A stretch of DNA of 64,000 nt from Owenia fusiformis (taxonomy: Eukaryota > Annelida > Polychaeta > Sabellida > Oweniidae). The position numbers and the translations under genes are program-made. Positions 1-64,000 of the stretch are shown in pieces (within the stretch, counting starts at the first letter, position 1; every line of letters begins with the position of its first letter). The stretch is taken from positions 19,019,754 through 19,083,753 of the forward strand of contig CAIIXF020000011.1 in assembly GCA_903813345.2 (NCBI GenBank), given 5' to 3'. The notes below the pieces were generated by a model. The model was not told where the DNA came from. It saw only the letters and a program-made list of their open reading frames with translations, and did no database searches.

Positions 1-522
1 GAGAATGTGGAATAAAAGATCATGTGTTCTATGAAAATAAAGTTTGCTGAGGAAAATATGTATCAGATAGGTAATGAAGATTCACAATGCACAATGATTT
101 TGTAAAGCAGTTACCTGAAAATATTAAGTATTGAAAACAGTTTCAGGAATAAAGGACTTCACAAACTTCCATGTAGATAATTCATTTTTGATTGGACTCG
201 AGTCTGGAAATTAGAGTTTGAAATAAAGGCAAGACGAGACTTGATTGTTTAAACAATTGAAACAAGAGACACTTCGGGGTTTCAGATAAGGCAGCCTTAA
301 AGACAGTATAAGTTAAATAAAGGTGTGTCAAAATAAAGCAAATTTCCATAAAGTTCAAACCACATGTTTCACGAATGATTTCAAGGCAAAGATGTATTGA
401 TGAGAATGAAAACTACTCCATGCAACTAGAAATAACTTTCTTTTAAAGGACCACAGACGGTATTGCAACAGATTTCAGTCATATATTGGATTTTGGCTAT
501 TTTCTGAGGATTTGAACAGGTG

Positions 523-1406
523 CATACACTCCCCTCCATAAGTTTGGCAACCCTTTTTCCCCCATTGAACTACGTGTTAAAGCCTCTTTACCTTTGAATT
601 TTTATTTACTTAACCTGCATTGAAAATACTTATACTATTGATGGAACTGTAATTTTACTTTAATTCCAATACCTCCAAATTTTCTCAATTTTTTTCCTCA
701 ATTACACTAGGTCGGAAATTGATGATGAATTTGATGAATTTTTGAAAATCGACATTCCCATGTTAACCAATGGGAAATGGTAGGTTTGCCGCAAGTCATA
801 TGACAGAATATCCATCCATCCGAGTCCTTGCAAAAAATATGAGTTAGGCAGGTAATTGAATTTGCTAACTTTATTTAACAAAAAATTGATATGTTTCTTC
901 AGGTTCAACAAAGTTATAGGGCTTTAAAGTCAAAATTGTTTTTCAAAAAACCTCTCCCATTGAAATAACACAGGAGGCGAAAAATTCTTTTCAAAAATGA
1001 CTTTGAAGGGCTGTAACTTTAATATTCATCAAATAAACTAAACACTTAGTGTTCAAAAAAGTTAGACAATTCAATTTTCTATATAAACATATTTTTTGCT
1101 GAATCTTTTACTGAAAAGATATCCTGATTTCTGATTTGCCCTGAACCCTCCATTTCCCATTGGATTACATGTGAATGACGATTTTCAAAAATTCATCAAA
1201 TTTATCATCAATTTTCGACCTATTGTAAATGAGCAAAAAAATTGAGAAAATTTGGAGGTATTGGAAAAAAAGTCAAGTTACGTTTCCATCAATATTGTAA
1301 GTTATTTCATCGCCGGTTAAGTAAATAAAAATTCAAACGTAAAGAGGCTTTAACACGTAGTTCAATGGAGAAAAAAGGTTGCCAAACTTATGGAGGGGAG
1401 TGTATG
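523..1406. repeat. Long palindromic foldback element, about 880 bp
   Basis: The left end CATACACTCCCCTCCATAAG is matched by its reverse complement ending at 1406. The arms can be followed inward from 523-780 and 1150-1406. They continue, with more divergence, to a centre near 960, so almost the whole element is self-complementary. The ORF at 702-911 lies in an arm and is not a gene. Confidence 0.8.
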
Positions 1407-1931
1407 TTAGGCCAATGCATTAACTCCAGGACAAGCAATCATAGAGATTATAAAATAATTTGGACTTTAAGTCAGGGAAGGTGCAAATTTGCACCCCATC
1501 AACATGTTTTTTCTGTAATGTTGTCCTGATTTCCAGCCCTTTCCACACCTGTTTTTCAATGTTTGTTGCATCGATCACTCTGTTGCGTTTTAAATGAAAA
1601 TATGATTCATGCAGGGGTTTAAAAGATATCAATTTTGAATGACCAAAATTTAGCTGAAAACAATGGATCACATGAGTTTTCCCTATGGGAAAATAACATG
1701 GGAAATACATGTACAGTTTTCCACTTTATCCCAAATAAATAAATAACTGTGTCTCAAAACTGTGTCTCAAAGTGCAACATATTGGTGCATCAAACATTGA
1801 AAAAACATATGTGGAAAGGGCTAAAAATCAGAACAAAATTTCAGAAAAACCTTCCCTGTCTCAAAGTCCAAATTATCATCAATTGCTCAATCAAATTGCT
1901 TGATCTGGAGTTAATGCATTGGCCTAACATA
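1403..1931. repeat. Second palindromic foldback element, about 530 bp
   Basis: The left end TATGTTAGGCCAATGCATTA is answered by its inverse at 1912-1931, with arms of about 150-170 bp on each side. The centre (about 1600-1700) resembles a stretch near 49900-50030 in ZFC3H1 intron 9, which points to a dispersed family. The ORFs at 1420-1710 and 1749-1955 fall inside the arms. Confidence 0.75.
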
Positions 1932-2154
1932 TGCACCTGTTTAAATCCCCAATAAATAGCCGAAATCCAACATATGACAGTTTGAAGACCAAATAAAAAC
2001 CTTTTGCTATATAATGCTATATTAGCATTGTGATGCGTGTATTAAAACATGCGCTGTATGAACACTTTATACTCAAATATTTTAATGATTTATCCCACAT
2101 ACCCCGAAACACGAGTAGCCATAGTGACCATATTTTTCATCAAAATTAAGATGA

Positions 2155-2685
2155 GTCAACGTCGCCAACGTGCAAATGCCAATGTTTTTGCTATAAATCA
2201 AGCAACAATGGTCTGTACGACCTGTAATAAATATATAAGCAACGTTTTTATCACAAAATTCTTTGCCGGTTTTTTAAAATAATTTTCCAAATGATAGATA
2301 AAAATAATCGAATAATTGAACGGAGGGGGGGGGGGGGAGGGAAAGGAGGGGGGGGTGGAGTAATATGTCTTTAAGGTGGAAGAGATTTCCACAAATTCGT
2401 GTACTTGAAAATTGAACTCACTTACTCAGTAACTTGATGTTACAACTCTGAGAAATGAAAAATGTCTTATAGACATATTACTCCCCCCTCCGTTCAATTT
2501 TAACGTTAGATTTTAACGTTAGATTACTTTTTATATAACGTATGGTAACGTGTTTTACAAAACCAATGATGACAATAGTTTTGTGATAATTACTTCACTT
2601 ACAAGTATTTATTACAGGTCGTGTAGACCCCTGTTGGTTGATTTATAGCAAAAAATTGGCATTTGCACATTGTCGACCCTGCACT
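2155..2685. repeat. Foldback repeat with G-rich inner arms
   Basis: An arm at about 2160-2240 recurs in inverse at about 2605-2682 (GTGCAAATGCCAAT against ATTGGCATTTGCAC). An inner inverted pair at about 2317-2375 and 2470-2500 carries TTGAACGGAGGGGG and its reverse complement. A long G run lies at 2323-2357. No coding capacity is recognisable. Confidence 0.65.
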
Positions 2686-2746
2686 TTTTTAATAGATATT
2701 TTATTTTAAAACTCCACAGTTCAAAAAAATCCAAGAAGACCTGACA

Positions 2747-3839
2747 TACGAGGGGTGATCCAAAAGGCTTGGACGCCCCGCTTTAACTTTGCTATTTTCT
2801 AATATAATTACATGAAACTTTCAGATAATAAAGATAAACATCTGAACAACTTTGTGTATAAGTTTCAATAGAAAATCATATATTTTACTTATTTTTCTAA
2901 ATATTTTTTGATACCGGGTCCTTGCTACCCGGAACGGTATTTAATTATAAGAAATCTCGTCACAACTGTTATAATATGGCAAATACTTTAGGTTCAGGTG
3001 CACAACCTAACACCAGTCATGATATGACAGATATTCAGATTTTCAATCTGAGTGTCATCTGCCATCATCCTCACATATTAAGACCTACTTTTCAACATAT
3101 TTTCCACGAATTTGAACACATTTTTCATACCGCTTTACCAATGAATGAAAGATATTTATGAAACCGCCATTGTTTATGTGATACAAATGCTGCTGGAGTG
3201 CCACTCTTAACCTCATCCAATGAGTAAAAACATTTTCTTTCAACCCTCCTTTCGACTTGGAGAAAAGAAAGAAAATCACACGGAGCCATATCTAGACTGT
3301 AACGTGCCTATGGTAGTTGCTCAAGGTCAATAATAGTGAAAATATATTGTAGTATTCTTTGTTTCACTTTGATTTCTTTCATGTTCTGCATTTCAGCAGC
3401 CATCTTGGAGCAAAAATGATACCAGAATGTGGGTTGATTGTCTGATGTCATTTTCTTAGAACTTGACATATATGGCCATTGTCATATGTGACATTATGAT
3501 TAAAACACAATTAATTGGTTGCCGAGTAACCAAGGAAGTAAACTAACATGGTTTAACATTCAAAATTTAAGAAAAGATAGTGGTCAAGACTTGCAAAACA
3601 AGTCAAATAGCGGCAACATTTAAGGCTGAAAGTTGTCATGTGCGAATACCGTTCCGGGTGGCAGGGTCGCTAAATTAATAACTATCGAGAAAACTACATA
3701 AAATATATCATTTCACCATGAAATTAATACACAAAGTAGTTAGGTTGTTGGTCTTTATTATTGGAAAGTTCAAAGTAATTTTATCAAAAACCAACAAAAT
3801 TAGAGCAGGGCTTCCAAGAGTTTTGGATCACCACTCGTA
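2747..3839 (-). mobile_element. Decayed mariner-family DNA transposon
   Basis: The element starts with TACGAGGGGTGATCCAAAA and ends with a diverged inverse of this (TTTTGGATCACCACTCGTA), which are mariner-type termini. Inverted similarity extends about 200 bp inward on both sides, for example at the matching ACCGTTCCGGGT-type motifs near 2930 and 3650. Between the arms a minus-strand reading frame retains the C-terminus of a mariner transposase. The catalytic core is missing or unreadable, so the copy is inactive. Confidence 0.75.
3085..3279 (-). pseudogene. Mariner transposase C-terminal fragment
   Basis: The translated fragment ends LVKRYEKCVQIRGKYVEK just before a stop. This is the typical C-terminal signature of mariner transposases (a W/Y-E-K-C-I/V..GDYVEK-like tail). 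The upstream part is frameshifted and no DD34D catalytic residues are readable. The fragment lies inside the inverted-repeat element 2747-3839, in minus orientation. Confidence 0.7.
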
Positions 3840-4220
3840 TTCCCCCGTCCACTGCGTCTATTCATTTAGCCATTCAATTGTAAACTTTCTCTTGAAAAAA
3901 TAAATCTTCAAGATTTGTTGAATTTTCTACCAAAAATCAGCTAGATCTACCCCCCCCCTCCGTTCATTTCTTCTGATCATCCAGCGTGATTCTTATTTGA
4001 GACGATATTTAACACCTCCTGTGAAAATTTGAATGAAAAGGGCACAAAACTCTTAGTTTGAGAAGGATTTTTTCTAAACTTACAGTATTGATTGACCTGG
4101 AATGTGGAACCAATTAGAGAGACTACTTTTCCATGTTTTTCCAACACGGTTACAGTAAGAGAGTTGGCACAATGGGGAACTTTAGGGTGCACTTTCTTCA
4201 TAATTAGCCTTTTTTAATTC

Positions 4221-4370
4221 TAGATACCATATACCATATATTTTCTATTATACCATATACCATATTTTTTACAGCTCTTATACCATATACGATAAATTTT
4301 TCCCCCTCTTATACAATATACAATAAATTTTCAGCCTCTTATACGATATACAATATCTCTATACACCCCC
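4221..4370. repeat. ATACCATAT/ATACAATAT simple repeat
   Basis: Irregular tandem copies of ATACCATAT, then ATACAATATAC, are interspersed with CTCTT spacers. No gene is visible. Confidence 0.7.
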
Positions 4371-5416
4371 CCCTTTCTAGATGTATTTTTACATGTAGAT
4401 TCCAAATATGACATCAGTTTGACTGAATTTTTGATGACGTAAATCAAGATTATTTCTACTCGCATCTAGTCTATTGCCTGTGCCCTCTTGTAATTTAAAG
4501 AATTTCAGCCATGTTAATCTTTGAAAATACTTTGGCAAAGAAGAATCAAAATATAAAAGGCCACATACTTTATTAGCCAAACTAGAAGCAATCCAAGATA
4601 TACAAATGTCATTTATATACAATAGGAATATATTTTTTCAGATTTTATTGTACAATGATTTTGATTTCTTTTTTTTTAGGTTTTAGTAACACAATAAAAC
4701 AAGGAAATGGGATGTAGTTTACTAATAATTTAACCTTATAATATGATATATCATTGCATTGTATGAAAGAACTTAATCATGACTGAATAATGATAGGATT
4801 TAAAGCAATGTCCATGTTGTGCACAGGACATTAATTAACTTAGCAATTTGAACCTCTACTAATTCTAATTCACATTTTCATTAGCCTAGAATATCATATG
4901 GTTTTGTACTGAATAATGTTTTGGCATGTTTTTACTTTTTGTAATTGGTTCAAAAATTTGAAATGAATAATAATTCTAAACATTTCATGATGCCCCCTCC
5001 CCCATCCGCCGACTATAAGAGATGCACTGCAATAGTTATACATAAAATACAGGTGTAGTTATTATCCCAATTATTTACAAACTGTTACCTGACACCAGAT
5101 ATTTAGGAATATTATTACATCAGTTTTTGACACATTCAAATCACAATTGCGGTGAAACTACCTTTTCTAAATCAACATTGTCAACTTGTTTACCAACTAG
5201 TGTTTGACATTTTTACAAGTTGACATTAGCATTTTATTTCACATTTTTATATGTGCTTTACTTTTAAAGGATTTAATAGTTAGTAAGACATGACATTTGT
5301 AAACACATTGCCAAAACTAATGTTCAAATTGAACTGAAATGCTAATGCATGGAACCTCTGCCAAAAAAGTTTTCAACTTTCCACTGAATTTTATTTTTAA
5401 AAATTATGTTACATAC

Positions 5417-5660
5417 CTGTGTAGACATGTCCTGGTATATAAGTCTCTGGTGGGGGCCTTCCAGCTATCTTAATTACAAATCCATTGTCCCCTCGCGTAC
5501 GGGTTGCTGGGGTTTTGTCTTTGGATGGGTATCTATCACAAACCCCAAGTTCTGGGGTAATTTCTTCATTTCCAGTGTTTCTTTCTTGAGCAGTTGATAC
5601 ACACAATAAACACACAAATATAATCCTAAATAGTAATCCAATACCTTCCCTAGGCTTCAT
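5417..5660 (-). CDS. Spondin/reeler-domain secreted protein, first coding exon (partial gene)
   Basis: Translation from the ATG at 5660 gives 81 residues plus one base. Residues 1-26 form a signal peptide: a basic start, a hydrophobic core FRIIFVCLLCVSTA, then AQERN. The C-terminal half has C-D-R, then FVIKIAGRPPPETYIPGHVY. This matches the opening of the reeler domain of F-spondin, which has a Cys-x-Arg, then an F-x-(L/V)-x-(V/I)-x-G-x-P-x-x-Y-x-PG-x-x-Y pattern. The exon ends at a good donor (CACAG|GTATGT), phase 1, within the reeler domain. A longer reading frame extends 18 bp upstream but only from GTG, so the ATG at 5660 is preferred. Spondins are secreted extracellular-matrix proteins. 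Other reeler-domain secreted proteins remain possible because no thrombospondin repeats are in the window. Confidence 0.7.
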
Positions 5661-7018
5661 ATTTGTGGTAAATCCCACTTTGATGTGATGTTCGTCAGAA
5701 AATCATGAGATATTAGATGTATAATCCAGTGTCTGAAATGACATGCGTTCACTTCTGTGTATTCTATTCAACTGACTGGGAATCCCCAACTAAATTGATG
5801 TATTGGTTTACAACGCCATCTATATGTTGTATTCATTTTGATTCAACTTGCACAGCAAATGTAGGGGTGTGATATTAAGTTTATTTGTGATAACAGTTTT
5901 TCCTGGAATGCCAATAATAAACAAACAAGTAGAACGTTCAATTAAACAAATCAATCAATCAATACTAAAATTCAATACAATCAATTCTGGTCATCCAATC
6001 AATCAATCAACATAATTCCCAAACATATGATAAAATAAAACTCCAAACAACTGTTTATGATAGCCTGTATATGCTGTATATTCTAATATAGAGAATATTA
6101 GAGAGGGGGTGAGTATACTCCCTGTGCCCTGAATGAGACATCTATTTTTGACATATAATCTCTAATATTCATCTCATTTTCCCTTTCAACATGTATCATC
6201 TGATCAACACTATTTCATCTTTGCATATCTGTCTCATCATCAATTAGTATTTCCAATAATTTTGAACCTCAGAAGACTTAAATAATCTGATTTCAATTAT
6301 TAAACCATTTATTATTAGAACAGTTGCTTGGTATTTCTAATATCATTGATTCTTTGATGAATGATTAATTTCGATTATAATTAGTCTTGCCCCAAGTCAT
6401 TGTGACCCCTCTCCTTAAGTCATTAGATGTAGATGGGGAAGGGGAGTTAGAGGGCTGGGGGCGGGGGGGGGGGGGGTTAGGCACAGCTATTTATGATTTT
6501 TATCATAATTCATATCTCAGTAGCTATCTGATTTGTCTTTATGTTGAGCAAAAACAGATATTAATTTGGTGTCTCCATATGTTTTCAAAAAGAGGCATAA
6601 ATTTGCTCTTTATGGTCTTTATAAAATTCAAGACAAGGCATCAATCCAAGCAAAGCTTGACTGTAAAATCATTTTAGCGAGTCAATATGGTTCAAGGGTT
6701 TCCCATATTTAACATGGAATTCAATGGAATCAAACAAAACTATATTTCATTCAGAGTCTTTTTGGAAAGTTTTTCTGTCAGTTCGAGGTACATATACCAT
6801 GAATAAGAGCAATCGCAATAATGTGCCCACTGCAGCGTGAAATAAACTACCACCATAACTAATATCTTATTAACTGAACCCTCAAAGGGAAAATTATCAA
6901 CGCAAATGGTAAAACTTCCATGCATATTTTCACAGTTAGTTTTTTAGGATATTTCACAGTTATCACCATGTGTTAGTTACACTTCATTTTCAATTATGGG
7001 TTATTAGGTGCTTTCAAT

Positions 7019-7275
7019 CCACAGGGTGTTCAAAAAATAACAAAACAAATCTGGTAGTCTTGAACACCCTGTACTGGCAACCCTGATTCAAGAAAGCATC
7101 TGATGAAAATTGAGTATATGTTGGAAAATATAGGTATATTTGGCCGGTCAAAACAATAATAGAAATATGTTTTGATGGGTTTATAAATTCGATTAAATTC
7201 ATTTCTTATTCATTAACACAGGGTGTTCCGAAAATAACATATCAAATCTGTTGATCTTGAACACCCTGTACCCAC
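7019..7275. repeat. Duplicated short inverted-repeat unit (ACAGGGTGTTC)
   Basis: Two units about 200 bp apart (near 7019-7073 and 7220-7271) each contain ACAGGGTGTTC and, about 40 bp on, its inverse GAACACCCTGT. The sequence after each unit (GATTCAA.GAA..ATCT.ATGAAAATTGAG) is also shared, so the region is a tandem duplication of a small Tc1-like MITE end plus flank. Confidence 0.65.
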
Positions 7276-7740
7276 CCTGATTCAAAGAAGATCTAATGAA
7301 AATTGAGAATATATTGAAGAATACAGGTTTTATTTGGTTATAACAAACATAGAACATTTCGATGAACTTATTGATTTGATGAAATTCTTTTCTTATTTAT
7401 TATTAAGAAGATTGCATGTTTTCCTCAATATGATCATCTCAGACAATGCAACGAGCAATGTATCAATTTGAAGAGGCTCTATTAAATGAAAATATTAACC
7501 CAATTATTGCTGGAATATGCCAAGTAAATGAGATTGTTCCCAATGGAGGCACTTTATCAGTGGATAAGGAAATGTCTATAATTGTAGAATTGATCCAGAG
7601 TCGATATGATCTTTTGTAATTATAGACAGTTTAATGGTATTGAATTTGCTGTGGTGGGAGTGACACTCATAATTAGTAAAATTTGAGACTAAGGATGTGA
7701 TTATCTTTCCATTTTGCTTTTGTAGCATTTTACAGTGGCA

Positions 7741-7905
7741 CATATTTTGTATTGTATTGTAATGTATTGTAATGTATTGTATTGTATTGTATGACATGTA
7801 TTGTACTATATGACTTGCATTGTATTGTATTGTATTGTATTGTATAAATTGTATTGCATTGTATGACTTGTATTGTGTTGTATTCTTGTATTGTATTGAA
7901 TTGTG
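7741..7905. repeat. ATTGT pentanucleotide satellite
   Basis: Imperfect tandem ATTGT/AATGT copies are broken by TGACATG and TGACTTG words. A looser continuation is seen near 8560-8700. ORFs here are artefacts of the repeat. Confidence 0.85.
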
Positions 7906-8356
7906 TTTTGTTAGTACCTCAGTGTAAATACTCGCATCTGATTGGTCAATTAGCGGTCAACATTTTTGCCTGTACCCCACCTGTGCATCATGGGATATCA
8001 TATTATTGACCGCGTATGTTACTGTACTACACTTGTGAATTATGGGGAATATGACGTCATAATGTTTACAGAAAAAACATGGGAGACAGACATTTTGTAA
8101 ACGTTGATGAAAGAGATATTTTGACTTTGCTAGACGAGAAGTATAGCAAAAATACAAATAGAAACGTAAAATTAACATTAATTTACCAGTGAGTACGCAG
8201 TGATGTGCCGAAAACAGAGAGTTTAGCTACCACTGTCTTCAGATTTTCTTAAAATTATTGCTTGCGTGGTTCGGAGAAAAGATTGTGAAATGAAGCCATG
8301 ATTGATGACTGTCGTCTAAATGTATACATGTAGTATTATTTCTTCTGACTAACAAA

Positions 8357-8524
8357 ACAATTGTAGACCTCTCCATTCGGTCAGCCGTAAAAATTATATA
8401 CCTCGACTGTAAACCTTGAAACTACTGTTGACCTCGACCTTCGGTCTCTGTCAACAGTAGTTTCTTGGTTTACAGTCTCGGTATACAATTTTACCGGTTA
8501 ACCTCTGGAGAGGTCAACAATTGT
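8357..8524. repeat. 168-bp hairpin-forming inverted repeat
   Basis: The arms are about 8357-8433 and 8450-8524. The outer match is ACAATTGTAGACCTCTCC against GGAGAGGTCAACAATTGT. The inner match is GACTGTAAACC.TGAAACTACTGTTGAC against its inverse with few mismatches. The loop is only about 15 nt (CTCGACCTTCGGTCT). It is most likely a compact foldback MITE. Transcription would give a long hairpin RNA. Confidence 0.75.
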
Positions 8525-9374
8525 ATAATATCTTTGTAAAGTATTATCAAAATGATTAAGTGCAGTGTGTTATATTGTGTTATCTTGTCTTATATCATAT
8601 TGTATTGTTTTATGCTACATAGAAGTGAGCTATATTGTATTGTATTTTGTTTCAATTTGTTTATTGTATTGCAATCTATTTTATTGAATTGTACATATTG
8701 TATTGTAAAATTTAGCAGTGTAGTATAGTGTGCTTATTGCATGACATTTAACAAAATCCCTAAAATAACTTATATTGCTGCAAATTGCACACAAACTAAG
8801 AACTAAAAAAAGAAGATAAAAAAACATATTGCTCGGATGTGACTCAGTTAGAACCAACCAATACAAGATGTATTGACAACAATTTAATAGTATTCACTGA
8901 CTCGAAATTAGACTTATATCCGATAAATTCAATATCAACAGACATAAATTCAACTTTCAGTTTATCAGGTGAATCTGTGATAGTATAAATAATCTAAAAT
9001 AATCTATTAAATCTATTAGAGAGAGGTGTCTTAACATACAAAGGTAAACTTGTGCTCTATTAAGGAAATCTCCCATATCATTCCCACCAACACTTATTCT
9101 ATTGACTCAATGTAATTGAGCTGAGTATTTTTCAATGCAGGGGTACGAAAATCAAATATATCCTCACAAGTAGATCACTATGATAACATATTTATATATC
9201 AATATTTTTATTCCCTCAATAGACTCGAGAGTGAAAAAAGAATGTTCTTTTTAGCGAGAATAAATAAATCATGTTGGTCAATATTGATATTGTTTTGAAA
9301 CAGAATATTGATTACTCTGCAATCTTAAATCAGTTTTAACATGTTTCAGTATGGTTAGTCTGAGTTCAAGTACT

Positions 9375-10260
9375 TGTCTTGGATTGAATTGAACTTGACT
9401 GTATTGGATTGTATCGGATTGAACTTGATTGTATCGGATTGAACTTGATTGTAGCGGATTAAACTTTATTGTGTCATATATTGGGTTGAATTTGATTGTA
9501 TCGGATTGAACTTGATTGTAGCTGATTGAACTTTATTGTGTCATATATTGGGTTGAACTTGATTGTATTGGATTGTATCAGATTAAACTTTATTGTAGCG
9601 TATTGAACTTAATTGTGTCATATATTGGGTTGAACTTGATTGTATTGGATTGTATCGGATTGAACTTGATTGTAGTGGATTGAACTTGATTGTGTCATAT
9701 ATTGGATTGAACTTGATTTTGCTCTGTATCATATTGAACATAATTCTGTTATGTTGTTGATTGAAAAATGATTGTGTGTGTTCTGTGATTTCTTTGCTTA
9801 CTTTGTTGTGGATTTGATTTGATTGTGCTGTGAGTTGTATTGAACTCGATTGTGTTGTGTACTTGATCAAACTTGATTTTCTTTTCTTTTTAATTGAACT
9901 TGATTGTGTTGGTATTGAACTCAGTCTCGATTTGATCGTGTATTTGATGAAACTTGATTTTGTTTTGCTTTTAATTGAATTTGATTGTGCTGTGAATGGT
10001 ATTGAATTCAATCTCAATTTGATTGTGTATTTGATGAAACTTGATATTGTTTTGCTTTTAATTGAATTTGATTGTGCTGTGAATGGTATTGAACTCAATC
10101 TCGATTGTGATGTGTCTTTGACCAAACTTGATTTTGTTTTGTTTTCTATTGAACTTGGGTTGATTTGTATTGTGTTTGGTATGGATTATACTTAATTTTA
10201 TAATATTTTTGTACTCGGATTGAACAGCACTGTGCTTTGGATTGAATGAACTGCATTGTA
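9375..10260. repeat. Degenerate GATTGAACTTGATTGT minisatellite
   Basis: Nearly 900 bp are built from variants of ATTGAACTTGATTGTAT(C/T)GGATT. Higher-order segments include repeated TGTGTCATATATTGGGTTG and, after about 9930, a unit of roughly 120 bp containing TTTGATGAAACTTGATTTTG. The two long ORFs here (9583-10125 minus and 9830-10195 plus) are periodic translations of the array. Confidence 0.85.
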
Positions 10261-10505
10261 TTTTGGATGTGTTATTACTGAATACCTAAGATGTTTCTGA
10301 AACAATCAAAGGGTGAACTATTGGCTTAAATCTTTTGGCCATTCATATACCAAGCCCAGAGATAACGCCCTTTTATCAGTGCCTTTCTAGAAGCATATTT
10401 CTAGTTTGAAAATACAAAGATGTGATAGAGTATCAAAATGTTCATATACTACTTCTATCATCAACACAAGATTGAAGTATTTGGTTTGATAAACTATATG
10501 GTCGT

Positions 10506-10763
10506 TCACTTTATTCCTTGTGGATTCCACTGTCTGCAACTAAAACTATCAATATATAACACTGTATCATGAGTTTTTTCATTGATAGGTTTTTTCATTG
10601 CACTCGCATCAACACATGCAATAGCCCAATCATTTACTTCAAATGAACACAACCTCTGGCAGAGTACATTAGGGATGTTCTTTAATCTGAATGCTGCTTT
10701 CATGTATTCTTCAGTAGTAAAGCAAACCCAATGGCAAACCAAATTCTCCAATGGCATGTTCAT
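10506..10763 (-). other. Unidentified 85-codon ORF, possible gene relic
   Basis: An ATG-initiated frame of 85 residues has non-repetitive composition (FRLKNIPNVLCQRL, then VNDWAIACVDASAMKK) and a normal stop. I do not recognise a family. It has no splice-linked partner that I can find. It could be a transposase relic or chance, and I do not claim a function. Confidence 0.2.
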
Positions 10764-12341
10764 TTATTAACCCCTATGCTTCCAGCGGTTGTAGTTTTTT
10801 GCCTTGTTTTTTATATAATTGATTCGTCAAATATTTTTGTGTTTTTGTAACATTATATGAAACCATATTGAAACAATGGAACATATACGTACATCTGTGC
10901 AAACTATCATGGGGCGTTAGTTTTATGTAATGTAATCTACAGAAAATAATCTAAAGTGATTTGAATAAATTGAATTGTTGCATCCTTTTAATGGTAGGCA
11001 AGAAAGAGAAATCCATGCATTTGGACAATGCTATAAGAGGCTTCCCCCAGAACTAATAACTTAGCGCTGTTAATCAAGGAGGGTTAGCTCCCAGAATGCA
11101 ATTTTGATACTCTTTCACTTTGTTCAGTACACATACAAATCCTCAAGTTCTTGAAGGATGTCATGAACACGAAATTCAAATTTAAACAGTCACCATTTTT
11201 TAATTTCAGATTTTGAATCGTGAGTTTTGGTCTTATTACATAACAAAAAATTTAAAACACACAAGAAGTGATTGAGATATCAGTTCAAATCTTTTGGATT
11301 GCTGATTATGAATTTATAACCAGTTAATTGTCAGACAATAAAGACATTTTCATTGTTGGAAAATATTGAGATTGCATTCCGGGAGCCAATCCTCCTTCTC
11401 TATTAATGGAACATAGTATTTTATATATTTGTTGTTTATATGTAGATTAATCAACTAATAACTTTCATGATTATGTATAGTATGGCACTGTTTTTTTTAT
11501 GAGCAATGATATAAAGAACAAAGTTATTTTAGGATGGGTTAATACGATATGATGCCTGAGTGATGGATCTGCAATCAACTAATTGAACGGATATGTTGAA
11601 AAAATGTCACCATGCCTCAGTTATCTTTATTGACTTTTATTTAGGGATTTAGGGAGACTCGTGTCAGTTCAGATAACAGAATGGAATACTGAGATGCAAA
11701 TAAAAGGCATTCAGATATTAAATAAAGCAATTTGAAGATTTGAAAGCACAATACAGGAAAATCTGTATATTTGAACACATCTCAATGTCCAATTGACTTA
11801 TCATATTACTAAAAAACCTTCATAGCACTTGGTAATCTGAACTCTTTTCACTGATCCCAGTGATGAAAGGTTTTGCTGTACTGATCATTTCAATCTCAAT
11901 AATCTCAATTAAATCTGTCATAATCATTATATACAAAGCATTCTGAGCAAGCCCAAATCATTCTATTTAGAAACACCAAATATTTCTATAGAACAACACT
12001 GAATATTTTCATTCCCAGAGACGCGGCTTTTCATATTTTCTGTTCTTAACTGAGCACATTCTTTGTTGGTTAAAAATCCTTTTAGTAATTAACCAACCAT
12101 GAATACAAACCACTAAGCAAGTGTATACAGATTTTAGCCAAAATTATTGAAAATCAATAATCCTCTATGAGATAGGATTATTACTAATCCCAAGATCAGA
12201 GGGGCTGATTCCGAGTCCAGATGCTGGTATACAAGGATATGACCATATTTGGTCATTGTGAGAGATCACAGGCTCTTATCAGTTCCTTTCTAGAAGGATA
12301 TTTAATTTGAAAATAGGAATTAGCTGTGATGAGTTTCACAA

Positions 12342-12523
12342 TACAGTGATACCTGTATATCAGAACATTTCGCTTATCTGAACACCTCTCAATGTGAACA
12401 CTTTTTCTTGGTACCAAAGTTATCTCTCATCAACTCACATATTTGAAGCCGTCAAATGCGAACACCTGCTCTGAACACTTTTTGGCCAGTCCCACTGTGT
12501 TCAAATTAGACAGGTTTTACTGG
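12342..12523. mobile_element. Pogo/Tigger-like MITE copy
   Basis: The left end TACAGTGATACCTGTATATC and the right end ..CAGGTTTTACTG are inverted and diverged. The interior holds repeated (T/C)TGAACAC(C/T) words. Related copies occur at 13892-14078, 27371-27522 and 45622 onward. CAGT(A/G)(A/G)AACC-type ends are typical of pogo/Tigger and jerky-related DNA transposons. No transposase is present. Confidence 0.6.
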
Positions 12524-13435
12524 AAATTGAAAGTGGTAAAATGGTGTATGTATGTTGGATTCTTAATTGTGAGACCATAGTAAGTTACATTGTATTCCAT
12601 TACATTGTCAAACGTAGCTCGTATGCACTATCTCTTTTAGCCTAAATAATCACAGGTTTTAAAGCATAAATCTTTCAAGAACGCTATTGTGTGCAGGATC
12701 ATTTATCCCCAAAGAGCTTCAAAACACCACCAGGACACATTTAAACTCCAGCGATATCTTAAAAGAGCACACATATGTAAACTGTTCCCAGAAGAGATAT
12801 CATTCAGCCTACACCCATAGACTATAGAACAAAATTGAAAAACGTAATTGCGGGGAAATTGTTCAAATTAATTCTATTGCTTTTACGTCAGGGAATCCAA
12901 AGATCTCATAAATGGCTCAATATATTGTTTAATTTGCAAAAACAAGACTTCACTGTTAATAATTGTCAAAAGAAAATTTGTGATTTTTGCACGTTTCATA
13001 GTTTTGCTATTAAGGTAAATGGGGATTTTTATTTCCTGAGGCAAAATTGTCTTTCACACATCATGTTCTGTATTATCTTGAAATATTAAAGGTTCAACTG
13101 AGTATGCAGATTTTGTGTTCCTTAAGTTATGCTTGGGTATCTAATAGGGCAGACTTATGTGTACTGGTGGTAAAGGTACTGGCTTTTATCAGTTGACTGT
13201 GTTCCACTACATATTCAATTTTGCTTCTTGAGAATCATGTATATCTTTATATTATTGAAAGGAGGAATCACTAAATACAAGACAATCTCTATTACCATAG
13301 ACTTGCTCTAGAAAATTGATGGAATGGAAGAAAAGTTCATTATTAAGTTTCATTTTGGATATTTTTGCTCATATGAACTCATCAATGATTTTACAAAAGC
13401 GTTGATTCCATGGAAATAAATGTTGTATACTGTAG

Positions 13436-13885
13436 ATTGGGTTAATTTGGCGCCAGCTTCAATTTAGCGAATTTGGCGAAATTGGAAAATTCGCAAAATA
13501 TAAATCTTAGCCAAAATTTAGAATGAATCCCCGGGAATCATCTAGGGTATTTCGTCCAGTGTATTTAGGTCACTTCAAGTTTAGTTTTTTCCAAAAATAT
13601 GAAAAAATGTCTCTCATAAATTGGCTTAGAACTGGTCAGTCACTCACCAATACTCAGGGAAAAACTAGAAAGGAAAAGCGTGGTATAGTAGCAGCATCGA
13701 TCGAGGTGCAAAATGTAAAGGATGATCTCACAAAAATGTACAAACGTGGTGAATATCGCCAGTGGTCCTCAAAAGAAAAAATGAATGAACATAGCCAAAC
13801 ATGCCCATTTACATAAGTTTAAATAGCCGCCAATATGCCAAAAATGGCAAAATCGCCAAATTAAGTAGCGCCAAATTAACCCAAT
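13436..13885 (+). mobile_element. 450-bp TIR element with internal ORF
   Basis: The element begins ATTGGGTTAATTTGGCGCC and ends with its near-perfect inverse (GCGCCAAATTAACCCAAT). Weaker inverted similarity continues inward through further TTGGCGA-type words. It encloses a plus-strand ORF (13523-13816). This is the structure of an internally deleted DNA transposon. The superfamily cannot be named from the termini alone. Confidence 0.7.
13523..13816 (+). pseudogene. Transposon-encoded N-terminal ORF relic (97 codons)
   Basis: The frame runs from ATG to a stop inside the TIR element 13436-13885. It contains MSLINWLRTGQSL, then a basic stretch, then KRGEYRQWSSKEKMNE. From memory this arrangement resembles N-termini of uncharacterised transposon-derived proteins in marine invertebrates, in which a KRG-x-Y motif precedes a helix-turn-helix-like segment. 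Here the similarity stops after KMNE, consistent with a frameshift or deletion. No catalytic domain is present. Confidence 0.4.
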
Positions 13886-13891
13886 CAATAG

Positions 13892-14078
13892 TATAGTAAA
13901 ACCTGTCAAATCCAAACACATCTTGGACTAGCCAAAATGTTCAGATTAGCAGGTGTTCACATTTCAAGGTTTTTTAATCTGTGAGCCTATGGGACAAAAA
14001 ATTTGGACTAAGAAAAAGTGTTCAGATTGGGAGGTGTTTGGATAAGGAAAGTGTCCGGATATACAGGTTTCACTGTAT
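13892..14078. mobile_element. Pogo/Tigger-like MITE copy
   Basis: TATAGTAAAACCTGTCAAAT at the left and ATACAGGTTTCACTGTA at the right are inverted termini. They enclose TTCAGATTAGCAGG and TTCAGATTGGGAGG half-units. The copy sits 6 bp after the TIR element that ends at 13885. It is the same family as 12342-12523. Confidence 0.6.
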
Positions 14079-16883
14079 GTATATATCGATTCACTTCAAC
14101 TACACAATGAAAAACATAACATTCAATTCAAATAAATATAATATATCACTATATTTCTTTTATATACTTGAATAATACAATATACAGTAGAGTTTTATTT
14201 CAAACAATGATTTAAGTAAGTTACTGTATCATTTTTGAATCTTTTGATTCTTTGTTAAGTATCATTTTTAAATTATATCAATGGAGCAATGACCACTTTC
14301 TGACTTTGAAATAAGATATTAAAGTTACAACAACAATATTGGGAACAAAATCAGACAAAGATGACAAATAAACTAAAATTAGAGTAGAAAATCAACTTAA
14401 TACTTGAGAAAATGTCACGCTGGCCATTCCTATTCCACACTCTATCTCTCTATATTTGAATAAACTGCCTGGTTTTCTGGAATTTCTATACAATTTAGAG
14501 TATGGCCTATATGCCTTTCTACTTTATTCCTTTCTGATTTCACCCCTTTTCACATTATTTTCCATTTAAAAAAATGTATTACATAACAATATCTGACTCA
14601 GAGAATGTATAGGGTAACAAATATATACAGGATATTCTATGATTTTCGAGGGATACAATTTTTTCCATGAATGGATATCAACATCTCCAGATGAGAAATA
14701 TCTTCGATTTGATAAAAATAATAGGCTAGGAAAATCATAGGATATTGTATTTATCCTATGGATTTGTTTGCTGTTCATACATTCTTAAAGAAAGTCCTGA
14801 AAAATAGCTTGAATTTTCTAGATTGAACTAAATTGGTATAACATAAACCAGTTTTATCTTTATTATTTCCCTCAATGTTTGGAACTATATTTTGATGCCC
14901 AGTCAATGAAGGGTATCATTTGTCTAAAATTGACAAACTATCTTGCTATCTTATTCAAAACATAAGAAAAAATAGTATCCATTGGATTTGGTTGCAGTAT
15001 GATTTTAACAACTCATACTAAAAATTTATTTTACCATCATTATATATATCCATAGGATAAATCTATAATACTGTATGTATAACACATGTTATTGTGACCC
15101 AATACTTGTGGGTATAATGAAAATATATATTCACTAATTTTTTCTAAGATTAAGTCACTTTTACACACTCTAGGAGATGGTCAAGCATCATTTAATTTCT
15201 TGACGAAAATGAAGTTGAAACTAGAATTTCTTCCTAGAACAAACCCCTCTAAAATACCTTGCTATGTAGACTTCATGAGAAATTTTGAAGTATGATTTGA
15301 GTTCTGCAGCTATTGAACTTTCTATTGGTTAATCAGGAGATCATTAATCGAAACTTCGTAAAGTTAAAAATTCATAAATTAATTGTCATAAGCATGGATA
15401 CAAAGACGTAAATGTTATGGCAAATGGCTACTAGGTTTTCAAGATTCATATAAGACAACAGTTCCTCAGACCGAAAAATCTAAACAATATTTTGTTTTTG
15501 AGAATCACAATGTAATTAGTTGAATATAAACACGACTTTTTCCACTACATTTTAACTTAAATGTAAATATCAACCCAGCGTAAAATGAGGATTTAATTTT
15601 CCGCAGTTTTAAACATCCTTAATATTCGCCAAATCAAGCATTATCCAGTGAGGCATACATTTTACGAGAGTAATTTCGCATTAACTTATAACATTAAATT
15701 TGATAATCAATCACGTCTTGTTTTGAAGTATCTGACACTGTAGCTGATGGTTCCTGGTCTAGAGGGGAGAATTACTAAGCGGGATGTATTATCTGTATGA
15801 AACATTGCTTGATAGGACACCAGGCATTGTATTTCGGGTCAAATATAAAACACGGAATATGAGGCAATGATTGGCAAAATTGACACGCTCCCACACAGGG
15901 AGTGATGATTAAGAGTCATTAAAATATGGTCGATGTATAATATTATACATGGAGTCACTGTAGACTGGAATACAGTGATCTCCATAGAAATGGCAAGTGG
16001 TTAACAAAACATGTGCACACCTACTTGAAAATGAGAAAATCATAAAAATTGGTACATGTTTATCATATTTTGACTACCCTCCCATTAGAATTGTAGTAAA
16101 ATGAGAATTTTGCATCCTTTTGAGAAAAATCCTTGGTACAGCACAGAGACATATATCTTAATACTAAAAAGTATAAGACTTAATAGTGTTTTTTGGGGTT
16201 TTTACTAAATAAAAACAAAATACTGATAATCAAAGGGGCAATCTTCAAACCAGTTGGGAAAACTTTACAGTCAGATCAGAAAATCTGAAAATTAGCGATG
16301 CCATAATTCATCACTGCATGATACATCATGCATACTGTATTTCATTTGGACCACTGATTCATTCTCACTATGACTGACCCCAGTGCTTAACATCAAAGCA
16401 TTGTTGTTTCAACTTTCTTCAAATATCTGAGTTATAACCACTACAGTAAAGTTTTGACAAGAGATATGCGTCTTGTCCAATGACTCAGTGTATTAAATGG
16501 CAAGATATGCATTGGCATGCAAATGACAACCTTCCTATTGAGATTAGCTCCTTCGCTTTTTTAGGAAATCATGATTTTTTCATTGACATGCAAATGACAA
16601 CCCTCTCACTGAGATTAATTGCCTTGAATTAGTTTAAGAACTATCCCTTTCAGGAAACATGGATAGAAATACAGTAATGTTACAACTGCATGGCCATACT
16701 AGATTCACCATAGTCTTTGACCCCCCCCCCCCTGAACACAGCAAAAGTAGAAGTTACAGGGTATTAACCAAGAAAGATGTTATAGTATAATAATATTATA
16801 ATAAGCTGAGTTACTTATATCTACTCCGTTCCCCTAGAAGTCTTTTTTTAAGTTGACCAAAATAGTGTACAAAAGTGATCATT
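14079..16883. other. Intergenic stretch with no recognised feature
   Basis: About 2.8 kb of AT-rich sequence. The short ORF at 14566-14778 (minus) shows no domain. A loosely duplicated segment containing GGCATGCAAATGACAACC occurs near 16510 and 16585. I see no gene here. Confidence 0.5.
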
Positions 16884-17440
16884 TAGCTACCTTAAAGTTT
16901 ATTACTTCTTGAACTCTATTCTCAGAATCTATAAGACAAAATGTATCTTAACAGTTAAACTACCTTAAAATACATTAATCTACTACTTATTGGGGAAAAC
17001 GCATCATAACACTTTAGCTACCTTAAAGTACATTATTCCTAAAATATATAATAACACTTTAGCTACCTTAACATACACTATTTATTGAACTCTATTACCA
17101 AAACTCATGTGGGAAAATTATCATAACACGTAAGCTACCTTAAAGTACATTATTCCTTGAACTCTATTACCAGATTTTTTAGGGTAAGATGTATTGTAAC
17201 ACTTTAGCTACCTTTAACTTTACACTACTTATGGGGGAAAACGCATTATAACACTTTAGCTACCTTAAAGTACATTATTTATTGAACTCTATTACCAAAA
17301 TTCATGTGGGAAAATTATCATAACACTTAAGCTACCTTAAAGTACATTATTCCTTGAACTCTATTACCAGATTTTACAGGGGAAGATGTATTGTAACACT
17401 TGAGCTACCTTAAAGTATATTATTCCTAGGACTCCATTTA
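16884..17440. repeat. Tandem array of TTAGCTACCTTAAAGTACAT units
   Basis: Roughly eight units of about 66-70 bp share TTAGCTACCTTAAAGTACAT, then CTTGAACTCTATTACCA. Variant units recur in the same order about every 197 bp (compare about 17084-17280 with 17281-17430), so the array has a three-unit higher-order repeat. It is non-coding. Confidence 0.8.
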
Positions 17441-17693
17441 AAGTGAATTATGACTTGGACAAAGTATAGTGGCAATCACTTGGAGTTAATTTCACGCATC
17501 TGATCCCATACATAATATAAGTGCATATAAATAAGCAGCAGGAATATGGCCTGTGTGATTTGGTCAAAAATACTTAACTGACCGATCTAATCATGGTATA
17601 TGATGGTGATATATATATTAGTACAGATTGCAGTTTGACAAAGAAAAATTAAACAAAGACATGCAAACCTTAAAAACAAGGCATTAACATGCA

Positions 17694-17815
17694 AAATGTC
17701 ACCATATGCCATTTGTTACAGACACCAACCGCTGAATGCCAAATGCCAACCAACGAACACTGTCCACAGAAAAGTTGGAGACTAACAATATGTCACCACT
17801 TTTGGTAGTGACATG
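17694..17815. mobile_element. Short TIR element (ATGTCACCA) with CCAAAC-rich interior
   Basis: The left AAATGTCACCATATGCCATT and the right TTGGTAGTGACAT form a short inverted pair around GCCAAATGCCAACCAACGAA-like repeats and TCCACAGAAAAGTTGGAGAC. Copies of this family lie at 25425-25550, 27945-28047 and 30267-30328. All are non-coding. Confidence 0.6.
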
Positions 17816-19782
17816 AAAAGGAAACATGTCATCTCCCCAATAATATTGATAGCTTATTATATGGGTGCTGCACCTAGTTGAAACTTTAAATAACATTCAA
17901 AGTAATTGTGGAACAGTTTTACAAGCAAATGAGTCGCCTTTCTGTTGAACCCTAATCAGAAAAATACCGTTCACCCATCTGATAATTCACTTGCACCAAA
18001 ATGAGATATTGTAAAACCATGAATGATTTATAAATTAACAAGTTTTGGATATTTGTACATATATTTAATCAGAATGCCATTTTATTCCCAGTATGTCAAA
18101 CAACTGTGAATAGTGAGAGAAATTCATGGGAGATCACTGCTTTAGAGTTTGCTCCTTTAGGAGACAATGGGTTGAAATTTCATCAAATGCTACAGACCTC
18201 AAATCATACAGTAAAAGCATCCCATTTAGTGATGACAATAATGCATTACTTGGAAAATAATGCACTTTTAGCCTTGCCAATTTTGCAGTGTATAAATGTA
18301 CAACATCTGATAAGAGAAATAAACTATAGGTAAAACAGATTTATAAATGATATATCAGGGTTAAGAGAGATTACATTCTTTGTACCATTAACACCGCTGA
18401 AAAATCAAAGTAGGCCTTGGATAACATTTTTTGGACCTGTCTGCATGACATAAGTGTGCAATCAAAATAAATGTTAAATGGTCAATCTAATCAATCAGGG
18501 ATACATAACTAGAAACTTTTATACATTGACAATTCTTTAATAAATTGTTGTTACCGTGGAAATTATGATGTCATAGTAAAACAACAACCGACTTAGGAAT
18601 TTTTAACAACAAAGGCTTCTGGTAATGACATCCAAATGACTACCTTAACTGATAACAAATCAAAACATACACAGGAGAATATAGCAGGATTTAAAAAAGC
18701 TATTGTGAGAATAGTGTTTGGAGGTGCACATGACAGTAGACTTGATAATGTTTCAGATTGGTTTGGGTTAACTTAAGGAGCTTGTTTTCCGGACTGGTTA
18801 ACCTGACTGAATGCTAAGTTCTTTTTTGTATGTGATGTTGTTTTGTAGTGAACTACGCGGAACTCAGGTATGGTTTAACAGTTCAAGTTAACCTATAAAA
18901 CACAAACGAATTGTTGCAATCAATTGAACTGAAACATGATCAACCCTTTTCTTGACATCCTACACAGAATAATGAAAATGGTATCTCTTTGATAAACATA
19001 GTCTCAAGTAACTCAATGAGGGAAAGATGATCTTGAAAAACTCCTTGTTATAAGTTATAAGTATAACACAAGTGCTTATCAAATTACAGATACCATGTTG
19101 CATTGTCTAACTCCTCTGGCCAGTCCTTATTATGGTAAAAATATAAAGAACTAAATAGCTGAATACCTTGTTTTTAATAAACAAAATAACTGTAACTTAC
19201 ACCACACATAATACGTACAACACTGTGGTGATAAAATAAGTCCATATTTTGAAATAATGTTCTCGAGTGTCACTTTTGGTGCATACTGGCCGAATTCACT
19301 GGCACTTTATAGATGGCACTTTCTTCAGCAGATCATTTCTTCTTGGTTTCTGTTTTAATTTAATGTTGGTTTATTTTGACAGTTGTTTTCCAGAATGACA
19401 GGTCCTTTAAAGTAGTTTGTGTCTCTGTGTCTCTTTTTACTCTGAATACACTGTCGATTTCTCAGGATCATGGTACCAGAACCATGGTTGACCTTAAGAG
19501 GTCAAGGTCAACACTTAGTCAAGACTATAGTACTAAGTTACAGCATGACACACAACTGAACTGGAAGGAAAGGTGTTAACGAGCATAGAAAGTAAAGGAA
19601 ATCGAAAGTAAAAAATTAACCCTTTGCAGGCTATGTCTGACTGTTGGTCAACCTGCAATGAGCTTTGTACTTACGGTTTATCGTTTTGACATCATCTGAT
19701 GTCATAATGTTGTGACGTCATAATGTTGCTGTTGTCAATTTGTGGACAAAAATGTCTTGCAGATTATGATGTCATGCAAGTA

Positions 19783-19788
19783 TTTAAT
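19783..19788 (-). promoter_or_regulatory. Candidate poly(A) signal of ZFC3H1 (ATTAAA)
   Basis: ATTAAA on the minus strand lies about 165 bp past the ZFC3H1 stop codon. A canonical AATAAA is found further on at 19370-19375. Which one is used cannot be told from the sequence. Confidence 0.3.
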
Positions 19789-19952
19789 GTGATTCGTCAT
19801 CCTGGTCAATTTATGGCATTAATTACCATAGTAACATGCCATATTAGGGAAACTTTGAATCCAAAAATCTGAGAAAACCTCCCATATGAGATTTTACCAT
19901 CAGATTTTCATCTCAATTCTTTGGTTATAATTAAATCAGCTTGTATTCTGCC

Positions 19953-20078
19953 TCAGGATTTGTCAGATCCTAGAATGGCCTTCAGATATTCATCAATATC
20001 GAGCCCGATTTCTTGACACTTTGTAATGACGTAGTTGGCAGACTCTTCCGTTCCATTGGATATTTCAAACAGGACGAA
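19953..20078 (-). CDS. ZFC3H1: ZFC3H1 exon 28 (terminal coding exon)
   Basis: Acceptor CTTTCCAG precedes TTC-GTC-CTG; phase 0. It encodes 41 residues, FVLFEIS..., with the well-conserved KCQEIGLDIDEYL segment that ends ZFC3H1 proteins, then TGA at 19955-19953. It joins directly to WKH of exon 27. Confidence 0.9.
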   Translation of the reverse strand, partial: FVLFEISNGTEESANYVITKCQEIGLDIDEYLKAILGSDKS

Positions 20079-23000
20079 CTGGAAAGGAAAGATTATGTGT
20101 CTGGAAGAGAGAACAACATTTTGTTAATGTTATTATCAGTGAGATAAAACTTCATGTAATTTCATATATTATTTCAGATTTTTATAATTAACAACAAACA
20201 AAATTGCTGTTAGAAACTGTCATTTTGGCGAATTACATATTGAACTATTTAATAGGATAAAAAGTTTTAAAAAAAATTATAGACCTAAAAAATTGAAAAG
20301 ATAAATATCCATGTTTGATATCAAAGATTAAAATCTTATTGGTTATAATTTATTTATTATTTTGATCTAACATGATAATGTATAATATGTGTTTATTCTA
20401 AATTTAATTTCAGCTAAAATATCATTAGATTCACTACACCAGATGTGAAGCCTGGGGGCACAAAACACTTTCTCCATTACAAGAGGCTAATGACCCCATT
20501 GACGATTAATTTCTCATATCAATAGATATCTTTCAAGTTTAGCACCCATTAACTGGTATCAAATCAAACCAATCATTTTCTTAACAGTTTCAAATATGAC
20601 AAACAGCAGGTGGTGTGCAAACAAAATGAATTTTTCAAAATTATTTCAAGATAATTTTTACACTTCATTGTTTTCTTAAATGTTTGATTGATCGTCTTTG
20701 TTTTTTAAATAAAGTCCAAAAAATGATAACAAAAAGTGGACATTTTTTATCGCTCGCTCGAATTATCTCGTTTTCTGATTGAGCATATTAATCAAATCTC
20801 AACTGACCACAAAGAGGATGCTTTAATATATTTAAAATAGCTGGTGCATATTATAAACCACAGACTCATAAACACAGTTATCATTAAATACTTAATCATA
20901 CAAAATGATCATTCTGCGCAAAACATCAAATCATTCATTAATTCGCGAATTTGGAAGATCTCTCTCTGGAAATCACATGACTTTCCCTTATATGGAAGTC
21001 ATGTTTAGCCCTCTCCCACCAAAAAAGGAAAACTGCAAAGAATTCCCAAAAGTTGTAAAAAGGTGCTTTGACTGGATAAATCTTGTAAAACATATGTTTA
21101 AGACGATGTTTGTCAATAAATATTATTAAGGAAGATTTTGACTTTATCTGAAGAGCTGATATTAAAACGAGACATCAAAGTGCAAGAATAATAGAATTTA
21201 ATTTAAAGACATCTGTTCTCATAAACCAGTTATGATCAAATGATCCTCAAAGTCGCTTGCTTAATCAATGATTGATTAATTTTTAATTGAGAGTTTAAAA
21301 CTTGAATTCCACCCATGTGAACATTTTCCCGAATCAATATCAAATATATATCTGTACACAAGGCTGCTGATATTGAACAAAAAAACTTTCAGTAAAAAAT
21401 GACCAGCAAAAGGACTAATTCTGAAAGAAAATATTAAACATTACCAGGTGCTAAAAGAGAATATGATATGTGTTTGCATTAAAATCAATCCCTATTGCCA
21501 AATACTATGACATATAGAGATCTATGTGCTATTTTGACATCCCAATTAACCTAAATTAAAGGCATAATCACTATGAGGCATGCTGTATAATAAAACTTCT
21601 ATTCATATATATCAGGTATGCCAAATTAACAACTTTCTTGCATGCTACTTTTTCTTCACTTTTCTCCCTCAAAATATTTTGAGTGAAATAAATAAGTGTC
21701 AGATACAACTAGCCTTCAAACAATAATTTGCTATCAACCCAGAAAATAAGATTTACAACAAAGTATGATGATTTTGCTATTCACATTTTGACCAAGATTT
21801 GATTTAGGATTTAAATACACTTCCAAATCATGATGTTTTTGACAGACTGTAGTGAACTTGTGTGAAATGTACATGTCATGCGAATTAGCCAATTTTATTA
21901 GAAATATCACTTCACACCTCCAATATAATTATCTTGCATTGACACTTATCCTGGTGAATTATGGAGTAAATAATTTTTTCCCAGCATGTATAATAAACAG
22001 TCTAAGGCCTCCTCAAACATAGACCAAACCCCCAGGCCCGTAGCCAGAATTTTCCAAGGGGGGTTCACCTTTAAAAAAAATTCGCTCGAACCTCCCTAAT
22101 CCCCCCTGGCTATGGGCCTGACCCCCCCCCCCCCAATGTCAACTTGCATGTACTGGTTGATTATGCATCGTTTGTGGTTGTCTATGTGAATGTACCCTCC
22201 CAGAAAGGTTTGGAAGCGTTCCCATTCGCCAGAATTGACAAAGTACTCAATTCCCAAGATTGCTTTAATGGATTTGTTTATGTTTGAGAAGGCCTTTATA
22301 TCTTAAATTGATAGTAAAACATTGACCATGATGAGCCTCTCTAAAACTTTACTCACAATCCCCATAGAATAGTGTCATTTGTGAGTCAATATATAATAAA
22401 ATTGCAAAATAGTGACCTTGACCTTTCAAGGTCACCATATAAGCAGCATTATTTGTTAAGTTTAACATAACTTCATGATGATTTCATTCTATCTGTATCT
22501 AAATAGTGCACTAAAGTGACATCTAATTGAAGCAAACTACCTCATTGTGAATATGGATATCTCATGCTGTACTTGTAACAATACCCTTTGCATTCATTCG
22601 ACTTCGTTTCATCTTCAGTTATTCAATAGTTTATAACTAGACTCTGTGCACAGGGGTATAATTGTAACAACAAAACAATGTCTATCACTTCCAGAGTGAA
22701 AGGCTACATGCACATAGGAATTTTGGCTTAAAACGGGACTTCTTGGGGCCTCATTTTCAAATATATCATATTTGAAAAATAGACTTTTTAAAAAATGATA
22801 TGAAAAAGTGGGCTCGAATTTTCAAAATGGGTTAGAGGTATTTAAAAACAACATCTGGGATTGTACCAGCCATAAAATTTGAACCAAATCAGATAAATTG
22901 TTATTGAGTTATCATCAATACACACAAACAGAAGGATGATCGTTTCTCTATATACGGATTAACATCTGGATCCTTTATCATCTGAACCTTAGTGTGATAG

Positions 23001-26000
23001 TTATAGCAAGGCAACATTATTTCAGTTAAATTATTTAATATACATTACGATAAGACACATAAACATACCACAGTGATAAATATTACACTTTAAAAAGACT
23101 ACAATCAGATTCCATTCAAAGTAGATCAGATTTATAGCGAGATTAAATGTATAAATTGTTACGTGTTTCCATAGACTTGACTCCAGGGGTAGCGTCTGAA
23201 CTGCACGCTGGTAAAGCTTTCTTATCTGAAGAACCTGAAAGAAAATGTTCTCCAACAAATATGGTATCCTTACTTCAATGGACTGTGGGAATAAAAGACC
23301 AGTAAATCCAAGGACTGAGGGTACATTAAAGAATTGAAAGTACATAAAAGGACTGAGGCCACATTAAAGGATTGAGGGTACATAAGAGAATTGAGGATAC
23401 ACTAAAGAATTGAGGATACATTAAAGGATTGAGGGTACATTAAAGGATTGAGAGTACATAAAAGGACTGAGGGCACATTAAAGGGTTGAGGGTACATAAA
23501 AGAAGTGAGGATACACTAAAGGATTGAGGGTACATTAAAGGATCGAGAGTACATTAAAGGATTGAGGGTACATTAAAGGATTGAGGGTACATAAAAGAAT
23601 TGTGGATACATAAAAGGATTGAGGGTACATAAAAGAATTTAGAATATATTAAAGGATTGAGGGTACATTAAAGGATCAAGAGTACATCAAAGGATTAAGG
23701 GTATCGTTAAAAGATTGAGGGTACATAAAAGGATTGAGGGTATGAATGAAGAGATAGTAAACGTTCAAACAAGACAGTTTATGTGGGTAAAGCATCAAAG
23801 GATAAAGGCCAAACATGGAGAAATTGGAAGACATCAAGTAGATGACATACACCCAAGAGGGCATACATAAGAGAAACATCAAATATGAAGCACTAGAGAT
23901 CATTTATACATTGAATCTTCACGAAAAATATTTTGGGAAAATTATGTTACAAAACTGAATTTAAGGTGTGCATAGTGCGGCCATTTTGGAATGTGTCAGA
24001 TAATACGATGTGACATGTGATTATATCTAAGTATATCTCATTTCATGCAATAATAATGCATAATCTGATTTATGTTATTATTTGTATGGAATCTATATAT
24101 TACCTTGTCTGTATTACTGCTCTCTCCCATCACAAAAGCAATAGCACTAAAATTGTAAATTTGACAAGGCGTAACATAAAATTAATTATTAAATATATTT
24201 AAAACGAGTATTGAGTTTTTGGGTTGACTGAAAATGGATGAAATGGATTGGCTCAGAATATATTTTTATTCATCTATTCATTTATTTAGTAATCATCTTT
24301 GAATATGTACTTACAATTTCCAGAGTTTAACCAGAGGGGGTCTGTCATACAGTGCTGTCTCCAAAGTCCTCCTGGCCATGAAGGCATGTTGGGTGTGTTC
24401 CAAACTGAACTCACACATTCTACGAAATGAATAAAGGAATCTATATGATGTCATGAAGGAATGCATATGATGTACATGATGTCATGAAGAAGTAATGGGA
24501 CAACAAAAAGTGTTAGACTCAAGAAGTGTTCAACTTATAGTGCTATTTCAAAAGTCTCTTAACAAGAAGTCAATGGGTCGCAGGAGTTATTTACCCAGCA
24601 TGTCCAAAACGTAATCAGATCTTGGCACTATAGTGTGCTCTTGCATCTGTAAAAATTTAAAGTTTAACTGGTTCATCAGCATAGGGCAAGAGTAATATAT
24701 AGCACTTTGAAAAAGTCCAATAAAAAACTACAAAAAAAGTAAGTATACATGAATTGGTATTTTACCTAGTAATAAGTTGTAGATTATTTGGCATGGAAGT
24801 TAAAAATCCCTGATAGGCTTCAAACTTGTCTTCAACTGCAATACATTCAACATACATCTCCACCACCCTGTAGTGGAAAGAGTAGTCAATGTAGGTCAGT
24901 GAGGGGTTTGACTGGAAGGAGAACTTTGTTGTGGTTGTCATGAGACACCTATTCACCAGACTGTGGAACTGTTTCAAGTTGGGTTCATTTTCGAGACACT
25001 TTGTTAGTCTACTTCTTTGCCAAGATAGATACCTGAAATAAATTTGTAAATTAGTTATGTACAAAATTCAATTCGTGGTCCAAAGAAATTGAAAACTGGG
25101 AAAGTGATACACAGTGACATAAAAATAACATTTTTATCCAAATCTTGAAATAGAACAAAACTAACACTGATTCAAGAAAACATATATGTACTTAGTATTA
25201 CTTACCCCCACCACATTCCCTGTGCGTCTTTGTAAGATTTTAGACTATAGATGGCACCTTCATAAGATTCTATGGCATGTTGAATGTCTCCCTGGAGGAC
25301 TAATAGACTACTGTAACACAATATTAAATAAATGTTTATAATTTAAATACATGATTGCCAATTCATCGAACATATTAAACCTGATCTAATTGTATTCATA
25401 CACCAAGCATGCTCCTTCTTTCATTGTGCAAAAGACATGAACATGATATGCTACAGATGCCAAACCAAACACCAAGCACAAAATGCCAAACACCATCCAC
25501 AAAAAGATTGGAGACCATAACAATGTCACCACTTCTGGTGGTGACATAATAACGTCATTTATAACATACCTATGATGATGTATAGTGCAAAGTGTACACA
25601 AGACAGCGGGCCAATATAGGTTTTGAAAAGCCCGCGCCCGCTAACTTTCTGATTGGTCAAGGCGCTAACGTCATAACCAATCAATCGAAGATAAAACTGC
25701 GCGAGCAATTTTTCTAAACTCATTTCAATCATTTTCAAACCATTTGTTTGTCAATTCTATAAGAAAACGGTACTCTCTGACCAGTCTACATCATCATAGG
25801 TATGTTATAAATCGTTTATGTCACTATCGTGGCACATATGCCCTCGGTTCTCAGAGATCAATGTCCCTCCCAAGGTCGGGCCATATATCACTGAGACCTT
25901 GGGCATATATAAAGCCACGATATTGACATAACCTCTAAATATTTCTTACCAGTAATTGAGCCAAAGGTACAAGATGTTGTCCTCTACATAGCTAGGTGTG

Positions 26001-29000
26001 ATGTGAGGCTGTAGAGGGGGACAGTTGTATGTGATAGGTACCCCACCCAGGCCCAACAGCTTGCTGAAATAGCATACATAGTGAATAATACTGATATCCT
26101 AGATTTATAAGTGATATATATTTATTCATGAATGGATGATATCATCAAAAGTGAGTGTGCAGATATCAATATCCATGAGGGTGTTAATGAAACATTTTCA
26201 AACATTTGATTGGCCATCATTACTATTAGCCTCCTTTTGATTAAAGTAGTAAAATCTGTTAACCATTGGATACAACAAAGTAGCTCAAGATTTAAAAGAT
26301 ATGTATATTTGATGGTAAAGTGAAAATTCTAAATATTCTAAATATTCCTTGAATTCAACAATTCACATCTCCTACTCACCAAAACAGATAATTTGGATCC
26401 GGACTTTTTACTGCATTTTCTCCCTTTGTATCATAGAGAGCAATGACAGAATTCTCCAAGTGTTCGAGGGCATCATCTGGCTCACCCTGTAGCAGCTCAA
26501 AGTTGGCAGCAGTGTTGTATATGGCAGGACACGTGGGAAGGGCCTCAATAGCTTCCCTTATCACCTTTAATGTAATCAGGTTAATTTCTTATAAAAGGCA
26601 AATAGCGAATGAAAACAACAGGTAAAGTTATTGGAAAGTATAACTGTAACATGGAAATTAAGTGGCATAATCCTTCAAAACAAGATGATTTTGCTTAAAA
26701 TGAAGAAAATCGTCTGCTTCTGAAAAACTTAGTAAGGCAGTGAGTTTTCACTGTACAAACTTTAATGTCAACTAGCCCATAATTCAAACCTATGGCTACT
26801 GCAAGACCAGGTATGAAGTAAGCTGTATTTTATCACATTTGAGTCCATATACATGTAACACTAATCCACATTTCCAAGTTTTTGCAGTCTAGCAATACGT
26901 ATTACTCTTGCAAATTGTTTGATTTTGACCCTTTTTAATATGAAATCCTTTCATCATCAAACCAAAGAATTTAGATTGAAATATGAGGTTATACCTTACC
27001 TTTCTTGTAGCTGCTGGCTGAGTCTGTAGAGAAATGAGACATAACCAGAGGTCTGGGATCTCCATTGATGTTTCTAATGATACATCATTCAATGACTCAT
27101 CCTTCCTACACTTTGCAGCCTCTGTAGCAACAATGTTCAGCAGCTTTCTCACAACCTTTTTACAATTGGCTTGCCTGGAAATGCCAAGAAGAACCCATAA
27201 ATCATTCAGTAATGGCAAATTGTGTTACTGTCATGAAATTTTGTGATTTTTTTTATTGGAGTGTGACTATAATATAAGCATATTATTGAGGATACAATGT
27301 AAAAAAAACATGGAGTCAAAAGAAAAAAACATTGACAATTCTCTATTTATGACACTTCATCCATAACTATGGTATTGTAAAGCTAATCCGAACACCTCCC
27401 AATCTGAACACTTTTTTTTGGTCCCATTTTTCTTCCCATTGACTCCCATGCTTAAAAAACTTGAATATTAGGGAAAATGGCCAGGTCTCAAAAATCATCA
27501 TTTTTTGGCCAAACCTGTATAGAAATATTATTTACTTATTCCTGTTCAGTAATAGAGAGATCAGGTTCCTGTACAATGGAAGGGAGGTCTTGATTCTAGC
27601 TACAGGCTCAGCTTTAGTCTTAGCACAGTCAGCCAATGCTTCAGCAAACTCTTTCTCTGTTGTCTTGGGCTTTATTCTTGGTTGCCAAGGTAACATAAAC
27701 GGATCCTACAATGCCAAAATGTAAGAGATTTCTATTTTTGAAGAGACTATAAATGAAACAAAGACATGAAATGCAAAGAAACACAAAAAAGTTTGCAATA
27801 TATGTCACATACAGTATTGTTCCTAAGGGTGCTTTTAACACTGCTTTATCTTCAATACAATATGATTTGTCCTTAACAAAAACAATAGGAAACTTTATCC
27901 TACAAAACAAACGATTGCAAAATTAACAAGGCAGTAACATGCAAAATGTCAACATCTGTCATTTGTTACGGATGCCAACAGCCAAACACTGACTGCCAAA
28001 CACCAACCACCAAACACTATCCACAAAAAACTTCTGGTGGTGACATATTAAAATGAAAGAGTTCATACATGTACCTTGGACCTGATCCTGTCAGGGCTAT
28101 CTCCACAGTAAAGCTGTTTTACAGGCAAACAATGGAACTCCAATAGATGAGTATAGCACAGCCATAGGAAACACAGATCACTACCCAACAACACGTCATG
28201 AGCTCTCGTGCTGTCAGATGATTTTAAGAACACTTTATCCGTTCCTTTAGCATTTGGTTTATCTTTGAGAAAAGTTGTTAAGATTTCTACAGCAGTTTCA
28301 AAGTGACTACATTGCACATGTAATTGCACCCAATAGAGTACTGTTTCCAGTATTTGGTGAGATTTAGTTGTATGGTTGATGCCCTCAGCTTTCTGAGTGG
28401 TGCCCTCAGTGGCCTGGGTGGTGCCCTCTGTTGGTAGAATGGTGCCCTCAGTAGGTGGAGTGGTGCCCTTTATTGCTGGAGTATCTTCCTCAGATGTCTG
28501 AGCAACATCCATGGTTGACACTTTCATTTCGCTTTTAATATTTTCATTTTGAATTTTGTCACTTTTTGTTTTTTCTCTTGCTAATTGATCACTAATTGAT
28601 GTCTCTGAATTTGGTTTGGTTGCTAAGGTTACACCTGCTGCATTTGAATGTCTTAATAGGAAGTCAAACAGTCTTTGGCACACTGCATCTTTCTCCTTGT
28701 ATGTTGATGCACTTTGCAGGAACTGCAATGGAAGAAGTACATTAAGATTACATTAATTGGTGAGGTTTGTTCCTGAGGATACAGTCAAAAATGACATTGG
28801 TGATTTGAAAAAGAAATTCAGTACATTTAGGCAAACAGGTTCATTTATTAGTGAGGTTAAAGTCGACTTACATTCCACCAAATCTCATACGATGGAGCAT
28901 ATCTCACACCCAGCTCATACATATCTAAAAGATCTGAGGTGTTCTGCCGCTCTCCGAATAACTTCAAGTAATGTTGCCATAGCAATGTATTTGTTTTATT

Positions 29001-32000
29001 CGCTTCCAGACCTCGGGATAGGACATTTAGAGCCTGTTCTAAGCTGTTATTCTGTGAGCTACAATAGATCAGAAATACATTGTGATATATGGCAGTATGT
29101 TTGCAAATATTGACCAAAATCACAATGGTCAAAAACGCTTAATCCAAATAATCTTCAAGCACAGTGAATAATAATTAGCAAACTTTTACCATAAATGAAT
29201 TGATCTCTTTCCTAAATTGAAATGTTTCCATGAGCAGCCACTAAAATTAAACATTCAATATTTTTATGTAGTTTTAAAATGTGGCAATGACAGTAAATCA
29301 AACTAACTTTGAATCAGACAGTTTCTTATAGGCAAGTTTCAGCCATAGGGTTACATTCAGAGGCATTTCTAATACAGCAGCCTCCAGATCTTGAACACTT
29401 GAGTCATCCGTTACAAAATACCGCACGTCTTGATCATTGAGGATATCATCAAGGTCCATGGGTATGGCCTGTGAGCTGGTTGTGAAGTCTGCAGGGGTCT
29501 TGGGCTTAAAGGTGTCTTGTTTTCGTTGCCTCTGGGGCAACCGCCAACTTCTAGCTTCAGGGAAGGTCCTATGAGGGTGGACTAAAGAAAAATACACCAG
29601 GCATTTATTGAGATTGTATTTAGATTATCTGTAAAAAGGTTTATCACAACAGAAATATATCTCAATACAAGAAATCAACACTAAATCATTTTACTCAAGC
29701 TCTTCATCATTTTATAGCATAGAAAGTAATCTTAGTTATCATACTCAAAATTGGTGAAATAAATGTATGACATAAGACCTAAGATATAAGATTCATAACA
29801 GGTCTAAAGCAAAGGGTAAAATTGGTATTTTCAAGTATTTGGCACACATCTTAGCTTCATACATTCAATCTGAAAATTGAATTATTTCATAAAATGACTC
29901 ACCATGTCCCGACTTATCATTTACTTTGCTGACCATCAAGAGGCACATCTCATCTGGGGTCATTGTCTTGCTGTTTTGCTTTAAGTAGCCTTTCACATAC
30001 TCATCTGTATCAATACACAAACATTTTTATTATTAAGAATATTTTATTCGTCTATATATTACATTACTTACATTATATTGATACAGTTTAATGAAACGGA
30101 TTGGACAAAAGGCTTTCGCCTCTTCTAAGTCCTCTCCTTAAGGACCTCTCCTTTTGACACAAACATTTTAATAGAACACAGTCCAAAATGCCCACATTAT
30201 TATTTCCCTAAAAATTATCTATATCAAGAAACATTCCCAACAACAATAGCCTTATAACACTACTTGCCATTTGTTACAGATGCCAACAATCAACCACTGA
30301 CCGCCATCCACAAAAAAGTTGGTGACATAAAAGTATCCCTTCCTCCAAACTTAAACTCTATTTAAAACTTTACAAAACAAAACTAAGTATAATTCAGCAG
30401 TTTTCCTGTACAGATGGAGGGTTGCTGTTGTATTTTGACCCTGTGGATGCATGTTAAGCTTAGTTCACACCAACGGCGCTTTGGTAGCGCTTTAAAGCAC
30501 CATGCAGAGCCGCTTTGCACGACGCTTTAAAGCACCATCAATGCGCCGTTGGTGTGAACTTAGCTTTAGATGTAGATGACATCTATCATCATAATCTTAC
30601 CAATTTTTTCATCATATTGCTGTGTATCAGTTGCATCGGTAATTCTGGCAACACTTGGGCAATAAGCCACTATGTCTTTGAGCACCTGTTCAGTATTGTA
30701 TGTGTAGTCCCTAGCATGTTGCCAAGGACATGTGTCATCATTGCACGAGCCATTGAGATCAAAACGACACAACCTTATATGTGGCTCAATGCCATGGCTG
30801 TATCGACTAGAACTTATACTGCACTTTTCCTTTGTACGAAAATACACACTGAATCTGTGGAATAAAAAGAAACATACATGTATTGGAGTTATTCAGAAAG
30901 CAAATATGCATCAAATAAAATGTCCAAGTAAACATTTAAGAACAGGGAATATTTTTTATTGTAGCAAGTCTTTACTGGATACTGGAATTTCTAAAGAAGA
31001 ATTGAAAATTAGCTCCCTTTTTAAGTCAGTATTGGTACAAGGCAATCATCTAGACAAAATGTAACAACCTACAAATATATAATAACAGACCTGTTACATC
31101 AAGCCAATGCTAAATGCCAGTCACCATAAAACTGAAGTGATGAATAAGAAGTTCATCGAACATCTAAAAAATGGTGAAAATCATTTCAACATATATAATG
31201 TATAATAGTACACAAACCTGTAAGATTTGAAGTTGAGCAATGGACTCTTGTAAGTAGACAAGGGGCCAATGTGTCCTTTCTCCTGTGTACCCAATCCTCC
31301 CTTTTGTTTGCCAAGCCTCAGCTCAAGATCTTGCTTCTCAGGGTAAAACATACTACAGAGATCATACATGTATTTATTGCTGGGTGTCTGAGTTTGGGGG
31401 CTCAGTGAAGCACTTTCCTGATACAATTTCTTCACAGTTTCCAGCTTCTTTCCAGTAGGTAACTTTATATTGAGCACATTTTTGAGTGTTTTACTCTTGT
31501 TGAGCATTGGGCCTTCATTCAATGTTGCCTGTGATTGGTCGACATTAACATTCATTTGGTCCGTATCTTTAGTTTTCTCCACATCGGGTTGGTTATTATT
31601 TCTTGCCATATTGTTATTTTCCCTGGGTGTAATATTACCTTTGGGGTCAAATAATTTTTGTTGCTCCCCTTCCATTTTGTTAATTCTCATATAGGCTGTA
31701 TCAGAGTTCAAGTTAGGTTTACTGCTTGGGTTCACCTCAATAAATGAACGCCTACGAGATGTTGTATCATTAACATTGTTAATATCTGTTATGTTAAGGT
31801 TTTCCAGTGTAATCTTGTCACCTTCTAACATAACATGTTCTGGTGCATTAGTCTTGTTCTTCTCACAATGACTACTCAACCTCCTTCTTTTTTCTTTAAT
31901 AGCCATAATTTTAGCACCGGGGGAAGTTACAGTAGGTCTTTTAGGGGGTTTTAGTTTGGTATTTTCAGATTGTTTCAATTTGCGAAGACGTTCAGCCAGT

Positions 32001-35000
32001 TGTTTTTCTAAAGCTAACAGTTTTCGTTTCTCGACTGCAAGTTCTGCTTGAGTCTTTCTGTGCACTGTCAAGCTGACTGAATCCATCTTTGGTTTCTTAA
32101 TTGACTGAAAGAAATTTATGTGCATCTAATTAAATATGAGAATCGTATATGATTTTTGAGATATAACTCTTGTATCTTTTTCATTAATGAAAATGCAAAA
32201 AATCTCAATCAATTTAAGAAAATGTCACTGACAATTAAAGGACTAAATCCAACGACATAATAGGAGACAATCTCCACTATTGCAACTACTGTATCATTAC
32301 CTCTACTGGTACAGATCTAGAGACCGAATAGCAAAATGTAAATCAATACTGTACCTGCATTGACTGTGTTTTGATTGGTCGTTTAGAAGGCATTGCAAGC
32401 TTAGGTTTGAAATCATCACCATATGCTTTCCTGCCTGCATCAAGTAGTTTCATATCAAGCTTCTGTAGCGTCTCTGTTCTCTCCTTTGTAGTGTTCTGTG
32501 ATGCATTTGCCTGGATTCACATAATATATATGTATACAACAATCTACTTTTTAATCCATGTAACGAAGATAATGTTTTTTATGGTTTATGTCGCTTCAAA
32601 GGTTAATAGGGCATTATTGTATGAGGCGTCCAATCAAAATTTTTGATGACACCTTTCAAAAAAGATTTTGATGAAGCAATGTTGGGGAGCAGCTAAAAAG
32701 AGTGCTAAAAACGAAAAATGCCTCTTACCAAAATCCCATTTCTGGTAAATTGGGATGACAACGAGATCATTATATTTTGACACATGATAGCCTTACAATG
32801 GAAAATATTTAATAAAATTCACATACCCTTTCTACAAGCTTCTCCATCTGGTCTTTGCGTACATTATAAATCTTCTCCGCTGCAGCTAGTTGCTCACGTA
32901 ATTTATTCACATTCTTCTCAGCAGATGTCAGCAGCTCTTGTTGCCGAGACATCTGATTCTGGAGGTTGATTTGTGACGCTTTAGCTTGTGAAGCTTCTTC
33001 CCTAAATGTATATGAAATATTTAGCTAAAATACTTCAAATAGAGATCACATTTTGTGTAGGATTCTAGAAATATTTCATCAATCATTTTCACCACATTTG
33101 ATGTCTTGCTCTGTCTAATGCAATTAATTCTTTTAAATAAATAAATGATAAAAAATAACCAACAGTTCATACTTCTTTCAGTTTAATATACAATTTTCTC
33201 AGAAGTACCCCTTTTCCAGTTTCTATGACAACTGCTTTATCACGATATTTCATCAGATATCATTCATTTTTTCCAGAACAGTTGCAGATATACTTAATTC
33301 CTAATGATAGCGAGAGATATAAAAATAAATTTTCAAACCATTCAAGTGTATGGAAGTGACTCTTAGCATAGTTATCACATATCAGTGTTCTTAAGCAAAA
33401 CAAAGACTTTCTTTTCACCACCAAATATTTTCAATGGATTGATTAGAATCTTTCATTTGACAACAAAGACAGCTCAAATGGGCTATCAATAAATTGTCAA
33501 AAATTTTATAAAATTATCAAAAATAATATTCTTAAATATGCACAGTGCCTCTTTATAGATGGTCATCATACGCTTCTCAAAAGAAAAAAATACCTGAGTT
33601 TGAAGATCTTGGCCTCAATAGCCTTGACTCTTGATTCTCTCTCAACCTGTTCAGTAGTTTTCTTAGGGCCAGGGGAGACTGATTTTGTGACCTTGTTCCC
33701 TGGTGGTTTCTTTATATCCAGGCCCACCTGAACAGTGTTTTCTTTTCCTTCCATTGCCTTAGCAGCCATACGTTTCATGATCTGTTCACGCAGCTTGCGA
33801 TATTCATCCTGCATTGTCATAGACATTGCTCTCATAGCATCTGGGGTTGGGTGAATTTTTGCTTGCTCGATTTTCTGTCTAGCTTTGGGTTGAGGTTTTG
33901 GTGTGACTGGAGTTTGTTTATTGTCGACAGATTGCCGCATATCTTTGAGGAAAGCACCTAGGTTGCTAAGGAAGGCTTGTTGCTGGGACGATTTTGGTTT
34001 TTCATCATCAGAGGAATCATCATCCAGATTGATCACAACAGGCTCATGTTGAGGAATCTGAAAATATATTCAGGACCATATTAGCAAGAGACAATATTGT
34101 TCCTCTTAGGTTTGATATGTTTAACTATTATTCACTGTCATATTTCCCACTCTCTGATTGGTCTATGTCCCAGTCCTATGATGACTAGTAATTCCTACAT
34201 CATCATCAAGTTCAGTTAGAGGCATTCTAAGTGAGGCCGTTTTCTTTAAATTTCTCCAATACATGTGTCGTGGGTGTTTGAACGTTTTCTTGTGATTGTT
34301 TAGAATCATCACTTTAGAAGTTTGCATGGCAAAACATTTGGAATCCAGATTCAACCTAGTTTAGCCGAAATCATTGGTTTATCAAAAACAAAAGAATTTT
34401 GGCCACCATCTTGAATGATACTAACTGCAGTTAGAATCATCCAGGTGTGGAACAGTTTTCATGTGAATAGGAAATAAGAAGCCATATTCCCTATGAATTA
34501 ATCCAGTGTTACCTGAACCATACACCCTGGCTAGCATTTCACCCAGTGCACTTTTATACCAAACAAAATATTTCCACAAATCAATGTTTCCAAATAAATA
34601 TGATAAAAATTAAATTCAGTTTCTTTGCTTTATTTATAGATAAATAATGTCTTAATGAAATATATTGAAATGAGAAGATGTAATTTAATAGCTCAGATGC
34701 AAAACTTCTTATTGTTGGTATTTCAGTAATTGTAAAGCTGCCCTAGGGCCCATATACAATTACAACCAGAAAATGGAAATAAAATATAGACTTAGCTAGA
34801 TAATGTTGGTGTATTGCCCTTCAATTTAAAGAAACTAACAATCAGAAATATTCGGAAAATATTGATTAATATATTCTTCATTAATTAGCTTTATTGCAGT
34901 AATTATAACATATTGAAACACCTGTCTTAAAAGTTAGATACATATGATATCTCATTTGATTTTGATATGTTCAGAAATTGAGATGTATTAGTTTAAAAAT

Positions 35001-38000
35001 TGTTATTCAATCATATAGGATTTAAGTAATGCAAAAGTATTGCATTCAAAGGCAATCAGTAATATTCACTTATAACAGCTGAATTTTGATCTACATAATT
35101 TTCGGGACATGCTCACTTTGTGAAATGTTAAAATGTGTTGTCCAGGGTTTTATCAGCAAAAGACAATTAATTTAATTTAGAACAAAAGGCTGCACGATGC
35201 CCCAGAGATATAGTTGTCACTGTCATAGCCGTAGGGACCAAGGGTTTGATGGGTTCGGACGAACCCCCAGTCAGGGTTTCCCCAAAAATATATTTGTCGA
35301 AAACCAGAAACATTAAATTCAATTTATATGACAAGTAAATAAATAAAAACATAATAAAGTTGTACACTTCTTTCCAAAAGTTTGGCAACCTTTGGCACGG
35401 GTTGGGGTTGTCTAATTTTGGGAAGACCCGGATCATCATGACATTATGCAAAGAAATAACAATAATTTCGCACAACTTAAAAGCTGCTTCATATCCGGTG
35501 AAATAAACCAACTGTATTTGTTCAATTTGTTCAATCAATTTAACATAATTTATTTTTATTTTAACATAAAAACAACTACTTATTGGTTTAATACTGATGA
35601 AAACACATTTTCTTTCAAATCTGTGCGCCTTCGTTTTGTTTTATTTCAAACAAAAAAATTCTTGCCCGGAGCTGATTAGTCCCCAAGAGCAAATATCAAA
35701 TAATAGAAACATTTTGAAATTAGTTATTATAAAAACCACACATGTATGAATCATTTATAAACACAAGCATTTGAATGGGTATAGCATTTATTATGCATCA
35801 CTTCGATTTCTTTTATATTAAAACTTTGATGGAATTAAAATGCGAAATTATTTATATTATACGATTACAGTTAAGACAAACACGAGCTTCAGTGTCTATA
35901 ATCAGCCTTTAAAAAACATTCCGATGTGACTGCTATTTACGTCATTAAAGATTCAAAATTCGGTTTAAGTGATGTCATATTTGAAATCTACATGTAAAAG
36001 TACATCTAGAAATATGGTTTCCAAAATTGTTGATCAACAATGTAATATTTTTGAAAATGTGACTTCTAGATCGGGTTGATCCCCCATAGACCCCATGTTA
36101 CAAAATCACAAAAAGTAAAATCTTTTATTGTATTGGACAGATAACATTTTCCTTTCCTGGACATATTTTGATTTGCATAACTATTACATATGTAAGGGTT
36201 ATATGAAAATTGAACCACTAAAACAGATGTAATTTAAGTTAAAGGGGACTTTCTACTATACCCGCCATGCTATCTGACCCGAACGAGCCACCTGGTGGTG
36301 AAACTTTGTTGTAAGGCATTGCAATTTGAAAAAGGTTTAATTTTAGAGCCTACGGAGTACAATAGATTTCGTGTTATTTCATCATCTGTCACTTCTATCG
36401 TCAGAGAGTATTCACGTAGCCATAAAGACTTTTTGTGCGCCATGATTAAATAAATATTTCATTCTTCGAAAATATTTGCTAATAATTATTCTTCAATTCA
36501 GTAACTAAATGTAAGTTCATAAGGTCATTATGAATGAACATTCCTTAAATTAAAGCTTAAAATGAAATAACAAATAAAATCTTTTGATTTGGAGTTTTTT
36601 AGAAAAATCATAATCTTTGTATTAAATTTTGGGAATTGCATGTTTCAGAATTTGACATATCTTTGTGTGAACTCTAAAGTCTATCTCAATAAATTAGAAA
36701 TGAGGGTTTCTCCCTAAAGTAGCTCATTTTAAAAAGATGCATATGTTCCTTAAAGATGTGTTAGGATTTGCACTTAAACTAAGCTCTATGTTAACTCTTA
36801 ATTTGAATTTCATTAAACAAATGTAATATTAAAAACATGATCTTGCCTATTCACTTTTTGATGTACAGTACATGTATTCAGTTTTCATTTCAAATAATAA
36901 GCTTATTCATAGGACTCTGAATGACATTCTGGTGATTAAGAATTGAATTAATCTTGCATCAAGATCCTGGACCCCCTCTCGACATATCTCTTTAATAATC
37001 TGCAATCAAGAAATTGATAGACATAATTTAATCAGATAAATGGCTTTCTAGTTGTTAAGATTGGTGATAAAGTATTTGTTGGAACCTTTATTTAATATTT
37101 GTGTAGGGCTTGATATATCTGATCTATATAGGGATTTAGCAAGGGATTATTGGGTCAAATGTATTTTCCTCGCTAATGCCTGGGTCACATTTGCCGCGAT
37201 TCATCTGCCGCCGATTGAGTATTTTGTTCTAAACTGAAATATGTGTTGCAATCAAATGTTTCGAAAGTCATTCACCATGATCTAAGCAAAACATTATTAA
37301 AGCTCTTTTTTAGACTTTCAATCAATTTAAATCAATCAAGTTTGAATGCTATCTCGCATATATTGCATACATGTATTTGCAGATGTGGTGATTGTATCTT
37401 ACATTTTCACATAACAAGAGCTGTCATTTGACATGTAATCTTGAGTTTTCAATATTTTGATACATTTGTTTATTATTTTGCGATCATGAAAGCTTTAATC
37501 GGGGATAAAGATTTTGACAAACTCCTTTTGGTTATCACTCTATAGGTGGTTATAGCATTGAACATTGAATTTACACCCCATTTTGGGCTTTTAGATAAAA
37601 TGCATACACTATATCACAAGTACAAGTTTAAATGGTAACCACTCATTCTGATACTCAGACCATCTCTGCTATGCACAAGAATAGAAGGACACTGAGAGAA
37701 AGCCGTGATATCTCACGATGGTAACCACTGGCTTATAGAATGACCACCTCAAATCAGCAACACATATCCCTGTAGACTCAACAGGATACCAGAATTAAAT
37801 TTCTAATGTTTAATTATATCAAAATATTCCTACTTACAAAAGTGCTAACTGTCACTGAATATAAAGCGACAAAAGTTCAACTAGTGAGATACACAAAAAT
37901 ACTTCATTTAGACACCAACCAAAACTTGCACGCAATCAATGATTAACATAAGTATCAACTAAGGTATCTCTTGTTGTAATATGATTAAAATATAACGGTT

Positions 38001-41000
38001 CTAAACTAATTGAATAATATATAGATATATGGTTTCACACTTGCAAAATCCAACTTTTCAGTTTAATTTTAATGCAAAAATGACAATATAAAATCGAAGA
38101 TCTGGCTGTAACTTACAGAAGCTAAAAAAATAAGATGTTGAGATTAATTCAACTTCATGGAAGAGTTAGAGAGAAATCAGAGATATAGCATCAATCTACA
38201 GATAAATATGATAAAGATAATCTGTAGAGGATTAGTATCACAACAAGAATCTTTCAGTACTGCATTCCCAGGTTATGCACTGAATGGCAACTTATGTCTA
38301 TTAGAATCTTTCAGTACTGCATTCCCAGGTTATGCACTGAATGGCAACTTATGTCGCTGACAAAGATATAAACCCTAGACTCAGAGTTTGTCCGATTCTA
38401 ATGTAATAAGTGAATTATGACAACTCAAAAGAATGATAAGTTGTTTTTATTCGAAAAACTGCTACGTTAAAATTATGAACGTTAGACCTCTGGTTTGTTA
38501 CATCATATAAACATTTCTATGTAAAAAACTCAGAATGTGAACACCTGCCAGTCTGAACACTTGTATATGTATATATATTACTACAATTCAGCGTATATCT
38601 ATACATGTTTGGGTTATTATCATTTCAACAAAAGCGAAGCCGTCGATTCCCTCAGAGCGATCATCGTGTTCTCATACACTTTCTGTATAGATACTGTCCT
38701 TCTATGATGAGTGGTGGAGTAATGGAGTGTTAGTTATTCCACCATGGGGAGAATTCAGGTTGTTTCAGCAAGTCAGTCTTAATACTATGCATTTTTTCAA
38801 GACACGCTTCATAGGACACATCTATAATGCTGAGGTAGCCAAGGGTAAAACCTGATTCCCCTTTCGGTTCAACTGGAGAATCGACTTCGAATCCAAACCG
38901 ACTAATGTCAGAATAATCGGCAAGTTTGTCAATGTTGATAAAATCACCGACTTTCCCGGAGCCAAATGTTGACAAATATGCAAATAAACCAAATTGGTTC
39001 GGTTTCAGTGTAGGTTGTTCAGGCGTTATTCCTCTGTTTACACTGAGGTAGGCCTCGGTAATATCTCCCTTGTTCAAAATCTCATCATAGATCTTGAACA
39101 TGAAGTGGAAGGCCCTGCCGTTTATCTCCATCAGCTTAAAAGTTCCATCCCTGAAGACGAACAATTCAACATCAACGAACTCATTGTCAAATCCAAACTT
39201 TTGGAGATTTTCAACTAGTGCGTGAAACACTTTCCATATCTCTTCTTGGGTGTACCTTGAGAGAGCTGATGGGAAGCCACATCCTTGAAAACATTGAGGG
39301 CGGTGGGGCCAGTAGATGTTGTCGCCGATAGCCCATGGGACAATCTTACCGTGTGAAACTAGACCGTCCACACCATGTATTGAGACCGGCTCCTGAATAA
39401 TGTCTATGTATTGTTCAAGCATGACCAGGCCGTCCAAGGCTTGAGGATATTTTTTTAAGTCTAGAAATTGCTCAATGAGGCCCTTGAATGGACTGAGTAT
39501 ACCTTTCACATTATTTTTTATCAGCTTCATCTGATAACGTAAACTATCGTCCTCTCGAGCCACGCCAACTAAACAGGAGGCTGTTCCCATAGCAGGTTTT
39601 ACGAACACAGGGAAGCTCTTGTTCGCACTAAGAGGCGTATGATTTCTTTTCGCAAAATCAAATCTCGTGACATCAGTACAATCATAGGCGACATTAACAC
39701 TCGCCTTACTACCCACTAATTGGCGGGTGTAGTATTTGTTGAGGCAGACGTAAGAGCCCTCAAACGATGGGCCGGTAAGATGCGGATATGCTTCCACCAG
39801 TGCTGCCTGGACGATACCACCCAAATCAGCAATACCGATTACACATCCTATGGATTCCCTATCAATGATGACACAGCAGTTTGAATATATAATACCCAAA
39901 TCCAAAGGGGTTTCCACAGCATAGAAATTGGAGTAGAAATAAAATTCATCATTTTCAAAACATCCTCTTTGTTTTTTTGTTTTCACATGCTTCTTTAATA
40001 CGAGATCCAGCCCTTTAATTGGAGCAACTACCAATATATTCCGCGATCTATCTCTGATGTTAGTCATGTTTGGTACAAAAAGTAATACATGTATGTTCGA
40101 TTCCTTGTACAGGGTGGTCAAAAAATGGAAACCCTAATTCCATTTTCCTCATATCTATGTCATTTTAAATAATAACTCCCTGATATTTTAAACTTTTGTA
40201 CATCATTCAATTTGCTACCAGCCTATTTTATTTCAAGACCATCAGATTGATAGTCACAGTGTTTCAGTACTTTAAAGAACATGCCCAGTGGCCACTGTTG
40301 TGTTGTGGGGAAGCCTGTATTCATCATCTAAAATGTCCTTACCTGTGGGGAGATAGAGTATATGAGAATGACCTCAGGACAATTGCAAACCTCAAAAGTG
40401 AGGTCATTCGTGTCATCTAAGCCATACCTGCTGAGGAATGCATTCGGGTCATTGATAACTGTGCTGTTTTGCCTACAGCGCCATGGTGGCCAAATCTGAA
40501 GCATGTTATTCATAGTACTGTAAAATTGTGACTATCAGTCTGATGGTCATGAAATATGGTAGACTACAAATGTGTGAAATATTAGGGAGTAATATATTAA
40601 CGTGACAAAGATATAAGGAAATGCAGGGTTTCCATTTTTTGACCACCCTGTATATTATTTAGTTGTGCTTTATTAAAACAGCTAAGGCGTCTAACCTTAA
40701 AAAAGGTCATCATAGTACCCCGGACAGGTTGAATGATGCAGTCAGGTTTTACTCTATATTTGCAATGGAACAACCATTCTTATTGAAATTTTTAAGATTT
40801 ATTCTAGAGACAATTTCCAACATGGAAAATAAACATTTTTTCAAAATTTCCAATTTTATGATTTTGACAGACAACCCAGTGGCGAAAAAGGTGTGTTATC
40901 AGAGGACACATGACTCAGAGTGACAAGTTTTCTATTGGCCTAATACACTATAATAATATCACTGAATATGACAAAAATGAATAACAATAATCAGCCATAA

Positions 41001-44000
41001 TTAATATGGCATCAAATACAACTAAATCTAGAAAAACTGATGAATATGTGTTGTGTGTTTCATTCCGTGAACAATCCTTACAAGTACAGGGTGGTCCAAA
41101 AAATGGGACACTCGGAATTCGAAAATAGATATTGATTTTCTTGATGAAAACATGTCATGTTATATACCAGTGGATGAGGAATCTTTTCATTTAATTTGGC
41201 ATATTATAAGTTCAAATTTATGATAATGTCTGTCAACTAGCGTCCATAATATAAATGACGTCATTTTCGTTTTAAAACGGGTTTTCCAAAACTAGCAAAA
41301 ACCAAGTTTTATTGTCAACATTATTTACATAAAGAGATGTTCAATATGTCCGCCATTTTGATCAATTGTTGCCCTCAATTTTGGCCTAAATTGGTCAATA
41401 GCATGATTGATATCCTGCTAAAACAATAAATTTCACTTCTCAATAATCCTGTCCTTAAGGGACTGAAACCAAGAGATCTTAAGGATTTATGGTATACCAA
41501 TTCTGTCAGTCCTCCCTATATAGGTGGTAGTCGCAGACGTTGGGTAATCGGGTGATCTGGGCGAGGCAGTGATAAAGGGGGATGAATCTAAGCATATTTT
41601 CCTTAAAACATTTGACACTCTTGTGAGATACATTGCTTGGAACCCCATCTTGTTGGAAAATGTAATGATTTGAAAATAGCTCATATCAGGATGGTCCAAA
41701 AACAACATAATTGAACATCCCATGTCAACGTCTGCGACTACAGCGTATTTTGAGAACTAACAGAATTACTTTACTATGAACCCCTTACATCTACTCAGTC
41801 CCTTAAGGACAGAATTATTGAGAAGTCGAATACACCGTCTCAACAGCATGTCAGTGATGCATTTGACCAGTTTAGGCCAAAATTGAGGGCTATAATTGAT
41901 CAAAATGGTAGACATATTGAGCGTCTGTTTATGTAAATCAAGTTGCAACTAAGAGCTCCTCATTTTCAATCAGATGTTGTTTTATCATGACATCATAGAA
42001 CACTTTTGCTAATGAATTCTAGGAATATGATACCATTATCTGTGACATCAATTACATATTGCCCCATCAACAAATAAACAAACAAGTGAACTATATGTCA
42101 CCTATTCTTCCAAGTAATTAGGTAATTTTTTGTATCTTGTTTCAGTCCAGTTTCGCTACATCTTGGTCAAAGATAAAAACCTAGTTTTGTTGAGATTAAA
42201 AATGGTCAATTTTTACATTTTAATCAATTAAAGTTACCACTGCGTTTGTGAATAACAACGGAGAACATTTTTGATATTAAAAAATGGTGTTACCCCTCAA
42301 AATCCCTTTCTCGAAAATCGTATTCTTCTCCAAATCCCTTTCGCGCAAATCATATTCATCTCCCGAGAATTTCTGCCAAACAACACATGCCATTTCGTTC
42401 AGTTTGGTCAGTATAGCCACCTTGCTAATGCAAAAGAAGATGTGCAGTAGACGATCGTAATACCCGGAATGTGCCTCGTTCACAATTTCAATATATACCG
42501 TATACTGTTCTATCAACCAATGAAATTACAGGGGGTGCCAAGTTTGAATATTTTATGTGGGCACCCCACAGCACATATATAGTGATGGTAAGTAAAAACA
42601 ATATATTCTTATAGTGTAACATATTTTCTATAGCTTGGTGAATTTCATCCTCCTAAGCAGGTGTCCAGAATCCGTACCTCCTTCTTCCCCCGTTATAACC
42701 AATTAGGACGTGCCCGATTTAACTGAATCACATGATCTTTAATATGCGCAATGACTTATACATGATTTTTGTCGCAGTGTTGCAACATCCAATCAGATTG
42801 TGAGCTCTTAATCGGGGAAATGGTAACTGCTTATCGCAGGGGGTAAAAGAAAGAATATGTTCTGGATTTTTTTTGGAGAATGGTGAATTTTGGTCACGAA
42901 ACGTTCTGAAATGGGGTCTTCTCATTGGATAATCAGGCCACCATTGCGCTATAGAGCTGGGTGACACTGATAAGCAGAAAATACAATTGCCACTTTAAGT
43001 ACATTTACCCGTTTTTCTGTTTGTATTAGCCCTTATTCACATCCAACCCAAACGCTCTTACATGCACGACGGAGCGTTTCATTCATGCGGAAACGCAGCG
43101 GAGCGAAATAAAATGGCGGCTAATGAAGATTCAACTATGATCGTAAGTATTGTTTCACTCGTTTCTCTTACATACCATACGTTCAATAGCTGTAGGGACC
43201 GGGGATTCCATGGGTTCGAATGAACCCCCGGTCAGGGTTTCCCCAAAAATATTTGCTGAAAAATTCATTGCAACAACCAGAAACATTCACTTAATTTATA
43301 TGACCATAATAAAGTTACACTTCTCTCCAAAAGTTTGGCAACCTTAGGCACAGGGAAGGAATGTCTAATTTTGGGAAGACCCCTGTTCATCATTACATTA
43401 TGCAAAGAAATAATCACGCACAATTTATTTTCTGACTTAAAAGCTGCTTCATCTCCGGTGAAATAAACCAACTGTCTAAATACTAATAACAAATCTATGC
43501 GCCTCTGTTTTGTTTTATTTCAAACAAAAAATTCTTGCCTGGAGCAATTAATTATTAAATAATTTTGAAACATTTAGAAATGAGTTATTATATAAAGCAT
43601 ACATGTATGTATCATTTATTAACACAAGAATTATAATCGAATGGGTATAGTATTTATTATCCATCACTTCGATTTCTTATATTTTTGAGAATAAAATTGT
43701 CCAAAAATGTAAAAATACAATTTTCTGAAATTGTCTGGATTTCTTTCATACATATTATAAATATGTAAGTATGTAAAATCCAACATTTTATCAATAATCT
43801 TGTCAAAGGAGTGGTATCGATATAGAGAACTTTTTGAACACACGTTTCTCTTAATCAGTCATAAAAAAAATCTGAAAATTTTTTAAAATCAACCAAACAT
43901 CCTTTGTATAAGTATATAATATTGAGAGGTCTAGAAACATGTTGTATACTGTATAACATGTATTAAATCTGGGTGCTTTATTTTCTTAATCGGATTAAAA

Positions 44001-47000
44001 TTGTTATTGCCGAATAAAAGTTTGCCGACCAGACACCCCTAATGTAAAGCCAAATAAAATATTGCTGACCTGACATCCCTTATATAATTTTGATTTACAA
44101 CTGATCTACAATTTTAATCACCTCCATTTAATCGACTCAGAAAACCTGACATCCCTAATATATAGATTATGAGTGATAGTTTGAGTAATTCCCACATTCG
44201 ATAGACTCAGAATTAATACCAGGCCCGTAGCCAGAATTTTCCAAGGGGGGGTTCGTTTTTCTAAAAAATTCTAGGGGGGGTTCACTTTGGCAAATATGGC
44301 CAAAAATCACTCAAAAATTAGTCAGAATGGTGAAAAATTGCATGATTTTGTCCGAACCCCCCGAACCCCCCCTGGCTACGGGCCTGAATACCAAGATTAA
44401 AAATTGTTAATACCAGGATTAAAAACTTTTAATACTGGGATTTCCAAAGCACTTGGATCCGATTTTATTTATGAGCTTTGTTAAGTTGATACTCGTTAGA
44501 AAACTACAATAAGTTGACACTCATTAGACAACTACCATATTAAAGCTCATTAAGATCGATCTTCAATATCTTAATTACATGTATATTTCCGAATTTTATG
44601 TTGCCGTTTCTGTTTTACATTCGGCAATCGGCAACTTTATATCCCGGCAATATTTCATGTTATACAGTATGCTATTTTGTTCCAACAAGGCTCGGAAAGA
44701 CATTTTATTTCATTCTCAAGAATTGGTAGAAAGGAGCAAAAACAATTGCACAAAAAAAAATGTTAACAAATAAAGTTATATAAAATATTTCTAAATAATT
44801 TTTGCATTAAATTGTTGTCAATCAGTCAACATTACACAAAATACCGTGTTTTTTTTACAGAATGTTTTCAATGATTGGTTTAAGAGAAAAACATTGTTGA
44901 ATTCATTTCTACATATCGATACCGATCCTTTGATAAACTGACTGCTTATTAGGTGAATTATAATGTTCCATGTAGTGAACTCTCCATCTCCAAAAAATCA
45001 TAGAAATTCCTTCAAAATTGAGATAGTTTTTCCCAAACTAAGGAGGTGACGTTTCTGAGGCCACCTTGTACAATTGTTCATGTTACTTAGAAATTTGTCA
45101 GCCCCATAGATCTGATTCTAAGTACAGATTATTTTTTATTTTCAATTCAAAGAAAGAACAAATATGTATTTTGAGCACTTTGTATTCTTTGTTGCAAGGC
45201 ATTGGAATTTAAAAAAGGTTTAATTTAAGAGTCTACGGAGCACAATGGATATCTCAAGTACCAATTGAGAGTATTCGTGTAGCCATAAAGACTTTTATAT
45301 GTGGGCCATGATTAAATAAATATTATATTCTTCGAAAATATTTGCTATTAAATACTCCACTATTCAGTAACTAACTCTAAGTTTATAAGGTCATTATGGA
45401 CACTCCTCTATTATAAAATGAAATACCAAATAAAAATCTTTTGATTTGTAATCTTTTCAAATCAGCATCTTACCTCAGTATTGAAGTGTGGGAATCGCAT
45501 GTTTCAGAATTTGACATATTGAACTCTGAAGTCTCAATGAATAAGAATGAGGATTTCTCCCTAAAATATCTGGCTTTAAAAAATATGTTCCTTAAAGATA
45601 TGTTGGAATTTGCCCTTAAATGTACAGTAGAACCTGTATATCTGAACACCTGGCTAATCCGAACACCTTCCAATTTGAACACTTTTTTTCAATCCCATTT
45701 TTTCCTCCTATTGACTCCCATGTTAAAAAAAACTTGAAATCTGAACACCTCCTAATTTGAACAGTGAACAACCAGATTTGAAAAAGTGACCTGTCTAATC
45801 TGAACATTTTTATCAGAAATCAACTGTCTGGACATTTCAATTAAAGCCACATATTTTTTTTCTGTATACTGTTCATATCATTCAAATAAGAATCCAAACA
45901 TAGGTAGGCTTAAACCCTGTCTCTATACTCCCTGATATTTGGTACATGTGTACATCATTCAATCTCCCCCAGCCTACAATATTTCATGAGTACAATATTG
46001 CGCTTTTGGCAAACCTGCATCTGTCGTCCAAAATGTTTTACCTGACTTCTACCTTTGGGATATGCCAAAGGTAAAGTGTACAGAAAGAACCTCAGGACAA
46101 TTACAGACCTCAAAAAGGAGATCATAATTTTCATTCAGGCCATACAATGTACCTACTGAGGATTGCAGTTGGGTTGGGTCATAGACAACTTGTGCAGGTT
46201 TACCTAAGCATGATGATGGCTGAACCTGTGTTCAATCAAGAAACATGGTAGGCTGATAGGAAATTGAATGTTCAAGTGTGTAAAATATCAGGGAGTAATT
46301 CTTTAAAATGACAAAGATATGAGGAAAATACAGGGTTGCCATTTTTTGACCACCCTGTATGAAAAAAAATGTGAGGATCCCCAATGAAGGGGGAGATTAG
46401 TTGATAACAAAAAACATAGAACCTCGGGTCACCGAATCCTGGCTACGCCACTGATGTCGTCACCAATTAATCAACTTCCAGTTCAGAATTAGCCCACTTA
46501 AAGGTCATTTGCACCCATTTAGATAAGTTTATTCAAAAGTGCAAAAAATGTTGAATTTGACACCCATTTGAGAAAAACTCTTGAATATAGTGATTAAGGC
46601 AAGTAACATCCATCTATAAATTAAAGCACTTTTCATAGTGAATATTTGATAATAATAACATTCATTCGCTGGGGAAAAGTGCATACATCTTTGTGTCCCT
46701 CAATTTACCAAATTGTATTGATATGACAACTTAGATAGTTGAGTTGTGTCAATTTTGTTAACTTCCAAGTGGGAGGGGGAACAGTCATTTGATGATACTT
46801 AAGTACTTGTAAAGCTGCCCTAAAGCCCATATACAATTACCACTAAAATTAGAGTCTAGGCCTATCTAGACTAGTTAAACAACTTACTTTGAACCATTTC
46901 CCAAATTAACTATAGTAAACACAACAAATGTTGACAATACAATGTTGAATATATTTTTCATTGTCTAGCTTCACTGAAGAAATTATTTCATTTTGAAACA

Positions 47001-50000
47001 GCTGTTTTCATAGTTAGATACATATGATATTTCATTTGATTTTGATATATTCAGAAATTGAGATATATTCATTTAAAAATTGTTATTCAATAAAATAACA
47101 TTTTAGTAAGCCATTGATGTTGTATTGGATAATAGGTAATATTTGCTAATAACAGTTTGATCTTTCATAATTATTCAACAAAGTTGATCATAACATACTC
47201 ATGTTGAAAGTTATTCATGTTTTTATAAGTAAAAGGCAATTACCCAGATGCAAGTAGGTAGTTATTTTCACGGTATCAAGACGTTTCACCCCCTGGACGT
47301 TTCACCCCTAGACTGTTCACCCCTTAGACGTTTCACCCCCTGGACATTTCACCCCCTAGACACTTCACCCCCTAGACGTTTCACCCCCTGGACGTTTCAC
47401 CTCCTGGACGTTTCACCCCCTAGACATTTCACCCCTAGACTTTTCATCCCTTAGACGTTTCACCCCTAGACCTTTCACCCCTTAGACATTTCACCCCCTA
47501 GACATTTCACCCCCTAGACATTTCACCCCATATACAGTCTGTGTATTGTACAATGTGATGGGTTGGGTTATTAGTGAATTTTGACTTAATTTACATGAGT
47601 ACATGGGTGTATACGGATTTCTTTTCCAAGTAACATTGACTGGAAAGGGTCATAGTGTATAAAACCACAACAATATTGGTACAAATAAGTTTAAAAAAAG
47701 TTTGGACTTTGCACTGATTAAAGATGCTAGTCTCTAATTGCCTAAATAATCCCTTCCCTTGTTATCAATTGCATTATTAAAAGCAACAAACCGATTCATT
47801 ATTATTTTTTAGATTTAGAAAATTAATCCAATTGTTTTTGATGTGTGTACAAATGTATTTATAATGATATACAAGAACACAAATGTGTACAAAATGTCCC
47901 CACCAATGGGTGATCCCATGAAATAGTTATCCTGAAAATGAGTAGAAAAGACTTTACCAACACAATTTGAGGACGGAAAATCCAAAATGGCCACCTTAAA
48001 ATTTACCCAGAATGCCAAAAATTGAGTCAGTTCTAGATTTTCAAACTAAGAACCACCCCTGAAAATTGTTAATCGATCTGTGACACAGTTAACTAGAAAA
48101 TATGTAAACAAGACTTTACAGACAAGATTTAAGGATGGAAAATCCAAAATGGCTGCCTTGCCATTTACCCAGAATGTCAAAAAACTAATCTGTTCCTAGA
48201 TTCTCATACTAAGAATCATCCCTGAAAATATGACATCGATCTACCAAATGGTTCACCTGAAAACGCGTAGACAAGACTTTACAGACAAGATTTTAGGACA
48301 GAAAATCCAAAATGGCTGCCATGACATTTATACAGAATGCCAAAAAACTAATCAGATGTAGATTTTCACACTAAGAATCATCCCTGAAAATTTGAAATTG
48401 ATCTGCCAAACGGTTCACCTAAAAACGCGTAGACAAGACTTTACAGGCAAGATTTTAAGACGGAAAATCCAAAATGGCTGCCTTGACATTTATCCAGAAT
48501 GCCAAAAAACTAATCAGATCTAGATTTTCATACTAAGAATCATCCCTAAAAATTTGAAATTGATCTACAGAACGGTTCACCTGGAAATGCATAGACAAGA
48601 CTTTACAGACAAGATTTTAGGACAGAAAATCCAAAATGGCTGCCTTGACATTTGCCCAGAATGCCAAAAAACTAATCAGTTCTACATTTTCATACTAAGA
48701 ATCATCTCTGAAAATTTGAAATTGATCTACCAAACGGTTCACCTGAAAACGCGTAGACAAGACTTTACAGACAAGATTTTAGGACGGAAAATCCAAAATG
48801 GCTGCCTTGACATTTACCCAGAATGCCAAAAAACAAATCAGATCTAGATTTTTATACTAAGAATCATCCCTGAAAATTTGAAATTGATCCACCAAACGGT
48901 TCACCTGAAAACACGTAGACAAGACTTCACAGACAAGATTTTAGGACGGAAAAATCCAAAATGGCCGACAATAAAAAAGTGATTATGTGTTTTTGCTGAT
49001 TTCTTCTTACAAAATTATCACATATAACTACTGTTAACAATTACATAGGCTTTTACAACAAAGTACATCTGAAATTATTTATAAAGCTACTAAATAGTTA
49101 AAGTATGAAAACTCAAAAACACCATTGAATATGATACAAAGTATTATCGTGCACTCACTTTTCTTAAGACATTCAAAATGGCTGACATGACTGAGCTAAC
49201 AGGTCCAAAACCTAATCAGATCTAGAATGAAGTGAGCTGAACAAGATGTTAAAGTTTTAAAAGCAACTGTGAAGCCGTTTTTCTTAAAGTTTGCAGACAA
49301 GGATTTTAGCATTTGACTTCAAAATGGCCGACAGGAAGTAGGTATCGAGTTAAAATTTTTTCATCCACATCTGTATGCACTCATAAGTTATCCCTGAAAA
49401 TTTGAAGGTGATATCTGTAGCTGTTTTGGAGAAAACTCCCGGACGTACGGACAGACGGACGGACGGACAGACGGACGGACGGACGGACGTACGGACGGAC
49501 AGACGGACGCGCCTAGGCCGACAATATGGCCCCACACTATGTGGTGGGGACATAAAAAGCATTCATTTTATGGTAAACAATTAGATATGGCATAAATTAG
49601 AAGTGAAATTAATAAGAATTGTATAAGATTTTTGGTTGCAGATTTCCTGATGATCATTTTATCAATTAGGCTAATTGTAATTTATGTTATGTAATTTAGG
49701 TTATTTGTGAGCGAGGATTTGCTCCCTGAATTAACAGTGGAAGGCATTTGAGTATTTCTATGACATATTTGAGCAAAGATTTACTTTGGTAGGCATTTAA
49801 GTAATTCTATACTAAAAATGTGAGCAAGGATTTACAGTGGCAGGCATTTCAATTCAATTCAATTTACCATACACTCATTTCATCAGGGAATGCATAATTA
49901 GAAAAGGGAAAAATGGAGGGACTTTAAAGATACTGAATTTGGATGACCAAAATGAACTGAAACCAATGGATAGCATGAGATTTTTCAATGGAGAAATAAC

Positions 50001-53000
50001 ATGGGGAACACTTGTCTTAAAGCAATTAAGTTTTCCTTTCAAGAACTATTTGATACATCAAAATAAAGAATAGTAATGCATTAAACATTGTAAAAAATGA
50101 TTGCATTTCTGGTGAAAATGGGGTCAACATCTTTGAAAAAGTCTGTTGATGGGTTGATTACTACTTTAATATCTCCGAGTTTGTTTCTGTCTCCATTGTC
50201 AGAAAATAGTCATAATCCAAGATATAACCTTTGGTTTTGAAAATTGTTTATCAACTTTGAAAATTTAACTTTTTTGAAAATGTGACTTCTAGTTCGGGTT
50301 GATTCCCCATAGACCCCATGTTACAAAATCACAAAAAGTGAAATATCTCTTCTTGTATTGGACAGATAACATTTTCTTTTACTGTATATATTTTAATTTG
50401 CATAACAATTAAATGCATAAGGGTTATATGAAAATTGAACCACTTTAATTGAAATTAAAGGGAACTTTCTACTATACCCGCCATGTTATCTGACCAGAAC
50501 GAGCCACCTGGTGGTGAAACTGGTAACTACCTACTCACCTCTGCATTACAGTACTTGTTATTTGATTATGCTATTTGGAACACTTGGTAATTAAATTGTG
50601 ATTTTAATTAATCAAACCAAAGCTAAACCCTATTACATAAAATCATCTAACTTAAATTCACTTAAGTTGCTGAGCAAAATGTGTCAATAGGAAATATGTT
50701 CTATAATATATGCCATTTACTTGAATGAAATATGTAGGAGTAAAAAATTGAAATGTCTAGGGGGTGAAATATGTCTAAGGGGTGAAACGTCTAAGAGATG
50801 AAATGTCTAGGGGGTGAAATGTCTAGGGGTGAAACGTCTAGGGAGTGAAGTGTCCAGGGGGTGAAATGTCTAAGGGATGAAATGTCTAGGGGTGAAACAT
50901 CCAGGGGAAGAAATGTCCAGGGGGTGAAGTGTCTAAGGGGTGAAATGTCCAGGGGGTGAAACGTCTAAGGGGTGAACAGTCTAGGGGTGAAACGTCCAGG
51001 GGGTGAAATGTCTAGAAAGCTATTTTCACCACTAGGTGGCTAATTCGGGTAGATAACATGGTAGGGTATTCGAAAGTTTAATTAAACTTTAATATTTATC
51101 AGTTTCAATGGTTCAATTTTTATATTACCCTTATGTATCTGTAATAGTTATACAAATTAAAATAAGTCCAGTAAAAGAAAATACTTTCTGTCTAATATAA
51201 TAAATATATATGTGATTTTATAACATGCAGTCTATGCGGAATCTTCCTGACCTACAGTGCTCACCATAAATAAACAGCATCTTGATTTTCTATCACCATT
51301 CCCAGACCATGGTGATTTGAGACTTTATACTTTCCAATAACGTCTAGATACACATACTTTAGTATTTTATATTTTACATTTAGCGTCCTCTAACTAATGT
51401 ATGATCACTTGAAAATTCTCTTCTTTTTAACATTGGAAATCCTTACTTCAGCAAATCCAGGTGTCATGAGCACTGTATAAGTCACATTTCTAAAGAAAAT
51501 CTAATTTTCAAAGTTAGTAAACACTTTTTAAAACCACATTTCTATTTTCTAGATGCCATTTTACATGTAGATTTCAAATATGATATCACATTGAGTGAAG
51601 TTTGAATTTCTAATGCCATAAATCAAGATTATTTCTACTTGCGTCTAGTCTATTTACGTTATCTAATTAAATTAATCTAAAACAAAATGCCGCATTGCAT
51701 ATACTTAGATTTTGAAAATAGGCTTGCAATTCAGACTAAGCCCACTTTAAGCCATTTGCACCCTCTGGTTGGAAGTGTAATGGGTAAAACTGCAAAAGTG
51801 CATTTTTCTATTTAAATAAATTATGTCTATTTGTAAGAGATATCATGATAATTGAGGTCACAAACAGTGTTATCTTAGTTTCTCAACGCTTTGAATTGCA
51901 AGTCAACATTTTAGGCTGAAATTAGGTTTAAACATTTCTCTTAAGTTTCCTCACAATATTAGCAATTAGCTATTTATTAAAAAATTTCACCAATTTGAGA
52001 TATAAGCTCAAAAACTGAAAAGTGGTCAAATTTCAACTTCCTTAAAATTAAACAAAGCCCTTTTCAAACATCATTTTCAAAGTTGACTGGAGTTCATATA
52101 TGACTTTACACTTAAGATCAGACATTTTGTGATTTTCAAATTGTCAAAAACGTCAACAAGGGCCTCCGTAAGATTGCTTGCAATGTTAATGTCTAGTTTA
52201 TATCAGAAAAAATTGTTAGAGAAATCTTATCAATTTGAAATGAAAAAAATACATTGAATAATATGATAGTTGAGATGCATCAACTTCTTCATTTTCAAGT
52301 AGAAAGGAGAAAATTATTTTGTTAATATTTGAGTAATTGTAAAGCTGCCCTTAGGCCCATATACAATCACCACCAGAAATTCTAGGCAACATAATCATAA
52401 CAGATGTTGGTAATACATGATTGTTGAATATATTTTTTATTATCTGGCTTTTTGATGTAACTGTACCCCTTCGAAACAGCTGTCTCCTAGGTAGCTACGT
52501 ATAATATCTTGATTGATTTTGATATGTTTTAAAATTCAGCTGTAGGAGATTAAAAATTGTTATTCAATGAAAAAGCATTTTAAAAAGAAAATCATTATTT
52601 GTGTTGGTCAATAACCTATTATATTTGCTACTTATAATATTTGCTATTTTGATTTTTTATAAATTTTAGTACAAAGGTCAGTAATCTTGAAATGTATTTT
52701 CTGGATTATTATTATTAGGAAAAGGCAATTGAATCTTAGATGAACAAAATGCCACATATGTTGATACCTTCACAGGAGCATGTGTTCACTGGCAGATCAA
52801 GAATATAACAAGGGGGTGTGCCCATATTTCAAATCAGAAAATAAATAATTTTGGGTCACTAAATTCAAAAATTTGGCCTATTGTTTTAAAAATTTGAGGC
52901 CCATTTTTTGATAATTTGGCCCCAAAAGACCAAAACAAAGGCAAAGTAATGCCCACTATTCACGTGATATGACCCACCTATAAATTGTATGCCTGTTTTA

Positions 53001-56000
53001 TCCTTGTTTTGTCTGTTTTTCCACTCCAGTATGTACAGTTTCTCAAATTATGACCAAATGTTATATTTTGCTAAGATATGTACAGTACTTACAATATGGT
53101 CCTGCATGTTGCGTTCAGCTCGTTCTGCTCTGCGATTGGCTGCAACAATACTACTGGTTGAAGACACAAGGGGAGAAGAGCTGCGACTGATGGCTGACTG
53201 GGGAGAGACTGTTCCACTACTGGTCGCCTTGACCTTAAATCATTCCAAATAATGATTGGAATTAAATTCAAACATCGAATTCCTCAACATATTCTCAATA
53301 CAATGACAAGATCAAATCGGAATCATTTTCTATTCTATTTAAACATTCATTCATCATTAATGAAAAACGTTTTGAAAATATTTTGGTACAATTTCACTCG
53401 TCTATTTCATTACAGAATGTACATCTTTGTCTGATTTCATTAGCTTACCTCCATTTGAGTCAGTTTTTTATTGCGTTTATTTTTCAGAGATTGCAACAAT
53501 GAGGCTCTTAAAGCATCCGCATCTTCATCCTCTTCATCTGGTGTAACCATTTTTACTCCAGCTCCTGCCCTGATGGACCCCTCTTTGTCACTGCTTCCGC
53601 TCCTGTCCTGATGGACCCCTGTAGGTTCAGTTGGAGTTGGCTGGTATACTACACCAGCATTTACAGTGGGATTATCTGTATCAGGTTCATACTCCTCGAC
53701 ATGCTTATCTTCACCAGGGGTGTAAATAACTTCGGAAGTATCTGGCTCTGAGGAGTCATTTCTTGGAGAGTACCCTGGGATGAATGTTGATGACACAGAG
53801 AGCTCAAAACCCAATCCTGGGATGGTCAGAGACTTGCTAGTTGGGGTAGGGACTAATAATGCTGGGTCCATATCTGGGAATTCAGGTTCATATTCTTGTA
53901 CTTTCTGAACCTGAGGAGAGCCTGTGGTATAGGGTTCATTTGGTGAGCCAGGGGGTAGAGGGGGTGGGGATGGGGAATCCACTGGGGGTAAGGGAGGGGG
54001 TGAAGGGGACTCCGATGGAGGTAAGGGTGGTGGTAATGGAGGATTCTCAATCATCTGAAATGACAAAAGAATTTCTTTTTACTGCATTTCAAATCAAATG
54101 TATACAAGGCATTAACATGCAAAAATATTACATTGGATGACTTCAGTTTATCCTATGCTTTTATTTACTCAGAGTAGTAATACTGAAAGAAGGTTAACAG
54201 GGATGTTTCAAGTATTGCGATTGTGTTAGGTGGTAGCACAAATATTGATTTTGAGGCTAAATGATGTTCAACATCGCGATTTGATATTTTTATGCTAACT
54301 GATATCTTTCCATAGTTTTCGATTGGAAAATATTTCTGTGCCATCTTCTGGATCTGCTCTCCTGCTTACCATTGGTTGCATGTTATACACTGGTCCCAGT
54401 GGAGGTTGAGGAGGCATATGAGGTACTGTAGGGACGTACATCATAGGAGATGGTCCTGGCCCCATGGCTAGCTGGTAGAATGTATTATCAAAGAACTGCA
54501 TAACATCACTTGGACTACCTAAGTCCCCTCCAGATGGTACCACATCTAAAAATAAATTCATATGCTTGGAATTAGGGCATACTAGAAGTCGTCTACTCCA
54601 AGGAGTAGCAAATCCCAACAAACACTATTTTCGTGAATCTGTATGTGACTGAAGAATGGAGGGCTTCACCATATCCAATCAAACTTCGTTTGTTGGAATA
54701 ATAAAAGGATTGATGAATGAGTAGGCTATTTCACTGTTTTACACACAATGTGATCCAATTAAGACCGCGGTCTATTTGGTTACTTTGTCTTAGGGACATA
54801 ATTCTACTATATAGAATATGGACACATGAGATACCCTAATGACACGTCATATGATTTAATATGATAAAAAAAAATGCAGAGACCACAGTTACTATTTCCT
54901 AAGTGGGGGAGGGGTTCTCCCATGAAAATAGTAATCATGACATGGGTCTGTTTTAACTTTAATGTCTTAAAGGTTTTTTCAAGATATTACTGATATTTGA
55001 TACTTGGTATTGGTTTTGGATTTAAAACAATGACGCTCAAACAGCTTTTTCTTGGAAGGCTCTCTATTATCTTAACATCACCTGCTCTGTGGTCCTTTGT
55101 CTTATTAGTTTGACTTACCCTGGTCATCACTATCAATCTCCATCTCAACCTCTTCATAGTTATCCCTCAATTGACCATCAGATGGAGTCTTCTTAACTTG
55201 ATCTGCATCAGTAGATGGCTGAAATCAATGATTTTTCACATTTTTTAGTACTCCCCAAGAACTGTTTATTCAAAATATATAAATTGATTGTTCATGATTT
55301 TTGTTCATAACCATAATTTAATGAACATATTTAATCTGAGAACAAGTACTTTTGATAGCAATAGTAATAATAAAAAAGGAAATCACAGGGGGTAACAAGT
55401 AGAATCTAAACAATACACTTTCAGTTAGAGTGGAGTAGAGTAGAGTAGAGTAGAGTAGAGTAGAGTAGAGTAGAGTAGAGTAGAGTAGAGTAGAGTAGAG
55501 TAGAGTAGAGCAGAGTACAGTATTACAGCGCTTGTTTGTATGCCTAAAAACTCAATAATTTGAAAAATAGATTCTAATTCTCAGCAAGCTATGAGCATTC
55601 AAGAATATGTATCTGTTCAAATAACTGCAAACCACACTGCTATAAACCACTTCACCGTACCATTATACTTTCTCATTTAATTTCTGCTAATACCCTCTTT
55701 AAAAGACCAAATAATGCTTTGATTAATCAATGTTTTATCGGTTCTAATTGGTTTATAACCATCATGATCTATACTCCTCAGTGTGTATTTTGCAACATTG
55801 AATTGCCTTTTTTGATAGCCTACCTTAGTGTCTTTATTGCTTTGTGATATGCCAGCACTTCGCTGTACCATCTGCATGAACCTTCTGTATTGTTCATCAG
55901 GGTCGTCTATTGTGAGGATTTTCTGAGCTTCACGACGTTGCCATTCCATTTCATCCTTACGGGCCCTTTCTAACTCCTCTAATCTAGAACACAAATGAGA

Positions 56001-59000
56001 TTAAATGCAATTGTTTTGCAAGCGTTGGTTATAGGAAGAATGATACAAACATCAATGGTTAGATTTCTATTCACATTTTCTACACCTTTTCTTTATATTG
56101 ATTTAAATATGCATTTCCATCAAAAATCATCTCTACATTCTTTTTTAACTCTTCTAACTTAGAAATACAAAAGTGGCAAATGAAGTATTGGCCCCGGGGT
56201 TTCACCAAACTCAAATCAAGGTCTTTGAACTTTTACTGCTTATACTATACAATACAATACAAAATTTCAGCAAAAATACCTTTTATGCAACTGTTCTTCT
56301 CGCTTGTTGTCCACCTGACGCTGTTCTTCTCCACGATTGCGTGGAGACTCCCTGTGACTTCTGTCTTGATTTCTATCACTCTCCGACGTCCGTTGTTTGT
56401 TTTTGGCACGAAATCTTCTGCGATGAGATGGTCGTCGTGGAGATAACTGTTTCTGAGAAGATGCCTCTGAAGAGAAAGTGTACAATGGTACATGTGTACA
56501 TGACTACTGTAATTCAATAACCATATTTATATCCTAATTCTTGTTCTTCTTAACATGTTCTTCAGGTTGGATTATTAAATCACATAACTAATTTTTCTTT
56601 TCACAACCTTTATTTTACTAAACAGTTGAAAAAGGATCCAGACAGGATCCAAAATGCCTGTTTAGTAAAATAAAGGTTGTGAAAAGAAGAAAAAATAGTT
56701 TTGTCATATTTATATGACTTATAATGTGGTCTAGTTGTATCATTTTAATTGAGGAGTTCAGTTAAAGAAAATCATAAAAAAAATTTAATTTCAATTGTTT
56801 GTTGAGGTGTATTTTCGATTCACGTGATTTCTTATTTGGGCCATTCTTCTGATACTTAACATACTTGGGCTTGATTTTGTTGTAGGTTTTCTATTCTCCT
56901 GCTCTTCTTTATTTTTGTTTCTATGAGCTGCAGACGCGAGGGCTGCTGCTCTTAGTGCTAGTAGATCCATGTCATCCTCAATATCATCGTCCACCTAAGA
57001 CACACAATGTTCAAGATTTTATGAAACAGATGGTTAGATGGAAGCAAGCATGCATTATTGACTCTATGTACCTAAAAAAACAGGCAATTTTTGAAAACAA
57101 CTGGTGAAAATTGCCTGTTGCCTGCTGCTAATAAAACCCCTGCTATCATAATAAATTTCATGAAAAATGCCAAAAAAATCCAGCAGAATTAGCATCGCTC
57201 CCAATAGAGGAGTCTGAGTTAGCAGTGAATAGCTCTATATATAAGTCACAATTTTTTATACCAAAGTATCAATAAAAATATTTTTTATATCTACCAAAGT
57301 GGTGTTGAAAGTGGCCCTAGTGGATATTAACTTTGTGGATAATTTGTAGATATATATCCACATTAATAGAATGAAGGACCCACGGTCCTGTGCTCACACA
57401 GTTTGGAACCTTCAGAGGAATGTTTATCCTGACCTTCAAACAAAAATATTGATTTGGATTTGTAGTCTCGAACTTTGAGAAACTTAGATAGCACAGTTGT
57501 GTGACCTAGTTTGATGACGTTTGACCTTGAAAATTTTACTTAGTCAGAGCTGAGTAAGGTCTTTTGTGATTAAGCTGACCAAAATTTACATCCAAAAATC
57601 AATTTGAAAAATCAACTTCTTTGACCTTTCGAAGGTCACTGAAGGTCAAATCCTAAAACTAATGTCAGATTTGAACTCCTGGCAATTTGTAGATGATTTT
57701 CCAAAAAAAATTTGGTCAAATTGAAGCAAGTTGAAAAATAACTTATTTTTACTGTTTTTTGACGTCAAATATCTCAAAAACGGTAAAAATTTGATGCTGA
57801 CATATATCAAGCAATATGAAGGGAATGCTTTTATCTAGTAATGATGTAATTCATTGCAAGAAATGATCAAGTATAAGGCAAACTTTGAGAAACTTGTCAA
57901 TCACAAAACCTGCCATTGACTTTATACATGAGAAAGTTTCCTGAAAATGAAGTCCTACTTTTTGTCAAATTTTATGGAGTAAACACCAAAAAACTGTAAT
58001 TCCAAGAGCTTTGAAATCTTCAGAGGACATAAGTTGCATATACAGCAACTACTAAAAGTTATTTGAAAGTTCTACTTCAACAAAGTGTCTAGTATTTACA
58101 GAAAATTTGACTTTTTGACGTCAAAATCCGCAATTTCTTGGAAACCGGGCGAACTTGGGAAATGGCGATGATAGGTCAAATAGGCATTATGGAAATGCAT
58201 AAAATGAATGTGGCTATGACTCACTCCGTATAGCAAGTTTTAATTTGTGCGGCCAATGTTGACGGACGGACGGACGGATGGACAGACGGACGGACCAACG
58301 GACGGACGGACGCCTGGTTGATCCCATAGACTCACTGTGTGAGCCAAAAATGAAGACATTGGTATTGTATTGTTTGAAAATAACTCCTATTTCAAAATTG
58401 TTCCATGTTACTGGGCCAATGAGTCAAATCTTCCCCGTGTCATTAAAGAATGTGTAAGTTTAATTTATTTTAAATAAGCACACAAAACAACTTAAAATAA
58501 ATAAAATACATATTTCAACTTGAAGCTCAGTTGAAAACAAGATAGATAGGAAATGATGCTGATTATTAATAATAGATTGTTGACGTCTTGCTCAGTGCCG
58601 CAAGATGACAAGTGATACTCAATTCAATTAAACAAAAAGGATGAAGGTGGCCATATTTGTAATTCTACCTTTTCAACCCTCCTTAGGCAACTTTTTACAT
58701 AAGTTAAAGACATGCGCTGGGATTGGTAAGAAAATGCGATTTTATGATAGTTCACCTTTTCACCATCTTATAATTAAGCAAATTAAAATAATAGAAATCA
58801 TCATGCCAGTGTAGCCAGGCAAAAGACTTTTGAAGCAACTAATTTTTGTAAAAATGTATATATTCAGACATTTTTTCATCTGAAAATGTGTTTAAGAGAA
58901 GTAATACATTGCATTTAGCATTAGCTTCCTTCGTCATTTGTCTCACATATTTAGATTTACCCGAGCTTATTATCTATCCTGGCTACCTTGTGATCCTCAT

Positions 59001-61388
59001 TTTCAAGGAACATATATGGTACGATTGTAACAGTTTGAAGTCTATGTGGCATTTAATTTATCAAAAAAAGGAAGAAGGGGGTGAATGAAATCCTAAATTT
59101 TTTTTATGAGAGTTTAATTAGATGAATCACTATGAGCACATCCTCCGATCACAGGGCTTCAAAATCCAGAATATATTCTTTCTTTTTACCCCCTGCGATA
59201 AGCAGTTAGCATTTCCCTGATTAAGAACTTGCAACTGATTGGCTGTCGCAACACTGCGACAGAAATCATGTATAAGTCATTGCGCATAATTAGATCACAT
59301 GATTCAGTTAAATCAGGCGCTTCCAAATTGGTTATAGCAGGGGGAAGAAGGAGGTACGGATTCTGGACACCTGCTTAGGAGGATGTATGAGCATGAAATA
59401 AAGTTTTACAAGTTTACAAGCACATATTATTTCACACTGTAAGACACAATAGATTTCATACCTTTTTGTCTTTGGTGTCTACTGACTCATTTTCATCCTC
59501 ATCCTCTACATATGGAGAATCTTGATGCTCAGAGGAGACAACCTCACCTTCCTCTTCCTCCTCAACATCAGCATCTTCCTCATCTTCATCAACTGCATCA
59601 GCCTCAACATTGCTTGTGACATCTTCAATCTTTAAACCCTCAACTTTATTGATAACTCCATCATTATCTTCCACATTGTTTGACTCTGGTTCTTTTGCTG
59701 TGGTTTCTACCTCATCAGTAGTTGCAGGAGTAGGTTCTTCTGATTCTTCTCTGTTGTTGTTCTCAATGTTCAAGGCAGTCTCATTACCTGGTAGAGAAAA
59801 TAAGAGATGTCCATGTAAAATGGAGGCATGGTATTATCCAGTTCTTATAAAATCATTGCATTATAATTGTATGATACAATTATGAAGGCAGTTTTGGCTG
59901 GTGCCAACCTAATAAATCATATTTTGTTTGTCATGTAATTTTACAAGAATATTACTTGGAATCATTTTCCTCTGCTATGGGCACGAGACAATTCAACAGT
60001 AAAATGCTCTGATACAATCCAATTGGGAAACATTGAAATCATCGGATAAATAATATGGAAAAAATGAGAATATCTCATATATGACAGCCCATATATGACA
60101 GGATAGCTCCTTATGTTTCCTTTAAAACCAAAAATGTTTTTGCATAGAAAGGCAATTGAAATAAAAAGATATCACCACTTTTTCCACCATCTATTTGAAT
60201 TTAAACAATTTTCAATACATTTCAAAGTCAAGACTCAAATAATTGATATGATACAGGATTCATTATTGCAATTCAAATAGGATTCACTTATACTATTACT
60301 ATACATGTATTACCATTCAAATATACATTATATGTACTACAATTCAAATGTCAGAATACTGGCATTATCTTATCAGTCAGCTAAATCAACAAATAACATT
60401 ACATTAGAGAGATTAATCCAATATTTCAAGCAATAAACCTTGCATAAATGTAGAGTATTTGTTACATTTAGAGCAGCATATCGACCGACCGATTACTATC
60501 AGACTGAAATGGTTTAAACATTGTCACTTGTAAAATTCTCATGGTACAAGTGGAAGAGAGGCTTCAAGAATGAAATTAAGAGACATTGTACATCATGTAG
60601 TTCAAATTCTGAATCGTATGGAAATGCAAGAAAAGGTGGCTGTTCATTGAAATCAAAGAGAAAGAGAGTGTTATCTGGAAGCATGACCGTTCTCATTCCA
60701 GTTTCACAATCAATATAAACTAAATAAAAATAAAAAATAAAATAAAAATAAAATAAAAGTTAAAATGCGATCTAATATAGCATAGATCTTAGGTATACCA
60801 TTACAATGTACTTCTTTGTCTTATGATAATAATGTATTACATTTGCTATAATATTAAATACAGATATTACATTAGCTACAAAATGAAGCCACTCCGATTG
60901 ATGCTAGATTTTACATTCATTGTTTTCATTCGAATAAGTATTCATCCAGTATTAATGGAATTTTTTTATTAAAATGTAACCGAGATGAGTTGAAAAAATG
61001 CAACAATTTTAGTCATGCCATTTTACTCAAATTTTTTGAAAAGATATCTTCTTTATTCTTTTTTTAGATATTTCTTAATCGTAAATCTTTAATAACAGAT
61101 ATTTCAAATGTTTTCTAGTCTTTAACATTCTCTATCATTTGTTGCTTCTTGCAGACCAGAATGAGGGTGTTGTTATTTTGTATATTGGATAGTATGTTAT
61201 TTTAACAAAACATCTTGGCATTATGACGTCATAATTTAATGAACCAAAACGGGCCACATAGGAACCAGTGATACTGATCCCGTGGAGGCCAATATATGCT
61301 CACGGGGGATAAGCAAAACGAGGGCGAAGCCACGGACTGCGACTCGCGTAACTTTACACCGCAGCCCAGCGCCAAAATGGAGGGACAT
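19953..61388 (-). CDS. ZFC3H1: ZFC3H1 orthologue, 28-exon gene (whole gene)
   Basis: Joined minus-strand exons, 5' to 3': 61388-61358, 59787-59462, 56994-56865, 56466-56280, 55983-55824, 55218-55119, 54545-54370, 54054-53449, 53233-53093, 34057-33594, 33001-32827, 32510-32355, 32104-31218, 30854-30601, 30004-29903, 29581-29308, 29058-28872, 28722-28075, 27705-27536, 27174-27000, 26564-26380, 26063-25950, 25310-25206, 25032-24766, 24419-24315, 24146-24104, 23234-23163, 20078-19953. All phases agree, giving about 2121 residues against 1989 in human. Order of parts: acidic N-terminus, RS-rich region, proline-rich region, coiled coils, C3H1 zinc finger (residues about 1209-1226, CRFDLNGSCNDDTCPWQH), then HAT/TPR-like helical repeats to the end. 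In animals ZFC3H1 is a nuclear scaffold that links MTR4 and poly(A)-bound RNA to the exosome (PAXT). Orthology rests on collinear similarity through the whole C-terminal half. The first exon is the weakest call. Confidence 0.92.
20079..23162 (-). other. ZFC3H1 intron 27 (3.1 kb)
   Basis: GT (23162-23161) and AG bounds are in phase 0. It contains a small MITE at 22033-22120 and otherwise AT-rich unique-looking sequence. The ORF at 20905-21129 on the plus strand shows no recognisable domain and was not accepted as a gene. Confidence 0.8.
22033..22120. mobile_element. 88-bp MITE with CAGGCCCGTAGCCAG termini
   Basis: CAGGCCCGTAGCCAGAATTT at the left and CTGGCTATGGGCCTG at the right are inverted ends flanking a G-run/C-run core. 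A longer copy lies at 44220-44386. The element is non-autonomous and non-coding. Confidence 0.75.
23163..23234 (-). CDS. ZFC3H1: ZFC3H1 exon 27
   Basis: 72 bp, phase 0 to 0. It encodes IRKLYQRAVQTLPLESSLW plus flanks, matching the last HAT-like repeat (LYQRALQ.LPL..SLWK in vertebrates). Acceptor TTTCTTTCAG; donor CAC|GTAACA. Confidence 0.9.
23330..23750. repeat. 19-20 bp minisatellite in ZFC3H1 intron 26
   Basis: About 20 tandem copies of GGATTGAGGGTACATTAAA with ATAAAAGAATTGAGGATAC variants. The array starts about 95 bp upstream (minus sense) of exon 27, so length changes could alter the distance to its branch point. Confidence 0.9.
24104..24146 (-). CDS. ZFC3H1: ZFC3H1 exon 26 (43-nt small exon)
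   Basis: Acceptor CAATTTTAG|T and donor GACAAG|GTAATA. It encodes AIAFVMGESSNTDK after a split codon. It restores frame between exon 25 (which leaves two bases) and exon 27 (phase 0). Residues AIA after the WK of exon 25 match vertebrate ZFC3H1, supporting this exon despite its size. Confidence 0.75.
24315..24419 (-). CDS. ZFC3H1: ZFC3H1 exon 25
   Basis: 105 bp encoding RMCEFSLEHTQHAFMARRTL, then LVKLWK, a HAT-like repeat. Donor AAATT|GTAAGT; acceptor CGTAG|A. It leaves two bases for the small exon 26. Confidence 0.85.
24766..25032 (-). CDS. ZFC3H1: ZFC3H1 exon 24
   Basis: 267 bp encoding YLSWQRSR, then FHSLVNRCLMTTTTKFSF, IDYSFHYRVVEMYVECI and FLTSMPNNLQLIT. These align with the vertebrate block containing FTDLVNRCLVTVP and the F.SVMPAN segment. 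Acceptor TTTCAG|GTAT; donor CTAG|GTAAAA. Confidence 0.9.
25206..25310 (-). CDS. ZFC3H1: ZFC3H1 exon 23
   Basis: 105 bp encoding LLVLQGDIQHAIESYEGAIY and KDAQGMWWG. This is the helical repeat matched by IKETVEAYEAALG in vertebrates. Donor GGGG|GTAAGT; two bases carried into exon 24. Confidence 0.85.
25425..25550. mobile_element. Short TIR element in ZFC3H1 intron 22
   Basis: It carries CCAAACACCAAGCACAAAAT, ATCCACAAAAAGATTGGAGAC and a terminal CACTTCTGGTGGTGACATAA. This is the same family as 17694-17815. It abuts the foldback element at 25541-25824. Confidence 0.55.
25541..25824. repeat. 284-bp foldback MITE in ZFC3H1 intron 22
   Basis: Arms of about 45 bp: GTGACATAAT and TTATAACATACCTATGATG at the left, with the inverse CATCATAGGTATGTTATAA and TTTATGTCAC at the right. 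The core is GC-richer (GCCCGCGCCCGC). No ORF. Confidence 0.75.
25817..25930. repeat. 114-bp foldback element next to exon 22 donor
   Basis: TATGTCACTATCGTGGC at the left is matched by GCCACGATATTGACATA at the right, with a second matching pair (CTCAG and ATATGCCC against GGGCATATA) inside. It overlaps the preceding MITE end and stops 20 bp from the exon 22 boundary at 25950. Confidence 0.7.
25950..26063 (-). CDS. ZFC3H1: ZFC3H1 exon 22
   Basis: 114 bp encoding KLLGLGGVPITYNCPPLQPH, then YVEDNILYLWLNYC, equivalent to the vertebrate VPYLWLIYC helix. Acceptor ATTTCAG; donor ACTG|GTAAG. Confidence 0.88.
26380..26564 (-). CDS. ZFC3H1: ZFC3H1 exon 21
   Basis: 185 bp encoding VIREAIEALPTCPAIYNTAA, NFELLQGEPDDALEHLENSV and PDPNYLFW. 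A HAT/TPR-like repeat aligns with W..AFEKNP....V..HMCKFF. Donor TTTTG|GTGAGT; acceptor ATTAAAG is weak but in phase. Confidence 0.88.
27000..27174 (-). CDS. ZFC3H1: ZFC3H1 exon 20
   Basis: 175 bp encoding ANCKKVVRKLLNIVATEAAK and MEIPDLWLCLISLQTQPAA, a helical repeat equivalent to the vertebrate CPINCQLLEALVALYLQT block. Donor AAAG|GTAAGG. Confidence 0.88.
27371..27522. mobile_element. Degenerate pogo/Tigger-like MITE copy in intron 19
   Basis: AATCCGAACACC, CAATCTGAACAC and a terminal AAACCTGTATAG match the family at 12342-12523. The copy lies 14 bp downstream (minus sense) of the exon 19 donor. Confidence 0.5.
27536..27705 (-). CDS. ZFC3H1: ZFC3H1 exon 19
   Basis: 170 bp encoding DPFMLPWQPRIKPKTTEKEF, then ALADC and SLPLYRNLISLLLN. 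This matches the conserved ESFVMPWQ....CLPLY.N. block. Donor AATAA|GTAAAT is weak but gives the right phase (two bases) for exon 20. Confidence 0.85.
27945..28047. mobile_element. Short TIR element in ZFC3H1 intron 18
   Basis: AAAATGTCAACATCTGTCATT at the left, then CCAAACACCAACCACCAAAC, then CTTCTGGTGGTGACATA at the right. Same family as 17694-17815. It ends about 28 bp from the exon 18 boundary. Confidence 0.6.
28075..28722 (-). CDS. ZFC3H1: ZFC3H1 exon 18, with low-complexity insertion
   Basis: 648 bp, phase 0 to 0. It starts FLQSASTYKEKDAVCQRLFD, equivalent to the vertebrate FEEKDYVCERMLEFL. A hydrophilic stretch of about 100 residues follows, including tandem TEGTT-type units (TPPTEGT, LPTEGT, QATEGT, QKAEG). 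The repeats then resume at ILETVLYWVQLHVQCSHFET and LCFLWLCYTHLLEFHCLPVK. The insertion splits a HAT-like pair and is longer than the vertebrate equivalent. Confidence 0.92.
28872..29058 (-). CDS. ZFC3H1: ZFC3H1 exon 17
   Basis: 187 bp encoding LEQALNVLSRGLEANKTNTL, then LWQHYLKLFGER and YELGVRYAPSYEIWWN. It aligns closely with the vertebrate LDSALNVLARALENNKDNPE block. Donor GGAAT|GTAAGT. Confidence 0.92.
29308..29581 (-). CDS. ZFC3H1: ZFC3H1 exon 16
   Basis: 274 bp encoding a basic linker, then DVRYFVTDDSSVQDLEAAVL and LWLKLAYKKLSDSK, the first HAT-like repeat. This is one of the best conserved blocks (vertebrate DDVRYFTNE..D...LE..VLENP...QLWLKLAYKYL). Donor CAAA|GTTAGT. Confidence 0.93.
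29903..30004 (-). CDS. ZFC3H1: ZFC3H1 exon 15
   Basis: 102 bp encoding YVKGYLKQNSKTMTPDEMCL, then LMVSKVNDKSGH, matching the vertebrate D.MS.DQMAVLLVSNINESKGH. Donor CATG|GTGAGT; acceptor GATACAG. Confidence 0.92.
30267..30328. mobile_element. Short truncated TIR element in ZFC3H1 intron 14
   Basis: GCCATTTGTTACAGATGCC, then CCATCCACAAAAAAGTTGG, then TGACATAA. A shortened copy of the family at 17694-17815. Confidence 0.5.
30456..30566. repeat. 111-bp palindromic MITE near exon 14 donor
   Basis: AAGCTTAGTTCACACCAACG at the left and GTTGGTGTGAACTTAGCTT at the right are near-perfect inverted termini. The inside carries repeated GCGCTTTAAAGCACCAT words. It stops 35 bp from the exon 14 boundary (30601). 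Confidence 0.8.
30601..30854 (-). CDS. ZFC3H1: ZFC3H1 exon 14, C3H1 zinc finger
   Basis: 254 bp. It carries the family-defining zinc finger CRFDLNGSCNDDTCPWQH (C-x7-C-x4-C-x3-H), followed by ARDYT. Upstream, FSVYFRTKEK matches the vertebrate KSYRFSPYYRTKEK. Acceptor TTCCACAG; donor ATTG|GTAAGA. Confidence 0.96.
31218..32104 (-). CDS. ZFC3H1: ZFC3H1 exon 13
   Basis: 887 bp encoding a coiled coil (AELAVEKRKLLALEKQLAER), a phospho-serine-like SRRRSFIEVN motif (vertebrate RERRRSFLE.N), a hydrophilic linker, and YKSPLLNFKSYR running into the zinc-finger exon. Acceptor TTTCTTTCAG; donor TTACAG|GTTTGT. Confidence 0.94.
32355..32510 (-). CDS. ZFC3H1: ZFC3H1 exon 12
   Basis: 156 bp, phase 0 to 0. 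It encodes ERTETLQKLDMKLLDAGRKA, then YGDDFKPKLAMPSKRPIKTQ. Acceptor AATCCAG; donor ATGCAG|GTACAG. Confidence 0.88.
32827..33001 (-). CDS. ZFC3H1: ZFC3H1 exon 11
   Basis: 175 bp encoding a coiled coil, ELLTSAEKNVNKLREQLAAA, then EKIYNVRKDQMEKLVER. It matches the vertebrate LTEQLQATEKILNVNR....L...I. Donor AAAGG|GTATGT. Confidence 0.92.
33594..34057 (-). CDS. ZFC3H1: ZFC3H1 exon 10
   Basis: 464 bp encoding PVVINLDDDSSDDEKPKSS (vertebrate VVVTLNDSDDSESDGEASKS), then LSNLGAFLKDMRQSV, YRKLREQIMKRMAAK and a basic coiled coil ending AIEAKIFKLR. It is the first exon after the 19-kb intron 9. Acceptor ATTTTCAG; donor CTCAG|GTATTT. Confidence 0.93.
34730..35170. repeat. Intron 9 dispersed repeat A, copy 1
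   Basis: It starts near GTAAAGCTGCCCTAGGGCCC and includes GATACATATGATATCTCATT and TTCAGAAATTGAGATGTATT. It is collinear with 46805-47245 and 52330-52745. No ORF. Confidence 0.75.
35215..35700. repeat. Intron 9 dispersed repeat B, copy 1
   Basis: Shared with 43185-43560: GTAGGGACC, then CAGTCAGGGTTTCCCCAAAA, TTTGGCAACCTT.GGCAC and AAAGCTGCTTCAT.TCCGGTG. The ORF at 35167-35538 is inside this repeat. Confidence 0.75.
36050..36800. repeat. Intron 9 dispersed repeats C and D, copy 1
   Basis: 36050-36305 (CCCCATAGACCCCATGTTAC, then CTTTCTACTATACCCGCCAT, then GAGCCACCTGGTGGTGAAAC) matches 50280-50525 directly and 51010-51245 in inverse. 36310-36800 (GTTGTAAGGCATTG..ATTT, TAGCCATAAAGACTTTT, CATGATTAAATAAATAT) matches 45190-45620. 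Confidence 0.75.
38246..38355. repeat. 57-bp tandem duplication
   Basis: Two essentially identical copies, starting at 38246 and 38303, begin AGAATCTTTCAGTACTGCAT. The identity suggests a recent duplication. It lies about 375 bp beyond the ATP-grasp stop codon, past its candidate poly(A) signal. Confidence 0.9.
38446..38451 (-). promoter_or_regulatory. Candidate poly(A) signal of ATP-grasp gene
   Basis: AATAAA on the minus strand lies about 280 bp after the stop codon at 38730. It is the nearest canonical hexamer that I noticed downstream. Confidence 0.4.
38730..40067 (-). CDS. ATP-grasp family ligase-like protein, intronless, nested in ZFC3H1 intron 9
   Basis: 445 residues from ATG (40067-40065) to TAA. 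The longer frame upstream starts only from TTG, so this ATG is chosen. ATP-grasp features are visible in order: a pre-domain segment LTGPSF, then LNKYYTRQLVG (about 98-119); PVFVKPAMGTASCLVGVA with the nucleotide-binding lysine (about K157) and glycine-rich loop; the hinge-like VMLEQYID (215-222); and FVDVELFVF, then KLMEINGR (about 297-318), with the Glu-x-Asn pair that binds Mg-ATP. ATP-grasp enzymes activate a carboxylate as acyl-phosphate and couple it to an amine or thiol. The substrate here is unknown. There is no signal peptide and no membrane segment, so it is probably cytosolic. The ORF is uninterrupted and looks richer in G+C than the surrounding intron. It lies on the same strand as the host gene. 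It could be a retrocopy or a horizontally acquired gene. Confidence 0.88.
   Translation of the reverse strand: MTNIRDRSRNILVVAPIKGLDLVLKKHVKTKKQRGCFENDEFYFYSNFYAVETPLDLGIIYSNCCVIIDRESIGCVIGIADLGGIVQAALVEAYPHLTGPSFEGSYVCLNKYYTRQLVGSKASVNVAYDCTDVTRFDFAKRNHTPLSANKSFPVFVKPAMGTASCLVGVAREDDSLRYQMKLIKNNVKGILSPFKGLIEQFLDLKKYPQALDGLVMLEQYIDIIQEPVSIHGVDGLVSHGKIVPWAIGDNIYWPHRPQCFQGCGFPSALSRYTQEEIWKVFHALVENLQKFGFDNEFVDVELFVFRDGTFKLMEINGRAFHFMFKIYDEILNKGDITEAYLSVNRGITPEQPTLKPNQFGLFAYLSTFGSGKVGDFINIDKLADYSDISRFGFEVDSPVEPKGESGFTLGYLSIIDVSYEACLEKMHSIKTDLLKQPEFSPWWNN
40108..40652 (+). mobile_element. Tc1/mariner-family deletion derivative, 545 bp
   Basis: Perfect 28-bp terminal inverted repeats begin TACAGGGTGGTCAAAAAATG. 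Looser inverted similarity continues about 100 bp inward. The plus-strand interior encodes YLWGDRVYENDLRTIANLKS, the C-terminal signature of Tc1/mariner transposases (WG...VY...RTI..LK). It starts 41 bp upstream of the ATP-grasp ATG, so it would form part of that gene's 5' flank or UTR. Confidence 0.8.
41088..41945 (-). mobile_element. Rearranged Tc1/mariner transposon with inverted transposase ends
   Basis: It starts with a TACAGGGTGGTCCAAAAAAT terminus. The minus strand of 41490-41760 retains a DDE-transposase piece (IFQQDGVPSN-like, second catalytic Asp region) in broken frame. At 41335-41410 (minus) and 41820-41940 (plus) the same transposase C-terminus (F.QFRPKLRA.IDQNG, then I..LF) occurs in opposite orientations. 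These are flanked by matching GTCCCTTAAGGACAG words. It is inactive. Confidence 0.65.
42650..42870. repeat. Dispersed 225-bp repeat, copy 1
   Basis: CTCCTAAGCAGGTGTCCAGAA through GATAAGCAGTTACC-type sequence and AGAATAT.TTCTGGATTTT. An inverted copy lies at 59155-59395 in intron 2. The origin is unknown and there are no termini or ORF. Confidence 0.8.
43185..43560. repeat. Intron 9 dispersed repeat B, copy 2
   Basis: Collinear with 35215-35700 (GTAGGGACCGGGGATTCCAT, CGGTCAGGGTTTCCCCAAAA, TTTGGCAACCTTAGGCAC). The ORF at 43265-43492 falls within it. Confidence 0.75.
44220..44386. mobile_element. 167-bp MITE with CAGGCCCGTAGCCAG termini
   Basis: CAGGCCCGTAGCCAGAATTT and the inverse CTGGCTACGGGCCTG enclose G-rich and C-rich stretches. 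The second copy is at 22033-22120. Confidence 0.8.
45190..45620. repeat. Intron 9 dispersed repeat D, copy 2
   Basis: Collinear with 36310-36800 (GTTGCAAGGCATTGGAATTT, TAGCCATAAAGACTTTTATA, AATCGCATGTTTCAGAATTT). It is followed by a pogo-like MITE end at 45622 that is absent from copy 1. Confidence 0.75.
45622..45838. mobile_element. Pogo/Tigger-like MITE copy in intron 9
   Basis: TACAGTAGAACCTGTATATC, then repeated (T/C)TGAACACC(T/A) words and a GACCTGTCTAATCTGAACA half-terminus. The right boundary is approximate. Same family as 12342-12523. Confidence 0.5.
45926..46362 (+). mobile_element. 5'-truncated Tc1/mariner derivative
   Basis: The right end is TTTTTTGACCACCCTGTAT, the same terminus as 40108-40652. 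The plus-strand interior encodes GYAKGKVYRKNLRTITDLKK, then EIIIFIQAI, a Tc1/mariner C-terminal signature. The left terminal repeat is missing or unrecognisable. Confidence 0.65.
46805..47245. repeat. Intron 9 dispersed repeat A, copy 2
   Basis: GTAAAGCTGCCCTAAAGCCC, GATACATATGATATTTCATT and TTCAGAAATTGAGATATATT, collinear with 34730-35170. It ends directly at the minisatellite 47275-47530. Confidence 0.75.
47275..47530. repeat. 15-16 bp minisatellite, TTTCACCCCCTAGACG orientation
   Basis: About 16 copies of ACGTTTCACCCCCTAGACAT variants. The same unit recurs in the reverse orientation at 50745-51010. Confidence 0.9.
47940..48970. repeat. 161-bp tandem repeat, about seven copies
   Basis: Units share TAGACAAGACTTTACAGACA, GGACGGAAAATCCAAAATGG, CAGAATGCCAAAAAACTAAT and AAGAATCATCCCTGAAAAT. 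Motif starts near 48115, 48279, 48440, 48601, 48761 and 48925 set the period at about 161 bp. The ORF at 48554-48847 is repeat-derived. Confidence 0.9.
49438..49512. repeat. GGAC tetranucleotide microsatellite
   Basis: GGACGGACGGAC with GGACAGAC interruptions, inside the TIR element 47888-49557. It generates spurious RTDRRTDG and SVRPSV reading frames. Confidence 0.9.
50275..51245. repeat. Inverted repeat C pair around minisatellite
   Basis: The arm 50280-50525 and the inverted arm 51010-51245 are about 240 bp each and share GGT.CAATTTT.ATAT.ACCCTTATG-type sequence and CACCTGGTGGTGAAA/TTTTCACCACTAGGTGG. They enclose about 480 bp that includes the minisatellite. A solo direct copy of the arm is at 36050-36305. 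Confidence 0.7.
50745..51010. repeat. 15-16 bp minisatellite, GGGGTGAAATGTCTAG orientation
   Basis: About 17 copies of GGGGTGAAACGTCTAGG variants, the reverse complement of the array at 47275-47530. Confidence 0.9.
52330..52745. repeat. Intron 9 dispersed repeat A, copy 3
   Basis: GTAAAGCTGCCCTTAGGCCC, GAAACAGCTGTCTCCTAGGT and GGAAAAGGCAATTG, collinear with copies at 34730 and 46805. It stops about 350 bp from exon 9. Confidence 0.7.
53093..53233 (-). CDS. ZFC3H1: ZFC3H1 exon 9
   Basis: 141 bp, phase 0 to 0. It encodes a Ser/Thr-rich stretch, SSGTVSPQSAISRSSSPLVS, then ANRRAERAERNMQDHI. Donor ATATT|GTAAGT opens the 19-kb intron 9. Similarity to vertebrates is weak here; the call rests on phase and position. 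Confidence 0.85.
53449..54054 (-). CDS. ZFC3H1: ZFC3H1 exon 8, proline-rich
   Basis: 606 bp, phase 0 to 0. It starts MIENPPLPPPLPPSESPSPP with repeated PPPLPP units, then acidic/Ser-rich sequence with two EEYEPDT/QEYEPEF-like motifs. It ends with DALRASLLQSLKNKRNKK, matching the vertebrate LLREELLKSLANKRAFK. Poly-proline stretches occur at the same place in vertebrate ZFC3H1. Donor ATGGAG|GTAAGC. Confidence 0.93.
54370..54545 (-). CDS. ZFC3H1: ZFC3H1 exon 7
   Basis: 176 bp encoding VVPSGGDLGSPSDVMQFFDN, then FYQLAMGPGPSPM and a Pro-rich MPPQPPLGPVYNMQPM. Acceptor TTTTTAG; donor CAATG|GTAAGC. Confidence 0.85.
55119..55218 (-). CDS. ZFC3H1: ZFC3H1 exon 6
   Basis: 100 bp encoding QLRDNYEEVEMEIDSDDQ, equivalent to the vertebrate YDNYEEVAMDTDSE. 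Acceptor GATTTCAG; donor CAGG|GTAAGT. Confidence 0.9.
55431..55518. repeat. TAGAG pentanucleotide microsatellite in intron 5
   Basis: About 16 near-perfect TAGAG copies between exons 5 and 6. Confidence 0.95.
55824..55983 (-). CDS. ZFC3H1: ZFC3H1 exon 5
   Basis: 160 bp encoding LEELERARKDEMEWQRREAQ, then DPDEQYRRFMQMV, matching the vertebrate NQEEQYNRFMKLV motif that follows a Glu/Arg-rich coiled coil. Acceptor TGTTCTAG; donor TAAG|GTAGGC. Confidence 0.92.
56280..56466 (-). CDS. ZFC3H1: ZFC3H1 exon 4, RS-rich
   Basis: 187 bp encoding ASSQKQLSPRRPSHRRRFRA, then RTSESDRNQDRSHRESPRNR and a Glu/Arg/Gln-rich tail. Strongly basic with SR/RS dipeptides, as in many nuclear RNA-processing scaffolds. 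Acceptor CTCTTCAG; donor AAAAG|GTATTT. Confidence 0.85.
56597..56686. repeat. 90-bp inverted repeat in intron 3
   Basis: Perfect 29-bp arms (CTTTTCACAACCTTTATTTT... and its inverse) flank a 32-bp loop with two GGATCC words. Confidence 0.85.
56865..56994 (-). CDS. ZFC3H1: ZFC3H1 exon 3
   Basis: 130 bp encoding DDDIEDDMDLLALRAAALAS, then KNKEEQENRKP, matching the vertebrate EDEEELSELQLRLLALQSA segment. Donor CCCAA|GTATGT; acceptor TGTCTTAG. Confidence 0.88.
57388..58345. mobile_element. GGAC-tailed TIR element in intron 2
   Basis: CTGTGCTCACACAG at the left and CACTGTGTGAGCC at the right are inverted. A GGAC microsatellite (58260-58312) precedes the right end. The interior is rich in TTTGACCTT/AAGGTCA words (for example CTTTCGAAGGTCACTGAAGG). 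No ORF. Confidence 0.6.
59155..59395. repeat. Dispersed 225-bp repeat, copy 2 (inverted)
   Basis: Reverse complement of 42650-42870 with about 10-15 percent visible divergence. It includes CCCCCTGCGATAAGCAGTTA and GGATTCTGGACACCTGCTTA. Confidence 0.8.
59462..59787 (-). CDS. ZFC3H1: ZFC3H1 exon 2, acidic N-terminal region
   Basis: 326 bp encoding NETALNIENNNREESEEPTP and a long acidic stretch with DVEEEEEGEVVSS. It is comparable to the vertebrate N-terminal EEGELEDGEISDDD motif in composition and position. Acceptor TCTACCAG; donor AAAAAG|GTATGA, phase 0 into exon 3. Confidence 0.8.
60719..60762. repeat. AAAAT simple repeat in intron 1
   Basis: TAAATAAAAATAAAAAATAAA runs. The rest of intron 1 (59788-61357) is AT-rich with no feature that I recognise. 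Confidence 0.8.
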
Positions 61389-61400
61389 TCGGCAGTGCCT
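61240..61400 (-). promoter_or_regulatory. CpG-bearing patch at predicted ZFC3H1 first exon
   Basis: Several CpG dinucleotides and GC-rich sequence in an otherwise AT-rich region. A second such patch is at about 61690-61830. No TATA box is convincing. This fits a broad housekeeping-type promoter, but it is inferred from composition only. Confidence 0.35.
61358..61388 (-). CDS. ZFC3H1: ZFC3H1 exon 1, tentative start
   Basis: ATG at 61388-61386 encodes MSLHFGAGLR plus one base, then the strong donor GGT|GTAAAGT. The one-base phase exactly suits exon 2, which starts with two bases. There is no homology to support these ten residues. A different upstream exon could be the true start. Confidence 0.35.
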
Positions 61401-64000
61401 TCTGCTTCTTCCGACAAAATAGAGAAATCCAGGAATTTTAAATGCTATCGTAGTGTCTAATCGGTGACCAAAATATTACTCTGTATCTACTGTTGGTCTG
61501 TAGATAAGAAAATAAGCAGTTGTCCAGATCAAGCTAAAACAGTAGCAAAGTTCTGATTTTACCTGTAAAATATGTGCATATTATTTAATTTACTATACAC
61601 TTGAAAGGAGTTTTAACACGTTTCTGATATCTAAAGGTTAGTTGAGGCTCCGAGTATAATTCGTGAAAATGATTTGATAATAGAATGTGTTCATGAGGAG
61701 AAAATTAGATTCAAACTGCGCATTCATAGTGGACGCAGTCCAGTAAACAAAGCTATTTCAACAACGCAACACAGCCTCCATTGATATTCTAAGCAACGCA
61801 GTCCAGCCGCGAACACGAAATAAATAAGAAAGTGTAAACTATATTCCTACGCTATTATTGTTTCAGGAAAAGAAAGTCAGCATCCAGATTATCATTCAAA
61901 GTTACGTTGATTAACATATATCTATTACCTGAATCAATGTCCCAAATTGCTATATTGTATCGTTTAAGACCTAGAAATATGGCAATTCAATAGCGTATTT
62001 GGCAGAACAGTCGAGCGCAAGATGACAACGTAATATGTTTATTACAAACCAATTTGTGGATAGGGTTAAATATATAGATAATTGGATAGTGGTGAGACTT
62101 TTTATAAGAAGTAGAAATGCGAAACAATTAACTTTTTGATGATGCAATAAAAGCTGTTGGGGAAGGGTACATTAACTAGTATTTAAGATATCAGGAAAAT
62201 ATCAAATAATTGGAGAGTTGGTGAGTTAATGTAATTTTGGATGATCTTTCCAACAGTCCATCAATATTGCTAGCTACCATAAATTCATGATTTCAGCTGT
62301 ATTTGACAGCTTGTAGGGTTTGTAGAAAAAACCGGGTACCGGGTACCGGGTACCGGGTACTAGATCCTCCATGCGGGATTCCAACTTGGTACCCGGTCGA
62401 GAAAGTACCCGGTCGAAAAAACCGGGTACCCAAAAACTGGGTATACGTTTCTTCACAGTAGACTAGAACAGGAATAAAGCTTGTAATCCCTTTATTTACG
62501 TCATATTTGCTATTCCCTCTGACCAAGGATGAAACTAAGCATTTAAGGTAATAAAAAGTAAACGTTAAAACGCAATTCACGACAGGGGCGAAGGTAGGCC
62601 ATTTTCCAGAGTACGATAGATCTACCGGAGTTTTCTACCAACGATAACAAATATTTCTGAAAATACGTGTATGTCAAGGTAACATCTCCATATAATCATG
62701 AAATGGGACGCAATCATTAATGATAGGATTATAAACATCTTCGATTAAAGTAAAACACTATTGTGTTCTGCATCAAGAGCATAATGTTCAAATCTTAGCA
62801 ATTGATGTTAATACTTTCAAGATCAAATATTAATTTTCTACGCTTTGGCGTTGCTGTTATTTAGTTTAACTTAAACTGTATAAACGGTGAACATTGTTTC
62901 AAGCTCTTTGCTGCAATGTATTCATCATTGTACGAATATAAAACACGTTATCTATTTATTATTTTATAATACATGTAATAGTAATAGTGATTTAATTTAT
63001 TTGTTTATAATACATTGTTTTAGTGAACTGGATTTGGATTCAGTGGTCGTCTTCGAATGAACATTCATTTGTCATGATAACCTCCAAGATACAATGGTCA
63101 ACTTTTGCTTTTACGTTTAATCATAATCAAGGCTTTCTCTAAATTTCCTGTCAGATCATGAATGCCAGACTTCACCAAGTATTTAAATTATTTTTTTGCG
63201 TTTTATCATCCTTCCCAAAAGCTACAATTCATGCATATGGTACAACTCCCGGGGTACAACTACTACTTACCGACTTTGGTTTATCATTGTTTTGTTGCAA
63301 ATATGGGGATGTTTCCACGACTTGAACCTAGGGATTTATATAGACGGGACTTCCCCTTTTCATAATGTCATTACATGTATATATTTTTCTGTTTTGTAGG
63401 TTCCCGTGGGTAAGATACAGAAGGGGCATAGACACAACAGTGGCGTTTTTCAAGTTATAGCCGTGGAATTATATAGTTTATGCATCTTGCCTCAAGCGAC
63501 GTGTTAAGTCTGACGTGTTAACCCTAAAAATGTTTATCCCATATTGGGTTTGAGAAACACAGTTGCTGAATACAAGTGCAAACTATGAAATAACCATAAT
63601 ATACAATAATACAATAGATAATGTTTGGCATGCATTGTGTGTGTTTCTGTTTCATTGTTAAATTAGTTGAAAGTATATACAAAGAAGTTATTCACCAGGA
63701 GGGATTTGCTATGGGGAATATCACATGATAGAGGGAACGCAGTGACAGAGTGAAATATTGATACCATCCGAGGAATATTCTCAATATCATCCCGACAGGT
63801 GAATAACGACCTTATACCATGGTCAAGAGCAACATATATCTAAAATCCTTTTTGAATGAGAGAAAATGTTTGAAAAAATGAAAAATTTTGAAACAAATAA
63901 CTTTTTTGAAAATTGAAAATTTTTGAATAAATACCCGGGTTGATATCCATGTCATCCCTCTAATCCCAATATCATCCATATCCCAAATATGTGATTTATC
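61389..64000. other. Upstream flank of ZFC3H1, no gene recognised
   Basis: AT-rich sequence with a short ACCGGGT array at 62327-62450. The overlapping plus-strand ORFs at 63162-63399 and the minus ORFs at 62274-62580 show no domain. The latter are translations of the simple repeat. Confidence 0.5.
62327..62450. repeat. ACCGGGT heptanucleotide repeat
   Basis: Four near-perfect ACCGGGT units, then scattered inverted TACCCGGT copies, giving local self-complementarity. Confidence 0.85.

What the first reader, a model, noticed from the sequence alone, without database searches (positions are those of the whole stretch)
38730..40067. Complete intronless ATP-grasp gene nested inside ZFC3H1 intron 9
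Seen: a 445-codon uninterrupted ORF with ordered ATP-grasp motifs (VKPAMG lysine and loop, EQYID hinge, MEINGR metal site), on the host strand, inside a phase-0 intron far larger than its neighbours. The host gene is cut into 28 exons, yet this one has none. Inference: a retrocopied or horizontally acquired ligase maintained in an intron. The substrate is unknown and could be a small-molecule or peptide-forming reaction not described in this lineage.
Basis: partly seen in the sequence, partly recalled or inferred. Interest (0 to 1): 0.75.

Follow-up and report, generated by a model that had tools for sequence, protein, structure and literature searches.

The report
Bacterial-type ligase family in an animal
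Inside a very large intron of an animal gene sits an intact, intron-free gene for an enzyme whose full-length relatives were found here only in a few bacteria; it is one of five dispersed copies, three of them intact, so the nesting itself is incidental while the apparent bacterial ancestry of the enzyme is the interesting part.

Summary
Observation confirmed. A 445-aa ORF lies on the minus strand (38730-40067), the host's strand, inside a 19,035-bp phase-0 GT-AG intron of the ZFC3H1-like gene. It keeps the ATP-grasp active-site residues, and its predicted fold is closest to L-amino acid ligases (Z 30). It is not a lone insert: five intronless copies were found on three chromosomes (three intact, two damaged), in two subfamilies about 63% identical; the window copy is 95% identical to one on C6, with a synonymous excess between them. 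No multi-exon parent was found, so 'retrocopy' is unsupported. Full-length relatives were found only in bacteria (the only collections searchable): marine cyanobacteria (~31%), a marine gammaproteobacterial symbiont (28%) and Binatia (~25%). The animal clade groups with the marine set inside bacterial diversity (100/99; two alternatives rejected, AU p about 2e-4). I read it as an old acquisition of a bacterial ATP-dependent amino-acid ligase, later duplicated. The bacterial genes sit in probable small-molecule clusters, in Binatia beside EgtC, EgtB and EgtD. Other eukaryotes could not be searched, so date and uniqueness of the transfer are open, as are substrate and expression.

The parts
38730..40067 (-). 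Intact 445-codon ORF, ATP-grasp L-amino-acid-ligase-like protein
38530..38729 (-). 3' flank shared in pieces with the C6 copies; about 30 bases near its far end also occur at three other places in the genome (dispersed repeat fragment)
40068..40107 (-). Proximal 5' flank shared with the C6 copies, between ATG and the inserted element
40108..40652 (.). 545-bp element with perfect 28-bp terminal inverted repeats beginning TACAGGG, ending 40 bp upstream of the ATG; absent from the intact C6 copy
40653..40714 (-). Distal 5' flank shared with the intact C6 copy (81% identity), cut off from the gene by the element
34058..53092 (-). Host intron, phase 0, GT..AG, 19,035 bp (splice sites read by eye)
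53093..53233 (-). Host exon before the intron (5' boundary approximate)
33594..34057 (-). Host exon after the intron
30716..30772 (-). zf-C3H1 domain that identifies the host gene as ZFC3H1-like

Best explanation
It is a functional-looking, intronless member of a small animal gene family of bacterial ancestry. Shown: five copies, three intact; ATP-grasp fold (predicted) and active-site residues; grouping with a bacterial clade; a synonymous excess between the two closest copies. Inferred: an ancestor of this animal (perhaps much older than the species) acquired the gene from a bacterium; it split into two subfamilies, and a copy of subfamily A came to lie in the ZFC3H1 intron by a duplication whose mechanism left no readable trace. 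Inferred mechanism: as in L-amino acid ligases, ATP phosphorylates a carboxylate to an acyl phosphate (K157 holding phosphate, E301/E314/N316 holding magnesium, R318 stabilising; roles recalled), and an amine attacks to form an amide, giving a dipeptide-like or amino-acid-derived small molecule. The gene is expected to have its own transcription unit on the host strand, not to be part of ZFC3H1 mRNA; that was not tested.
For: ORF and chance control. Five loci in the own genome: window; C6:24.63M (95%, no stop); C12:9.54M (64%, no stop); C11:4.20M (broken frame, two matches, one stop counted); C6:23.85M (fragment with internal deletion, one stop counted). Control: the Trichodesmium protein as query finds the same five loci, best E 5.7e-56. 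Bacterial relatives: 20 loci confirmed among 96 pattern-matching stretches in one genome for each of 84,980 species; best Okeania hirsuta 31% over residues 48-442, E 4e-59. Tree: the three intact copies with Okeania, Trichodesmium and Thiobius at 100/99, again 100/99 after dropping four rows; grouping animals with the Binatia set, or leaving animals outside the marine and Binatia bacteria, is rejected (p-AU 0.00018 and 0.00015; groups named after the first tree was seen). Model pLDDT 79.7, pTM 0.84; best chain 3vot L-amino acid ligase, Z 30.1, 375 residues, rmsd 3.1, next Z 27.1; Foldseek ranks 1-3 are L-amino acid ligases. Selection: dN/dS 0.30 (NG86) or 0.39 (YN00) for window versus C6 copy; 19 of 36 single-change codons synonymous against 21.4% expected, p 3.4e-5, five multi-change codons set aside.
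Against: No eukaryote other than the own genome could be searched, so a widespread eukaryotic family with vertical descent is not excluded. The animal stem branch is long (1.8-2.1 changes per site) and the tree tool warns that long branches meet. Only 31% identity: no recent donor. None of the three co-clustered bacterial genes searched (HD, methyltransferase, DUF2785) was found in the genome (none of these had a positive control, and the proteins are shorter). Intronlessness is not specific to transfer: a SUMF1-like gene in this genome is also one open frame. The window copy may be under weaker constraint: of 22 differences from the C6 copy, 11 are window-derived, 7 C6-derived, 4 unpolarised, and H321 replaces a proline kept in the other animal and marine bacterial rows. 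The 5' flanks of the subfamily-A copies are only 69-81% identical, more diverged than the synonymous sites (dS 0.08); gene conversion or misaligned flanks could be behind this, and it is unexplained. No transcript data. The window protein alone stays below the Pfam cut-off (PF13535 15.6 of 27 bits).
Confidence: 0.6

Rival explanations
1. An old eukaryotic gene, vertically inherited and lost in most lineages, happens to be intronless here; the bacterial proteins are merely the only relatives in the collections searched.
For: Only prokaryote, phage, plasmid and viral collections were searchable. Identity to bacteria is only about 31%.
Against: With the root on distant bacterial rows, bacteria lie on both sides of the animal clade; all five copies, including two subfamilies whose synonymous distance could not be estimated, lack introns; no multi-exon relative was found in the own genome.
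Confidence: 0.25
2. A retrocopy: reverse-transcribed mRNA of a multi-exon animal gene reinserted in the intron.
For: Intronless; the shared unit is short, about 180 bp of 5' and 200 bp of 3' flank; a SUMF1-like gene in this genome is also intronless.
Against: No multi-exon parent found (and with a distant query; short diverged exons could be missed); no poly-A tract or target-site duplication seen by eye at the ends. Copy-to-copy retroposition of an already intronless gene is not excluded.
Confidence: 0.12
3. Mobile-element cargo: the gene is carried and spread by a transposon.
For: Five dispersed copies on three chromosomes; an element with perfect terminal inverted repeats lies 40 bp upstream; a 30-base piece of the 3' flank is repeated elsewhere.
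Against: The element appears to be an insertion into the unit: the C6 copy lacks it while both sides are shared. The 5' flank probe matches only the three subfamily-A loci. The other places with the 30-base repeat are not among the gene's five loci.
Confidence: 0.08
4. A decaying duplicate without function of its own.
For: Two of five copies are damaged; inserted element 40 bp from the ATG; more derived changes in the window copy, 11 against 7.
Against: Full frame and active-site residues kept; synonymous excess between window and C6 copy, although this may stem mostly from the C6 lineage.
Confidence: 0.2

Closest known systems
ATP-grasp gene of marine cyanobacteria (Okeania hirsuta L015:5908-7185, Trichodesmium L030:5914-7194) and Ca. 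Thiobius zoothamnicola (L017:5968-7260)
   Same: Full length, 28-31% identity, same active-site residues, C-terminal EFSPW shared with the cyanobacteria, clade support 100/99
   Different: Bacterial genes lie in a cluster with an HD protein, a methyltransferase and DUF2785, and in the cyanobacteria also a TmpA/BBOX-like dioxygenase; searches of the animal genome for the HD, methyltransferase and DUF2785 proteins found nothing
Binatia-type ATP-grasp beside egtC, egtB and egtD (models tested on L023; by eye in L018, L024, L025, L026, L028 and, without a displayed EgtC, L019)
   Same: About 25% identity over most of the length, same active-site residues
   Different: Separate clade; sits in an ergothioneine-type cluster
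L-amino acid ligase BL00235, Bacillus licheniformis (PDB 3vot)
   Same: Best structural match, Z 30.1 over 375 residues
   Different: 18% identity; activity and substrate pocket not tested
D-alanine-D-alanine ligase (TIGR01205)
   Same: Partial match over residues 84-182, 29.8 bits
   Different: Far below the family cut-off of 245.65 bits

Membership tests
ATP-grasp superfamily | ATP-grasp fold | tested here: met
   Model pLDDT 79.7; 805 of 999 chains at Z 8 or more; the 50 entries shown are ATP-grasp enzymes by recall of their names
ATP-grasp superfamily | Phosphate-binding Lys, Mg-binding Glu/Glu/Asn, catalytic Arg (roles recalled) | tested here: met
   K157, E301, E314, N316, R318 the same in every row that covers them, out of 22
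ATP-grasp superfamily | Pfam PF13535 above its curated cut-off (a diagnostic, not a definition) | tested here: not met
   Window 15.6 bits against 27; C6 copy 17.5 and C12 copy 16.7; the Trichodesmium relative passes with 48.4
L-amino acid ligase | Closest overall fold | tested here: met
   3vot Z 30.1, next row 27.1; a shared fold shows no function
L-amino acid ligase | ATP-dependent dipeptide formation from free amino acids | not testable with these tools
   needs enzyme assay
D-alanine-D-alanine ligase | Family model above cut-off | tested here: not met
   TIGR01205 29.8 bits against 245.65
EgtA-type glutamate-cysteine ligase | Match to a glutamate-cysteine ligase model | tested here: not met
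   No such model among the Pfam or NCBIfam matches of the window protein, nor among the Pfam matches of its Binatia relative
Bacteria-to-animal horizontal transfer | Protein nested among bacterial proteins | tested here: met
   with long-branch caution and no other eukaryote in the tree
Bacteria-to-animal horizontal transfer | Absent from other eukaryotes, or present only in a limited group | not testable with these tools
   no eukaryote collection beyond the own genome
Retrocopy | Multi-exon parent gene | tested here: not met
   own-genome searches with two queries find only the five intronless loci; short diverged exons could be missed
Retrocopy | Poly-A tail and target-site duplication | tested here: inconclusive
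   none seen by eye at the ends of the shared unit, but the ends are not sharply defined and old copies may have lost them

The most novel reading that the evidence does not exclude
An animal lineage domesticated a rare marine-bacterial ligase from a small-molecule biosynthetic cluster and expanded it into two subfamilies that now make an amino-acid-derived metabolite (dipeptide, betaine amide or thiol precursor) not known from animals.
Probability: 0.3. Interest if true: 0.7.

Novelty: new member of a known kind. Interest (0 to 1): 0.45.

Why it matters
Bacterial genes kept and multiplied in animal genomes are a known but debated phenomenon. This one is concrete: a complete enzyme frame with an intact active site, signs of selection, a bacterial clade to compare with, and bacterial gene clusters that hint at chemistry. 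It would let one test whether a marine invertebrate makes an unexpected peptide or thiol metabolite. The Binatia neighbourhood separately suggests an ATP-grasp enzyme in the place of EgtA in some ergothioneine clusters.

Tried and rejected
Viral origin: no relative in viral contigs with two alignments (none of 237 pattern matches, none of 59), none in phages, only weak PHROGs matches. First genome-contig scan with animal rows alone found none among 150 pattern matches; adding the Paraburkholderia row gave 20 loci. Plasmids: 10 records, best E 1e-5 at 25%. Sequence search of solved structures with the window protein: best D-alanine-D-alanine ligase at E 0.057.

More bacterial members: with profile A4 at E <= 1e-50, 2 of 386 cyanobacterial genomes matched, one being the Okeania already in the query (which also holds a distant paralogue) and the other only a distant 760-aa relative; 1 of 369 gammaproteobacterial genomes matched, again the Thiobius already in the query (both are draws from larger groups, and at most four candidates per genome were scored in the rows listed). 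So no new close member was found. Other phyla were not searched this way.

Transfer of the whole bacterial cluster: HD protein and methyltransferase queries found nothing in the animal genome. They are 50% identical between Okeania and Thiobius, against 40% for the ATP-grasp proteins, so they do not look faster-evolving than the ATP-grasp query that worked, but they are shorter and had no positive control of their own. DUF2785 found nothing and rang in no control. The dioxygenases, decarboxylase, dehydrogenases and SDR were not searched.

EgtB in the animal: best match 93.5 bits, below the cut-off of 360; read out, it is a SUMF1-like protein (name from recall). Two weaker matches on C1 were not followed.

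Helitron or retrotransposon ends around the unit: looked for by eye; the shared 30-base tail is a fragment of a dispersed repeat. Literature: nine paper searches were answered (one search found no paper); only listings were seen, except passages of PMC2922099, PMC11371463 and PMC11993508. I saw no title or abstract start in these listings that describes this family in an animal; that is no proof of absence.

Species: nine contigs looked at among C1-C12 are 35-62 Mb and C13 is 0.66 Mb; 498 Mb total. This resembles the annelid Owenia fusiformis from recall; not tested.

Full report
What is there. On the minus strand, 38730-40067 encodes 445 residues without a stop, far beyond the 157-codon maximum elsewhere in the intron and the 192-codon maximum of 100 simulations of 64 kb. 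Its GC (42.2%) exceeds that of the intron (33.3%) but lies within the 37.8-47.3% of three host exon stretches. The host gene runs on the same strand; the one zf-C3H1 match found in the genome lies 3' of the intron at window 30716-30772. The intron, read by eye, runs from GT at 53092 to AG at 34058, phase 0, 19,035 bp, against about 215 and 592 bp for its neighbours.

It is a family. Searching the 498-Mb genome with the protein gives six matches at five loci: the window; C6:24,626,819 (95% identity, intact); C12:9,543,780 (64%, intact); C11:4,203,651-4,204,960 (broken frame, one stop counted); and C6:23,848,504 (residues 1-172 matched, one stop counted; the DNA shows an internal deletion). Subfamily A is the window and the two C6 loci; subfamily B is C12 and C11:4.2M (94% DNA identity to each other over 1,553 columns). 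A and B are about 63% identical in protein; neither method gave an estimate of their synonymous distance, which I take as saturation. All are intronless. Shared DNA around subfamily A is short, about 180 bp 5' and 200 bp 3', broken by local insertions. The 5' flank probe hits only the three A loci, and at just 69% and 81% identity for the other two, more diverged than the synonymous sites of the two intact copies; I cannot explain this, and gene conversion of the coding part or misaligned flanks are possible.

An inverted-repeat element (40108-40652, perfect 28-bp ends) lies 40 bp upstream of the ATG. The intact C6 copy has both sides without the element, so it was most likely inserted after the two copies split. 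The ends of the unit, read by eye, show no poly-A tract and no target-site duplication, but they are not sharply defined. The duplication mechanism is therefore unknown.

Selection. Window versus C6 copy: dN 0.024, dS 0.080, ratio 0.30 by NG86; 0.39 by YN00. Of 36 codons with a single change 19 are synonymous, where 21.4% would be expected; p 3.4e-5; five codons with several changes were set aside. This shows constraint in at least one of the two lineages. Using the C12 copy as outgroup, 11 of 22 amino-acid differences are window-derived, 7 C6-derived, 4 unpolarised; H321 in the window replaces a proline present in the other animal and marine bacterial rows. The window copy may thus be the less constrained of the two.

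What the protein is. Pfam and NCBIfam give only sub-cut-off matches to ATP-grasp and D-Ala-D-Ala ligase models, among others. The model built from an alignment of 15 rows (window plus 14 bacterial) has pLDDT 79.7 and pTM 0.84. Foldseek ranks L-amino acid ligases 1 to 3; the structural aligner puts 3vot first at Z 30.1 over 375 residues, phosphoribosylaminoimidazole-carboxylase-type enzymes next at 27.1. Lys157, Glu218, Glu301, Glu314, Asn316 and Arg318 are the same in every row that covers them, out of 22. ATP-dependent amide formation is thus the inferred reaction; the substrates are unknown.

Relatives. The second genome-contig scan returned 20 loci confirmed among 96 pattern matches: Okeania hirsuta, another Okeania and Trichodesmium (31-33%), Ca. 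Thiobius zoothamnicola (28%), Binatia, deltaproteobacterial and similar genomes (24-26%), and more distant Chloroflexi, Paraburkholderia, Variovorax, Planctomycetota and gammaproteobacterial rows. The scan is limited to its two peptide patterns. As a control, the Trichodesmium protein used as query finds the same five loci in the animal genome, best E 5.7e-56. Searches of 386 cyanobacterial and 369 gammaproteobacterial genomes brought no new close member, so the family looks rare in those samples.

Tree. With 22 rows the three intact animal proteins join the Okeania, Trichodesmium and Thiobius rows at 100/99, with Binatia and a distant cyanobacterial paralogue outside. With 18 rows (four dropped: L016, L032, L033, L034) the same group has 100/99, and two alternatives are rejected, p-AU 0.00018 and 0.00015. 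Cautions: the groups tested were named after the first tree; the root is placed on distant bacterial rows that I chose; the animal stem is 1.8-2.1 changes per site; the tool warns of long branches; and no other eukaryote is in the tree.

Bacterial context. In Okeania (L015, model matches) the gene lies among an Orn/DAP-type decarboxylase, an HD protein with weak matches to PhnZ/TmpB-type oxygenases, a TmpA/gamma-butyrobetaine-dioxygenase-like protein (201.7 bits, cut-off 400), an alanine dehydrogenase/PNT-type protein, a PhyH protein, an SDR and a methyltransferase. The Trichodesmium locus (L030) shows most of the same genes by eye, without PhyH, and a DUF2785 protein tested by model. Thiobius has the HD protein, methyltransferase and DUF2785 relative near its ATP-grasp gene (50, 50 and 42% identity). 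In Binatia (L023) the ATP-grasp gene is followed by EgtC, EgtB and EgtD, each above its NCBIfam cut-off, and an asparaginase-like gene below cut-off; similar ORFs are seen by eye in L018, L024, L025, L026 and L028, and partly in L019. EgtA makes gamma-glutamylcysteine for EgtB, and EgtC cleaves off the glutamate (passages of PMC11993508). I noticed no EgtA-like gene in the L023 stretch, but not every ORF there was annotated; so an ATP-grasp replacement for EgtA is a guess. It suggests, without showing, that the wider family links amino acids to amines or thiols.

Reading. The most economical account is an old acquisition from bacteria by an ancestor of this animal, followed by duplication. Against over-reading: eukaryotes could not be searched; a SUMF1-like gene in the same genome is intronless too, so lack of introns alone is weak evidence; none of the three bacterial neighbours searched was found. 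I put the transfer at about 0.6, a vertically inherited patchy eukaryotic gene at about 0.25.

Noticed in passing
L023:5905-10224 (by eye also L018, L024, L025, L026, L028, partly L019): Binatia-type ATP-grasp gene directly before egtC, egtB and egtD (model matches tested on L023 only), a possible stand-in for EgtA in ergothioneine synthesis.
   Followed up: partly
L015, L030, L017: Conserved set ATP-grasp, HD protein (weakly PhnZ/TmpB-like), methyltransferase and DUF2785 shared by marine cyanobacteria and a gammaproteobacterial ciliate symbiont (40-50% identity); product unknown.
   Followed up: partly
L037:574-2871 (minus) and L036: Cyanobacterial 760-765-aa proteins with a distant ATP-grasp half and a C-terminal extension of roughly 290 residues, in L037 near an ORF that looks like a polyketide acyltransferase (recalled).
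   Followed up: no
L051:453-1652 (G000 C3:19,185,352-19,186,551): SUMF1-like (formylglycine-generating-enzyme type, name recalled) 399-aa open frame without introns in the same genome.
   Followed up: partly
window 40108-40652: 545-bp element with perfect 28-bp terminal inverted repeats (TACAGGGTGG...), perhaps Tc1/mariner-type (recalled), 40 bp upstream of the ORF.
   Followed up: yes
L007:4825-4999 against L010 and window 40653-40714: 5' flanks of the subfamily-A copies are only 69-81% identical although the coding parts are 94-96% identical; unexplained.
   Followed up: no
L028: Record titled Klebsiella pneumoniae carries a Binatia-type gene that groups with a deltaproteobacterial row in the tree; the title may be a mis-binned metagenome assembly.
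   Followed up: no
window 47919-48965: Tandem array with a unit of about 162 bp in the same intron, about 87% identity between copies one unit apart.
   Followed up: no
L009:7630-8726: Tandem array with a unit of about 88 bp near the damaged subfamily-B copy.
   Followed up: no
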